NCBI RefSeq assembly: GCF_018446385.1
Contig: NC_055987.1
Span: 83,757,418-83,821,417 of the forward strand
Direction: 5' to 3'
DNA: 64,000 bases
Source: Zingiber officinale
Taxonomy: Eukaryota > Streptophyta > Magnoliopsida > Zingiberales > Zingiberaceae
Position numbers and translations under genes: made by a program. Below the pieces are notes generated by a model that saw only the letters and a list, made by a program, of their open reading frames with translations, did no database searches and was not told where the DNA came from. This document shows, one piece after another, positions 1-64,000 of this stretch; within the stretch, counting starts at the first letter, position 1; every line of letters begins with the position of its first letter.

Positions 1-3
1 GCA

Positions 4-2785
4 TTGGTTGGCAATTTATATACATTAAATCCAATTTCTCCCATAAAGCAACAAATGAAAATTAATAACACATCTTCTAACTCTAATAAGAGAAAAGAAC
101 CTTCGGAGATGAACCAAACATATCTTTGGCATCTAAGGCTTGGTCATATTAACTTAAGTAGGATTCAAAGGCTTAAAGCCGATGGACTCTTGGGTACATT
201 AGAGTTGGAAAACTTTCCAACCTGTGAATCTTGCTTGGAAGGTAAAATGACCAAGAGACCTTTTAAGGCCAAGGGGTATAGAGCCAAAGATGTGTTAGAA
301 CTGGTTCATTCTGTTTTGTGTTGTCCTATGTCTATCCAGACAAGAGGTGGTTTCGAATACTTTGTCTCTTTTATAGACGATTATTCGAGATACGGATACA
401 TTTACTTGATGCACCGCAAGTCTGAGTGCTTTGATAAGTTCAAAGAATACAAGGCTGATGTGGAGAAACGTCTTGGTAAAATTATCAAAACACTACGGTC
501 TGATCGTGGTGGTGAATACCTCTTAGGAGAGTTTAGGAATTACATATCAGAGGCAGAGATTCAATCCCAGTTGTCCGCACCTGGTACATCCCACCAGAAT
601 GGTGTGGCAGAATGAAGGAATAGGACTCTTATGGAAATGGTTAGATCGATGATGAATTATTCAGAATTACCAAATTCATTTTGGGAATACGCTCTGGAAA
701 CAGCAGCGTACATTCTGAACTTAGTACCTTCTAAATCAGTATCCTCTACTCCCACAGAATTGTGGAATGGACGAAAGCCCAATCTAAGACATATTCAGAT
801 TTGGGGTAGTCCAGCACATGTGCTGAAAGCAGATGCTGATAAATTAGAATCTCGTACAGAAGTTCGCGTGTTTGTCGGTTATCCTAGAGGAACGAAAGGT
901 GGTTTATTTTATAGTCCTAAAGACCTGAAGGTCATTGTTAGCACCAATGCCTAGTTTTTAGAAGAAGACTATATAATGGACCACAAGTCCAAAAGTAAAA
1001 TTGTTCTAGAAGAAATGAGAGAGGACACGTCCACTTCAGTACCAACAGTACAAGATGAAGTACCACAAGAGACTGCAACATGTGTTACACATGATACACA
1101 ACCAAAGACAGTGCCTCATCGTAATGGGAGGGTTGTAAGGCAACCTGAGAGATTCATATTTTTGGGAGAGTCTTCAAACTTGATCCCGGGTAAACATGAA
1201 CCTGATCCCCCGACATATGACGAAACACTCCAAGATATAGATGCAGTATCTTGGCAAAAGGCAATGAATTCTGAAATAGAGTCTATGTATTCTATTAAGG
1301 TCTGGGAGCTTGTAGAACCACCAGATGGTGTAAAAGCCGTTGGATGCAAGTGGATCTACAAAAGGAAAAGAGGGACAGATGGGAAGGTAGAAACCTTCAA
1401 GGCAAGACTTGTTGCGAAAGGGTATACTCAGAAAGAGGGAATCGATTATGAGGAGACTTTTTTGCCGGTAGCTATGCTAAAGTCTATCCGGATACTCTTA
1501 TCCATTGCTGCTCATATGGATTATGAGATTTGGCAAATGGATGTCAAGATAGCTTTCCTTAATGGAAGTCTTGAAGAAAACATCCATATGAAGCAACCAG
1601 AGGGGTTTATTGAAAAGGGCAATGAGTATCTATTGTGCAAGCTGAATCGGTCTATTTATGGACTGAAACAAGCTTCAAGATCTTGGAACATCCGGTTTAA
1701 CGAAGTGATCCAGTCATATGGATTTATTCAGTGTCCAGATGAGTCTTGTGTATACAAGAAGTATAATGGAAACGTGGTGGTATTTCTTGTACTATACGTA
1801 GATGATATTTTGTTAATTGGCAACAATGTCAAAGTGTTATCGGACGTAAGGGTATGGTTATCCAAATAATTTGATATGAAGGACTTAGGAGAATGTGCAC
1901 ACATCCTTGAGATCAAAGTCATAAGGGATCGCAAGAAAAGGATCTTGTGCCTATCTCAAGCTTCATATATAGATACAATCCTTGCTCGTTTTAGCATGCA
2001 AAACTCCAAGAAAGGTTTCTTACCTTTTAGGCATGGAATAACTTTATCTAAAGAGATGTCTCCGAAGATATCAAAGGAGATAGAGGGCATGAAGGTAGTT
2101 CCTTATGCTTCGGTTGTGGGAAGCCTAATGTATGCAATGCTCTGTACGAAACCTGATATCTGTTTTGCCGTGGGCATGGTTAGCAGATATCAGAGTAACC
2201 CTGGATAAGGACATTGGACTGTTATAAAGCATATATTGAAGTACCTGAGAAGGACTAGAGATTATATGCTAGTTTACTAAGCAGACGATTTGCTCCCTGT
2301 GGTTACACGGATTCAGACTTCCAATTAGATAGGGACAACAGTAAGTCTACATCAAGCAATGTGTTTACTTTAGGAGGTGGAGCTATTGCATGGAGGAGTG
2401 TTAAGCAGAAATATGTTTCTGACTCAACCATGGAAGCTGAGTATGTGGCAGCCTCTGAGGCAGCCAAAGAAGCTGTATGGCTCAGGAACCTTCTAATAGA
2501 CTTAGATGTGATTTCTGGTTTGCCCTAAATCATCATAATTTATTGTGATAATAGCGGTGCAGTTGCAAACTTGAAGAAACTACGAGCCCATAAAGTGAGT
2601 AAACATATAGAGCGCTAGTTCCACCTGATACGAGACATCATCAAGCGAGGAGAAGTTGTCGTCGCCAAGATTGCATCAGCAGATAACCTGGCAGATCCTT
2701 TCACTAAGGCCCTTCTGGTCAAAGCTTTTGATCGACATGTGGAGGGGATGAGAATCAGATGTATGGCAGCAGATATGGCAGCTTA
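4..2785 (+). pseudogene. Copia-1 pol remnant (integrase, reverse transcriptase, RNase H)
   Basis: This is the pol polyprotein of a copia retrotransposon, which makes and integrates element cDNA. The pre-integrase zinc region (WHLRLGH, CESC) and integrase blocks DDYSRYG and SDRGGEY lie in 100-615. Reverse transcriptase follows with QMDVKIAFLNG and the catalytic YVDD at 1795-1806. RNase H pieces (STMEAEYVAASEA, CDNSGA) run to about 2785. The frame is the same up to about 2280 but holds stops at 613 (TGA), 952 (TAG), 1867 (TAA) and 2206 (TAA); the RNase H part needs a frameshift. The first stop falls in the conserved ERRNRTL block and fits CGA to TGA. It cannot make a working polyprotein. Confidence 0.92.
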
Positions 2786-2797
2786 GTCTTTTAGTAT

Positions 2798-2808
2798 AAG
2801 TGGGAGAT
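2798..2808 (+). other. Polypurine tract of Copia-1
   Basis: The purine run AAGTGGGAGA lies directly before the 3' LTR, where plus-strand cDNA synthesis is primed in copia elements. The same motif precedes the Copia-2 3' LTR at 22979. Confidence 0.7.
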
Positions 2809-2936
2809 TTTTAGAGTGTATACTAAAATTCTAGCTTTTGTAAACATTTATTTATGAAATAAAAGAATCACATTGGTCAAATGTCTACATTTATTTGTTA
2901 AGTGTAGTTGTTCAATTAATTTATATTGTAGATAAC
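2809..2936 (+). repeat. Copia-1 3' LTR, first part
   Basis: This LTR start follows the polypurine tract; its terminal TG is mutated to TT. It runs 128 bp to ATAAC (2932-2936), the target site used by Gypsy-A. The rest of the LTR is at 11914-14208. Confidence 0.75.
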
Positions 2937-3159
2937 TGATGTGCGTAGATTATATACTCTTTTATGCATGTTTTTACCCACATTTACATACTTTGAGCAT
3001 GCTTGATCTATGCATTCTTATACTTCCAGCTTTCCTTTTAGCATATTTACTCTTTTGGTTCGGAGATCTGCTTTTTGTGCATTTTCTGTACACAGGAGTC
3101 GATTTGGTGAAGAATCTACATCTTTGGGCATGCATTGGAGGAAACGAAGGGAGAAAGCA

Positions 3160-3475
3160 CCGGGTCGTGTACCTCACACGGCCCTGCACTGGTATGGAGC
3201 TCGGGCCGTGTGAAGTTTGGCACCAACAGAGGAGGAAGATGACATGGCCGTGTGAACCTCGCACGGCCGTGTCAAGATTTGAAGCCAACCAGAGCAGAAG
3301 CCTTACAGGCGTGTGGATCTACAGCGTGTGAGACTTCAGAGACCAAGCAGTGTGGTGTGTACCACTGTAGCATTCCAGGGGCGAAGGTTCGGCCGTGTGG
3401 AGTCACACTGCAGTGTGGCAGAGAAGGAGCTGGACATGGCCGTGTGAATCTCACACGCCCGTGTCCGGCCGTGTG
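3160..3475 (+). repeat. CACGGCCGTG palindrome cluster, 5' LTR copy of Gypsy-A (decayed)
   Basis: Scattered CACGGCC / GGCCGTGTG units are spaced roughly 15-45 bp apart. Several are eroded or lost compared with the 3' LTR copy at 10484-10840. They lie upstream of the putative LTR TATA box. Confidence 0.8.
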
Positions 3476-3491
3476 GCGCCCGATTCCTCCT

Positions 3492-3501
3492 CTATTTAAA
3501 C
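3492..3501 (+). promoter_or_regulatory. Putative TATA box of Gypsy-A 5' LTR
   Basis: CTATTTAAAC lies just downstream of the palindrome cluster, with the same placement in the 3' LTR at 10854. This is a plausible U3 core promoter; the start of transcription is inferred, not shown. Confidence 0.5.
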
Positions 3502-4181
3502 CCTTCTTCATGAATTGAAAGGATCTCTCCCTTTGGGAGAAAGCAAGATTTAGTGGTATCCTCCCAATCTTGGGAGGATTTCTGGGATTCAAGGGAGATC
3601 TCGACGATTTCGACTCGGGAGGATTGGATCCGAAGACGAGGCTTCTTCGTAGATAAGTTTTCTCTTTCCCCCTCTTCTTGTTTTCTTGGATTGGGGATTC
3701 AAGGAATGCTTGTAATCTCTATTTCTTCGGGTTTTCTTCCTCGATTCATGGAGTAGATCTTGTATTCTAGGATTAAGGGAGTATTTGTATGATGGATTGA
3801 TGTAATCTCTTATGGATTTACCATTTTCTTGTTTCAATGACATTATCTTGCTTGTATCAATTAGATCTTGAATGATTGATGGTGATTTTTGCTTAATTCT
3901 CATTCTTGATTGATTGTTTGGATTTCTTATGGACTTTGTAAAGATAAACTCTCACTCGATCATCCGAGGGATCCACGTGACAGGTGCAAGCCCATGTAAG
4001 GACGTTTGAGAGATAATCTTGAAGAGGAAATAGGGATATTCAAGAGAGTAGGATGAATTTTATGATTAGCTTCTTGTATCTTGATAGATTAATGAGTCGT
4101 GGGCTTCTACGTTGATATCCGAGGAAGGCATAGTAATAGGTGCACTTCTGTGTAAGGACAACATAGGTTCATGTCTAATTA

Positions 4182-6069
4182 TGTTGGGTTCTTCGAGCCG
4201 CGAAAACCGCTTTTTCGCATCGCGGAAACCCCGAAGGACCCAAAGCCGTAGATCCGTGCAAAGATTCATATAAAAATTCGAAAAACTATTTCTTGTACGA
4301 GTTCAAAAACTGATCTACTACTTAGATCTATGAGGACAAAGTGTTTACCCTTGATGCGATGCCCTTCGCGTTCCCGCTCGTCCAAATGATGCCGGATCTC
4401 AAGACCGTCAAGCGCCGGTCCTCTAGAAGTATCCACACGGACACACTAGATGGAGATGACCAAAAACCAAGGTGTGCTAGCACCTATGTGGTTCGGCCAA
4501 GGGAGGAGAGGGAGAGGGAGAGCTTGAGAGGGAGAAGGAGGAAGATGCACACAAGTGAATGAAAAATGAATTTTTCACCCAAAAACCAAGTGGCCGGCCA
4601 CATTTCAAAATTCACATTAATTGCATTAATTGCAATTAATATGAAACCATAAAATCACATTAATTGCATTAATTGCAATTAATATGAAACCATTAAGAGA
4701 GTGGCTTTGTTACTTCCATGAGGTGGCACCCATGATGATGTGGAACATCATTATTGGTCCACCTAATGCCAACTCACCAATGAGGTGGCAAAAGGTCAAG
4801 TCAAAATTGACCTTTGGTCTTCCTTCTCAAGTCAAGTCAAACTTGACTCAATCTCTACCATGGTGGATCTAATCCAACCATTTGATTCGAGCCAACTTAA
4901 TATAATGAATCTAATTCATTAAATTAAATTGATTCAATGAGTCAAAATCTAAATTAGACTCATTTAACACATGAATCAACTTGAGTCGAACTCAAGTTAG
5001 CCCAATTAGGATTACTCTTAATCTAATTTGATTCATCAAATGAATCTAATCCTCTTGGTTCATCATATGAACCTAATCTCCACCTAATTGTCCTAAGTGT
5101 GTGACCCTATAGGTTCTTGTAACGTTGGCAATGCCCTAAACCCATTTAGGAGCATAAGTAATGAGCGGTATCTAGCAACACATCATTACTACCCAAGTTA
5201 CAAGAATGTCGAGATCCGACATCACCTTGTGACTACCAATTGTGACTACTCACAAAATAATGACAAGTGTCCTTCTATCCTAGACATCTAGATTGATCAA
5301 TATGAGGCATAGACCGTGTCATCCTCTAATCAATCTAAATCTTGAACTCCAAGTTAGACTCACTCGATCAAATAAGCTCAACATCTAATGTTGACTCATT
5401 TGGGCATGGCCATGCGCTTAGTGGTCTCACTCTATCAAGAATAGCGATGTCGCTCCCGTCATATGGGAGGGATAGATCCCATCTACATCACTCACATCCC
5501 TCTGCATAATTCGTTACATACCCAGTAATCGCCTTTATAGTCCACCCAGTTACGGGTGACGTTTGACAAAACTAAAGTACATAACTCCTTATGTAGGGAT
5601 CCATGGTGACTTCAGGTCTAAGGACTAATAGTCATACTAATAGCCACATGAGAAAGTATATGACACTCATATAACGATCCATGATACTTTCTCATGGCGG
5701 GTCATTCAGTATACATTCTCTAATGCATACCCATGTGTCAGCTTGATATCTCTATATCCATGACTTGTGAGATCAAGTCATCGAGCTGACCTACATGCTA
5801 GTCTTATTGTATTAACATTGTCCCTGAATGTTAATACTCGACTAGGAATGATTTAGAGTAGTGTTCCCTATATCATCTCACTATCGATTTAACTAATCGA
5901 TTGATATAGGTATGAACCTTCTACTCAAGGACGCTATTATACTTAGTCTATTTGGCACTAATATAAATAAGTATAATAACCAAACAAATGCCTTTATTAA
6001 TATATAAGAATATGATATACATGAGTCCGTACAATCATCAAATGATTGGCTCTAGGGCTCTAACTAACA
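4182..6069 (-). mobile_element. Solo LTR of the Copia-2 family, reverse orientation, inside Gypsy-A 5' LTR
   Basis: An 1888-bp TG...CA unit starts TGTTGGGTTCTTCGAGC and ends CTCTAACTAACA, flanked by AATTA at 4177-4181 and 6070-6074. Read in reverse it matches the Copia-2 LTRs (16057-18025, 22989-24951) over its length. The uninterrupted site is visible in the other Gypsy-A LTR at about 11545. No internal coding remains, so it is the product of LTR-LTR recombination. It contains a 41-bp direct duplication at about 4613-4692. Confidence 0.93.
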
Positions 6070-6436
6070 AATTAATCCTATTTAGATACATTTCTCAGTC
6101 CTTAGCCGGTTGTCTATTGCAAGAGGGAACCGACAACTTTCTACATGTTTGGCAATTGAGGGATAAGAATTGGTGAACCATTTACATTCAAGAAATCTTA
6201 CAAAGAAACCGAAACTCCTAGAATCTTCCTTTATCATAACCCAAAACTCTAAACTCTTGTTTGTTGATCTTTAATATTAGATTTGTTTACCTTTACTTTG
6301 CTTTTGAAACGATTGGATAGTTGTTTAGCTAATTCGCATTGAGACATTTCTAGTGCTTATTCCAGTCCCTGTGGATACGATAATCTTTTATATTACTTGC
6401 GACATTTCCGTACACTTGCGGAGAGTAACAAGTTTT

Positions 6437-6454
6437 TGGCGCCGTTGCCGGGGA
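6437..6454 (+). other. Primer-binding site of Gypsy-A (tRNA-Asp type)
   Basis: TGGCGCCGTTGCCGGGGA starts six bases after the 5' LTR. It matches the complement of the plant tRNA-Asp 3' end, as used by Athila-like elements (from memory). Confidence 0.85.
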
Positions 6455-6901
6455 CTGCGCTATAACATTAGGAATTATCAATTGAGTTAGACTAAACATA
6501 ACTTTTCTTTCTTTCTTTACATTTTCATAGTTGTAACTTTAGAATCCTGTTTCTATAAGCTTTTCTTTTCTTGAATAACATTCTTGACAATTCTTTTTGT
6601 TGCAATTCTAATTCTAATTCTAACTTTGCATTCTTGATTTCTAGCACTCTAATCTAACTTTTCTCTGTTTTCTCTTTTGATCTAGTTTCTTTCTTATTTT
6701 CTTTTGTAAACATATCTTGCAATTTTTAGCATATGAATTATTCTAGATATTTTTCTTTTTCCTTTTATCTTTTCTTTCTTGTTTTCATTATGCACTTTCT
6801 TTCTTGCAATTTAAATTCTGCATTTGCTTTCTTGCTTTTCATATTGCATTTTATTTCTTGTTTTTGATTCTTGATAATTTTCTTTTTCTTCTTGAATATC
6901 C
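6455..6901 (+). other. Gypsy-A leader, T-rich, non-coding
   Basis: This stretch of about 450 bases lies between the primer-binding site and the gag ATG. It is very pyrimidine-rich (many TTTCTTT and TTCTTG runs) and has no ORF. It probably serves as the 5' untranslated and packaging region. Confidence 0.6.
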
Positions 6902-8980
6902 ATGAGCACTAACATGTCAAGCAGGCCCATGAGAAATTTTTCTACACCCATTTCTGCAAGATTTTTATCTCCCATTGTGCAACCTCAAATTGAAGCAGAA
7001 AGTTTCCAACTAGACCCAGAGATAATTTTCATGATACAAGGTCACAAATTTGGAGGAGAAGTATCAGAAAGTCCTTATCTGCATCTTGAAACATTTTTAG
7101 AGATTTGTGATTTGGTGAAATGCGAAGGAGTATCAGCAAATGCAGTTCGATTGATGACATTTCCTTTCAGTATCAAGGATAAAGCAAGGACTTGGCTATA
7201 TTCTCTCTGTCCTCAAAGCATCACAAGTTGGGAACAATTGGAGAAGCAATTTCTGAATCATTTTTTCCCTCCAAGTAGAACGGTGTATATGAGGAATTGC
7301 ATAACAAATTTTGCTCAGGCATATGGAGAATCATTATTTGAAGCATGGGATAGATTCAAGAGTCTTCAAAGACAGTGCCCTCATCATGGTTTTGAAAAAT
7401 GGTTGAATTTGCACATATTCTATGGGGGAATTTCTTTCTCAGACAAGACTTTATTGGATTCATCAGATGGAGGTTCTTTTATGGACAAAAGTGTAGATGA
7501 AGCTTATTCGTTAATTGATCAAGTGACATTGAACCTCCGTGAATGGTCGAACAAAAGTTGGATGGAATTTCCCTCAGATATTCAAGAAGTGAAAGCCATA
7601 AATGTAAGAGAGCCTGTCAAACAAAATGAAATTCAACCACCTAAAAATGTTGAAATTCACAAGTCACATAGTGAGGAGTTCAAACATTTGGGGGCAAAGC
7701 TTGATATAATTGTTTCAAAATGGTTTAAAGAAGATCCCCCTCCTACACAGTCAAGATCCAATAAAAAGTGTGATGATGTGGGGTTGAGAAGTGGCAAAAA
7801 TCATGAAGAACTTCTGAAGAATGACATGTTTATAATTGAGGAGAAGAATAATAGAAGATCACAAGAACTCAATTCTATTTATCTAGGAAATTCCCAAAGG
7901 CCAGAAGTACCTTTCCCTCAACGATTAATCACACCAACATTAGATAAGCAAGTTGGACCTCCTCCAAAAGCCCAAAGGGAATTTGGGAAAAAGGGAGTTC
8001 AGTCTTTCCTAGGACCTTCACTAAGGGTTCCTTTTCCACAAAGGTTAGTGGGGGTCAATGAAAATAAAGACTTCGGCAAATCCTGTGACACTAATATGGT
8101 TGAGTGTAGATTTTTGAATATATATGAAGATGAAGATTTTTCAGATGAGGATTTTATTGATAATGTAGTGGTAAATAAGTTTTCAGATCTATCTCAAAAT
8201 TTTATAAGGTGTTATAGTGACATCGAATTTTCAGATGATGAATGTGATGTGGTAGATCAACTTAAAACTGCAAGTGAAGTTATTGATCCTCTTGTTATTG
8301 ATTCTCCTATTGAGGACATAGATGTTGGTTTATTTTTTGATGTATGTGTTGATGATGATGATATGGAAGAATGTGTAGGGAGCTGTGTTGTGGAAGCAGC
8401 ATCTCAAGGATCACCACCTTTGTCAAGACAACCCTTAGAGGTTTTAAGAATTGATCATGTTGTGGAACAATGTGTAGGGACTTATACAGAGCTAGTAGAG
8501 TCTCGAGAATCACCATCATTGATATCATCAACACCTAAGCTAGAGCCAGAACCATCATTTGATTCAGAGGAAGTCACATCTACATGTTTAGACATTTCAG
8601 GTATTTCTCAACAAAGCAAGGTTAGTATTTCTTGTGATCTTTTGGAAAACTTTATGGAGGTACCTATAATTGACTTTGTTGGATGTGATTCAGTTTTTAT
8701 TACTTATTCATCTTATCTTGATATGGTTCTAGATCTATACTATATAACATGCTTGTGGGAGATTTGTTTTTCTTTTGGATGTGCAGATTTCACATGGGCC
8801 AATAATTGGAAGCTCAATCTGAACCGTCTTCGACCACCTGAAAAAATTTCCAAGAAGACGAAGATGGAGAGAGTTATACTTTACTTTGTAGCTCCTTTGA
8901 TGAAAGCTCCCTCCATAATAAGAGCCCTTGGTAGGAGGGTTCTAAAATATCTTACCCCTCCAAGAGCAAGATTTAGATGA
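6902..8980 (+). CDS. Gypsy-A Gag, intact 692 aa, with unusual acidic C-terminal half
   Basis: This is a structural capsid protein of an LTR retrotransposon. Residues about 40-215 fit the plant Retrotrans_gag fold: KDKARTWLYSL, SITSWEQLEKQFLNHFFPP, ESLFEAWDRFKSL and CPHHG are recognisable. No zinc knuckle and no protease DTG are visible. Residues about 240-370 are hydrophilic with a repeated VPFPQRL motif. Residues about 400-560 are acidic, rich in D/E and V, with a repeat of the form ECVGSCVVEA / QCVGTYTELVE. The last 70 residues are basic and end RVLKYLTPPRARFR. I do not recognise the C-terminal half. The ORF is uninterrupted while all neighbouring retroelement ORFs are broken, suggesting recent activity. 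The start is the first ATG after the leader. Confidence 0.85.
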   Translation: MSTNMSSRPMRNFSTPISARFLSPIVQPQIEAESFQLDPEIIFMIQGHKFGGEVSESPYLHLETFLEICDLVKCEGVSANAVRLMTFPFSIKDKARTWLYSLCPQSITSWEQLEKQFLNHFFPPSRTVYMRNCITNFAQAYGESLFEAWDRFKSLQRQCPHHGFEKWLNLHIFYGGISFSDKTLLDSSDGGSFMDKSVDEAYSLIDQVTLNLREWSNKSWMEFPSDIQEVKAINVREPVKQNEIQPPKNVEIHKSHSEEFKHLGAKLDIIVSKWFKEDPPPTQSRSNKKCDDVGLRSGKNHEELLKNDMFIIEEKNNRRSQELNSIYLGNSQRPEVPFPQRLITPTLDKQVGPPPKAQREFGKKGVQSFLGPSLRVPFPQRLVGVNENKDFGKSCDTNMVECRFLNIYEDEDFSDEDFIDNVVVNKFSDLSQNFIRCYSDIEFSDDECDVVDQLKTASEVIDPLVIDSPIEDIDVGLFFDVCVDDDDMEECVGSCVVEAASQGSPPLSRQPLEVLRIDHVVEQCVGTYTELVESRESPSLISSTPKLEPEPSFDSEEVTSTCLDISGISQQSKVSISCDLLENFMEVPIIDFVGCDSVFITYSSYLDMVLDLYYITCLWEICFSFGCADFTWANNWKLNLNRLRPPEKISKKTKMERVILYFVAPLMKAPSIIRALGRRVLKYLTPPRARFR

Positions 8981-10252
8981 ATCTAATGAGGTGGTCGAGT
9001 TAATGACCTTAAACAAGTGCTTCTTGGGAGGCAACCCAAGTTCATTTTCCTTATTTTCTTTTATGTCTTTAGTTCTCTCTTTATAATAAACATGTATCCT
9101 CTACTTAATTTTTCTTGTCTATCTTATTGTTGTAGAATTCAAAGTTGTGGAGGAATGTGAGTATTGGATGGAGGAGTATCTTTAAAAACATGAACGTCAA
9201 CCATTTGGAGCTCATCACTTGGTAACTTCTTTTAAAATCTCCTCCACATTGTTTTTAGTTTTCATTGGGACAATGAAAAATTTAAGTCTGGGGGGATGCA
9301 TTTGATTTGCTTTGTTTGTTTTTGTTTTTGCTTATGTCTTGCATTGTGTTTTGATTTTTTGTGGCATACATCTTGAGAACATCAAAACTTCACTTATATA
9401 CTTTCTTGGATTCAAGTGAAATGTTAGCACGATTATTGTCTCGATTCATGATGTTCGCATGATGCTACTAGTAAACTTTGTGTAGTTCTTTTTTTATCTT
9501 GGGAAGCATTAATAAGCTAAGAATCTTATGGTGATGAGTTTTAGTTTTGGTTCAACCTTAAGGATTTTATCTTCACTACACTTGTGCTTGATGCTTGAAT
9601 AGTTGATGTCATTGAAATAGTCATGATTCATCTTGTTTGCTTAGTACTTGGTTTCCATGGTGATCTCTCAACTTTTATTTTGGTTACTGGATGAGGCTCA
9701 AATCATTAAAGCTCATTTGGAAAAATCAAAAAATCCCAACATGTGTGCTAAAAGTACATTTGTGAATAAGTTTTGCACAATGCAAACACTTATAAAAAAA
9801 AAATGAACAATAAGGGATATAAAAAACAGTTGTCATGAGTGGAATCTAGCAAGTCACCCCTTTGAGACCGAGTTAGGTTACTGGGGAAATGACTGTTTAG
9901 TTTCTCTTGAGATTGAGCACACCATTGAGACCTTGGGTTAGTTGAGAAATATGAACCAAGTGAACGGTAAGTAAGTGCCTATCACTGGTTACTTGTCTTT
10001 CACTGGAAACATTAGGAATTCAAATTTGATGACGACTTGACTAGGACATGGATTGAAACTTGAAGGGTGTTGAGTTACTTTTACACTGCGCACAAGATTC
10101 TTATGCTTGAACCATACTTTACTTGTTTCCATGATCAAGCTTGTTAATGAAACTTTTTGATAGAGTTAGGAAAGTGCACTGGGTTTTATGAATGTGTTGT
10201 AGAACATATGAATTTAGACTGCAGCATTTTGCTTGAGGACAAGCAAAGGTTT
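8981..10252 (+). other. Gypsy-A 3' non-coding interior with a second polypurine-like tract
   Basis: No coding is seen. The phrase CTTCTTGGGAGGCAACCCAAG at 9020-9040, common after the last ORF of Athila/Tat elements, remains although pol is absent. An internal tract AAGTCTGGGGGGAT at 9284-9296 resembles the true polypurine tract and could be a second plus-strand priming site. The rest is AT-rich. Confidence 0.6.
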
Positions 10253-10265
10253 AAGTCTGGGGGTG
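10253..10265 (+). other. Polypurine tract of Gypsy-A
   Basis: AAGTCTGGGGGTG lies directly before the TG of the 3' LTR at 10266. Confidence 0.8.
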
Positions 10266-10483
10266 TGATGTGCGTAGATTATATACTCTTTTATGCATGT
10301 TTTTACGCACATTTACATACTTTGAGCATGCTTGATCTATGCATTTTTATACTTCCAGCTTTCCTTTTAGCATATTTACTCTTTTGGTTCGGAGATCTGC
10401 TTTTTGTGCATTTTCTGTACACAGGAGTCGATTTGGTGAAGAATCTACATCTTTGGGCATGCATTGGAGGAAGCAAAGGGAGA

Positions 10484-10840
10484 AAGCACCGGGCCGTGTA
10501 CCTCACACGGCCCTGCACTGGTATGGAGCTCGGGCCGTGTGGAGTTTGGCACCAACAGAGGAGGAAGATGACATGGCCGTGTGAACCTCGCACGGCCGTG
10601 TCAAGATTTGAAGCCAACCAGAGCAGAAGCCTTACAGGGCCGTGTGGATCTACACGGCCGTGTGAGACTTCCAGAGACCAAGCAGGCTGTGGCCGTGTGC
10701 ACCACACGGCCGTGTAGCATTTCCAGAGAGCAGAAGGGTTCTGGCCGTGTGGAGTCACACGGCCGTGCAGCTTTGGCAGAGAGGGAACTGGACATGGCCG
10801 TGTGAATCTCACACGGCCGTGTCACGGGGCCGTGTGGCGC
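10484..10840 (+). repeat. CACGGCCGTG palindrome cluster, 3' LTR copy of Gypsy-A
   Basis: About a dozen copies of CACGGCC or GGCCGTGTG, often forming the perfect palindrome ACACGGCCGTGT, lie in 350 bp of U3 just upstream of a TATA-like box. The spacer sequences differ. Clustered short palindromes in this position suggest protein-binding sites or foldback structure. Confidence 0.85.
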
Positions 10841-10853
10841 CCAATTCCCTCCT

Positions 10854-10863
10854 CTATTTAAAC
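10854..10863 (+). promoter_or_regulatory. Putative TATA box of Gypsy-A 3' LTR
   Basis: CTATTTAAAC lies downstream of the palindrome cluster, as in the 5' LTR. Confidence 0.5.
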
Positions 10864-11913
10864 CCTTCTTCATGAATTGAAAGGGGATCTCTCCCCCTTT
10901 GGGAGAAAGCAAGATTTGGTGGTATCCTCCCAATCTTGGGAGGATTTCTGGGCGATTCAAGGGGAGATCTCGACGATTTCGACTCCGGAGCGAGGATTGG
11001 ATCCGAAGACGAGGCTTCTTCGTAGATAAGTTTTCTCTTTCCCCCTCTTCTTGTTTTCTTGGATTGGGGATTCAAGGAATGCTTGTAATCTCTATTTCTT
11101 CGGGTTTTCTTCCTCGATTCATGGAGTAGATCTTGTATTCTAGGATTAAGGGAGTATTTGTATGATGGATTGATGTAATCTCTTATGGATTTGCCATTTT
11201 CTTGTTTCAATGACATTATCTTGCTTGTATCAATTAGATCTTGAATGATTGATGATGATTTGTGCTTAATTCTCATTCTTGATTGATTGTTTGGATTTCT
11301 TATGGACTTTGTAAAGATAAACTCTCACTCGATCATCCGAGGGATCCACGTGATGTGCAAGCCCGTGTAAGGACGTTTGAGAGATAATCTTGAAGAGGAA
11401 ATAGGGATATTCAAGAGAGTAGGATGGATTTTATGATTAGCTTCTTGTGTCTTGATAGATTAATGAGTCGTGGGCTTCTACGTTGATATCCGAGGAAGGC
11501 ATAGTAATAGGTGCACTTCTGTGTAAGGACAACATAGGTTCATGTCTAATTAATCCTATTTAGATACATTTCTCAGTCCTTAGCCGGTTGTCTATTGCAA
11601 GAGGGAACCGACAACTTTCTACATGTTTGGCAATTGAGGGATAAGAATTGGTGAACCATTTACATTCAAGAAATCTTACAAAGAAACCGAAACTCCTAGA
11701 ATCTTCCTTTATCATAACCCAAAACTCTAAACTCTTGTTTGTTGATCTTTAATATTAGATTTGTTTACCTTTACTTTGCTTTTGAAACGATTGGATAGTT
11801 GTTTAGCTAATTCGCATTGAGACATTTCTAGTGCTTATTCCAGTCCCTGTGGATACGATAATCTTTTATATTACTTGCGACATTTCCGTACACTTGCGGA
11901 GAGTAACAATAAC

Positions 11914-14208
11914 ATGGCATGTGGTGTCATACACAGAAGATCATGTTATCATTTCTCTATAAATTTTAAATAGTTGCTCATGACTAAGCTGGAAAGGAAC
12001 AAACCATTGAAATAGTCATAATGTAATTAGGTATTAGTTTATCTTGACTAATAAATTACATTAGTACACTCTAAGTGTATTGAGTAGGACCATTTTAGGT
12101 AAGTTCTTTTTATACTGACTTAATAAAAGAACTAGACCTTAGTTATTATGAAAGTGTGTGCTCTTAATCCTAATATAATAACAAGCACATATATTTAGTA
12201 TTTATTTCTTTAACTTATCAAAGGGTGAGATTTATATTGATAAATCAATAGGTCCGATAAGTTGGGAAATGATATTACTTATAGTGTGTGTTGTTGATTA
12301 TAGAAGGAATTTATATCCTAGTTATCTAGGTTGAGAATGCCCCCAAGAGGAGCTCATAAGGATTGTCATGTTAAACCCTGCAGGTGGACTCAGTTCGACA
12401 TGACAATAAGGTTGAGTGGTACTACTCTTGGACTAAGACATTAATTATAGTAAGTTGTCAGTAACTCAATTAAATTAATGGACATTCGTTATCTTAAACA
12501 CAGAGAGACTAACACACTCATGATAATAAGGAGTCCATAATATAATTTGGGATTGATGCGGTAGTGCAATAATAACTCTCTAGTGGAATGAGTTATTATT
12601 GATGAACTTGAGTTGTGTGTTCGGGGCGAACATGGGATACTCAAGCTCATCGGAAGGCCAAAACCAATTTCTCCTCTAGGTCCCTGTCGTAGCCTCATTA
12701 AAGCCTCAAGTCCATCCAAATAAAAGCCCTTCTTGGTGTCCAAGAGAGGGTCGGCCCAAGGCTTGGTGACCAAGCCTAGGGTTGGCCACCATCTTCTCTT
12801 AAGGGGTCGACCCCTTGCTTGGTGCCCAAGCAAGAAGGGGCCGGCCATATTAATTCAAAAGTGAAGGGGTGTTTTGAATTTTTAAAATCTTCTCTTTGTA
12901 GAAAACTATAAGTTTTAAAAGAGAAATTTTAAAATGAAAATCTTTTCTTATTTGAATTAGGCCACATGGTTTAATAGAGAGTTTTAAAAGTTTTAAAACT
13001 TTCCTTTTTTAACCATCCTCATGGTTTTAGAAAAAAGGAAGAGAAGTTTTAAAATTAAAATTTTCTATTTTTATAACCATGTTAAAAAAGGAAATTTTTA
13101 GAAGAGAAGTTTTAAATTTTAAAACATGATTTTAATTTTTAAAACTTTCCTTTTTTAACATCCACTTTAAGAAAGAGAGCTTGTAAAATTTTATAAGAGG
13201 ATTTCTTCTTTTATAAAATTTTATAAAAATTATTTTTCCTTCTTGATGATGTGGCCATCCACCCTTGCTTGGTGCCCAAGCAAGGCCCGGCCAATCAATC
13301 CATGATTGATGATTGATTCAATCAAGAGGAAAGAAAAGGAAAAATAAAAATGGAAAAAGAAAAACAAGAGGAAGATTTTAATTTTTGTAAAAAGTCTTTC
13401 CTTATTTGCCTTGGGAAAGTAATATAAAAGAAGGGGAGGGGAGGCCTCAAGAGATAACAATTCTTATTCCCTTATTGGTGATCCTCTTGTGGCCGACCCT
13501 CTCTCCCTCTCTTTTCTCTTTGCTCTCTTTTGCTCCTTGGTGGTGGTGGTGGCCAAAACATAGAGAAGAAGGAGAAGCTCTTTGGGTGGTGTTCATCTTG
13601 GAGGTTCATCGCCCACACGACGTCCAAGGCGAGGTGAGGAATATGACAGAAGATCTCGAGGTCATTAGCATACAAGGAGAAGGTATAACTAGTAATTTTC
13701 TTCCGCATCATACTTGTTATTTTTCTTTGTATGAATTCCAAATACAAGAGGCATTAGATTCTAGTTTTTCAAATTTGTTATTCGAGTTTGTGTTTTTGTT
13801 TTTCGAATTTGTGATTCGATTGTTCCTTTTGGTTAAACCTAGAGTTATATAAGGAAATTAAATATTAGCTTTCCTTAAAAGGCTTTATCTAGGAAGTGGT
13901 GGTTGCTCCCATATCCAAGAAGGCTTAGTGCCTCGCCATGTTTAACCTGGAAGCTAATTTTAGAAATTAATATTTAATTGAATTGATAACATAGGTGGAT
14001 TTGGATCAATAGTGTTAAGTTCCGCTTGCGATCCAAGTCTAAACTATTAAGAACAGATAAGTTAAATTTGAAATAAATAATGTTAAGTTCCGTTTGTGAT
14101 TCCTAATTTAACTTCTAAAGAACACAATAGGTTATTTAGGAAGGGTTCGACACTTGTACAAAATTTTTGTACAGTGGAACCGGTACGATCTTCCTAAGGC
14201 TAACCAAC
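11914..14208 (+). repeat. Copia-1 3' LTR, second part
   Basis: It continues the LTR broken at 2936 and gives a total of about 2.4 kb. It contains no gene. Copies of CTTGGTGCCCAAGCAAG (about 12780-12840 and 13262-13285) and AT-rich TTTTAAAATTTTA stretches (12860-13230) lie in it. The segment 13860-13980 has a diverged relative inside Copia-3 at about 42530-42640. The right end abuts Gypsy-B coding at about 14205-14210. Confidence 0.75.
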
Positions 14209-14210
14209 CA

Positions 14211-14377
14211 ATTTGTATTTGTATCTCTTCCTTTTCCTCATATACAAGGATGGGTAGCTTTTCATGGATGACATTAATCTCCATCCTTTGTACCTTCCGA
14301 GCAGCATTAGCCTCCATCCTAACAACTTCCACATAGCATTTGCGGGCCATTATTTGATCTCCCTTGACCTCTCCCAT
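14211..14377 (-). pseudogene. Gypsy-B pol linker between protease and reverse transcriptase (truncated)
   Basis: The minus-strand segment MGEVKGDQIMARKCYVEVVR followed by a Glu/Ile-rich stretch (EEKEEIQIQIG) is the typical linker after the protease in Tat-like gypsy elements. It ends where the Copia-1 LTR begins, so reverse transcriptase is missing here. Confidence 0.6.
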
Positions 14378-14404
14378 TTGGTCATCAACAGGGAATTTAA
14401 TCTT

Positions 14405-14839
14405 CTAACAGAAAGTAGAAACGATCGCCCTGAACTCATTCAAGGCCGGCCGACCCAAGATAACATTATATGCTGATGGAGCATCCACCACCATGAAGGA
14501 TGACCGGCGTGTCCGCATAAGGGGCTCTTCCCCTAAAGATATGACTAATTTTATTTGACCTAGTGGTTGCACTTCATTGCCTGTAAACCCATATAATGGA
14601 GTAGCCATATGCTGATGTTCACTTGGGTCTATCTGCAACTGATCAAAAGGTTGTTTAAATATAATATTAACAGAGCTATCGATATTAATGAAAGTTCGAG
14701 AAATGTTGTAATTGGCTATAACCACCTTAATTATTAGTGCATCATCATGGGGCACCTCTACCCCTATTAGATCTTTAGGCCCAAAACTAATTTCTGGTCC
14801 CGTCGCCTTCTCGGCACTGCATTCGATGGCATGAATCAC
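14405..14839 (-). pseudogene. Gypsy-B aspartic protease remnant with destroyed active site
   Basis: The fold is recognisable by SSVNIIF, FTGNEVQPLGQIKL, FMVVDAPSAYNVILGRPALN and FRAIVST, which surround the retropepsin active site in plant gypsy elements. Where the family has D-T-G before SSVNI, this copy reads N-I-D, so the catalytic aspartate motif is lost. Gag segments lie upstream on the minus strand; the reverse transcriptase that should follow is cut off. Confidence 0.8.
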
Positions 14840-15020
14840 TTCCTCTCTTGGTTGGAATCATCAGCAGTGGGTCTTCCAGCTATCATATTTATACTACCCA
14901 AGTAGCATTGTTGTTGTATTTGATCTAACACTTGAGTTTGTCCTGCTGGAAGGGGTAAAATTCCTGCCTGTGATCCACTAGGCTGATATTCAATTTTGAG
15001 AGGACTATTCTGTCATGGTA

Positions 15021-15323
15021 TCACCAGCGGTTTAGAACTAGGGAATGCCGATGAAAACGAGTGTTACCCACCTGTTGGTTCTTCAGAGTAAAACAATTCT
15101 CCATGTTGTGAGTGTTTGTCAGATGATACATGCACCACCATTGGGAGAAATGTGGAGGAGCCTCCACATGCTGTACTGCTTGAGGCCAAGGCTCTGGGTG
15201 ACGATAATGTGGATCTGCCGGAGGTCCTTTAGGAGGTTGGGCAGATCCCATCGGACGTGCTATAGTAGGAACCGACAAAGAAGTGGTAGTATCCTTCCTC
15301 AGGGCAGCTTGAGCTTCCTCCAC
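15021..15323 (-). pseudogene. Gypsy-B gag C-terminal part with zinc-finger-like motif
   Basis: A proline-rich stretch is followed by WCMYHLTNTHNMENCFTLK, a Cys-x3-His-x4-His-x4-Cys arrangement typical of gag of this gypsy lineage. It lies between capsid-like gag (15417-15821) and protease (14405-14839). Stops and frame changes separate the three. Confidence 0.65.
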
Positions 15324-15416
15324 ATTGATGAACTCTAAGAATCGCTCAATTAATATATCAAAATTTATAAGAGGGTTTCTGACTAAATCTTTAAAGAAAT
15401 CATTATCGTTAAGTCC

Positions 15417-15821
15417 CTAAAAAAAGGAACTTACTATGATTTCTATGGTGGCCATAGGAGCATCGATGGCCACCTGATTGAACCTTTTAATATAGGCTCT
15501 GATAGATTCTTTAGGCCCTTGTTTGATTGAAAAAAGACTCCAAGGGGTTTTGTGATACCTCGGATTGCTAGAAAAATGATGTAGAAATATCTTACGAAAG
15601 TCCTTGAAGCACCAAATAGAATTATCTAATAATCGCTTGAACCATCTTTGCGCCGCTCCTCCAAATGTAGTAAGAAACATTCGACACTTGGCACCATCAG
15701 AAAATTGTTGAAGTAAAGCAGCATTTTCAAATTTTAATAGATGATCCTCGGGATTAGTTGTTCCTGAATATTCTCTAATATTTAGGTTCTTGTAATGCTT
15801 TGGAAGTGGATTATCCAACAC
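15417..15821 (-). pseudogene. Gypsy-B gag (capsid-like Retrotrans_gag segment)
   Basis: Visible family motifs are YSGTTNPEDHLLKFENAALL, CRMFLTTFGGAAQRWFKRL, FRKIFLHHFSSN and SIKQGPKESIRAYIKRFNQV. These belong to the central gag domain of Tat-like gypsy elements. The N-terminal part is found across Copia-2 at 24957-25108. Confidence 0.8.
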
Positions 15822-16056
15822 TCACTAAGAGAATGGAGTGATGATTCGTTTTGGAGAACTATCGCTAGCCACTGTTTTCCCTTTGCGCTTATCATGCACC
15901 GACGCTTCTCTAGAGGATTCTTGGGGGAATTCCTTTCGACCTCCTTATTCCAAAGGGGTATGGAAGAATTCTTTAGGGTGTCACACCGGGGAGAAAGGAG
16001 TAGGGAATAGATGAACCAGATCTACTTCTTCTACTCCCCTTTCCTTCGGATGAGCA
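15822..16056 (-). other. Gypsy-B gag spacer up to the Copia-2 insertion
   Basis: Degraded gag sequence lies between the recognisable capsid segment and the TSD GAGCA (16052-16056). No single reading frame remains open. Confidence 0.5.
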
Positions 16057-18025
16057 TGTTAGTTAGAGCCCTAGAGCCAATCATTTGATGATTGTATGGA
16101 CTCATGTATATCATATTCTTGTATATATATTAAGGCATTTGGTTTTTTGGTTATTATGCTTATTTGTATTAGTGCCAGATAAAATAAGTATAGTAACGTC
16201 CTTGAGTAGAAGGTTCTTACCTATATCAATCGATTGGTTGAATCGATAGTGAGATGATATAGGGAACACTACTCTAAATCATTCCTAGTCGAGTATTAAC
16301 ATTCAGGGACAATGTTAATACAATAAGACTAGCATGTAGGTCAGCTCGATGACTTGATCTCACAAGTCATGGATATAGAGATATCAAGCTGACACATGGG
16401 TATGCATTAGAGAATGTATACTGAATGACCCGCCATGAGAAAGTATCATGGATCGTTATATGAGTGTCATATACTTTCTCATGTGGCTATTAGTATGACT
16501 ATTAGTCCTTTGACCTGAAGTCACCATGGATCCCTACATAAGGAGTTATGTACTTTGGTTTCGTCAAACGTCACCCGTAACAGGGTGGACTATAAAGGCG
16601 ATTACTGGGTATGTAACAAATTATGCAGAGGGATGTGAGTGATGTAGATGGGATCTATCCCTCCCATATGACCGGAGCGACATCAATATTCTTGATAGAG
16701 TTAGACCACGAAGTGCATGGCCATGCCCAAATGAGTCAACATTAGATGTTGAGCTCATTTGATCGAGTGAGTCTACTTGGAGTTCAAGATTTAGATTGAT
16801 TAGAGGATGACACAGTCTATGCCTCACATTGATCAATCTAGATGTCTAGGATAGAAGGACAATGTCATATATTGTGAGGAGTCACAATTAGTAGTCACAA
16901 GGTGATGTTGGATCTCGACATTTCTTGTAACTTGGGTAGTAATGATGTGTTGCTAGATACTGCTCATTACTTATGCTCCTAAATGGGTTTAGGGCATTGC
17001 CAACGTTACAAGAACCTATAGGGTCACACACTTAGGACATTTAGATGGAGATTTGATTCATATGATGAACCAAGAGGATTAGATTCATTTGATGAATCAA
17101 ATTGGATTAAGAGTAATCCAAATTGGGCTAATTGAGTTAGACTCAAGTTGATTCATGTATTTAATGAGTCTAATTTAGATTATGACTCATTAGATCAATT
17201 TAATTTAATGAATTAAATTCATTATATTAAGTTGGCTTGAATCAAATGGTTAGATTAGATCAACCATGAGAGAGATTGAGTCAAGTTTGACTTGACTAGA
17301 GAGGAAGAGGAAGAGTCAAGTTTGACTTGACTCTTTGCCACATCATGAGTGAGGTGGCAAGATGTGGACCAATGGTGTTGTTCCACGTCATCTTGTTTTG
17401 CCACCTCATGGAGGTTACAAGCCTCCATTGCATTTAATGTGGGTTGGCCACATTAAATGAGTGGAGGTTACTCATTTGCCACATCATTGTGAGGTGGCAA
17501 GATGTGGACCAATGGTAATGGTCCACATCTTCATGATGTGCCACATCATAGGAGTTACACAACACCTCTTAATGGCTTCACATTAATTGTGATTAATGTG
17601 GAATGGGAGTTACACTCCATGGAGTGGCCGGCCACACAAAAGTGGTGAATGAAATTTGATTTTATTCAAGGCATTACTTCTTCTTCTTCTTCCTCAAGAG
17701 AGCTCTCTCCCTTTCCTCCTCTTGCCGTGACCACACAAGGTGCTAGCACACCTTTTTTGTGTGTTTTCTCCACCTACGTGTTCGTGTGGATACTTCTAGA
17801 GGAGTATCTATTTTGATACTCTAGAGATCCGGCAATTCCTTGGACGAGCGGGAACGCGAAAGGGCACGCTTCGAAGGTATAACTCTCATCTAGTGTAGAT
17901 CTAGAGTCTTTGAAACTCGTACTCGTAATTTTTCGTTTGGTTTTCCTTGCACGGATCTACGGCTTTGGGTGATTCGGGGTTTCCGCGATGCGAAAAGCGG
18001 TTTTCGCGGCCTGAAAAACCCAACA
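16057..18025 (+). repeat. Copia-2 5' LTR
   Basis: It begins TGTTAGTTAGAGCCC and ends GAAAAACCCAACA. It contains two direct copies of the segment GAGGTGGCAAGATGTGGACC (near 17351 and 17493). Its last 150 bp are GC-rich and include GAAAAGCGGTTTTCGC, able to form a hairpin. Confidence 0.95.
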
Positions 18026-18026
18026 G

Positions 18027-18038
18027 TGGTATCAGAGC
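18027..18038 (+). other. Primer-binding site of Copia-2 (tRNA-iMet)
   Basis: TGGTATCAGAGC follows the 5' LTR by one base, the usual copia initiator-tRNA primer site. Confidence 0.9.
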
Positions 18039-19668
18039 CACGTGCAAGGCGAGTACAAGTTTATTTTTTTTGGTTTTATGAAAACTAAAGTTTCTATAAT
18101 TTTCTGTAAAATTATGATTTTTGGGTTTTTATGAGTATTTTTCTCGAGTAATCGAAGCACAAGTGTTTAGTCGCTTGTATGCTTCGGCTACCGGAAAGAT
18201 TTTTCCAAAACGGCTTCGTTTCGCCCCAAAAATTTTTGGGACAGCAGGCTTGGGTGCCATTAGATCGCTTAGGAGCAACTCGCGATGGTTAGATCGCGGG
18301 TAGGGGTACTGCCCCTAACCCCGCAAGAGGATTTGCTCCGCGATTGCACCCGAAATCGCTAAAAACGAACCCGCCGGGAAGATTTTTTCGAAACGGCAAT
18401 GTCTCGGCCCAAATCGTTTTGGGACAGCAGGTTTAGGCGCTGTTGGATGGCAAAGGAACCCTCGCGATGGTTAGATCGCGGGTAGGGGCGCTGCCCCTGG
18501 CCCCGCAAGGGGATCCGTTCCGCGATTGCGCCCGAAACCGCTAAACGGGTCCGTCGGGAAATTTTACTCGTAAAAATTATAAAAATTAATTTTAAAATTA
18601 CATAAAATTATGAAAATATATAATTTTGAATTATATATTAATTTTGTGATAGTCATGGCCCAAAAACCCAATATGATTGGATTGTGTTGAAATTCATAAT
18701 ACGGTCTGCGTGCCGTTATGTGTTTGCGAGTGTTGTATTATAATCGCGACCTGCGCGTCGTGCCTTCTCTTATATTCTTGTTGTAAATTAGTTAGACTCG
18801 AATGTAACTCGAGTTTCAAATTGTAATGTACAAATTAGAGCGGTGGAGGGTCCACACGAGACGGAGTTCCGAGGCAGGCACGAGCAACACAAGGTGGTCA
18901 AAGGGAGGAGCTTGGAGAAGTTGTTGACCCTAGGTTGACCATTCGATCTTCTCATTGGCTTGAGAAGATTTAATTGCTTATGTATATGATGCATGTTTAA
19001 TAAGTAATTAATTAATTAGTGTCTTACGATTAGATTAGATCTATGTCGTGCACATGATGCACCCTTGCGATTAGATTAGATCTAAGTCGTGCACAAGATG
19101 CATCCTTTTCGATTAGATTATATCTCGATCGAACCAACTCTAAATGCCTAACCCTGCCGTGATACCTATCACTACCTCGATCACATGTATTGTTTAATCT
19201 GCCAAAGCAGAGCAATACATATTATCTTGGTAGGGTACGGAGGGACAATCTTGGTCCCGCCTATCAATGCATGGGTGAATACAAACTCAATTAGATTGAG
19301 TATTCCTAGTTACTCGGTTGGATCGAGTCAACTATAGACATTATTCCAACGGTTGGAAAAGATAGGTTAAAATCACATCTATATTAACTCTCAGGCGTAT
19401 TAGCCAAAGCTAACTCGAGTTTTAATATAAATGCGGATATTGATTCTATAAACAAGAGTTGCATAGAGATGTAATTGGTAATCGTTACCTACCGATCATA
19501 CTAAGCCTTGGGCGTATTAGCAAAAGCTAACTCAGGGTTAGTATGATGTGGATCTTGTCCCACAAGAATTATAATATTCAGTGGGAGCATCATTTAATTA
19601 AAGGCCTAATTAAATGATTTTAAAATAATATGATATTTATTTCTGCAAATTTTCTATTGTAGATAACC
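18039..19668 (+). other. Copia-2 leader, 1.6 kb, non-coding, with a structured tandem duplication
   Basis: No ORF of note. At about 18190-18560 a GC-rich block of about 180 bp occurs twice. Each copy contains GGGACAGCAGG, CGCGATGGTTAGATCGCGGG, a GGGGC...GCCCC arm pair and CCGCGATTG. A shorter repeat built on GATTAGATTAGATCT with TCGTGCACA follows at about 19028-19110. The repeated GC-rich, self-complementary layout in an otherwise AT-rich element suggests an RNA packaging or dimerisation signal (inference). Confidence 0.6.
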
Positions 19669-20223
19669 ATGACGTCGAATATGAACGCTTTCTCCCTGCG
19701 TTCTGTCCTTAAGAAGGACAAGCTCAACGGAGCAAATTTCCTGGACTGATACAGGAACCTGAGAATAGTTCTCACTCAGGAACGTAAACTATACATTCTG
19801 GAGCACCCCATTCCGGAGGCTCCTCCTGCCACTGCCACGCGAGCTGACCGGGATGCTTACAAGAAGCATCAAGATGACGCATTAGATGTGTCCTGTCTAA
19901 TGCTCGCAACCATGAACTCTGAGCTTCAGAAGCAACATGAGTTGATGTGTGCTTACGATATGGTTGAACATCTTTGTCAACTATATCAAGGACAAGCAGG
20001 GCACTGGAAGAGGAACTTCACAGGATACCTGGAAGATCTTAACAAGAAGAGAAATAAGATTTCTACTTCAGGTATAAATGTTATAGAAGTCAACCTCTCT
20101 ATTTCTTCGTCGTGGGTATTAGATACCGGATGTGCTTCGCACATTTGTACTAATGTACAAGCACTGAGAAATAGCAGAGCATTGACAAAGGGTGAGGCAA
20201 TGGAGCACGGGTTGTTGCTGTAG
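19669..20223 (+). pseudogene. Copia-2 gag and protease remnant
   Basis: ATG at 19669 opens a copia gag, with the family N-terminus SLRSVLKKDKLNG. A TGA at 19747 replaces the conserved Trp of the NFLDW block. Between YQGQ and GHWKRN, near 19996, most of gag is deleted: the zinc knuckle is reduced to its last half (GHWKRNF). The protease active site DTGCASHIC follows at about 20123, with both catalytic residues. The frame ends at TAG 20221. Confidence 0.85.
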
Positions 20224-22639
20224 GGACTTATTTTCTATCTCTGCCCTCTGGGCTTATACTAGAGTTAGACGATTGTTGTTATGTGCCTGTATTGACTAAG
20301 AACATTATATCAGTTTCTTGTTTGGACAAGAAAGGATTCTCGTTTATAATAAAGAACAAATGTTGTTCTGTCTATTTAAACGATATGTTCTATTGTAGTG
20401 CACCTCTGATGAACGGACTCTATATTCTAGACCTTGAGAGCTCTATCTATAATGTTAGTACCAAGAGGTTCAAATCGAACGATATGAACCACACCTATCT
20501 CTGGCACTGTCACTTAGGTCATATAAATGACAAGCGCTTATCCCAGCTCCATAAGGATGGTTTGCTGGACTCATTTGATTTTGAATCATATGATATATGC
20601 GAGTCATGCCTACGAGGCAAGATAACCAAGACTCCCTTTAGTGGGCACAACGAGAGAGCGACAGATTTATTAGGACTCATACATAGTGATGTATGTGGCC
20701 CTTTCAATGTCGCTGCTAGAGATGGTTATAGATACTTCATCACATTTACTGATGACTTCAGTAGATATGGTTATGTGTACTTGATGACACATAAGTCCGA
20801 ATCCTTTGAAAAGTTCAAAGAATTCAAGAATGAAGTACAGAACCAGCTTGACAAGAGTATTAAAATACTTCGATCAGATCGAGGTGGTGAATACTTAAGC
20901 CATGAGTTTCGTGACTATTTAGCTGAGTGTGGGATTCTATCCCAACTCACTCCTCCTGGAACACCACAGTGGAATGGTGTATCCGAAAGGAGGAATCGTA
21001 CCCTATTAGATATGGTACGATCTATGATGAGTCACACAGATCTTCCGACATATCTATGGGGATATGCTCTAGACACGGCAGCTTTCATACTCAACCGAGT
21101 TCCATCAAAAGCCGTGATAAAGACACCATATAGGATATGGACTGGGAGAGATGCCCAGGTGTCTTTCATGAGAATTTGGGGTTGTGAGGCTTACGTTCGA
21201 CGTCAAGTCTCAAACAAATTAGGACCCAAATCCGACAAGTGCTATTTCATCGGATATCCCAAGGAAACTAAGGGATATTACTTCTACATTCTCAGTCAAC
21301 ACAAGGTAGTTGTGGCAAAGACTGGGGTCTTTCTAGAAAGGGACTTTGTTTCTAGAAAGACTAGTGGGAGCACGTTCGATCTTGGAGAAGTTCAAGATGC
21401 GAATACTAGCACTGAAGCCTCGATGGAAATTGAACTGGAACCACAAAGTGTTGTGGATGATGTTGTTCCACAAGGAGTTGAGGAACAACAACCAGTTCAA
21501 GTAGACATACCTCTTCGCAGATCTGATAGGGTACGTCGTCAGCCTGAGAGATACTCATTTCTCTTGTCTGACCATGATGACATTGTGCTCATAGAGGATG
21601 AGCCTACCACCTATCAGGAAGCTGTGATGAGACCAGATTCCGAGAAATGTATAGAAGCCATGAGATCCGAAATGGATTCCATGTACACCAACCAAGTATG
21701 GACTTTGGCTGATCCACCTGAAGGGGTAAAACCCATTGGGTGTAAGTGGGTCTTTAAGAGAAAGACTGACATGGATGGACTTATCTATAAGGGTCGCTTG
21801 GTAGCTAAAGGTTTCAAGCAGATTCATGGTATTGACTATGATGAAACTTTTTCTCCAGTAGCGATGTTTAAGTCTATTCGGATCATGCTTGCTATTGCAG
21901 CCTACCATGACTATGAGATATGGCAGATGATGTCAAAACCGCGTTTCTGAATGGAAACCTACTCGAGGATGTGTACATGACACAACCTGAGGGTTTTGTA
22001 GATCCACAGCATACTAGCAGAGTATGCAAGCTGCATAGGTCCATTTATGGACTAAAGCAAGCTTCTCGGAGCTGGAATCTTCGATTCGATGATGCAATCA
22101 AATAGTTTGGTTTTATCAAGAATGAAGATGAGCCTTGTGTCTACAAGAAGGTTGTAGGGGATATAGTTGTCTTCCTCATATTGTATGTGGATGACATACT
22201 ACTCATTGGGAAGGACATCCCTATGCTTCAGTCTGTCAAGACCTGGCCAGGGAGTTGCTTCTCAATGAAGGACTTAGGTGAGGCATCCCGCATTCTAGGG
22301 ATACAAATCTATAGAGATAGATCTAAGAGATTGCTTGGCCTAAGTCAGAGTACATACATTGACAAGGTACTCCTACGGTTTGCCATACAGAACTCCAAGA
22401 AGGGATTTCTGCCGATGTCACATGGCGTGAGTCTTTCGAAGACTCAAGGTCCCTCTTCTAGAGAGGAGAGAGACCGCATGGATCAGATCCCTTATGCCTC
22501 AGCCATAGGATCGATCATGTACGCCATGCTATGTACTCGACCTGATGTCTCGTATGCTTTGAGCATGACGAGCAGATACCTGTTAGATCCAGGTGAAAGT
22601 CACTGGATAGCGGTCAAGAATATTCTTAAATACTTATGA
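20224..22639 (+). pseudogene. Copia-2 pol: integrase and reverse transcriptase, frameshifted
   Basis: A long open stretch (20283-21950, 555 codons) carries the pre-integrase zinc region (WHCHLGH, CESC), integrase DDFSRYG and SDRGGEY, NGVSERRNRTL, the C-terminal RVRRQPERYSF block, and the first reverse transcriptase motifs to WQM. A one-base deletion near 21928 breaks the family [11 protein letters not shown] block and shifts the frame. A TAG at 22103 then stands where the related copy at about 58680 still has CAG. The catalytic YVDD is at 22184-22195, and a TGA at 22637 ends the region. Confidence 0.93.
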
Positions 22640-22975
22640 AGGACTAAAGAATATTTCTTGATATATGGAGGCAATGATGAGCTAACTGTAAAGGGTTACA
22701 GTGATGCCAGCTTCCAGACCGATCAGGATAATTAAAGATCACAGTCGAGGTTCGTGTTTTGCTTGAATGGTAGTGCTATGAGCTGGCAGAGTTCACAGCA
22801 GTTCTACAACGTTTCCATCTCATTCGAGAGATTATCGATAGAGGAGATGTGGAGATTTGCAGAGTACCTACAGAGGCTAACATCACAGATCCCTTGACCA
22901 AGGCTTTGGCACAGAGAAAGCATGATGGTCACACTAGGTCATTAGGCCTTAGAGCCTATACTGATTGGCACTAGT
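22640..22975 (+). pseudogene. Copia-2 RNase H remnant with internal deletion
   Basis: The start (YSDASFQTD) and the end (FHLIREIIDRGDVEICRVP, LTKAL in another frame) of a copia RNase H are joined near 22797-22810. The middle, including the conserved TEAEY and CDNSGA blocks seen in Copia-1, is gone. Copia-2 therefore lacks RNase H function. Confidence 0.85.
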
Positions 22976-22978
22976 GCT

Positions 22979-22988
22979 AGTGGGAGAT
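22979..22988 (+). other. Polypurine tract of Copia-2
   Basis: AGTGGGAGAT lies immediately before the 3' LTR. Confidence 0.85.
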
Positions 22989-24951
22989 TGTTAGTTAGAG
23001 CCCTAGAGCCAATCATTTGATGATTGTATGAACTCATGTATATCATATTCTTGTATATATATTAAGGCATTTGGTTTTTTGGTTATTAGGCTTATTTGTA
23101 TTAGTGCCAGATAAAATAAGTATAGTAACGTCCTTGAGTAGAAGGTTCTTACCTATATCAATCGATTGGTTGAATCGATAGTAAGATGATATAGGGAACA
23201 CTACTCTAAATCATTTCTAGTCGAGTATTAACATTCAGGGACAATGTTAATACAATAAGACTAGCATGTAGGTCAGCTCGATGACTTGATCTCACAAGTC
23301 ATGGATATAGAGATATCAAGATGACACATGGGTATGCATTAGAGAATGTATACTGAATGACCCGCCATGAGAAAGTATCATGGATCGTTATATGAGTGTC
23401 ATATACTTTCTCATGTGGCTATTAGTATGACTATTAGTCCTTTGACCTGAAGTCACCATGGATCCCTACATAAGGAGTTATGTACTTTGGTTTCGTCAAA
23501 CGTCACCCGTAACAGGGTGGACTATGATTACTGGGTATGTAACAAATTATGCAGAGGGATGTGAGTGATGTAGATGGGATCTATCCCTCCCATATGACGG
23601 GAGCGACATCAATATTCTTGATAGAGTTAGACCACGAAGTGCATGGCCATGCCCAAATGAGTCAACATTAGATGTTGAGCTCATTTGATCGAGTGAGTCT
23701 ACTTCGATTTCAAGATTTAGATTGATTAGAGGATGACACGGTCTATGCCTCACATTGATCAATCTAGATGTCTAGGATAGAAGGACAATGTCACATATTG
23801 TGAGGAGTCACAATTAGTAGTCACAAGGTGATGTTGGATCTCGACATTTCTTGTAACTTGGGTAGTAATGATGTGTTGCTAGATACCGCTCATTACTTAT
23901 GCTCCTAAATGGGTTTAGGGCATTGCCAACGTTACAAGAACCTATAGGGTCACACACTTAGGACATTTAGATGGAGATTTGGTTTATATGATGAACTAAG
24001 AGGATTAGATTCATTTGATGAATCAAATTGGATTAAGAGTAATCCAAATTGGGCTAATTGAGTTAGACTTAAGTTGATTCATGTATTTAATGAGTCTAAT
24101 TTAGATTATGACTCATTAGATCAATTTAATTTTATGAATTAGATTCATTATATTAAGTTGGCTTGAATCAAATGGTTAGATTAGATCAACCATGAGAGAG
24201 ATTGAGTCAAGTTTGACTTGACTAGAGAGTAAGAGGAAGAGTCAAGTTTGACTTGACTCTTTGCCACATCATGAGTGAGGTGGCAAGATGTGGACCAATG
24301 GTGTTGTTCCACGTCATCTTGTTTTGCCACCTCATGGAGGTTACAAGCCTCCATTGCATTTAATGTGGGTTGGCCACATTAAATGAGTGGAGGTTACTCA
24401 TTTGCCACATCATTGTGAGGTGGCAAGATGTGGACCAATGGTAATGGTCCACATCTTCATGATGTGCCACATCATAGGAGTTACACAACACCTCTTAATG
24501 GCTTCACATTAATTGTGATTAATGTGGAATGGGAGTTACACTCCATGGAGTGGCCGGCCACACAAAAGTGGTGATTGAAATTTGATTTTATTCAAGGCAT
24601 TACTTCTTCTTCTTCTTCCTCAAGAGAGCTCTCTCCCTTTCCTCCTCTTGCCGTGACCACACAAGGTGCAAGCACACCTTTTTTGTGTGTTTTCTCCACC
24701 TACGTGTTCGTGTGGATACTTCTAGAGGAGTATCTATTTTGATACTCTAGAGATCCGGCAATTCCTTGGACGAGCGGGAACGCGAAAGGGCACGCTTCGA
24801 AGGTATAACTCTCATCTAGTGTAGATCTAGAGTCTTTGAAACTCGTACTCGTAATTCTTCGTTTGGTTTTCCTTGCACGGATCTACGGCTTTGGGTGATT
24901 CGGGGTTTTCGCGACGCGAAAAGCGGTTTTCGCGGCCCGAAAAACCCAACA
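22989..24951 (+). repeat. Copia-2 3' LTR
   Basis: It is nearly identical to 16057-18025, apart from scattered substitutions and a short deletion at about 23527. It ends AAACCCAACA and is followed by the TSD GAGCA. Confidence 0.95.
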
Positions 24952-24956
24952 GAGCA

Positions 24957-25108
24957 GTTGTGGATATAGCAGGATTTGGAGCTACAGGCATCGCACCTCC
25001 AGTATTTTCTTGATGTTGTTGGAAAAGTTTTTGAGCTTTGGCCTGGATGAGCATATCTAGATCCTCCTACGATATAGTGATAGTGTTGAGTTTTCCAGCT
25101 TCCTCCAT
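24957..25108 (-). pseudogene. Gypsy-B gag N-terminus
   Basis: The minus-strand ATG at 25108 starts MEEAGKLNTITIS, followed by a stop and EDLDMLIQAKAQKLFQQHQ, a usual gag start in this gypsy lineage. It is continued after Copia-2 at 16051 and below. Confidence 0.7.
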
Positions 25109-25137
25109 CTTCGTAGCTTCAGATTCAGGTTAATAGT

Positions 25138-25155
25138 TTCCCACAAATGACGCCA
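25138..25155 (-). other. Primer-binding site of Gypsy-B
   Basis: Read on the minus strand this is TGGCGTCATTTGTGGGAA, a one- or two-base variant of the GGCGCC...GTGGGAA primer site of Tat-like gypsy elements. It lies next to the LTR end at 25160. Confidence 0.7.
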
Positions 25156-25159
25156 AATT

Positions 25160-26195
25160 TGATCTTGTCTGAAATCTGTGAGGTGGTACGTTAGTTCCGG
25201 TGAATGATGATCCTTGATAAAGATAGCCTCCTGAAGATCTAAAAGAACCTTTCCATGATCCTACACAGAGTGAGATTAACCAACAAAGCGTTAATGACCT
25301 AAGACTGGGGTGGGGATACCTAGCTAGGCCCTCTGACACTCAAGTTAGTTTCTCTCTCAAGGGCGGAAGAAGAAGAAGAAGAACCATAACTAAAATACTT
25401 TGAAGTAGAGTTTAGATGCTAGAACTTACATACCTTGCCAACGGAGAGGATCCCCATTTTTATACTACCTCATGTAACCTCTGTAGTCATGAAGTGGTCC
25501 CCGGTTTATTAGGAGATGAAGTCGTCTCCTAAGCCTTGTGTAATAATATTTTTAAAGAATATTTTTTTTTACTCCAGATGTACCTCTTTTATCATTTGTG
25601 ACTCATATTTATGATGAGATATGTATATGAACATGTCATTATAACTGAAGAAGCTTCTATAAGATATTTTTCGCCAAATTTACCTGGTTGTCATACTTAT
25701 ATACTTTTGTTAAGCATATCTCGACCGATTGTTTAAACCGGTCATGTATATATTGAGAATACCTTGAGAATACCTTTTGCTAAGCATGTTTTGTCCAAGA
25801 ATACCTATGAGCTTTATAAGGCTGAATGCCCCTACGCTCGGTTGGGCTTTACTCTGCCGAGCACATATACACACACTGGTGCTTGTTCAGCCTTCAATTG
25901 GTCGATAATATGTTAAAAACTTCTATAAAGCTAAGTACCTTTATGCTCGGTCGGGCTTTTCCTAACCAAGCGTGTGTAGGCACATTGGTGCTGGTTTGGC
26001 CTTCACTTGGAGGTGATATACTACGAACTGCACAAGGCTTAATGCTTTTATTATTGGTGCTTGCCTGGCCTTCACTCGACCGATAATATACTACGAGTTT
26101 CTATAAGGCTAAGTACCTTTACGCTTAGTCAGGCTTTGCCTGACTGAGCACGCGAAGGTACATTGGCTATATACCTCTCCTATCCTTCTCGAACA
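25160..26195 (-). repeat. Gypsy-B 5' LTR (about 1.04 kb)
   Basis: The unit has plus-strand ends TGATCTTG and CGAACA and lies upstream of the reverse-strand primer site. Its distal part holds about four direct repeats. The other LTR is outside the window, so the right boundary is set by the TG/CA rule and the start of CACTA-like coding. Confidence 0.65.
25805..26180 (+). repeat. About 110-bp direct repeats (four, one shortened) in Gypsy-B LTR
   Basis: Each unit has AAGGCTAAGTACCTTTACGC, a TCGGGCTTT...GAGC arm, ATTGGTGCTTG, GGCCTTCACT and GATAATATACTACGA. Units start near 25812, 25921, 26030 (shortened) and 26101. Repeats in U3 are often enhancer-like; their role here is unknown. Confidence 0.75.
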
Positions 26196-26440
26196 TGACG
26201 CCTTCTTCATTCGACAGGTCGACCTATCATAACCCATATCAGTTATCAAAACATGTTCTTGATAACTCTTCAGGCCCAATTCAATGGCTAGCATATGGTC
26301 CAAGAAAGCATGTCATATCTTATACAGGTTATATTATAAATGGACATCGATTCGACACAATTGATGTTGGAAGGTTGACACAAGATAGTAATGTTTCAAT
26401 TAAAGGCGATATTGTTTGTCAATCTAGTGCTAATTATAGG
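26196..26440 (+). pseudogene. CACTA (En/Spm) transposase-locus fragment, DUF4216-like, left half
   Basis: The plus-strand frame reads IQWLAYGPRKHVISYTGYII, then NGHRFDTIDVGR, then NSGV-like NVSIKGDIVCQSSA. This is the block at the DUF4218/DUF4216 boundary of CACTA transposase polyproteins. It stops at 26440, and matching downstream sequence reappears at 30745 after about 4.3 kb of LTR-derived DNA. Upstream it abuts the Gypsy-B LTR. Confidence 0.7.
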
Positions 26441-27698
26441 GATCTAATGTATAAAATAACACATAACGCAGTGGAAAAATGATCCCTCCAGAGATCCTTA
26501 TGAATACTGTATACTATATTTTCTTACTCTATCAGATAGAATAGGTATCTTTGTTGCGTGAACGGGTACTCCCGACAACAACTTTGATTTAGATGTAGAT
26601 CTCGGTGCGATTAGTATGTCCACACCTTTACGATATCTACACGAACATGTTCTCCATTCGCCTCACGAATTCATGACTCGGAGAAGAAACAACCTTTGTT
26701 GTGCTAGCAACTACACAAGGTTGGTTTTTTTGGCCAAGAGAAGAAGAGGAAGAAGAGCAAAAACCAAGAAGATTACCATCACCCAAAAGGTTACTTCACC
26801 TATATAAGGTGACTTCATAAAAGGGTTACTTTACCAAAAATATTACTTCACCAAAAGGTTACTTTACCAAAAAAGTTACTTTACCAAAAAACGATACTTT
26901 ACCAAAAAGGTTACTTCACCAAAAAGGTTACTTCACCTAAAAGTTACTTTTACAAATGACTTTTGTACTCATCCAATGAATACAAAATATTTTTATCTCT
27001 TGATCTTCTTTTTGATTAATGATGTATTAATCTCTATTAATATTCATTAATCTTAATGGATTGGACTTAGTATATTGCATTAACTCAATACGCCATTAAC
27101 CCAATAAATCAATGAGTCTAACCCAATAAATCAATGAGTCTAACCCATTACTCAATGAGTCTAATCTGAATTCATTTGAGTCTAACTCAATGTGTATAAT
27201 TCATATTAGACTTAACCCTATAATTCATCTCCAACTCAACATGTTCTTTGTGTGTGATCCAATAGGCTCTCGTAACGTTGGCAATATATCTAAAACAATT
27301 TTAGATACATAAACAATGAGTGACATCTAGCAATGCATCAATGCTACCCAAGTGAAGAAAATGTCGAGATCCGACCTAATCTTTCCGTATCTATTATCTT
27401 GTATGACTCAATCCTTCTATCCTTGATATTTAGATTGATCAATGAGGCATATATTGTGTCATTAATCTTTGTATTTTTTAATCTCTAAGTGGACACATTT
27501 AATCAAATAAGTTCAATATCACATATTGACTCATTTGAGCATGATCATGCATTCTTGTGTCCTACTAATCAAGAGGCCCACAAATATCACTTCTATTATA
27601 TAGAAGGGATATATCTATCTACATCACTCACATCCCTCTGTATAATTTATTGCATACCCAGTGATCGACTTTATAGTTCATCTTGTTATAGGTGATGT
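26441..27698 (-). repeat. Diverged Copia-2-type LTR in reverse orientation, first part
   Basis: Order and wording follow the reverse-orientation solo LTR at 4182-6069 (GTTGTGCTAGCAACTACACAAGG, AACGTTGGCAATAT, GATCAATGAGGCATA, CATCACTCACATCCCTCTG) but with many differences. It is an older subfamily. It is interrupted at 27698 by a solo LTR and resumes at 29669. The left end is not cleanly defined. Confidence 0.65.
26775..26955 (+). repeat. Short tandem repeats, unit GGTTACTT(T/C)ACCAAAAA
   Basis: About nine imperfect copies of a 15-18 bp unit lie in the diverged LTR. The homologous part of the Copia-2 LTRs lacks the array, so it expanded locally. Confidence 0.8.
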
Positions 27699-29663
27699 TG
27701 TTAGTTAGAGCTCTAGAGCCAATCATTTGATGATTGTATGGACTCATTGTATCATATTCTTGTATATTAATAAAGGCATTTGTTTGGTTATTATACTTAT
27801 TTGTATTAGTGCCAAATAGACTAAGTATAATAGCGTCCTTGAGTAGAAGGTTCATACCTATATCAATCGATTAGTTGAATCGATAGTGAGATGATATAGG
27901 GAACACTACTCTAAATCATTCCTAGTCGAGTATTAACATTCAGGGACAATGTTAATACAATAAGACTAGCATGTAGGTCAGCTCGATGACTTAATCTCAC
28001 AAGTCATGGATATAGAGATATCAAGCTGACACATAGGTATGCATTAGAGAATGTATACTGAATGACCCGTCATGAGAAAGTATCATGGATCGTTATATGA
28101 GTGTCATATACTTTCTCATGTGGCTATTAGTATGACTATTAGTCCTTAGACCTGAAGTCACCATGGATCCCTACATAAGGAGTTATGTACTTTGGTTTCG
28201 TCAAACGTCACCCGTAACTGGGTGGACTATAAAGGCGATTACTGGGTATGTAACGAATTATGCAGAGGGATGTGAGTGATGTAGATGGGATCTATCCCTC
28301 CTATATGACAGGAGTGACATCGATATTCTTGATAGAGTGAGACCACGAAGTGTATGGCCATACCCAAATGAGTCAATATGAGATATTGAGCTCATTTGAT
28401 TGAGTGAGTCTACTTGGAGTTCAAGATTTAGATTGGTCAGAGGATGACACGGTCTATGCCTCACATTGATCAATCTAGATGTCTAGGATAGAAGGACACT
28501 TGTCATATATTGTGAGGAGTCACAATTAATAGTCACAAGGTGATGTTGGATCTCAACATTTCTTGTAACTTGGGTAGCAATGATGTATTGCTAGATGCCG
28601 CTCATTGCTTATGTTTCTAAAGGAGTTTAGAAACATTACCAATGTTACAAGAACCTATTGGGTCACACACAAAGAACAAGTAGATGGAGATTGGGTTCAT
28701 ATGATGAACCAATTGGATTGGGTTCATATGATGAACCAATTGGATTCAAATTAGACTTATTGAGTTAGACTCAATTAGATTCAATTGTTGAATGAGTCTA
28801 ATTTAGATTTGATTCATTGAGTCAATTTATATTAATGAATGGAGATTCATTAAATTAAAATTGACTTGAGTCAAAGGTTGGATTTAACTCAACAAGGAAG
28901 ACAATTGGTCAAGTTTGACTTCACCAAGTAGAAATTGAAACATCATGTTTGACTTGATGTATTGCCACATTATAAGGATGACTCATCCTTGCCACATCAC
29001 CTCCACCTCATGAGACATGCCACCTCATGGGGGTTACACTCTCCCCTTGGCTTTAATGTGGCTGGCCACATTAATGGGGAGGTTACAATGTTGTGGCCGG
29101 CCACACTAATGCAAAGGAGGTTTTGTTTTGTTGCAATTGATGTGTGGTAATTGTCTTATCTTCTTCCTAGCTTTCTTCCTCCTCCTTGCTGCTGTTGCCG
29201 TGAACTTCCAAGAGAGGAGAAGGTGGTTGAGTAAATTCCAAGACCAAAGGAAGAGTGAAGGTCACAAAGGAGGGATACTACTTCTTGAGTGTATGAGTTT
29301 CTTTTGTACTCTCTCTTTTTCTTCCTTTCCAATTCCATCCGAGAGCTCTAGAAAGTGCTAGCACACTTGGGGCTCTCCTCTCCATCCTTGAGTGCTAGAG
29401 AGCACTCCTTGTTCGTGTGGATATCACTAGAGAAGTATCTATCTTGATACTTTGGAGATCCGACACGTACCTTGGACGAGCGGGATTTGCGAGGGCACGC
29501 ATCAAAGGTATAAAGTATTTTCCTTTGTAGATCTACTGTAGATCGTTGTTTATAACTCGTACTTGTGTTTTCAAAATTTTTCCTTGCACGGATCCTACGG
29601 CTTTGGGTGATTCGGGGTTTCTGCGACGCGAAAAGCGGTTTTCACGGCCCGAAAAACCTTACA
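27699..29663 (+). mobile_element. Solo LTR of the Copia-2 family, forward orientation
   Basis: A 1965-bp unit runs from TGTTAGTTAGAGC to GAAAAACCTTACA, flanked by GATGT at 27694-27698 and 29664-29668. It resembles the Copia-2 LTRs but diverges in the 28600-29400 part and has a tandem duplication of TTGGGTTCATATGATGAACC near 28690-28745. It lies inside an older LTR of its own family in the opposite orientation. Confidence 0.93.
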
Positions 29664-29668
29664 GATGT

Positions 29669-30178
29669 TTGTCGATACCAAAGTACACAACTCCTTATAT
29701 AGGGAACCATAGTGACTTCAGGTCAAAGGACTATTCATACTAATAATTACTATGAGAATGTTTATGATACTCATATAACGATCCATGAAACATTCTTATG
29801 GAGTCATTCAGTACATATTCTCTAATATATACCCATGTGTCAACTTGATATCTCATATCCATGACTTGTAAGATTAAGTCATCCGTCAACCTACATGCTA
29901 GTCTCAACGTATTAATATTATCCTTGTATATTAATACTTGATTAGGAATAGTTAAGAGTAGTATTCCATATATATTTATATATCTACTATCAATTCAGCC
30001 AATTAATATATTGTAGATTAGAATATACTACCCTAGGACATTATTATACTTATTCATTCGATACTGAACTAAAGTAAATATAATAATCAACTTTACCTTT
30101 TATTAATTAATGAAATATGATACAAAATTACCCTTATCAATCATTTTATAATTGCTACTAAGGTTAATGCTAACAGTC
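29669..30178 (-). repeat. Diverged Copia-2-type LTR in reverse orientation, second part
   Basis: It continues the LTR cut at 27698 (ACACAACTCCTTATATAGGGA, CATATAACGATCCATGAAAC) and ends with GCTAACA near 30178, matching the CTAACA end of the solo LTR at 6069. No coding. Confidence 0.65.
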
Positions 30179-30744
30179 CTCTTCTTGGTATCAAAGCAAA
30201 ATATAAACATTCTCATAGTGATCCCCCCTCAAACGAAGGACCACAGACTTCCCACGTTTGATCCTTGACCCACCAAGTCTTCCTGCCCCTCGGTCTACCC
30301 AACCTACTAGGACTTCCTTGCCCCTAATTCCAATTGACTAACTAAATCTTCCTTGTCTAGCCACAACTAGGACTTCTCTTCCTCATGTCTGGTTATGTTG
30401 ATCTAGATATGGGAGTCCTCACTTCCTTCGTTAGAGGTCAATATTCCGCCCACATGGATTGATTGGATCATAACTCTTATGAACAGTCAGTGGTTAGACT
30501 TTTTGGTAGTCCAGGCTCTAATACCAATTGTTAGGATCAAAAGGAATTTAGATATCTCCACAATGACATGATATTGTCCACTTTGGGCCTAAGTCCTCAT
30601 AGTTTTATTTTTGGGCTCTACCCAAAAGGTCTCATACCAATGGAGATATATTTTCCATATAAATCTATGATCTTTTCCATGTATTTTTAATGTAGGACTT
30701 TGTTTACAACCTTGGAATCCAATACTAATGATTATTCATATACA
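30179..30744 (-). mobile_element. Fragment of a small LTR element in reverse orientation
   Basis: GGCTCTAATACCAAT at 30514-30528 is the reverse complement of an initiator-tRNA primer site (TGGTATTAGAGCC). To its right, TGTTAGGATC...CATATACA (30529-30744, about 216 bp) looks like the adjoining LTR; it contains TGGGCCTAAGTCCTC and GGGCTCTACCCAAAAGG, phrases I recognise as common in plant genomes. A GGGGGGATCAC-like purine tract (reverse strand, about 30220) could be the other end. The partner LTR is missing. Confidence 0.5.
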
Positions 30745-31160
30745 ATAGGAAGACTAACATACTATGGGGTTATACGAGATATTGTTTTAGTAGACTGATA
30801 TTCTTTTAAAGTTCCTATTTTTAGGTGTGATTAGGCCAATCATGGAATTGGTATTAAAATAGTAGATGATTTTACACTAGTCAACTTACACCAAGGACTA
30901 AAAACTTTTGAAAGTGATCCTTTCATTTTAGCATCACAAGCAAAGCAAGTATTGTATTCTATGGACAATGATAAATTGAATTGGTATGTGTTGTTAAAAG
31001 CGTTGCCTCGGGTATTCATGACATGAATTTGATTGAAGAGAATGTCTATACATCATCAACACCTCTTGATGTGTCTAAAGTTGAGATTAACATTACTGAG
31101 AATGAACTATATGTAAAGAATGAGTGTGAAGGAATTGATGTGACTGATCCATAACTTAAA
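30745..31160 (+). pseudogene. CACTA transposase-locus fragment, DUF4216-like, right half
   Basis: The frame reads LTYYGVIRDIVLVD, a stop, YSFKVPIFRC, a stop, then ANHGIGIKIVDDFTLVNLHQ and DPFILASQAKQVLYS with NWYVLLKALPR. This is the core of DUF4216 in CACTA proteins, continuing the block ending at 26440. Two Trp/Tyr-type positions have become stops. ATAGG occurs at both break points (26436-26440 and 30745-30749), but the frame does not rejoin exactly. Confidence 0.75.
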
Positions 31161-31499
31161 TTTTATGGTGTAGATTTTATAGTTAATTACTTCATCTAAT
31201 AAATGTTCTTTTTCAAGTTTCATTATACTTTATTTACTTTTTCATTATATTTTTCTAGCTATTTATTTTCAGCAATGATCTTGCCATATTGTAAATGAGT
31301 AGATCATTAATTATATAACATTCCAAAGATGAGAAAAATTGGCATAAAATGTAGCAAAGTAGTTGTAGATGAAATTAAGGTGATATTATATTCTATTTTA
31401 AATCTTGATTTATTTTAATAAAGTGCACTTATACATTTCAATCTTTTTATGCTATTTTGCAAGAAAATATAGCTTTCAACAGTCCATTAATTCATCACA
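31161..31499. other. AT-rich spacer, intron-like, within the CACTA locus
   Basis: About 340 bases lie between the DUF4216-like and Transposase_24-like coding pieces. They are T-rich with no conserved protein match; an intron or intergenic spacer of the old transposon is likely. Confidence 0.4.
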
Positions 31500-32060
31500 A
31501 GATTTATATGGTAAAGAGGGAATTGATGATGATAAAATTAATAAGAAAAAGGGATGTGGTTCATCAAAGTTGAATTTGGTTAGTGGTCAACAAAAGCCTA
31601 AAGAACTAGAGTGTAATGAATTCAGACAACCGATTGGAGATAATTCAGTGAAGTATGCTTCTTTCCTAGGTTGAATGATAAAAGAATTTGTGCCATATAC
31701 ATTAGATGGATGGAATGATGTAGACGAAGAAGTGAAGAATAGAATGTGGAATTTTCTTCAGGTAATGTCTTCAGTCACTAAATTTTTCTTGTCCAATATT
31801 ATAACAAAATGTAAATATATTTTCATGCTTCTTAATGTACAGATGAATTATAATATTGAAGAGTGGGAAAAGAAATCAATCTTTTAGAAGTTGGCTAAGT
31901 TATGACGTGATAGAAAGTCTAAACAACAAATACTTATAAGAGAAGCTAATGTTGGTCTAGTGGCTTCACAAAATCTTAGTGTTTTGAAACATAAATTTAT
32001 GGATCAAAATTAGTGGGAATTGTTTGTAAAGAGAACACTATCATTTGCCTTTCAAGTAAG
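31500..32060 (+). pseudogene. CACTA-associated Transposase_24-like (Ptta/En/Spm) fragment
   Basis: Separated pieces read RQPIGDNSVKYASFLG, then IKEFVPYTLDGWNDVDEEVK, NRMWNFLQ, then NYNIEEWEKKSIF and SVLKHKFMDQN. This is the order of the plant En/Spm Ptta transposase domain (Pfam Transposase_24), which accompanies the DUF4216 gene in CACTA elements. Stops at 31672 and 31885 and intron-like gaps interrupt it. It ends before the Copia-3 LTR at 32122. Confidence 0.65.
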
Positions 32061-32121
32061 TATTAATTAACAAATCTTGCTTTCAATGGTTAAAGTTTCT
32101 TTTGTTATTTTATGTACTTCA

Positions 32122-32976
32122 TGTTGGTGTAGGGAGCACTAGATGATCGAACCTAAGTTTTGAAAATGGCAAAGAATTCTAAGTTAAGTGTTATTATTGT
32201 TCTAATAAGTTGAATTGAGTGTACATGAAAGTCTTAAGTGATCTTAGGCAAAGGGAAAACCCTAATGAAGTCTTAATTTAGGGGACTGAAGAATGTCTTG
32301 GCGAGCTGATGATGTTGGGCGAAATACTAGAGTTGAAGATGCTAGGTAAAAATCTTGGGAGTCGCAGACACCTGGCGGAAGACTGGATGGGTCATAGATC
32401 GGACTCCCGGCAAAAAGTCCTGATGTCTCGGACGCTGAGCAAAAGTCCAGACGATCTGGTAATAGATAATCTCTCCTAAGAGGAGTAGGTGAGGACACGC
32501 TCCCTAAAGAGGGAACAGTATGGGTCGATTTGACCTAGAGTTTTAGCGAAACTCAAAGTCAAGACCCGATAGTCTAAAGACTGTCAAATTCATACTTTAT
32601 ATATATTATTTATTTCCTGGACTAACTTTTTGTTTTTACAGAAAGTCAAGTGCTATAAAAAAGTAGTCCGTGCCCAGAGTTGCTATGGGCACCCGGGAAA
32701 GCTTCAGAGAAGCAATAGTCCAAACGGGTACTTGGCCAGGCACCGAGCGCTCGGAGGTGCTCCGGGCGCCCGAATGACCAAAATCTAATTGACACGCTGA
32801 GTTGGAGTGTGACAACTGGCCCACCCATGTTAGGGATGAAGTTTCGACGAGAGCTCACCATGTCAGCACAATCTAAGCACCCAAGAAGGAATCTAGGTGC
32901 CCAAACAGGACTATAAAAGGAGGCTTCGACCATCAGCTTTAACACATCATTTCAATCATCTTCCACTCCTACATGT
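32122..32976 (+). repeat. Copia-3 5' LTR, first part
   Basis: It starts TGTTGGTGTAGGGAGCAC and aligns with 51375-52330. It is cut at 32976 by TRIM-X and continues at 40568. Confidence 0.85.
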
Positions 32977-33914
32977 TGTTGGACCCTTGGGTGGCCGACT
33001 AGAGGGGGTGAATAGCCCTGTAATAAAAAACCGAACCTTCCTCCTCGAACTTTTATAGCTTAATTAAAATGATCACTTGCATAAATAAAAATAAGAGATT
33101 AAAAGAAGAGGCACGAGGGATTTACTTGGTTATAACCGGGGAGGTTGTTGGTCCAAGGAAGTTAAAAGCACACTAATATCTCCTTTAGGCAGACAAGCCT
33201 CTTTACAGCAGTTAACACACTCAATTACAGAATAGAACTCAAGAGGATTCAATTACAAGTGTTGTATTTCATTTCCTAGGTCTAGGGGTCTTTCTATAGC
33301 TCCTGAAAAATCTTATCCTAGGCTGGAAGGCGCCTCCAACATAATGGAAGGCACCTTGAATGAGGTAACAAGGGATAAAGTTTTATCCTTTGACAACGGC
33401 AAAATTTGCCTAGTCGAAGGCGCCTTCAAGTGATTGAAGATGCCTTCCATGAAGTGTTGAAGGTGCCTTCAAGTGCTTGAAGGCACCTTCCACCAGAAGG
33501 TTGTGAGGCACCTTCAATCCATTGAAGGCGCCTCCAACAGCTACTACCGAGCTTAAAACTTCTCCTTTTGCCCTTCCACTGCTCCGCTCACTTAGGTGAT
33601 TTCGTCCAACCAGAATAGGGCTCACCTGAACCCATTTTCTGGCCTTTTCCTTGAGCAGTCATCCTCTTGGCTTCTCATCCCTCAAATTGCTGCTCACATC
33701 CTTCTCATTCGCCGGTATACTCTTCTACAGCACCTCATCCCTCAAACGCACATAGCTCGTCGACTCTCTCCCGTGCTATCCTTCTCGCTAGCTGCGTCTC
33801 TCGCTTGACTTCCTGTGCTCCTAAGCTCTTACACACTTAGACACAAAGATTAAATACTAACAGGACCTAACCTGACTTGGTTGATCACATCAAAAATACC
33901 ATGGGGTACAAACA
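32977..33914 (-). repeat. TRIM-X LTR, uninterrupted copy
   Basis: It begins (plus strand) TGTTGGACCCTTGG and ends GGGGTACAAACA. It shows the unoccupied CACTA target at 33627-33642 (GGGCTCACCTGAACCC). It contains the GAAGGCGCCTTC cluster at 33330-33535. Confidence 0.88.
33325..33540 (+). repeat. GAAGGCGCCTTC palindrome cluster in TRIM-X LTR
   Basis: About ten variants of the palindrome GAAGG(C/T)(G/A)CCTTC, spaced 10-30 bp apart, lie in about 210 bp. A matching cluster is at 34770-34980 in the other LTR. Substitutions inside the units are often C/T or G/A. Confidence 0.8.
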
Positions 33915-34417
33915 ATCTCCCCCTTTTTGATGTGATCAAATCCAAGTTAAGTTAGTGTAAACTACAAACAAATAATAGTTATAAAATTTTTTTTTACGAG
34001 TACACAAAAATTTGTTGTACTACCTTCCCTCTAGACTTACTCCTCCTTTTGATCACATTAAAAATGGGGCACTTCAAAAATTTCTCCCAGAGCTCCTAGG
34101 TAGACTCGTAGTCTCCGATTCAGTTGACTTCTTATGGCTGTAAAACACTCAGCAGATGGAACTCTGCTTTACCATTTGCCATGAAGTTGACCTACTCTTT
34201 CTTCATCCATTAATATTCTTCTTCTTCCTTAGATGCTACAAAACCAAATTTCATTATTAAAAGCAAATCGAAATCAATTTTAAAGAATACCTTCATCTTT
34301 TTCTTCCAGCTCGCGAACTCCCCCTCGAACTTCGGTGGGTAGATGCTCAGTCCGGTCATCTCGTGTGCTTCGTTCGGCCGTTAGTCCTCTTGAAGCGAAC
34401 TTGGATCTGATACAAAT
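33915..34417 (-). other. TRIM-X internal region, non-coding
   Basis: 503 bp lie between the LTRs. Apart from the purine tract (33915-33935) and the primer-like site (34402-34417) I see no gene. Confidence 0.7.
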
Positions 34418-35070
34418 TATTAGACCCTTGGGCGGCCAGCTAGAGGGGGGTGAATAGCCCTGCAATAAAAAACCAAACCTTCCTCCTCAAACTTTTATAG
34501 CTTAATTAAAATGATCACTTACATAAATAAAAATAAGAGATTAAAAGAAGAGGCACAAGAGATTTACTTGATTACAACCGGGAAGTTTGTTAGTCCAAGA
34601 AAGTTAAAAGTACACTAATCTTTCCTTCAGGTTGAGAAACCTCTTTACAGCAGTTAACACATTCAATTACAGGATAGAACTCAAGAGGATTCAATTACAA
34701 GTGTTGTATTTCATTTCCTAGGTCCATGAGTCTTTTTATAATCCCTAGAAAATCTTATCCTGGGTTGAAAGACACCTCTAACATGCTGGAAGGCACCTCC
34801 AGTGAGGTAAAAAGGGATAAAGTTTTATCCTTTGCCAACGGTAAAATTTGCTCAGTCGAAGGTGCCTTCAAGTGATTGAAGGCGCCTTCCATGAAATGTT
34901 GAAGGCGCCTTCAAGTGCTTGAAGGCGCCTTCCACTAGAAGGTTGCGAGGGCACCTTCAATCTATTGAAGGCACCTCTAGTAGCTACTACCAAGCTCCAA
35001 ACTTCTCCTTTGGCTCTTCCGCTGCTCTGCTCGCTTGGGTGATTTCGGCTAACCAAAATAGGGCTCACCC
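34418..35070 (-). repeat. TRIM-X second LTR, left part
   Basis: It aligns with 32977-33630. It is interrupted after GGGCTCACCC by the CACTA element and continues at 40282. Confidence 0.88.
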
Positions 35071-35098
35071 CACTACAACAAAAACCTTCATAGACATC
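35071..35098 (+). repeat. Left terminal inverted repeat of the Pack-CACTA element
   Basis: It starts CACTACAACAAAAACC and continues TTCATAGACATC. It is the inverse of 40251-40278 with two mismatches. Confidence 0.93.
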
Positions 35099-35400
35099 GG
35101 TTTTCCACCGGTGTCTATTTCATTTTCGACCGATGTCTATGAAGCTGATGTTAAAAGTCTGCCATTTTAGACATCGGGTTAAAACCGATGTAGTATCACT
35201 TAACGACACCGGTCTTCGAATCGGTTATTAACCGGTGTAGTATCACTTAACGACACTGTTTCATCAACGGTGTAAAACTGATGTAATATTGTATGTTAAT
35301 AACACCAGTTTTGGCAGCGGTAAATGACCGATGTAATATTAGTTAATAACACCGGTTTTACAGCGGTGAAAAACCGATGTAATATGTATATTTTTTAACA
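35099..35400 (+). repeat. Left subterminal repeats of the Pack-CACTA element
   Basis: About five related units of roughly 50 bp share ACCGATGTAGTATCACTTAA or ACCGATGTAATATTAGTTAA with AACACCGGTTTT. CACTA transposases bind such subterminal arrays (family knowledge). Confidence 0.85.
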
Positions 35401-36029
35401 GCACAATTTAATTTCCGAAACAATGAAAAACCGACAATAACAAAAAAAAAATACACAAATATTCACAAATTATACAAATATTCTTCATTCAATAATATCC
35501 ATAAAATACACAAATATTCACAAATTATATAAATAATCTTCTTACAAACATTCTTTTTACATCAAAAGCTAGCTAATAGATATCAAAATCAAGGTAGAAC
35601 ATTCTTTTAACACATCAAGGTAGAACCGCACTTCAAATGTAATCTAGCATGCATTCAGCCCACTCGAACCGCACTTCATCAATTTCAACTCTGGAGTACT
35701 TGAGATTTGTAAACTGTAAAAACACATAAATCCACCATATGTCAAATAACTAAAACAAATGTGTACATGTATCAAATAAAATAGAATACTGAGTTTTTAA
35801 AGGCTGCTGTGGAAGATAACGAATATAACATAGAATCTAAAACTTTCATATATGACACTTAGTATATGCTGCTTAGAATATAACATAGATAATTTGCTCC
35901 TTCTAATTCAAGTGTACAGATTGATAAGAACCGACAGCATCATACAACAACTTACTAGGCATGATAATGGTTGAACAAAGAAATATGACTACACAACAAA
36001 TCCAGTGAAGGAAGCATAGAAGAACAAAG
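35401..36029. other. AT-rich interior of the Pack-CACTA element, nothing recognised
   Basis: There is no ORF and no recognisable gene match. A direct repeat of ATACACAAATATTCACAAATTATA occurs near 35450 and 35510. Confidence 0.5.
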
Positions 36030-36067
36030 CTACCTCTGATGAAGAGATATACTATTTATTGTACTAC

Positions 36068-36368
36068 CTCTGATGCCATCTTGGTATCCTGAATATCCTC
36101 CAGGCAGAGATAATCCTCCAGAACTGATGCTTCTTCCCATGTTACCACTGCCAACAATGTTGCCTACAGAGCTTGTAAGTCTTGGCCCTACATTACCTAA
36201 TACCGGAGAAACTCCCAAACCAGGAACAGAACTACGATTCCCAGAAGCTGAACTTGAGGAAATACCAGTTATTGACCCAGTGACTTCATTAATATTACTA
36301 CAACTAAAAGCATGATTTCCAACAACATTAATACCCCCTCTATTTGTGACACCAGAGCCATGAGGCAT
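36068..36368 (-). pseudogene. Captured NOT2/VIP2-like exon C
   Basis: The minus-strand frame reads PHGSGVTNRGGINVVGN, NRSSVPGLGVSPVLGNVGPR and GRSISSGGLSLPG, the Gly/Ser-rich N-terminal region of CCR4-NOT complex subunit 2 (NOT2, called VIP2 in Arabidopsis). The exon is preceded by an AG acceptor (TTCATGTAG) and followed by GTAGTA as a possible donor. Its frame continues that of exon B. The last residues after SLPG do not match what I remember of the family, so the 3' edge may be altered. The conserved NOT2/3/5 C-terminal domain is absent. Confidence 0.8.
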
Positions 36369-36462
36369 CTACATGAAAAAAAATCCAAAATCAATACTAT
36401 AAAACACATTCAAAGGACCATATGATGCAGTGAAGTAATGTGGAAATAAGCTCATGCCAGAC

Positions 36463-36641
36463 CTAAGATAATGCAACCAAAAGATTGTTTGATGAGAACC
36501 GTCCACTAGGAATGCTTCCTCCTGGTTGCTGAACACCACCTGATGGTACAACACCCATTGCGGCCTCTCTGGATGCAAGCGAACCAGGCACATTTGGTAG
36601 GTTGAAGCTTCCATGAATATTATGCAATCCTTGAAGACCAC
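36463..36641 (-). pseudogene. Captured NOT2/VIP2-like exon B with premature stop
   Basis: The frame reads GLQGLHNIHGSFNLPNVPG, VPSGGVQQPGGSIPSGRF and NNLLVALS, matching the second block of plant NOT2/VIP2. It is bounded by an AG acceptor and a GT donor. The final codon before the donor is TAG at 36463-36465, where the family has Gln (CAG). One C-to-T change would therefore truncate any spliced product. Confidence 0.82.
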
Positions 36642-36730
36642 CTATTTTTTTACAAACCGTAATCAAAATTCCACATACAAGAAAAATTTCACATGAATAT
36701 GTTAATAAAGTTTATGTAGGAATGTCTAAC

Positions 36731-36863
36731 CAGAAGGATGGAACCCAGGCACTGCCGCAGACTGGCCAGAAAATAATGTGGTATAGGGTCGGCCTGAGGA
36801 GTCCGCAAGATTAGATGTTGAACCATTAAGAGTTGACTGTACCAAGAGACTCAGTAATTTGAT
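36731..36863 (-). pseudogene. Captured NOT2/VIP2-like exon A
   Basis: After a TTTTGCAG acceptor the frame reads STLNGSTSNLADSSGRPYTT and FSGQSAAVPGFHPSG, the N-terminal block of plant NOT2/VIP2. It ends at a GT donor in the phase that joins exon B. Order and spacing (A at 36.8, B at 36.6, C at 36.2 kb) show capture of genomic DNA with introns, not of a spliced transcript. Confidence 0.82.
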
Positions 36864-37754
36864 CTGCAAAAGCAAGACTAGTAAAAGCACAGGGCATGGG
36901 CTAGGTGCTAACAAACTTGGTATGCTAACCAACAAGAAAGAAACAACCGCGTCAAGTTAGTATTTACATAAACTGTATTGAACATCTGCACCAAACAACG
37001 AAAGCTACTCATCTCTAACAATTGAAACTCAGCTAAGAATAAGGAATTATATTATTAATACCAAGAGTAAAATTACATCAGATACAAATCCCATACATAA
37101 AATAACAGATAGGTAATTTGGGATGAATATTGAAGTCTATAACTATTTATTCTACTTCTCTCCATCAAGCTAGAACATAATGGAGCATAGACATTGATGG
37201 TGCTTAGTTTGTCAAGTTGTACTCAATAAAGATTTGAGTAGCACTTTAGATATTAAGTTAGAAAATCATATGAAGTGGCTACACTGGTAGCCGCTAGAAG
37301 AATAAATGATGCTAGTCATACTATAAATACTGAAGACTTGTTTAAAGTACTACTAAAAAATTTCTTAGAAATAAAGATTATAATGCAATGTTTTTATCTT
37401 CAAAGGAGAAACTGTAACCATAAGATGTAAGTGATTGGCTTCAGAGCCCAATTACAACCTAACCAAAAGTGATTCCTTCTTCCTTTTTTTTCCCCATGAA
37501 GAATAAATTAAGCGAGTTAGAAAGACAAGATTTTATCTGGAAACACTCCCAAAGTAAAGCAGGCATGCATTTGTATTAATTTAAGATGACAATCTATGGC
37601 AAGCCCAAAGACAACTAACAAATAAAGGTTTTATCCTATACTCATGCATTATCACACTCCATGAGTCTAACCTCTGGCCTTTATACTCATGAAGCCAACA
37701 TCACTAATGAACAAGGTATCAAATATAAAAATGTCTCTAAAACTTCAAGCATAC
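36864..37754. other. Pack-CACTA interior between NOT2-like and MLO-like pieces
   Basis: About 890 bp of AT-rich sequence, probably NOT2 intron and unknown DNA. No further exon is recognised. Confidence 0.4.
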
Positions 37755-37829
37755 CAAGATAAAACCCTGACGAAGGGTAAGGTAGTCTGCCCGTACGACC
37801 GACTTTCCAAACTGACGAAAGAAATAAGT
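37755..37829 (-). pseudogene. Captured MLO-like exon (75 bp)
   Basis: The frame on the minus strand reads TYFFRQFGKSVVRADYLTLR followed by QGFIL. This resembles the MLO family block FFRQF..SV...DYLTLR.GFI in the cytoplasmic loop of these seven-transmembrane proteins. It is framed by TTATGCAG as acceptor and GTATGC as donor. Only this exon is seen, so it is a fragment with no function of its own. The match is from memory of the family; a search would settle it. Confidence 0.65.
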
Positions 37830-38045
37830 CTGCATAATGTGATGTGACGATATTAATAAAGGAAACAAGTAAGATACATTCCTAGGCTCTGTAAGATCAT
37901 TTAGGCAAAGAGCATTTACACCTATCATCCATAAACTGGAGTTAGGTGTTACCTTTGATAAGGAGTCTTATGTTGCTAGAGATTCTTGTATGCTTTTCCT
38001 AGTGTATTAAAAGTTCATACAAAATTTTGGATTTAAGGAACTTAC

Positions 38046-38129
38046 CACCCAAATGACAAAGCTATTTCTGCTCCAAGAATTTGACGAGTGGAACTTCATA
38101 AAGCTTGACTACCTTCTCATTGTCAATGC
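38046..38129 (-). pseudogene. Exon-like block of unknown origin in the Pack-CACTA element
   Basis: 84 bp lie between a GTTGATGCAG acceptor and a strong GTAAGT donor. One frame reads GIDNEKVVKLYEVPLVKFLE before a stop, and a shifted frame continues LGAEIALSFGW. I do not recognise the gene. The splice-site context suggests a further captured exon. Confidence 0.35.
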
Positions 38130-39090
38130 CTGCATCAACACTCTTATTAAATGTTTCATTTGCTTGACAGAGCACTAGAAGAAAGATACTTTCTTTGAAG
38201 AACAAAATGGCTTAAACTAGAGATGATTAATCACCTTTAATCGCTGATTTAGTTTTCCTATAGGCAAGTAGTAATTAGGCAAGCAACCTACTGAATAAAT
38301 CACATTCATTCTACTTTACTGCAGGGATGAAAAACTCACACTGCCTTATATCCTAATTCAATAATCAAAGTAAAAAACTGCAAGCCATCATAGCAAAAAA
38401 AAATTAACAAGGTTGTGTAATACCACAAACTTGGTGAAGGATCAATACACACAAGAGAAGATATAGAAACAAATTATTCAAACCATACAATTGGAAGAAG
38501 CGATTCTAACTTAAAAAATATGGGCATCAGACAAGTATTTGAGGAACAATAAAAGCAACTAAGCAAGATTCATCAAGAGGCTGAACTAATAATCACACTC
38601 ACCTAAGGTCCTGAACAACTAAACTAAAATATAGAAAGCCAAGTGAATCCTCAGGCAGCAGTCCTTGGCAAAAATTGCCAAAAAAAGTACGAATATTCTC
38701 GGTGCACCTCATCATACTGTCCTAGTTTTTTCCTCTACCTTCATGTAGCTAACTCTTCAGATTAAATAATCTAAAAGAAGATTGAAGGAATAACTATAAA
38801 CTTGATTGTTCTTCAGTCATTTCTTCTTCGTGGGTGGAATTCAGTTCTTAAGAGAGATTTCACTACTATATTATTTATATATGGTAGATCCAACTCAACA
38901 GTCAAAGTTTTCTAGTTCAACATAAATCAAAGAAGATCAGATAGAACAATTTAATTAGATACCGCTAATATGCATTTTGATCAAATGAAATCACTGGCAT
39001 AAATATATAAAATGGCGAGCATGTAAGAAAGCGCAACGATCGATAGTGCTAAAGAGATAAGGAAACAAACGGATTCGTGTGATCAGGATG
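38130..39090. other. Pack-CACTA interior between exon-like block and ERF gene
   Basis: About 960 bp, AT-rich, no gene recognised. On the minus strand this lies downstream of the ERF stop codon, so it may include its 3' UTR. Confidence 0.4.
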
Positions 39091-39729
39091 TCAAAAGCAG
39101 AGAATCGTGGCTTGGATGTCGTCATCGGGGGAAGGGAGAAGGTTAAGATCAAACGGAAGTGTATGCCGGTATGTGGAAGCGATGTCACGCTCGTCGTCAA
39201 CGACGGAGGCCGATGACCCGCAGTCACTGTGGCAGTTTTTGTCGTTGTCTGGAATTCTCTGGGGAAGTGGTTTGGCCTTCTTCTCTAGCTGCGACACACA
39301 TCGGCGGCTCAGCGTCGCGAACGCAGGCGCAGGAAGACGTGGCCTACCGAAGTACTCCACGGTGCTGCTGTGGCTGCTCGATGTCGGCCGTTGCAGAGAG
39401 GACGGCGGGGGGTCATGGTGGTCGTCGCAGAAGGGAAACCGGGCGGAGGGAGGGCAGCATAATGCAGGAGTAGGGGTGGGAGACGCAGCAGCGGCGGCGG
39501 CGAGGGGAAAGTTGGTCTTGGCCTTGGAACCACGGAACGCGCGAGCGGCGGAGTCGTAGGCCAGGGCGGCAGCCTCGGCCGAGTCGAAGGTTCCGAGCCA
39601 CACCCTGACCTTCTTCCAGGGGTCCCTGATCTCGGTCGCGAACCGCCCCCACGGCCGCTTGCGCACGCCGCGGAACCGCGTCTCCGCTACTGCCGTCGCC
39701 GGCTCCACCAGAACTCGGCCTTTCTTCAT
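39091..39729 (-). CDS. AP2/ERF transcription factor, class II repressor type with EAR motif (212 aa)
   Basis: This encodes a nuclear DNA-binding protein expected to bind GCC-box promoters. The chosen start (Met-Lys-Lys-Gly) places the AP2 domain at residues 18-75: [20 protein letters not shown], then [20 protein letters not shown] and [14 protein letters not shown]. The [10 protein letters not shown] and WLGTF residues mark the ERF subfamily. Ala, Pro and Ser-rich segments follow, and FDLNLLP near residues 193-199 is a DLNxxP EAR repression motif, as in ERF3/ERF4-like proteins. The frame is also open to an upstream ATG at 39798, but that 23-residue extension is not family-like. There is no intron, as usual for this class. 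It is GC-rich against AT-rich surroundings and lies entirely inside the Pack-CACTA element. Whether it is expressed is unknown. Confidence 0.9.
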
Positions 39730-39861
39730 CTGGCCAACAGATCGACGGAATGAAAAGGAACAAAAGAAGGGGGAAGAGGGAGCGAGAGATGGGATCAAAG
39801 GAAGAGGAGTGTTGATTTCGCCATGTCGAATTATTCAAAATTGGGGAGATAAATTAGCTGG
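39730..39861 (-). promoter_or_regulatory. Upstream region of the ERF gene inside the Pack-CACTA element
   Basis: Only 550 bp separate the ERF start from the transposon end, and part of this resembles another gene's 5' end (39862-39937). No clear TATA box was found here. Any promoter would have to be short, captured, or provided by the transposon end or the surrounding LTR. Confidence 0.3.
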
Positions 39862-39937
39862 TTACTTCATCCACACGAACCAGTAGACCGCGACAGCGCC
39901 GACGACGGCCGCCGTCCACATCGCCGTCGAGATCCAT
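39862..39937 (-). pseudogene. Possible captured 5' fragment of a C-24 sterol methyltransferase (SMT2-like) gene
   Basis: The minus-strand ATG at 39921 gives MWTAAVVGAVAVYWFVWMK then a stop. The hydrophobic AVYWFVW run resembles the membrane-anchor N-terminus of plant SMT2 proteins as I remember them. An ATG at 39937 is in another frame. CCCTAATCC-rich sequence to its right looks like a plant 5' UTR. It is too short for certainty. Confidence 0.3.
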
Positions 39938-40059
39938 TACACGTCTTTCAAATGGTAACTCCTAAAAGGAGGATGTCGGAGGATTAGGGTTTCGATTTAC
40001 GGTGGGCGAGGAGAAACCCAAAAGAAAGGGCGCTAAGAAAGTCCGCTAGAATTTTGGTT

Positions 40060-40250
40060 CATAGACACCGGTTTTAAAAACTGCGGTTAAAATTGGTGTC
40101 TATTAATGAAAAAAAGGTGCTCATAGACATCGGCTAAAAAAATCGATGTCTATGAGCGAAAATCTGCGCTCATAGACACCGGTATTTGAAAAAACCGGTG
40201 TAAAATACTCAAAGACATCGGTTTTTGCTTAAAACTGTTGTTGTTCCACT
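40060..40250 (-). repeat. Right subterminal repeats of the Pack-CACTA element
   Basis: Several copies of CATAGACACCGGT and CATAGACATCGG occur in both orientations, separated by A-rich spacers. They mirror the left end. Confidence 0.85.
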
Positions 40251-40278
40251 GATGTCTATGAGGGTTTTTCTTGTAGTG
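40251..40278 (-). repeat. Right terminal inverted repeat of the Pack-CACTA element
   Basis: On the minus strand it starts CACTACAAGAAAAACC. TSD CCC follows at 40279-40281. Confidence 0.93.
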
Positions 40279-40281
40279 CCC

Positions 40282-40567
40282 GAACCTATTTTCCAGCCTT
40301 CTCCTTGAGAATCTTCCTCTCAGCTTCTCATCCCTCTGATCGCCGCGTGCATCTTTCTCGTCTGCTGGTGTACTTTTCTGCAGCACCTCGTCCCGCAGAC
40401 GCACAGAGCCCATAGGCTCTCTCCCATGCCATCTTTCTTACTAGCTGCATCTCTCACTCGACTTCCTGTGCTTCTAAGCTCCTTCACACTTAGATACAGA
40501 GATTAAATACTAAGAGGATCTAACCTGACTTGGTTGATCACATCAAAACTACCACGGGATACCAACA
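40282..40567 (-). repeat. TRIM-X second LTR, right part
   Basis: It continues the LTR cut at 35070 (GAACCTATTTTCCAGCC versus GAACCCATTTTCTGGCC at 33637) and ends GGGATACCAACA. Confidence 0.88.
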
Positions 40568-40894
40568 CACGATACTCAGAAAATGCTGCTCTAATGACCG
40601 AAGCCTCTATTCTTTAAATCTAGATCATCGGTAGATTTAAATTATTTTAGTTCTTCAAAAGTTATAAATCTCTACTTGTACTATTTCAAATTGATAGTGA
40701 TTACTTATCAAAAGTACTCAATGAGAATGTGCCTTGGAGTAAGAGCTGTCACAGGCTCTGAACCAAGTAAATCTTGGCCTTATTAGCATTGCATTTTCTT
40801 TTCTTTATTCCGCTGGTACTTCTCTCTCAAAAGTTTTTAAATGAACATGAAAGCCATGAGCGTTATTCACCCCCTCTAGCATAATGATCCTACA
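40568..40894 (+). repeat. Copia-3 5' LTR, second part
   Basis: It aligns with the end of the 3' LTR at 52312-52431 (CTCAGAAAATGCTGCTC, TTTAGTTCTTCAAAAGTTAT) and ends with CCTACA before the primer site. Confidence 0.85.
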
Positions 40895-40895
40895 A

Positions 40896-40907
40896 TTAGT
40901 ATCAGAG
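40896..40907 (+). other. Primer-binding site of Copia-3 (tRNA-iMet type, one change)
   Basis: TTAGTATCAGAG next to the LTR end is the initiator-tRNA site TTGGTATCAGAG with G to A. Confidence 0.75.
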
Positions 40908-41177
40908 TGGGGTGGCCACTTCGAATCTGTGAAACCACCGTTCAAATAATTTTTTCGTGGTATTATTTTTAAATATTTTTGGAGTCAATCGAAATTGGTA
41001 CAATTACCCCTTCCGATCATTTTTTTTTTTTTACAATTGAGTTTTTTTGTTTCTTGAAGTTAATGTAACACCACTAGAGTTCTTTAGTTTTTCATAAGCT
41101 CATTATATCGTACTGTTAATCCAAGACTAAGTCTTGGGACAAGTCTCCTTATTTTATTGTGTGCAAGAGTCTTTTAA

Positions 41178-42290
41178 ATGGCATACGAAGAAGGCTACAG
41201 CACCGCACACTCACCACTATTCTCCAACGAAGATTTCAACTACTAGAAGAGTCAAATAGAGTACCACCTCAAAACACAAGTCGAAATGTGGATCATCAAC
41301 CAAACCAACTTCTCACTTCCACTCGACGACACTGAAAAACTAGTATCATGCGAAAATTAGACCAAAGTACAATGAAGATGATTGAAGTTGATGCAAAGGC
41401 AACACCGACCCTATAATGTGGTTTAACCAAAGAAGAGTTGAACTGGGTCAGCCCCTTCAACACTGACAAGGAGTTATGGGAAAAGCTAATTGAGCTACAC
41501 GAGGGCACTTCTAACACAAAGGTAAGCAAAAGAGATATAATTTTAAACAAACTATACAACATTAAAATGTAGGATGGTGAGTTGACAAGTCAACTACACG
41601 CACGCATCTAAGACCTTCTCAATGGTCTCCACGCAATTGGTCAGAAGGTAGAAAATCATGATGTTATAAGGTATACCCTTAATTCTTTTCCAGGAACACT
41701 TTGTGGGAATCCATGATGGATGTTTACAAATTCTCTAAGGATCTCTTTTTAATTAGATCAGATGAATTATTTTCTAAATTTGAACTTCACGAACAGACTA
41801 ATACACTTTCGGTCGAGAAAGGTATTACGTTGATTGCAAGTATAAGCAAGATAAAGGAGTCTAAAAACAAGCGTCGGACCAAACTCGAGTCTGAAGACAA
41901 ATCAGACTCAGAAATGACGACAAGATCACCACCGAGCTCGTCAACCTAGTACGAAAATTGTACAAGAAAAATGACTTCACAAAATGCAAGATTAAGAAGG
42001 TGATCCAATCAAAGATGACGCAACCAAGTCTAAATACAAAGGACAAGTCTAAAGTCACTTGCTACAGCTACAACAAGAAGGGGCATATCAAGGCAAGCTA
42101 TCCAAACCAGAAGGAAATAAAGAAGCAATGAAAGAAGAAGGAGCTACAAGCAACATGGGATGAATCATCATCAGAAGACTTCGACGAAGATCTTGAACAG
42201 ACAAGCTTCCTCTTGCTTTCATCCTAAGAACAAGTCGATGAGTCCGAAATTGAGAGTGAATCGGAAGCTAAGTCTGAGCGAAGCCATGGA
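41178..42290 (+). pseudogene. Copia-3 gag remnant
   Basis: ATG at 41178 opens MAYEEGYSTAHSPLFSNEDF and meets a TAG at 41244 where the family has Trp (NYW). Later pieces are in mixed frames. A zinc-knuckle relic near 42055 (CYSYNKKGHIKASYP) has lost two of the Cys positions of the usual C-x2-C-x4-H-x4-C. An acidic Ser/Glu-rich C-terminus (DESEIESESEAKSE) follows. Non-functional. Confidence 0.75.
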
Positions 42291-43102
42291 TAGATCTTAT
42301 CGATAGATCCCTAATTAAGTTAGACTTGATCAAATCCACTACCTTGATAGATCTTATCGAGACTATAATCCAGGGGAGCCAATAGAAACACCTTCTTCAT
42401 TATTAGATAAACTTGGTTGATGTTTGCTTTACCGCTTTCCTTATACATGCTTAGCTTAGAATAGATAAGGACTTATGCTTGATTGACATTTGTTTAGTTA
42501 GATCAAGGATTCTTAGAAAGAAAATTAAATATTTAAATTTTTTAAAAGACATTATCTAGAAGTAGTTGTTGCTCCAATATTCAAGAAAGATTAGTGCCTT
42601 GCCACAGCCTGGAAGGCAATTATTGAAATGAATGTTTAATTGACTAACTGTTAAACCTTAGTCTAACCCAAATGTAAATCAATCCTTAGATTTTAATCTA
42701 AATTGAAGATAAAATTAACCATCTCACAAAACTTATAAGGTTTCCTGATTGACAATTTAGAAAAGGGTGAGATGAACTTAGGTTTAAAATAAAAATTAGC
42801 TAATTAAACTTAAACTAATTAAACCTAATCTGATTAAACTTAAATTAATTAAACCTCATTCAATTAATCTAATTAAACTTAAATTAATTAAAATTAGTTC
42901 AATTAATCTAATTAAACTTAAATCAATTAAACCTAATGAAAATTAACTAAAGTTAAACTCAATCAACAATCTCACAAACACCTATAAGTATAACATGATT
43001 AACAACCTACGTTAGGTGAGATAGAAAATAAGGGGTTGAATTCAATCAATCAATCTTATAATCTATTAAAATTGGATACAAATCAAATACTTTATATGTA
43101 GA
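42291..43102 (+). other. Copia-3 gag-protease spacer with a Copia-1-LTR-like patch and AT-rich repeats
   Basis: At about 42510-42650 the sequence resembles part of the Copia-1 LTR (13845-13980): TATCTAG.AAGTAGTTGTTGCTCC, TTAGTGCCTTGCCA, CCTGGAAG. At 42790-42965 an imperfect tandem of AATTAAACTTAAATTAATT units occurs. No protein motif is seen. Confidence 0.55.
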
Positions 43103-43994
43103 GATATAATAATTTGGACCTATGAATGTTAGATAGTGAATGCTCTAGACACATGATTGGAGACCGATTGAAGTTCACCAAGCTAAAACTCAAGCACTTA
43201 GGGTCAGTTACGTTTGGAAATGATGAAAAACTTAAAGGTAATCAGAACAGGTAATATATAACTAAGTTATAATTTCATTATTTGAAAAGTCTTATTAGTT
43301 GATAAATTCAATTTTAACTTACTTAGCATAAGTCAATTATGTGACTCTTAATACTTAGTAACTTTTTCTAACTCTGAATGTTTAATTAAAAATATTAAAA
43401 ATCCTAAAATTACACTTAAGAGAATTAGAAAAATAACATTTACATAATTGACCTACTAACCTCCTCACTCAAGTGTCTTTTGATACAACAAGAGGAAATC
43501 AAATTGTGACATAGAAGACTAGGTCACACTTACATCAGACTCATTTCAAAAATAAGTTAAAATGACTTAGTTAGAGGTCTATCTAAATTAAAAAATCTAG
43601 AAAATATAATATGCAATGCTTGTCAATAAGGTAAATAAACTAAGTCAACCCACAAACCAACAAAGCTAAATCAAACCAACTCAATACTTGAGCTCCTACA
43701 CTTAGACCTATTTGATTCACACAAAGCTAAGTCACTAAGTAGAAATCAATACTGTTTAGTTATAATTGATGATTACTCAAGATTTACTTGGCTAAAATTC
43801 TAAAAACTAAAGATGAAATTTTTAAAATTTTTAATAATTTTTATAAATTAATAGAAAATAAAAAAGATACCAAAATTAAAAAAATTAAAAGTGATCATGG
43901 GGGAATTTAAAAATCATTGATTTACTGAACTTTGCCAAACTAATGGATATAATCATGAATTTTTATGTCCTAGAACTTTCTAATAAAATATACT
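43103..43994 (+). pseudogene. Copia-3 protease end and integrase, first part
   Basis: DSECSRHMIGD at about 43130 is the copia protease site D-S-G-C-S with Gly changed to Glu. Then the zinc region and integrase DDYSRFTWL (about 43765) appear in shifting frames. The segment breaks at 43999 in the conserved NGVVERKNRTL block, where the Cassandra composite is inserted. Confidence 0.75.
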
Positions 43995-43999
43995 AGTAG

Positions 44000-44203
44000 T
44001 GTAACGACCCGACCCTCTTGGCCCATTTGGCGGCCCATTTGGCGACCCTCGGGTCGTCGACCGACGACCCTTGGCCGTGCCGTTACTCACTAGGACTTTC
44101 CACCCCTGCTAGTGGATTTTTGCCTCCCACAGGATTCGAACTCTAAACCTTCAGGATTAAATATTAGAGTTTATGAATCCTGGTAACCAAGTGAGATCAC
44201 ATC
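44000..44203 (-). ncRNA. tRNA-like (SINE-like) module joined to Cassandra
   Basis: On the minus strand TCTCACTTGGTTACCAGG resembles a tRNA D-arm / A box, and about 50 bases later AGTTCGAATCC is a near-perfect B box, followed by a TGTGGGAGGC stretch. This is the arrangement of a tRNA-derived Pol III promoter. The far end is GC-rich and closes with GGGTCGTTACA, which resembles the Cassandra LTR end. Function not shown. Confidence 0.6.
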
Positions 44204-44512
44204 TGTAACGCCCCGGCCCGGGCGGGCCCCACCGAACCGAACCGGGAACGCCACCACAATTGCTCATCGGGTTGACGACTAGCTCCACAGACCACCGGAG
44301 GTCCTTTCAGCGTGCTTTGTCCTCACTCGCACGCACCCTGGAAAACTTCCCAGGAGGTCACCCATCTTAAGATTTCTCTAAGCCAAGCACGCTTAACTTT
44401 GGAGTTCTTAAGTTTAGGCTTCCGAAAAGGAATGTGCACCTTGGTGATATAGATAGTACCATCTAACCTTTTAAGTCATACTTAACCAGAATCTCAGAAC
44501 CGGGGTATTACA
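44204..44512 (-). repeat. Cassandra LTR (minus-strand 3' copy) with 5S-rRNA-like segment
   Basis: It spans TGTAACGCCCCGG to GGGGTATTACA. At 44325-44415 the minus strand resembles plant 5S rRNA, including AAGTTAAGCGTGCTTGG and GGGTGACCTCCTGGGAAG. This is the diagnostic feature of Cassandra elements. Confidence 0.9.
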
Positions 44513-44660
44513 ATCACCCCCACTTAAAGACACAACATCCTCGTTGTGTAACCACGAATCACACCACAGACAAATCTCAGAATTTCCCTCGCTAGGTGGT
44601 GCCCTGGGTGCTCCTGCCATAGGTGCACTCACGATCGCAAGGTCACGCTCTGATACCATC
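44513..44660 (-). other. Cassandra internal region (148 bp)
   Basis: It carries a purine tract next to the 44512 LTR and a tRNA primer site TGGTATCAGAGC next to the 44661 LTR. No coding. Confidence 0.85.
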
Positions 44661-44969
44661 TGTAACGCCCCGGCCCGGGCGGGCCCCACCGAACCGAACC
44701 GGGAACGCCACCACAATTGCCCATCGAGTTGACGACTAGCTCCACAGACCACCGGAGGTCCTTTCAGCGTGCTTTGTCCTCACTCGCACGCACCCTGGAA
44801 AACTTCCCAAGAGGTCACCCATCCTAAGATTTCTCCAAGCCAAGCACGCTTAACTTTGGAGTTCTTAAGTTTGGGCTTCCGAAAAGGAAGGTGCACCTTG
44901 GTGATATGGATAGTACCATCTAACTTTTTAAGTCATACTTAACCAGAATCTCAGAACCGGGGTATTACA
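44661..44969 (-). repeat. Cassandra LTR (minus-strand 5' copy) with 5S-rRNA-like segment
   Basis: Near-identical to 44204-44512 and the same length. The 5S-like part is at 44782-44872. Confidence 0.9.
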
Positions 44970-44974
44970 AGTAG

Positions 44975-45202
44975 AACAAAAAAATAGAACATTACGAGAA
45001 GCTACTAGAACCATATTAAATGAATATAATCTAAGTAACCAATTTTTGGCAGAAGCAATAAATGAGTGTGTTATATTTAAAATAGAATATTAATTAATAA
45101 ATGTTACAATAAACCCCCCTATGAAATATATTATAATAAAATTCTCAACTTAAATTATTTAAAGGTATTTGGGTGTAAAATCCACATGTTAAACACTAAA
45201 GA
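44975..45202 (+). pseudogene. Copia-3 integrase, middle part
   Basis: It resumes with NRTLREATRTI-type coding and NLSNQFLAEAIN, reaching LNTKD at about 45195. The TSD AAAGA (45198-45202) marks the next insertion. Confidence 0.75.
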
Positions 45203-48031
45203 TGTAAGATACGGTAATTAAATAATAAGAGATATTTGAGAAATTGCCTCATAGAATTTTTTAGGGTTTTTTTAGAATTTTTTTGGGGTTTAAACAAACT
45301 CCCTTTGACAAGTTTAAGGTGATGAATCATTTAGGCTCAGAGGAGGCCTGTTTAGAACAACCGTTTAAGTGGGATCTAATTGAGAAATTAACTTAGGGTT
45401 TAATTAAATTTAACCCTAAGTATTTAATCAATTTGCAATTCCCTCTTCTCATTTTCCCCGATTCTTTTTCCCCTGTCCATCGTGCCCCGAGCTTCTCCAT
45501 CGGCGATATCACCTCTCCACCTCTCGATGTCACCGGCGCCAGTTGAATCACCGACGATCAAGCCTCGCTCTTCTCTGTGGCTAGCCTCTCCTTCCTCGAC
45601 GACGACCTTGACCAAGAGCTGATCCATGCAGCAGTAGCCTACAAGCTCCATCGAGCCATGCCCTAGCTTTGGGTAACGCCACAATCACCCTTCTCTTCAC
45701 TCTGCCTATTCCCTAACCTGATCCAGTCAGTTGTCATTTCTGTTCCCCTCTCTCCACGGGATGCCACAATGCACGTCATCGACACCATTAGTTGTAGGCA
45801 CCGATTGTGGAATACTTGACATTCACCACTTATCTAGTCATGAGAAAGTATGGTGTGCGACTTTGTCTTTGTTCATTTCCCTACCTAACCGCCAGCCACT
45901 GTGTTCAATCGATCGGCTTGCTAGTTGCATATCTAGGGCTACATCGGCCATCTCTTTGATAGAATCCTGGCCACCACAGTAGGTCGATGATCCCTGAGGT
46001 GTCGTGTGTTGCTGGGGTCAGATTCGCAACTGCCAAATCTTAGCATTGTGCCGTTGAGGTAGGAAAATTACCTAGCTAATGTTTTGAGTCATTAATCTAT
46101 ACTCAGTAATGATTTGGGGTTAATTGGTTTGGGAGCAGTAGCTTCACTTAGTTCTAGCCACCACATTTGGCAATAAACTTCTCCGGCTGTGAGTCTACAG
46201 CTGTGTAATCGTATTTGGGTGAGTTTTCGATTAAATCATGCTTAAATTAAATCTAATTTAGTTGTTAACTAGTTAGGCTTACTTGAAAATAATTGGATTG
46301 TGAAATGATTAGGGTTAATTATGGATTTAATCTAATCTAACAAAGAGAATGAGATTAGAGAGAGACCTAAACAACTATTCGGGGTATAAGTGAAGATCGT
46401 TTTATCGATTAGGGTTATCCTAAGTAGTTTGGGGAATTTGTTTTAGCTATTTAAATTTATATAAAGGTAGCAAAATTGTATATGCTGATGTAGGACCGAT
46501 TGAGATGAGCATCACGACGTGGGAGTTTCTTAGCACAGACTACACATAGAGGTGGGTACTTCTTGTTTTATTTCTGTGGTACTTTGACCTTAGTGCATGA
46601 GCTATGTTTAGATAGGTTGTTATATTTACCTTGACTCCACTCGTATTATTTCATGAGTTTGATACTTGGCTGCTTGGACTTTAAGATGATCGATTTATAT
46701 CTATACAGTCTTTCTTTCCCATATATGATATTTAGTAGATATTGGATATCTTGTTTATTTGCATTGATTGTTGTATATATATGTATTCTGTTGGACATGT
46801 TGATTTTACTGTGACATTGTCATTTGCTATATCTGTGATGATGACTATTCACATCCTACTCATCATAGCATTGCTTGCATGCTGGTGACTATGTCTCCCT
46901 TGTGGTTGAGAGAGTCGTCGGCCCTAGTTGCTCACTCGGTTGCTCGAGGTAGTGTGCCTGGAGTGAGTGTAGCTTGTCCTAACATGTCCAACTCGCTTCA
47001 CTCAGGGGTAGTGTTAGCTAGAGTTGTGAGTAGCAGGGAACCCGTTTCTATGTAGCTAAATAACTACTCAACAAACTATTCACTCGCACTACTCAGGAGA
47101 AGTGGCTATTGGCAGTATGTACAGTTGTCATTGTCTCAACCTGTTGACCATACAGGGGTCATGGTAGCTGAGGGGTGGGCAGGAGTGGCCATACCGTGCA
47201 TATGCATATGATATATTATTACATATACCTGTGATTGATTTTATCCATAAGTCTGTAATATGTTTACATATAGTTATGATATGTCTGTTGCATATACTTG
47301 ACATTAACCTGCTTATTAGTAGCTGGATATGACATATATGATGCTATAGTAGATACGAGTAGTTCTATTGTAGATCCACTCTTGTACTTGCATTTATTAG
47401 GTTTTTGACATCTCATTCAAGTATGGACATTTATTATAACATTACTATTATGCTTGTTGATTTTAACCTTTAAGACTGTTTACCTTTGGATCCCTAGTTA
47501 TATTATGTTCATGCACTTTCTGTCTTATATTTGGACTCACCATCCCTTTACCAGTTTCCTTTCACCAGGGAGTAGGTAGGGGATTTATAAAGTCGCTTGG
47601 AGCATCCTCATTGCTTGTCCCACGTCACATTTGAAGATGGTTTTTATTTTTTTATCTTCTACTTTATTTCCCTTTTGGTTTATGGACTTGGACTTGGTCT
47701 TTAGCCTTGTGGCTTCATTTTGTTGTTTGGTAGTTGTTGTGTAAGCGGAGCCGGCTCATAGTCAATTGTTTTATGGTTTTACATTCGTTATTTTGAGACT
47801 TTCGTTGTGTTTTATTTCAGCCATGTGGGTTGTTTATCAACTACATAGTTATGTTTACTTCCAGCCATGTGGGCTGCTTATAAATTACGTGGTTGTGTTT
47901 ACATTCCAACCATGTGAGCTGTTGATAGCTTATAGTAGCCTTGTGGCATTTTATATAGGTTTCATTTGTCACTGCTATAGGGGAGGTGATGTCTGATTTT
48001 TTTTGGACAACCTTACTCTCGGGGCGTGAAA
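45203..48031 (+). mobile_element. Solo LTR of a Ty3/gypsy (Tekay/Del-like) family in Copia-3 integrase
   Basis: The 2829-bp unit starts TGTAAGATACGG and ends GGGGCGTGAAA. The TSD AAAGA is at 45198-45202 and 48032-48036, and the host integrase reads on from LNTKD to DYLGKFTSK. It is the same LTR type as 58904-61932 (TGTAAAATACCGG to GGGGCGTGACA). It contains a GC-rich block (45470-45670), three about 50-bp repeats with CAGCCATGTGGGCTG (47818-47935) and no gene. Confidence 0.9.
47815..47940 (+). repeat. Tandem repeat in the solo gypsy LTR
   Basis: Three imperfect copies of a unit with CAGCCATGTGGGCTG, TTAT(C/A)AACTACATAG and TGTTTACTTC occur. A related repeat is at 61720-61830 in the other LTR of this family. 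Confidence 0.75.
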
Positions 48032-48036
48032 AAAGA

Positions 48037-49900
48037 TTATTTAGGCAAATTTACATCTAAATAAACAATTAGCATCTTTTTAGGGTACTCCACAACTAGT
48101 AGAGCCTATAGAGTCTATAACAAAAATACCCTAAAAGTTAAAAAAAATAACCAATGTAATTTTTGATAAAGAAAATAATTTGCCTAACATAATCAATGAA
48201 AATGATAATCAAAACACCAGAAACACAGAAGATGATGAAGATAGAGAAATTAGACCTAAATTAAGTGAATCAGAAGAACCAAGTACTAACACTGAAATAA
48301 GACCACCTAAGGTCAAATCTAACCACCCACCTGATCAAATTTTGGGTGACCCAACTCTAGGAGTTCAAACTTGATCATCTTATAGAAACCTAAGTCAAAT
48401 ATCTCTTATTTCCAAAAATCCAAAACTATAGAAGAAGCCCTACCTGAATCAGATTGGATAATTATGATGCTAGAGGAACTAGCTCAATTTGAAAGAAACC
48501 AAGTATGGGAACTAGTGACTAAACTCACAAATAAATCTATAATTGATACTAAGTTGGTCTTTAGAAATAAACTAGATGATAAAGGTGAAATAGTAAGAAA
48601 TAAGGCTAGACTAGTAGCTAAAGGATTTAGCCAAGTAGAAGAGTCAGATTATGATGAAATCTACACACCTGTAGCCAGACTTGAATCCATCAGGATGCTA
48701 CTAGCCTATGCATCACATAAAGGATTCAAGTTATATCAAATAGACGTAAAGTGCACATTCCTCAATGGGTTCATTAAAGAAGGGTTTATGTAAATCAACC
48801 CCCAAGATTTGAAGATTTAGACCACCCAAATCATGTCCTTATCTTAAAGAAAACTTTATATGGACTAAAACAAGCACCTAGGACCTGATATGAAGGACTA
48901 TCAACATACCTAATATCTAAGGGGTTTAACCAAGGCTAAATAGACTAAACCTTATTTGTTAAAACCTTAGAAAAAGATATTTTTATTGCTCAAATTTATG
49001 TAGACGACATAATTTTTGGCTTAACAAATACTAAATTTTTAAAAGAGTTTATTAAATTAATGAAAAATGAATTCAAAATGAGTCTAGTGGGAGAACTTAC
49101 TTTTTTCTTAGGTTTACAGATAAAACAAATAAAAGAGAGAATTTATGTTTTCCCAAAAAAATACATTAAAGAGTTAATTAAAAAGTTTAGAATGGAAAAT
49201 TCTAAAAATATTACCAATGTTAAAATTGACTTTGACTTAAAAGGAAAATCGGTAGACTTAAAATATTATAGAGGTGCAATTGGAAGTCTACTATACTTAT
49301 TACAAGTTGACCTGATATTTTATTTGCAGTAAATATATGTGCTAGGTACCAATCATATGCTAAAGAATCACACTTAACTAATGTAAAAAAAATACTTAGA
49401 TACATTAAAGGGGCAGTAAGTGTAGGACTTTGGTACCCTAGGACTAGTACATTTGACTTAGTTAGGTATTCAGACTCAAACTATATTGGGTGTAAACTAG
49501 ATAGAAAAAGTACAAGTAGAAGCTGCTAGCTTCTAGGTCAGTGCCTAGTAAGGTGGTGTAGTAGAAAGCAACATTATGTTGTCGTATCCACTACTGAAGT
49601 AGAGTGCATAGCTATGGAGGAATGTGCATCTCAACTATTATAGATGATGCACGCTTTAAATGATTATCAACTAGAATATAAAAAGATAAATATTTTAATT
49701 GATAACATAAGCTCAATCAATTTAACCAAAAATCTAATACACCACTCAAGGACCAAACACGTAGAGGTTAAGCATCACTTTGTATGAGATCATATAGCTA
49801 GGGATGATATTGTACTTGACTATGTTGAGTCCAAGTCAAACCTAGTAGATATTTTTACAAATCCGTACCTAAACTTGAGTTTAGTACACTTAAAAGATAA
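48037..49900 (+). pseudogene. Copia-3 integrase end, reverse transcriptase and RNase H
   Basis: The integrase C-terminus (GYSTTSRAYRVYN) and an acidic linker (48180-48374) are followed by reverse transcriptase: [54 protein letters not shown] and the catalytic YVDDIIFG with YVDD at 48997-49008. RNase H follows from about 49330 (YSDSNYIGCKLDRKSTS, STTEVECIA, HSRTKHVEVKHHF). Frameshift near 48790 and stops at about 48885, 48935 and 49330 make it inactive. YVDDIIFG and the linker style point to the SIRE/Maximus lineage. Confidence 0.9.
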
Positions 49901-51360
49901 TTAGGTATGTGCTTAGTAGAATAGATTCTAAACTTTTCAAAATCATTATTTTTATTATTTTTCCTTTTTAAAAACTATAATTTTTTTTCAAAAACCTTAT
50001 AAACTTAAAAAAAAAGTTTGGTTTTAAAATTTTAGGATAAATTGCTTTGTTTTCTTTAAAATTTCTAATTTTACTAGTGCTTTCAAAGATTAGATCTAAC
50101 CTAGGCTTCTCCCCTAGAAAGCATGTACTCATAGGTTTCTACTAGAGCATCTCACAAACACAATAGAAATACCTTACTTGTATATGAAAAATACTTAGAA
50201 TGGTATGAGATGTATAGGGTACTGCTTGGATTTCAGAATGCTTATGTCTGTGCATTAATATAAGTCTGGGTTATAAATATCAATTCAAATTGATCTAGTT
50301 GAGTCATCCTTTTTAGTCAAACTAACTGGATCAATTACTTAACTTGACTAACCAAGTGAATATTGCTATCTTATGGTAAACAACTAATAGTTAAATGTTA
50401 GACATTTATTCTAAGGAATGTGGATATTTGTTTTAATTTTTTTTAAAAAAAATCTCTTTATTTTGATCCTTACATGCTTGGACTCTAAGATAACAATCAT
50501 TGACTTTCCCCTCAAACTTATAGCACTTACTTAAAAAAGTTTTTAAAGATATTAATCAAGGGGGAGATTAAAAATTATTTTTTAAATTTTTTTTAATAAA
50601 TAACTTCTTTTCTCCACTTAGTATTTTTGATATGTCGAAGAGGGAGTAAAAGGAGTTAAATTAAATATTTTTTCAAACTTAAAGTATTTTTCAAATTTTC
50701 AAATAGTATTTTTTCAATTTTTAAAATTAAAGTATTTTTCAAAATTTCAAAGTTAAAATATTTTTTTTAAGTTAAAGTATTTTTTAAATTTTCAAAAGTT
50801 AAATATTTTCAAAGTTAAAGTATTTTTTAAATTTTCACAGTTAAATATTTTTTTTAAATTAAAGTATTTTTCAAAATATTTTTTTAAAGTTAAAGTATTT
50901 TTTAACTTTTTAAAGTTAAAGAATTTTTTTAAAAAGAGAGTGAGTATTTTCCATAAAGCAAGTTAAATTTTTAAAGTATTTCTTCAAAGTTAAGTTTTTT
51001 TTGTTAAGTACTCTTCAAAAAGGGAAGTTAAGTATTCTAAAAGAGCAAGTTCAACTATTCTTGAAAAAACAGAGTTTAAACAAAGTATTTTTTGAAAAAG
51101 TAATTTTAGCTAAGTATGTTTAGCTAAGTGTTTACCTAAGTATTTTTAAAGAAAAAAAAAACTTTTAAAAGCTATGCCTTTGGCTAATAAAGTGCTATAT
51201 TTCAAGGGGAGTTTCTAAATTCTTAAGAATTCTTAGTTGCATTTCATAACTTAGAAACTTAGTTTTTGGAAAAATTAATTTTCCTTACTTATGAAAATAC
51301 TTACTTATTCTTACTTGTTATCCGTGTACTTAATTAATTATGAACGGTGTTGCCATAATC
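49901..51360 (+). other. Copia-3 3' region, AT-rich, no ORF (place of an env-like ORF in some SIRE elements)
   Basis: About 1.46 kb lie between RNase H and the purine tract. At 50640-51130 it is a degenerate repeat of AAAGTATTTTTCAAATTTTC-type units. I see no coding, so if an extra ORF existed it has decayed. Confidence 0.6.
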
Positions 51361-51374
51361 AAAAAGGGGAAGAT
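51361..51374 (+). other. Polypurine tract of Copia-3
   Basis: AAAAAGGGGAAGAT lies directly before the 3' LTR. Confidence 0.8.
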
Positions 51375-52431
51375 TATTGGTGCAAGGAGCACCAGACGAT
51401 CAAACCTGAGTTTTGATAATGGTAAAAGGTTCTAAGTTAAGTGTTATTATTGTTCTAACAAGTTGAACTGAATGTATAGGAAAGTCCTAAATGATCTTAG
51501 GCAAAGGAAAACTTCTAGCTGCAGTTAGGCACGAAGTTCTAGTCCAAGGGACTGGGCAAAGTCTTAGTGGCCCAAGGATGTTGGATGAAATCTTAGAGTC
51601 GAGAACGCTAGGTGAAGTTCCTAGGGGTCACGGACATCAGGCGGAAGACTAGACAGGTTGGGTATTGGACATCCAGTATGAAGTTCTGATGTCTCAAATG
51701 CTAACCAAAAGTTAAGATGGTTTGGAGGACCGATCTAGTAAAAGGTAATCTGTCTTGAGAGAAGTAGATGAAGACGTATTCCCCGAAGAGGTAATAGTAG
51801 ACATCGGTTTGACCTAAAGTTTCAACGAAACTCAAAGTCAGGGCTGGACAGTCCAGAGGTTGTCAAATTCATACTTTATATATATTTTTTATTACCTAGA
51901 CTAACTCTTTTTTACAAAAAGTGAAGTGTTAGAAAAAAGATAGTTCGGGCGCTTAGAGGGGATCAGAGTGCCCGGAGCAGCTCCAGGTGCCCGGGCAAGC
52001 TTCGATGAAGCAATAGCTTGGGTGGGTGCCTGGCCAAGCACCCTAGTGGTGGTTTGGGCGCCCAGAGGTGCTTCGGCTGCTAGATGGCCAAAATTTGATT
52101 GATACGCTGAGCTAGAGCACGACAACTGGCTGACCCACGTCAGCAGTCCGGGCGCCCGGAGAGAGTGTGGGTGCCCAGACGTGGATAAACTCCAGGGATG
52201 AAGTTTCAATGAGAGCTCACCATGTTAGCACAGTCCAGACACTCGAGAGGGAATCCAGACACTCAAACGAGGCTATAAAAGGAGGCTTTAACCAATCATC
52301 TTCCTCTCCTACGTGCTGCTCAGAAAATGCTTCTACAATGCCCAAACGCTGCTCCAATGACCGAAGGCTTAATTCTTTAAATTTGTAGATCATTGGTATA
52401 TTTAAATTATTTTAGTTCTTCAAAAGTTATA
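51375..52431 (+). repeat. Copia-3 3' LTR, cut after about 1.06 kb
   Basis: It starts TATTGGTGCAAGGAGC (TG to TA) and parallels 32122-32976 and then 40568-40690. It ends at AAAGTTATA where a gypsy LTR begins; the remaining about 200 bp are not found to the right. Confidence 0.85.
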
Positions 52432-54839
52432 TGTCACACCCTAGAGGAGTCCCTACCGATAAAATTTCAACAGCATCTCCCCTGTAACGGTGACAATATG
52501 AAGCATATATACAAGAATATTCACACAATATAACCATCATCCCACACGCTTGGAATATATCCACAACCACACAGTTATATACTCAACCCACTCGGTTGGA
52601 ACAAAATAAACACAGTCACGCAGTTATATATATATATATATATATATTAAACAACCCACTCGGTTGTACTATAAACCAACACAGCGGAAAAACGATAAAG
52701 AAAGCCCATACGAACTAAAACAACACATTGCTAGTCAGCTAGGCTTTATATAAGACCACAACAACACAAAATTCAACTCCACATAATAAACTCCAAAGGA
52801 TAATCGAATTAATATAACACCAAATACAAAATACGGGTAAAGAATAAACGAAACCTGATGCAGTCTTCGGATGTGACATAGGACTGGAAGCTAGGACTCT
52901 CCCAAGCATCCTTGATTCATCTACCTGCTACCTGACGAAAGAAAAATTATTTTGTGGGATGGTGAGTACTGGGACTCAGCGGGTAAAGGAAAGATAGTGC
53001 ATGAACATAATACACAAATAGAGAGTGAGTCAACAATATACAGTCTCATAAGAGGAATAGCAGATACTAAAATAAAACCATAATATATACTCATACCTGA
53101 AACCATATCCTAGGCTAGGTAATAGAAGATCAGGAGTAATACCGATCAACTACTGAATTGTTCATCACTACGAAGGTATCATGTGAAGTAAAGACATTCT
53201 ATCAATAAGTAAACCAGAGTGAAGTACAAGCAATCCATATATCTATAGCTCCACAGGTGTAAATGTAACACATGGCACAATGAACAACTGTAGACATAAG
53301 GAAGCAACAACAAAGAGACAATAGCATAGGTAGGTATAATAATAATAATAATAAAAGTGTATGTACTGATGATCACTCCCGCCCACCCCTCTACACCATG
53401 ACCCCTGTTTGGTCAATGACAAACTATACAACACTCTAGCTACCACTCACTTGAGTGGTCGAGTGGACTATTACATAGTAACTAACTAGCTACATATGCG
53501 AAGGGGGTCCCTACTGCCCACAACTCTAGCTTTCTCTACTCATGGGTGAGCGAGTGGGGGCACGACAGGACAAGCGACATCTACTCCAGTTATCACTCTC
53601 TCGAGTGGCCGAGCGTGTGGCCCTGGTCAACAACTCTCTCTCGACCGCAAGGGAGAATTTGTCGTTGACATGCATGCAATGATACGATGCACAAAATACA
53701 ACAGTTATCATATAAATATAAGCAGAAATCAGGTATGCTATATAAAGCCAGCATGCTCGATACGGTACATAAACAAACAACAATCCAAGCATATAAGTTT
53801 GGTATCTAGTATCTGCTAAATAACATAGATGGCAATAAGAGACTGTATGAATATCTCAAAGATTTGGGTGGAAGTATCAAGCACAGGAAAAATTTACGAG
53901 TGGAGTCAAGGTAAAACAATCCTTATCCAAAAATAGCTCATGCAGCAAGTTCCAAAGAACTAATAAGAGTCAAAGTAAGAAGTACCCGCCTTAAATATAG
54001 ATTGAGCTAAACAATCCCACATCGAGTTGTTCATCTCAAACCAACATCCTGCAAATCATATGTTATACAATTTAGCTAATTACATATGCAACAACTAGCT
54101 AAATCCCTATCCAAGCTAATTAGGAAAAACCCTAATCGAATCATCCATGAATCCTTTAATTTTTCCAATGATAATCTACAATCAATTAACCCATCATTCA
54201 ATCCACTATATCATCTACTAATCATTCATGAATCAACCCTATGCTCTGGATAACAATCATAAAATTAAATAGCCATCATGCATTACTTACCAAATCCAAT
54301 CATCCATATTCCACATTCAACATTCCCATTAAGCAACTCATATCTCTACTAACTCAACCCCATCATCGATTCACTTATCAAATCCAATGAAGAAAATAAA
54401 TCAAATCTCAACATGACTTACCCCAAGTATGGCAATTAGGTGTCACTGAAAATGACTCACAACCAATAGTAATGATCCACTACTGTTCGCTAGCTCCTTC
54501 CCTTGCAAACCTAATAATCCTAACAATAAATTCATTAATTAGCCTTGTAATCCCCAAATCAAATCTGTATCCAGCAACCTTACCCCAAAACTGATCTGCA
54601 ACCTTCAATGAAGAAATTCAAAGCTATTATAAAGGAAATAGAGCTTCCCACTCAGATTCATAGCGGCTCTCAAAGACCTCAAGTGTAGTTGTAAGGAGTT
54701 GGGGCTCTCATTGAATCCACAGAGATGACAACGTTCCGTTGTCATCCTCACCAAAATTAGATAGAGCATAGATCCTCCCTGCTCGTGCATGAAAGATGCT
54801 AGCATCAGAGCGGACCAACAGTAGTCTGCTAGAAGAAAA
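52432..54839 (-). repeat. Ty3/gypsy LTR in reverse orientation, cut by the next element
   Basis: It begins TGTCACACCCTAGAGG with CAGCATCTCCCCTGTA. This is the reverse of the ...TACAGGGGAGATGCTGTCG...GGGGCGTGACA end at 61870-61932. It carries (AT)n at 52626-52649 and (AAT)n at 53338-53355. It stops at 54839 where another LTR starts. No gene. Confidence 0.75.
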
Positions 54840-57292
54840 TGTAACGACCACCCTTCTTACTACTATTACTACTCTCTAAGGTGACCATTACTTAACTATT
54901 AACTCTACTTAACCGGTATGATCGAAACCACAAGGAATCCCTACCGAAAAATTTCGGCAAAATCTCCCCTGTACCGGTGACCTTAAACTAAGATACAAAT
55001 ACAATATACATCAGCCACAGATGGCTGGAACATATAACAAACTCTCACGCAGTTAAATAAGTATCAAACACCAAAAATACATACTATACTGAATTCATCT
55101 TAGCATACCATTTAAAACAATCTCAAATGGCATGGAACTCAAAATACATTCTCAATGTTTATTAATCACTACAATACGGAAAACCCTACAACATCCCAAG
55201 TCTCTCCCATAGTCCTGGCATCACACACCATTCGTACCTCCTCGTCGTCTTCCTTTATCTGCAGTAAGAGGAAATGCAATCTATAAGCAAAATGCTTAGT
55301 AAGCGCTATCTAACTCACAAAAACACGAATATGCATGTATACAAGAAGAATTAGAAACTAAATTAAGAATCAATACCAAAGAACCTTAAAGCGTGAATAA
55401 GGAAAACTTTAAACTAAACAAAGGTGAAACATTAAACTAAGCCGATGTACAAGCTATCCTCAACAACTAGGAAGGTGCGGCATTAACCTTCATCTATCTA
55501 TTACATAGGTTGGAAGATCAATTATTAGCAAAGCTTTAAATAGCCACTAAAAAGAACATCACACTACACATGTATACTAACTACTTCCTACCACTAAAAG
55601 AAAATGTGCAGGTTCAACATTAAACGAACCAACACATGAGCATAATAATCTTGTTACCAGATTACATTGATATGCTAAACTAAATGTGACCAAAGTACTC
55701 ACATTTGAATCACAACTTTAGACCTAGATGTTAATAGAGTTTGCCTAGACATGTAGTTGATCTATAATAGTGTTTCCTAATTATGCTGATGTACCAAATC
55801 TTCTCTAGATGCACTCAAGTGACTAATTCTGTTCAATCAAATCTTTCAACAAAATTATTAAATTAAAACACATTTCCAAATAATCAAACAAGAGAGATAG
55901 ATTACCTACTCAGGATCCAACTCATCGTTGTGTAAAGAAAAATCATTGTCTATTCTAAATTGACCAAGACAATTCACACATTGCTACAACGGAACATAAA
56001 GGACACAGACAGAACTTAACAGGAGCATTTAACCTATAGGCAAATAACTGGTTATGGCAATTCAAATAAAAACATAAATGCTGGACAGAGATACTAAAGA
56101 AACCTAGCAAATTTCATTCTAGAAAATTCTGAATTTTGGAAGCAAAAGAACAATCAAATCTCGGAATCCACTCTTGTAAACTTAATGAAACTCACGACAG
56201 CAAACATGGCAGCAAACTAAAGAGTTAGTTCCTACCCACAGCTAATCCCCCTGTTCCGAAAATCCAAATTCCGAATTTCAATTCACAAAACCGAAGCAAA
56301 CATTCACAAGTTAAACAACCGAAACAAGCCCTATTTCCTTCCTTTGAGATACACGGCAGTGAGCTTCAGATAACGTTCTTTACAGCGTACTAGATAAAGA
56401 AGTAAACAAGATCTGAAACCTCAATTCTCAGCAGCAAACAAGATCTTTAAGCATGTTACAGCATTCATGCAAGAAAGAAAAACAAGAAATCTGAAATCTC
56501 AATTCATGGCAGGAAATCCTAAAGCCACAATTACCACCGAAATCAAAGAATGAATTCGAGGAAGCGAAAACCACTCTTACCACAGGTGAGTGAGCAACTT
56601 ACCTTTGCGTTCTTGGGCTTACAACCGGGAAGAAAACTCTAGGGTTTGCGGAAACTGAAAGCTTCGGCCCCTCCTTCGTGCTCATGGTTCTCCTCGACGA
56701 GAGGATCACGATGGTGTGAAGTCCTCACGGAGGAAGATGCTCGCCGGCCGCCGGAGACGCCCTCGCTTCCTGCTGCGGTTTCGCCCGAGAAGAGCCCGAC
56801 GCCGTGAGAGTGAAGAAGAGAAACCTTAGGTCACGGGAAAAATCTTCGTTTTCCTCTCTTAACTCCTTATTTCTGTTATCTACTACCATATAAATAAGAT
56901 TCGCTATCGCTCTTATTATGAAATATTCGTTGGAGCGCCTGGCAAGCCGCGTTTTGACCAGGTCAAAGGCCGCTGGTTCAATCCACAGCCGAACCCTTTT
57001 TCCCTTTTTATTTTCTGTTTTAAATCATTGCTTAAATAAATTTCACTTCCTATTTTACCAGCAACGTCCACCAGCACACTTGGTCAGCCGGGTTTTGATC
57101 GAGTCAAAGGTAGTTGGTTCGAACCTTGGCTTGGACATTTTTTTGTCAAAACTTCCTTCGTTTAGTAAAAATATCAAACGACCTCCAAAAATTACATAAA
57201 AATACTCTAAAAATTTCTAGAATATTTCTAAAGTATTTCTAAATATTTTTAAGAACTTTCAGAACTTCTAATGAGGAAAATTGGGTCGTTAC
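54840..57292 (-). repeat. Ty3/gypsy 3' LTR in reverse orientation (about 2.45 kb)
   Basis: It runs from TGTAACGACCACCC to TTGGGTCGTTACA, with a minus-strand purine tract (AATGGGGGAT) just to the right at 57293-57302, which shows the interior lies on that side. It holds a GC-rich block at 56650-56830 and a duplicated tRNA-like stretch at 56933-57138. The part before 56600 is AT-rich with no ORF. Confidence 0.8.
56933..57138 (+). repeat. Duplicated tRNA-like stretch with B-box-like sequences
   Basis: Two copies (56933-56993 and about 57078-57138) share GGCAAGCCGCGTTTTGACCA or GGTCAGCCGGGTTTTGATCG, then GTCAAAGG and GGTTCAATCC or GGTTCGAACC. The last resembles a Pol III B box. Degenerate tRNA origin is possible. 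Confidence 0.5.
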
Positions 57293-57764
57293 AATCCCCC
57301 ATTCCTTATAAAAAGTTCGTCCTCGAACTTAGAATAATTCTATAGTACGTTCTCTACCTTGTACATGCATTAGTTAGCGTCCATAATCTAATGTACTAAG
57401 GAAAACCCTATCAAAGGTATCTTAGGACCTCCTAACCTACATACAATGAATATAAGCATAAGCAGTGACATAAGCATAACAACATAAATGTAAGCATGGT
57501 AGATGAACTAAACATAATGATAGACTCGATCACAAGCATGTCCATATGCATAGGCAAAAACATAACATGAACATAACGTAGGCCTAAACATAAACGTAAA
57601 TATAAACATAACATGACTTGAACATACTTGCATGAATACTTATAAACATACTACTGTGGTGGCCTAGTTGCACTTAGTAGTACCGTAACATAAGTTGTTG
57701 ATCAGACAACTACTCTAGCGCTAGGTTGGTAGGGGTCCGAACTTAGGACCGGAGTTCCCCTTTA
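57293..57764 (-). other. Gypsy interior next to the 3' LTR, non-coding
   Basis: A purine tract and AAAAAGTTCGTCCTCGAACTTAG (57315) lie at the left. The same stretch recurs at 58100, showing duplication of the LTR/interior junction. Between lies an AT-rich part full of CATAAACATAA-like repeats (57450-57620). Confidence 0.55.
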
Positions 57765-58057
57765 TTCTGGCGCGCTCACCGGGCTTAGGTCCCCGGATCA
57801 TACCACCATCCCAGAACATATCTTGTTTGATTCTGGCGCGCTCACTGGGCTTAGGTCCCCAAATCATACCGCTATCCCAGAACACATCTTGTTTGTTTCT
57901 GGCGCGCTCACCGGGCTTAGGTCCCCGGATCATACCATCATCCCAGAACACATCTTGTTTGATTCTAGCGTGCTCACCGGGCTTAGGTCCCCGGATCATA
58001 CCACCATCCCAGAACATAAATTAGCAAGCTCCCCAGGCTTAGGTTCCCGGTTCATAC
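57765..58057 (+). repeat. 66-bp tandem repeat array (four units plus a partial fifth)
   Basis: Units start at 57765, 57831, 57897 and 57963, an exact 66-bp period. Each holds TTCTGGCGCGCTCACCGGGC, TTAGGTCCCCGGATCATACC and CATCCCAGAACA. A diverged partial unit follows at 58018-58057. Because 66 is divisible by three, both strands stay open as repeat-peptide ORFs, which I do not regard as genes. Confidence 0.93.
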
Positions 58058-58096
58058 CTATACAGTGATGAGGAATTTTTTTTTGGGTCGTTACAA
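58058..58096 (-). repeat. Second copy of the gypsy LTR end
   Basis: TTTTTTTTGGGTCGTTACA is followed by ATTCCCCATA, repeating the junction at 57280-57302. Confidence 0.65.
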
Positions 58097-58496
58097 TTCC
58101 CCATATCTTATAAAAAGTTCGTCCTTGAACTTAGACTAATTCTGGACAGTGGGTACTTGTTAAAGTTTGGCCAAAAGAAATTGACACAAAAGAGTGGGTA
58201 GCCCCAGTATCAAATAAGAAGGTAGCTAAATGCTAAAAAAAAGGGGGGGTATTTGACCTGTGACTACCGTGGAGGCATCGGCAGCTTCTTCCTCAGTAAG
58301 AGAAAATACTCTGGCATTGGTTGGAACAGGTGGAGCTTCCAACCTTCCTTGACTGAGATAGGGTCCCTCTAGTGATGTTGTCATGTGGTGTAACTGTGCA
58401 GGCTTGACTCCATATTGCACTGACTGTTGTTGAGGTGCCTTAAACTTGTTAGGACATGCCTTAGCCAGATGTCCTTCTTGGCCACAGGAATTCTAG
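58097..58496 (-). pseudogene. Gypsy gag zinc knuckle and protease remnant, pol deleted
   Basis: On the minus strand: zinc knuckle CGQEGHLAKACPNK (about 58440-58480), a linker, VFSLTEEEAADASTVVTGQ, a frameshift near 58240 in a homopolymer, and then ATFLFDTGATHSFVS with the retropepsin DTG intact (about 58170-58215). This is gag-protease of a Tekay/Del-like chromovirus. It is followed within 100 bp by the 3' end region, so reverse transcriptase and integrase have been lost. Confidence 0.8.
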
Positions 58497-58903
58497 AAAT
58501 ACCTCTTCGCAGTACGTCGTCAACCTGAGAGATACTCATTTCTCTTGTCTGACCATGATGACATTGTGCTCATAGAGGATGAGCCTACCACCTATCAGGA
58601 AGCTGTGATGAGACCAGATTCCGAGAAATGGCTAGAGGCCATTCTCGGAGCTGGAATCTTCGATTCGATGATGCGATCAAACAGTTTGGTTTCATCAAGA
58701 ACGAAGATGAGCCTTGTGTCTACAAGAAGGTTGTAGAAAACATAGTTGTCTTCCTCATATTATATGTGGATGACATACTACTCATTGGGAAGGACATCCC
58801 TATGCTTCAGTCTGTCAAGACCTGGCTAGGGAGTTGCTTCTCAATGAAAGACTTAGGCGAGGCATCCCGCATTCTAGGGATACAGATCTATAGAGATAGA
58901 TCT
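58497..58903 (+). mobile_element. Copia-2-family pol fragment with internal deletion
   Basis: The sequence matches Copia-2 21510-21655 and then 22063-22321, joined at about 58642. Ten bases (GATCTGATAG-like) are also missing near 58512. YVDD is present at about 58763. It keeps CAG at about 58680 where Copia-2 has a TAG stop. It is inserted in gypsy gag on the left and cut by the LTR at 58904 on the right. Its own ends are missing, so the mode of arrival is unknown. Confidence 0.88.
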
Positions 58904-61900
58904 TGTAAAATACCGGAAATAGGCAAATATTGATAAGGGAATTTTTAGAAATTTTTCGGGAATTTTTCGGAACTCGTACGGATGAGTTTACGGGGATAAA
59001 AATGGGGTCCAGTAAAGCCTGTTTAGGCTACCCCATTTAAGTGAGGAAAAGTTAATTTTTCTTTTTCCTTTTCCTTTTTCTTTTTTATTTAATTTCTTCT
59101 CCTCTCCCACGCCGTTTCCCTCTCCCGATCTCCCCCGACCTCGTGCCCTAACCCATGCGACACCGGCAGTTTCCTTTTCCCTTCCTCTCCGGTACGAGAG
59201 CAGTGGTTAAGCCTCATGCCTTTTCCTTCTCCTCGCGATCTAACCGGCGCCGGCTATCTCCCTCTCCTCCTCTGCCCTAGCCACCTTGCTTCGCCATTTT
59301 TGCCGAGCGACGACGCCATTACAGTCGACCGCCGAGCCGTAGCGCCGTCCACCGCCGACCCACTACCGCCTTTCCCTAGCGTTGCTCCACTGCCGCCACC
59401 ACCACACGGAACAGCGGCGACTCCCCCCACAGCCGACGCGGCCGAGAATTCTCCCTGCCCTAGCCGACCCTTGACCCGAGCACCACCGCCGGCAGTCCGA
59501 GCTTCCTTCTGGTGTTCGAGCTCTATCCACACCCTACACCGCCGTGATTTCCTCTGCCCTAGGTCAGGCCGACTCCTGACTTTCTCTCCTCCTTGTGCTC
59601 ACGACCGTCGCACCTCTGCACAGTGCCGACATCGTTGCCCTAGTGCCCGTTGTCTGGATCAAAATCACGGTAAGGTTGGGTTTTGGTTGGAAATTCTGTA
59701 AGTTCAAGGATCTTGAAGAATTGTTTATTTGGTTTGTTTGTTTTGTTTCCAGCCAGCAACTCTTGATATCAGTACAAACTAGTGGCTGTGAAATTCTACT
59801 GAGGTATTCAACTCAGGTGAGTGATATTCCGTTTGTTAGGTTTAATCCTTATGCTAGGATGATTAGGGTTAAGGAACTAACCCTAGTGGACCCACTGATT
59901 TTGTTTGACTAGAGTTTTGCCCTAATTTAGTGTACGAGATTTTATTTAGTTAATTATAGGAATGTAGCTAAATAAAATATATATTTATTGGTGACACAGG
60001 ACGTTGACGTGAGACGAGCATCTCGACGTTGGATTTGACTGGATTGGATCTACAGTTAAAGGCGGGTACCTCTTGACTTATCTTTATGAGTCTATTGGAT
60101 ATGCATAGTATTTTATAGCTGCAAGCAATGATCATGTTTGCCTTGGTATGTCACGGTTTGATACCCATAGCATGATCTGTTGGCCATTTGTTATGTATCC
60201 ATGTTTATGTTTTAGGATTATTGCCATGAGTACCTTGGTTCCTAGAGTAAGTGGCATACCATACCTACTGAGGTTCGGACTAGGTTCTAGATTTTATTTT
60301 TCTGGCATGTGTATCTAGATTATCTGATACCTAGGTTTTTATACCATACCTGACTTGTGTACCTCTATTTGTATATCATATCTAATTTGTGTACCTAGAC
60401 CCTTTTCTTTGATCTGTGCATGTTGTTGGTACATATGCTATGGAAGGGGGATATGTTTAGGATCTAGGTTGTTATATCATAGAGGACCTGTATACCCTAG
60501 ATCTGTGGATTGACCTACTGATACTGTGGTACCCATATTATGTATATATGGATTTCTCTATGCTGATCAGGTTAGTCCATACTTATTATGTTCAGGACAT
60601 AGGTTTTTTTGATATTCTATCTGACTTGTGTACTATAGGTTTTGGTATGTGACCATCGCTTTTACAGTACCCATTTTGTATATATGGATATGGTTATGTT
60701 GATCAGTTTTTGTTATGCATAGTGACATGCATCATGATTGCATGCTGTGCGATTGTCGGCTCCACTATGGTTGAGTCCATCGTCAGTTACATGTACTGCA
60801 CACACCCCCACTCATGGTTTAGTGGTATATCAGGCAGGTGTGTGGCGGTTCTGCTGTTTGGCTCCGTTGGTCATATGACCCTGCGTGGTAGCCGGCAGTC
60901 AGTTCCGCTCTGTTTGGCTCCGCTGGCATTTAGCCGTGACGGTGGACTCTTTGGCTCCGTTGGTCGGTGACTCAGCGTGGTAGCCGGGATACCCCGTCAT
61001 CGTGTACCGGAGTTGAGAGCATTGAGCTCCCCATTTATGATTTGGGGTCACAAGACAGGAGTACTCCGACAGCATCCCGCCCTCGGTCACTCATCGTGAG
61101 CAGTGGTGGCAGAGTGCACGGTTGTCACCCTATCCACTCGGTCTCACCATTTGTGTGTGAGATGACTGACTGGCGTCAGGGGTGACCAGGACGCATCATT
61201 AGCATCATATGCATTGATGCATTTATATTTTTATGATTGTGTTTGCTGCATTTGGTTGCTGCATTTTGGTTGGATACATACTTTTGACTTGCATACAGGA
61301 TTTTTGCTCTGGATAGGAGTTCCTTGTGAGTACAGCTTCCTCAGTTACCTTTCAGTTTTGCGTATTCCCTATCTATGATTAGGAAGCTGTATTCCATGTT
61401 TGTTGCTGTTAGATATATCTTACTACTCATGTCCTTTGGTATTCGCTGAGTTGTTGAACTCACCCCGTTGATACTATTTTTTTTCAGGTACCAGGTTGGT
61501 TTTGGTGTCGCTTGGAGCATCCTGTCTGCTGGTCCCCACGTCACATCAGAAGAATTATCGGTTCACGTATGTTTTGTTTGTTTTATGTATCAGTTTGTTT
61601 AGCTCTGTACTCTGGTTTTATTTTTGGAGTGTTGACGTTGTTATGTGGTATTTTGTATTTATGTTATTGGTTGTGTAAGTCTAGCCGGCTAGCAGTTTTG
61701 TGTTTTGGTTTTGGTACAGCCGAGTGGGCTGCTTTATTTTTAACTGCGTGGTTGTGTCAGCCAGAGGCTGAATTTGATATTAACTGCGTGGTGTTTGTTT
61801 TCTTTTATTGTTATTATTCCAGCCGCATGTGGCTGAGGTATATAGTGCTTGTAGAAAAGTTTCAGATTGTCCGCCGTACAGGGGAGATGCTGTCGAAATT

Positions 61901-61932
61901 TCTTCGGACAGAGACTCCCTCGGGGCGTGACA
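58904..61932 (+). repeat. Ty3/gypsy (Tekay/Del-like) 5' LTR, 3.03 kb
   Basis: It starts TGTAAAATACCGG and ends GGGGCGTGACA, followed by an initiator-tRNA primer site, so it is a 5' LTR. Positions 59090-59660 are GC- and C/T-rich, like a plant 5' UTR or GC-rich exon, and are followed by CACGGTAAGGTTGG (about 59667), a splice-donor-like site. Repeated CAGCCG.GTGGGCTG motifs are at 61720-61830. The ORFs in it are not family genes. Confidence 0.85.
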
Positions 61933-61938
61933 ATTTAG

Positions 61939-61950
61939 TGGTATCAGAGC
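61939..61950 (+). other. Primer-binding site (tRNA-iMet) after the 5' LTR
   Basis: TGGTATCAGAGC, continuing AGG, lies six bases after the LTR end. Confidence 0.88.
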
Positions 61951-64000
61951 AGGTATACGATACTTGCTATATGTTCTGGATTTCCGAGATTTATCTGATA
62001 CCAATTTACTTGGTATCAGAGTTCGGTTTACGAGTCTTAATTCTTGTGTTTCGGATTTTGTGTTTTAGTCTTCTCGATGTGACTTTTCGGGTTTTGGGAC
62101 TTGGCAGCGACAGGACATCTCCAAGCTATAGGAGGTATGTTTTGTTTACTGTTATCACATACTTCTATTGGTACTTGTTTAGTCATTTGTTGCATGTATG
62201 TCATGTGTTAGGTCAACCATACCTATTGGAGATTATGGATTACAATCTCAAGAATGCTAAAGCTATATTAGCGCAGTTAGTAGATCTTGTAAGGAACAAC
62301 AAAATAATGAACTAAGATTGTTTCACATAATTTAATTTATTGATAAACATTGATTCAAGGGATTTTTAAAAGAGCCTCATTATAAGTTTATTAATTTAGT
62401 ACACTGTTGTCCAAAGAATTGGAATATCCTAAATGATTGGTTTTCCTAAAGTGTTGAGTTGGTTGAAGTTATACACCACATTGCTGAATAATTGTAGCAA
62501 AAACATGAATTATATATCTCATGCTCATCTATATTTCACTACTGTGCTTTGATGATTGAGTGTAGTAGACTCTAAATGGTATAATGTGAGAACATAGGTT
62601 GACATTGCATGAACAAGTTTGATAGATTCTACAGATGGACAACTTGAATCAATTGGATTTGGAGTATAAAGGTAGGTTATATAGAAAGACCAAAATAATT
62701 ATACATGACATATTTAAAATGATCATGTTGGATGACTATTTTATTTGAAGAACTAATTGAGACTAAGGTGAATATTAAAAAGAACCTTGGATTGGCGTGT
62801 TAATTGTTGTGCCTAAAGAATTAGTCAAGGTTATGTTTGAGGATGAGTTATGCAGATTTGAAATTGAATTATTGATTAAAGATAATTGTTCACCATAGAT
62901 AATAGTGTAATCATGTAGTCTTGGTGATGTTGTATCTTACTGAACCTTAGCTACCTTCTAATTCCATCTGCTTGAGTTGTTTAGCTACCATTGTAGTATT
63001 GTTGACTTCCAATAATTTGCATATAAGTGGAATAGACCAAGCTTGGAGATGGAAACATTGCCCATTTCACTTTGAAGCAATTGGACGTGGATGAGTAAAT
63101 TGGATTCTCTTTATAAAATGAGGGTCAATGTCTTGGGTTGTTAAAAGTTGAGAATTTTCTAAGTCCTTATTTCATTAACTATGTCTCATACAGAGAAATT
63201 GCATTTGAATTTCACCTGGACCAACACGCTGAGTTTAATACTGCACTTCACATCAATAGAAGTGGAGATAAGGAATAGGATAAATAAATTCAATACAACA
63301 ATTGGATAAATTGGGACACTAAGGCTACACATTGACTTACCAAATTTGGTTTTGATTAGCTGGCACAAGAGTTGCTATCTCGTTGACAATTGATGTAGTT
63401 ACTGCACCTTAGAAGAACAGAGCAAGAGTAGAAAAGGAATAGAATTATTGAATTCTACTGCTGAGCAGAACCGAGCACTGAAGTAAAGTTCCAAGTGGAG
63501 CACTTAGTCTTCTATTGTCGTTAGGTGTTCTAACCTCCTCAAGTTCGCAATGGATATTGTTAGATAAGATATTGTGATATATTGTTGTTTTATGATAATT
63601 AGGCTACTTTATTTTGGATTACATATGATTATTATGCGTTATAGGAGTGTTATGATGGACGGTCTAATTGCATATAGTGGGTGTATACTTTTCCAGTTAT
63701 GATTGAGGTGGATTTCTAATAGATTATACCCGAGTGGTCTGATTGGTTATTGAAGGTATTTTGTCGATTAAATCCATGTTGTGAAATGTGCACATGTGTT
63801 TGAGTGTTTTGTTGGAGGTATCTTATCGATTTAATCTGAGTTGTGATATGTGCAGATGTGTTCGATGTAATATTTGAGGTATCTTGTTTATTATATGATT
63901 GTTCTGAGTGTATACTCGTGTCTATTATAATTTGTTGGAAGTATTACGTTGATTATACTCTTGACATAGGTGTATATATGTCAGGTGAGTGTTGTTTGAG
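61951..64000 (+). other. Leader and unrecognised AT-rich sequence to the window end
   Basis: The first 300 bp are probably the gypsy leader (a second TTGGTATCAGAGTTCGG at about 62009 resembles the primer site again). From about 62320 on, the sequence is AT-rich, with stops in all frames and no motif I recognise. Gag would be expected here and is not visible, so another insertion or heavy decay is likely. Confidence 0.4.

Follow-up and report, generated by a model that had tools for sequence, protein, structure and literature searches.

The window analyzed here, i.e., a stretch of 64,000 nucleotides of the Zingiber officinale genome, harbors a non-autonomous CACTA element of 5,208 bp (35071–40278). 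Very probably, it is a Pack-CACTA of a large ginger family, which captured an ERF gene along with pieces of other genes and multiplied, the cargo being a silenced passenger. Judging from the mutations only, the copies would be silenced by DNA methylation; the copy in the window is most likely a young, still-open one and not a working gene. The initial annotation had proposed a Pack-CACTA with a complete ERF and several pieces of host genes, and the donor locus, the junction of the captured pieces, the empty insertion site, and the copies elsewhere all agree with this proposal. The absence of its own transposase, the captured host coding DNA, and the multiple copies of the composite characterize the element as a Pack-CACTA. 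Its terminal inverted repeats (TIRs), 3-bp duplication, subterminal arrays, and a related element with Transposase_21 place it in the CACTA (En/Spm) type.

Ends, Insertion Site, and Family of the Element

The CACTA-type ends CACTACAACAAAAACCTTCATAGACATC and CACTACAAGAAAAACCCTCATAGACATC are identical at 26 of 28 positions, as noted initially, and the TIR arms extend further, to 31 nt at 90% identity (left TIR, the 3' end of the element in the cargo orientation, 35071–35101; right TIR, its 5' end, 40248–40278). The CCC duplication could be read directly beside both ends (35068–35070 and 40279–40281), in agreement with the empty site. Likewise, the predicted subterminal arrays of TAGACAYCGGTTTT-like units were found inward of both ends: on the left at 35085–35385 (repeat families D1, D3, and D4) and on the right at 40051–40270, where repeat analysis was combined with comparison with the 5' ends of the family. 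The outer 218–228 bp of the right end displayed 89–91% identity in all five fetched loci holding a family 5' end. A search of the 3.09-Gb ginger genome with the 28-mer (up to three mismatches) returned 3,412 and 3,380 matches, i.e., thousands of places, vs. 0 and 0 for the reversed control.

The joined flanks of the element (34411–35070 and 40279–40567) align without a break, at 85.7%, with 32970–33914 on the plus strand, where a paralogous copy of the host repeat carries no insertion. Lying 1.4 kb away from the window copy, it represents the empty site. A chance origin of the ends is ruled out by this uninterrupted alignment together with the zero matches of the reversed control. Additional empty sites were recovered (L030–L033 and L035). 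In the haplotype comparison of the left flank, the top non-self match reached 87–88%, and no allelic flank was present among the best 40 of 18,639 candidates scored.

The earlier statement that the element lacks a transposase holds for the catalytic gene: none was recognized by eye among the 16 ORFs of at least 60 aa overlapping the element, and the ORFs submitted to Pfam yielded AP2, Mlo, or nothing. Still, the statement needs to be amended, since the element retains, on the minus strand, the 3'-terminal exon native to the family, splice acceptor included (35633–35731, ...FTNLKYSRVEIDEVRFEWAECMLDYI*). This exon was recognized from family loci and the ends of the models P0139 and P0148, and it is present at 91–99% identity in six of six fetched family loci holding a 3' end. 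A 21.7-kb relative (C1:7367607–7389346) has the same ends with a GTA duplication and encodes Transposase_21 (E 1.1e-74) and DUF4218 (E 9.1e-41), its own activity not being claimed. Retroelement-like frames are also discernible in it by eye.

Composition of the Cargo

The cargo is chimeric, comprising the head of SMT2, a whole ERF, two MLO exons, and three NOT2/VIP2 exons, all in one orientation (minus strand), as originally described. The relatives of the NOT2, MLO, and SMT2 pieces were identified at the protein level, and the donor of the ERF in DNA.

The ERF coding sequence (39091–39729, minus strand) was correctly recognized as complete: a single open ATG-to-stop frame encodes 212 aa. On the chromosome, this sequence occupies C2:83796508–83797146. 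It includes the AP2/ERF DNA-binding domain (residues 18–75, 39505–39678; Pfam AP2 E 8e-12, matched by sequence to AtERF1, 2gcc/1gcc) and, near its end, DLNLLP (residues 194–199, 39133–39150), an EAR-type motif. The combination of an AP2 domain and a DLNxxP motif within one frame is that of an EAR-type ERF.

The three NOT2/VIP2 exons were confirmed by comparison with the ginger VIP2 protein P0133. They lie on the minus strand at 36099–36368 (P0133 residues 102–191, 93%), 36454–36642 (with a stop in place of a Q of the donor protein), and 36729–36854 (P0133 residues 1–42, 90%). The MLO-like exon (FFRQFGKSVVRADYLTLRQGFI, 37752–37850, minus strand) was supported by Pfam (Mlo, E 3.7e-7) and by the ginger model P0131. 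The block at 38046–38150 on the same strand is indeed exon-like but can now be assigned: alignment with P0131 and translation identify it as the preceding MLO exon, carrying an in-frame stop in this copy. The model P0131 joins both exons, its residues 1–53 aligning to 38309–38046 and its residues 25–80 matching Pfam Mlo at E 5.7e-14. Reading 38065–38211 as one frame of a separate gene was rejected: it gave nothing above the Pfam cut-off and is MLO in another frame.

The possible SMT2 start proved to be real, but only as a short head of the gene (39868–39937, minus strand) fused to the 5' leader of the ERF, as evidenced by protein alignments and by the junction read. The proteins P0127–P0130 align to 39933–39868/39880, and P0128 (ginger 24-methylenesterol C-methyltransferase 2-like) matches the head contained in P0009 (79%, with 23% of the query covered; E 0.03).

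Donor Locus and Capture

The alignment with the closest chromosomal paralogues, suggested in the initial annotation, led to a donor locus (L017 on C16) and its allele (L020 on C15), both matching the window segment continuously at 95–96%. The captured stretch of 1.5 kb (38374–39871, minus strand) includes 142 bp upstream of the ATG, the coding sequence, and 717 bp downstream; the ginger protein P0002 is the exact product of L017. The SMT2 and ERF pieces are joined at a short shared GATGAAGC. The initial annotation had named a finding that would speak against capture, i.e., these pieces adjoining one another in a locus devoid of the transposon ends; this was not borne out, L017 and L020 matching the ERF piece alone within the 8 kb fetched.

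That the cargo is a normal gene cluster of the chromosome, with the CACTA ends around it by coincidence or nesting, is virtually inconceivable. The intact ERF frame and the uniform orientation of the pieces are compatible with such a cluster, but it is rejected by the empty sites, by end-to-end copies of the same composite on other chromosomes, and by donor loci lacking the neighbors.

The history of the captured cargo can be read from the sequence as follows. An ancestral element took up the 1.5-kb stretch of the ERF locus, joined to the SMT2 head, plus the MLO and NOT2 pieces, and retained some 230 bp at the CACTA 5' end together with the family 3'-terminal exon and 3' end. The capture could have followed the route of tandem insertion and aberrant excision proposed for Pack-CACTA. 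The composite then proliferated, generating 3-bp target duplications upon insertion, the transposase probably being supplied in trans by same-ended relatives, of which one with Transposase_21 was found. In one derived form, the EAR half of the ERF was exchanged for a ribosomal P2 fragment.

Copies across the Genome

The genome search for further ERF copies, also suggested initially, revealed at least 12 copies (window included) spanning the whole coding sequence. The best 40 of 202 ERF candidate matches were scored and the best of them fetched, so the copy counts are lower bounds. Most of the whole-span copies are 95–98% identical to the window ERF. The frame is open in 5 of the 12 and broken in 7, the open share being probably too high because the best-matching copies were fetched.

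The SMT2/ERF junction occurs at 16 places genome-wide (control, 0) and in 14 of the 15 fetched copies tested, L027 being without most of the SMT2 piece. Seven copies run end to end (L011, L013, L015, L019, L021, L022, and L025). Matching 3-bp duplications flank nine of the ten both-ended copies, i.e., all end-to-end copies except L021, as well as L027, L028, and the window copy. In the derived form, the ERF EAR half has given way to the P2 fragment, which was identified in the corresponding part of L027 and L028. This form is commoner among the scored matches, where 21 end at the P2 break vs. 15 copies with the ERF C-terminal sequence. A rough age estimate from eight copies, at a rate of 6.5e-9 per site per year (PMC8342499), is 1.1–2.2 My with all changes counted and 0.2–0.8 My without C-to-T/G-to-A changes. 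The trees were poorly resolved, with the copies clustering apart from the donor at 71% and 75% support.

Some of this cargo has entered the ginger gene sets under gene names, which calls for caution. Thus, copy L015 encodes exactly P0001, named ERF3-like by NCBI, and 15 ginger models among the 120 NOT2 matches listed contain the NOT2 piece but not the full VIP2.

Selection and Mutation Pattern

The neutrality test on DNA included the 12 whole-span copies; the deleted or rearranged L022, L025, and L026 were left out, gapped positions were skipped, and the family majority served as a stand-in for the ancestor. Nonsynonymous changes made up 98 of 153 vs. 99.0 expected (P 0.87), those in AP2 amounting to 32 vs. 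29.5 expected. Because the copies share some changes (e.g., R91C and W38*), distinct changes were also counted once, with essentially the neutral proportions again: 84 of 133 nonsynonymous vs. 86.7 expected (P 0.65), and 26 vs. 25.7 in AP2. The five open copies alone gave 33 vs. 34.2 expected (P 0.77). Stops numbered 9 (6 distinct) vs. 3.5 expected.

Deamination affected 70 of 1704 site-copies in CG, 42 of 1164 in CHG, and 8 of 2052 in CHH contexts (CG + CHG vs. CHH, P 1.5e-17), and six of the seven changes in the window copy are C-to-T/G-to-A at CG or CHG. Such decay is the pattern expected of methylated DNA. The dN/dS of the ERF copies, which the initial annotation had proposed to estimate, was 0.60 when pooled and uncorrected, but this appearance of mild constraint disappears when the CG/CHG mutation spectrum is taken into account.

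The ratio of per-site rates inside and outside AP2 was 0.09–0.27 in ordinary genes of the lineage (seven comparisons) vs. 1.02 in the copies. A protein-only test of constraint agreed with the DNA test; here, the frame-shifted model P0019 was dropped before the count and poorly aligned columns were masked, and in the cleaned version four changes were removed by hand with the denominators unchanged. Overall, at the sequence level, no constraint is detectable in the evolution of the ERF cargo, the AP2 domain included; this applies to the copies as a group, a single copy having too few changes.

The dissemination of a working EAR repressor by the element, with some copies (the window one included) transcribed and repressing GCC-box promoters, and with copies kept by selection, appears very unlikely. 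Certain observations favor it and count against the silenced-passenger view, namely the open frames, the AP2 and EAR kept in the window copy, and the uncorrected dN/dS; the L015 product and a precedent from wheat (19 captured genes expressed with dN/dS < 0.4, according to the available part of PMC4290129) point in the same direction. Still, the nonsynonymous-to-synonymous proportions are neutral even in the open copies, the AP2 constraint typical of ordinary lineage genes is missing, almost nothing of the donor promoter was captured beyond the 142 bp mentioned above, and nine upstream ATGs precede the window ERF. The initial suggestion of a spreading regulator that might silence GCC-box promoters thus stands for the DNA, which did spread, but finds no support for the regulatory function in view of neutrality, CG/CHG decay, poverty in promoter sequence, and mostly broken frames.

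A related reading, in which the family would be a mobile source of regulators, with a few open AP2 + EAR copies and many EAR-less derivatives still containing the N-terminal AP2 part transcribed from the CACTA ends, seems very unlikely. The same low likelihood applies to its further parts: that the transcripts would splice into the family terminal exon, scattering repressor and EAR-less competitor versions of the ERF over the genome, and that these might affect genes of the ethylene response or, through siRNA, the donor genes for ERF, VIP2, and MLO.

An RNA route is rather unlikely as well; here, the ERF, NOT2, and MLO pieces would give rise to siRNAs and to antisense or hairpin transcripts targeting the copies and, in trans, the donors. 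It would fit the abundance of highly similar copies, and the CG and CHG decay is consistent with RNA-directed or maintained methylation. On the other hand, the decay shows no sign of reaching the donor, because only one of the nine coding differences between the donor alleles (alanine-tract length differences apart) is a CG transition.

The element offers an unusually complete record of capture, including the donor with its allele, the exact breakpoints, an empty site, a relative with a transposase, a dozen copies, and their mutation spectrum. It illustrates that an open frame in a captured transcription factor does not have to reflect selection, and it provides a neutral expectation, taking methylation context into account, by which other claims of captured genes could be tested.

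Comparison with Known Systems

A 3-bp duplication is typical for elements of the Pack-CACTA and Pack-TYPE kind; Pack-CACTA were reportedly the subject of work by Catoni et al. in 2019. A soybean CACTA with captured fragments, said to be named Tgm-Express1, was reportedly described by Zabala and Vodkin in 2007, and Tpn1 of morning glory is a CACTA with captured exons between its ends. The ginger element is similar to both in the location of its captured exons, but the soybean element and Tpn1 carry gene fragments, whereas the ginger one carries the whole coding sequence of a transcription factor.

The window ERF protein shares 93% identity with P0002 of ginger and 86% with P0004 of turmeric, both ERF3-like EAR repressors of Zingiberales, and all three combine AP2 with DLNLLP. 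Unlike the ERF3-like genes of Zingiberales, the window copy is transposon-borne and lacks the donor promoter, and the copies evolve neutrally. The ginger AP2/ERF family study credited segmental and tandem duplication (PMC8620233), and its main text, as available, contains no word beginning with "transpos". No earlier report of the ginger element or of a CACTA-borne ERF was recognized in the open-licence literature.

As far as the available part of PMC8903248 goes, the Pack-CACTA of Arabidopsis and the Pack-TYPE elements of rice and maize share with the ginger element the CACTACAA ends, the lack of a catalytic transposase, and the coding DNA gathered from several loci and spread in copies. The present case differs in its host and in that one captured coding sequence is complete and could be traced to its donor, its mutation pattern being followed over 12 copies.

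A precedent is wheat chromosome 3B, for which the available part of PMC4290129 reports a likely functional structure in 46% of 145 CACTA-captured genes, so a CACTA carrying a captured gene with an open frame is less unusual than was initially stated. CACTA capture, exon shuffling, and the presence of the same gene in several family copies are common to both systems. Most of the captured wheat genes are reported to be under purifying selection, more relaxed than that of other genes, whereas the ginger ERF copies display no detectable constraint. The ginger element is a well-documented Pack-CACTA of an already known kind, with a precedent in wheat.

Insertion Site and Size of the Family

The window corresponds to C2:83757418–83821417 of a genome that totals 3.09 Gb across 211 contigs; a passage of the publication on the haplotype-resolved ginger genome gives a size of 3.1 Gb (PMC8342452). 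The CACTA ends, target duplication, and subterminal arrays ascribed to the element (35071–40278) in the initial annotation were all borne out by the sequence check. The flanks of the element, when joined, align without interruption to the adjoining host-repeat copy (32970–33914, 85.7%) and, on the one strand tested, to five of seven further host-repeat loci (L030–L033 and L035); on that strand, no match ran through the joined site in L034 or L036. The insertion host is one of two neighboring copies (32970–33914; 34411–35070 plus 40279–40567) of a high-copy repeat containing GAAGGCGCCTTC palindromes, with 18,639 candidates in the genome; among the 40 candidates scored, no near-identical allelic copy of the flank was found.

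At three or fewer mismatches, the 28-bp end occurs 3,412 + 3,380 times in the genome vs. 0 + 0 for the reversed control; therefore, the family is large, probably numbering roughly 3,000 elements provided that most of them display both ends. Elsewhere in the window, a 1.4–2 kb segment occurs four times with 87–98% identity (16057–18026, 22989–24952, 27699–29086, and, inverted, 4707–6070), open frames at 19750–22639 resemble, by eye, a Ty1-copia polyprotein, and tandem arrays are located at 26786–26971 (unit of ~17 bp) and 57765–58016 (unit of ~66 bp).

Cargo and Its Donors

In the minus-strand sense, from the right end, the element consists of ~230 bp of the family 5′ end, the SMT2 head, the ERF, two MLO exons, three NOT2 exons, and the family last exon with the 3′ end. 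The exon-like block initially left unassigned is one of the MLO exons, joined to the other in the ginger gene model P0131, which scores as Mlo at 5.7e-14. A stop closes one NOT2 exon at the position of a Q in the donor protein, and a stop is also present in the first MLO exon. The annotated ginger models P0138, P0144, P0148, P0157, and P0162 fuse the NOT2 piece to K-box, Ras/LRR, ribosomal P0, and PF01795 portions, a pattern suggestive of either extensive exon shuffling or wrongly joined models.

The family 3′-terminal exon with its splice acceptor (35633–35731) is 91–99% identical in all six fetched family loci holding the 3′ end, and the gene models P0139 and P0148 terminate with it; it may represent a shared last exon for any captured sequence. 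The adjoining 3′ parts of the same members (window; L045–L049 and L052) are just 73–86% alike.

The ERF donor locus (L017, C16:10363509–10364141) encodes exactly the ginger ERF3-like protein P0002; L020 on C15 is read as its allele. The two differ at nine coding positions, including six transversions. Both match positions 408–1905 of the 5,208-bp element (window 39871–38374) at 95–96%, and the rest of the element has no match in the 8 kb fetched per donor locus, except for a second copy of 1711–1905: this 195-bp stretch, from the 3′ part of the capture, recurs ~1.3–1.4 kb downstream in both loci. The capture break on the SMT2 side sits within the short shared GATGAAGC; only 142 bp of donor sequence upstream of the ERF ATG were captured; nine ATGs precede the ERF start in its leader in the element. 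The turmeric protein P0004 agrees with P0002 at P7, G127, H140, and Q149, four residues where most copies differ, and the copies cluster apart from the donor in the trees with modest support (71% and 75%).

Copies and Derived Forms

In the genome search with the ERF, 40 of 202 candidates were scored, 43 matches were listed, and 20 stretches were fetched. The whole CDS is spanned by 14 of the listed matches (12 copies, including that of the window, and the two donor alleles), 21 end at base 287, six fall in three copies with deletions or rearrangements (L022, L025, and L026), and two represent a paralogue and its allele. Seven copies with the ERF C-terminal sequence run end to end (L011, L013, L015, L019, L021, L022, and L025, the sixth and seventh with internal deletions), as do the truncated L027 and L028; the others harbor later insertions or extend beyond what was fetched.

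In L027 and L028, the two base-287 copies read, element positions 837–1243 are replaced by ~890 bp encoding pieces of ribosomal protein P2 (P0124, 93–95%; Pfam Ribosomal_60s). Among the scored matches, the form with the EAR half replaced (these two plus another 19 matches that end at base 287) is commoner than the full-length one. Of the 16 occurrences of the SMT2/ERF junction, 14 lie in copies that retain the ERF C-terminal sequence and two in truncated ones. Since L027 retains the junction-derived TGGATGAAGC though most of its SMT2 piece is missing, the junction is likely the older state.

Decay of the Captured ERF

The ERF frame is open in five of the 12 whole-CDS copies (window, L009, L010, L015, and L016) and broken by stops, a frameshift, or a deletion in the other seven. 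The four open copies outside the window have domain or motif changes: DLSLLP (L009), R35K (L010), E52K, A70D, and F74C (L015), as well as G21D, V22M, and R29W (L016); judging from the AtERF1 domain, some of these positions matter for DNA binding. The window ERF departs from the family majority by seven changes (A12T, A32T, F90L, R91C, E164K, and two silent ones), six of which are C-to-T or G-to-A at CG or CHG.

Deamination-type changes make up 120 of the 153 changes in the 12 copies. Under that mutation spectrum, 98 nonsynonymous changes were seen vs. 99.0 expected at neutrality (P 0.87), with 32 vs. 29.5 in AP2; the five open copies alone gave 33 vs. 34.2 (P 0.77). With distinct changes counted once, 84 of 133 were nonsynonymous vs. 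86.7 expected (P 0.65; AP2, 26 vs. 25.7). In ordinary genes of the lineage, the ratio of per-site change inside to outside AP2 is 0.09–0.27, i.e., ~4 to 11 times lower inside (seven pairwise comparisons); the ginger paralogue L023 has 51 nonsynonymous differences from the donor allele L020, three of them in AP2. The neutral counts across the 12 copies weaken the suggestion that the element carries a functional ERF repressor, although sequence cannot prove that any one open copy is dead.

Among the site-copies of the ERF copies, deamination affected 4.1% at CG, 3.6% at CHG, and 0.4% at CHH; in eight whole elements, the counts were 109/2562, 88/2892, and 95/10969, respectively. In the protein-level control, it accounted for 16 of 53 one-step private changes in ordinary genes vs. 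46 of 63 in the copies. CG and CHG are contexts where silenced plant transposons stay methylated; the element has probably been silenced.

Mobilization and Relation to Known Pack-CACTA Elements

A putative transposase source for the family exists at C1:7367607–7389346, where a sequence with both ends as in the element and with a GTA duplication encodes Transposase_21 (E 1.1e-74) as well as DUF4218 (E 9.1e-41), along with frames judged by eye to be retroelement-like; activity of this copy is not claimed. We infer both a possible trans-mobilization of the element and the order of the captures. The cargo would have been assembled once and then spread by ordinary transposition, a scenario which fits the identical junction across the copies. 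Published accounts (PMC8903248, PMC13317346) propose that Pack-CACTA elements acquire their cargo through tandem insertion with aberrant excision.

The element shows those features of CACTA and Pack-CACTA elements that were tested. Like its cargo, that of maize Pack-CACTA is drawn from multiple loci (PMC8903248, Pack-TYPE section). According to a passage on wheat chromosome 3B (PMC4290129), 46% of the genes in 140 CACTA captures there have a likely functional structure, and 19 captured genes are both expressed and display dN/dS below 0.4; the ginger element likewise holds an open captured gene. Because of these precedents, CACTA elements holding such a gene count as a known kind, and what is new in the ginger case is the cargo, the species, and the completeness of the record.
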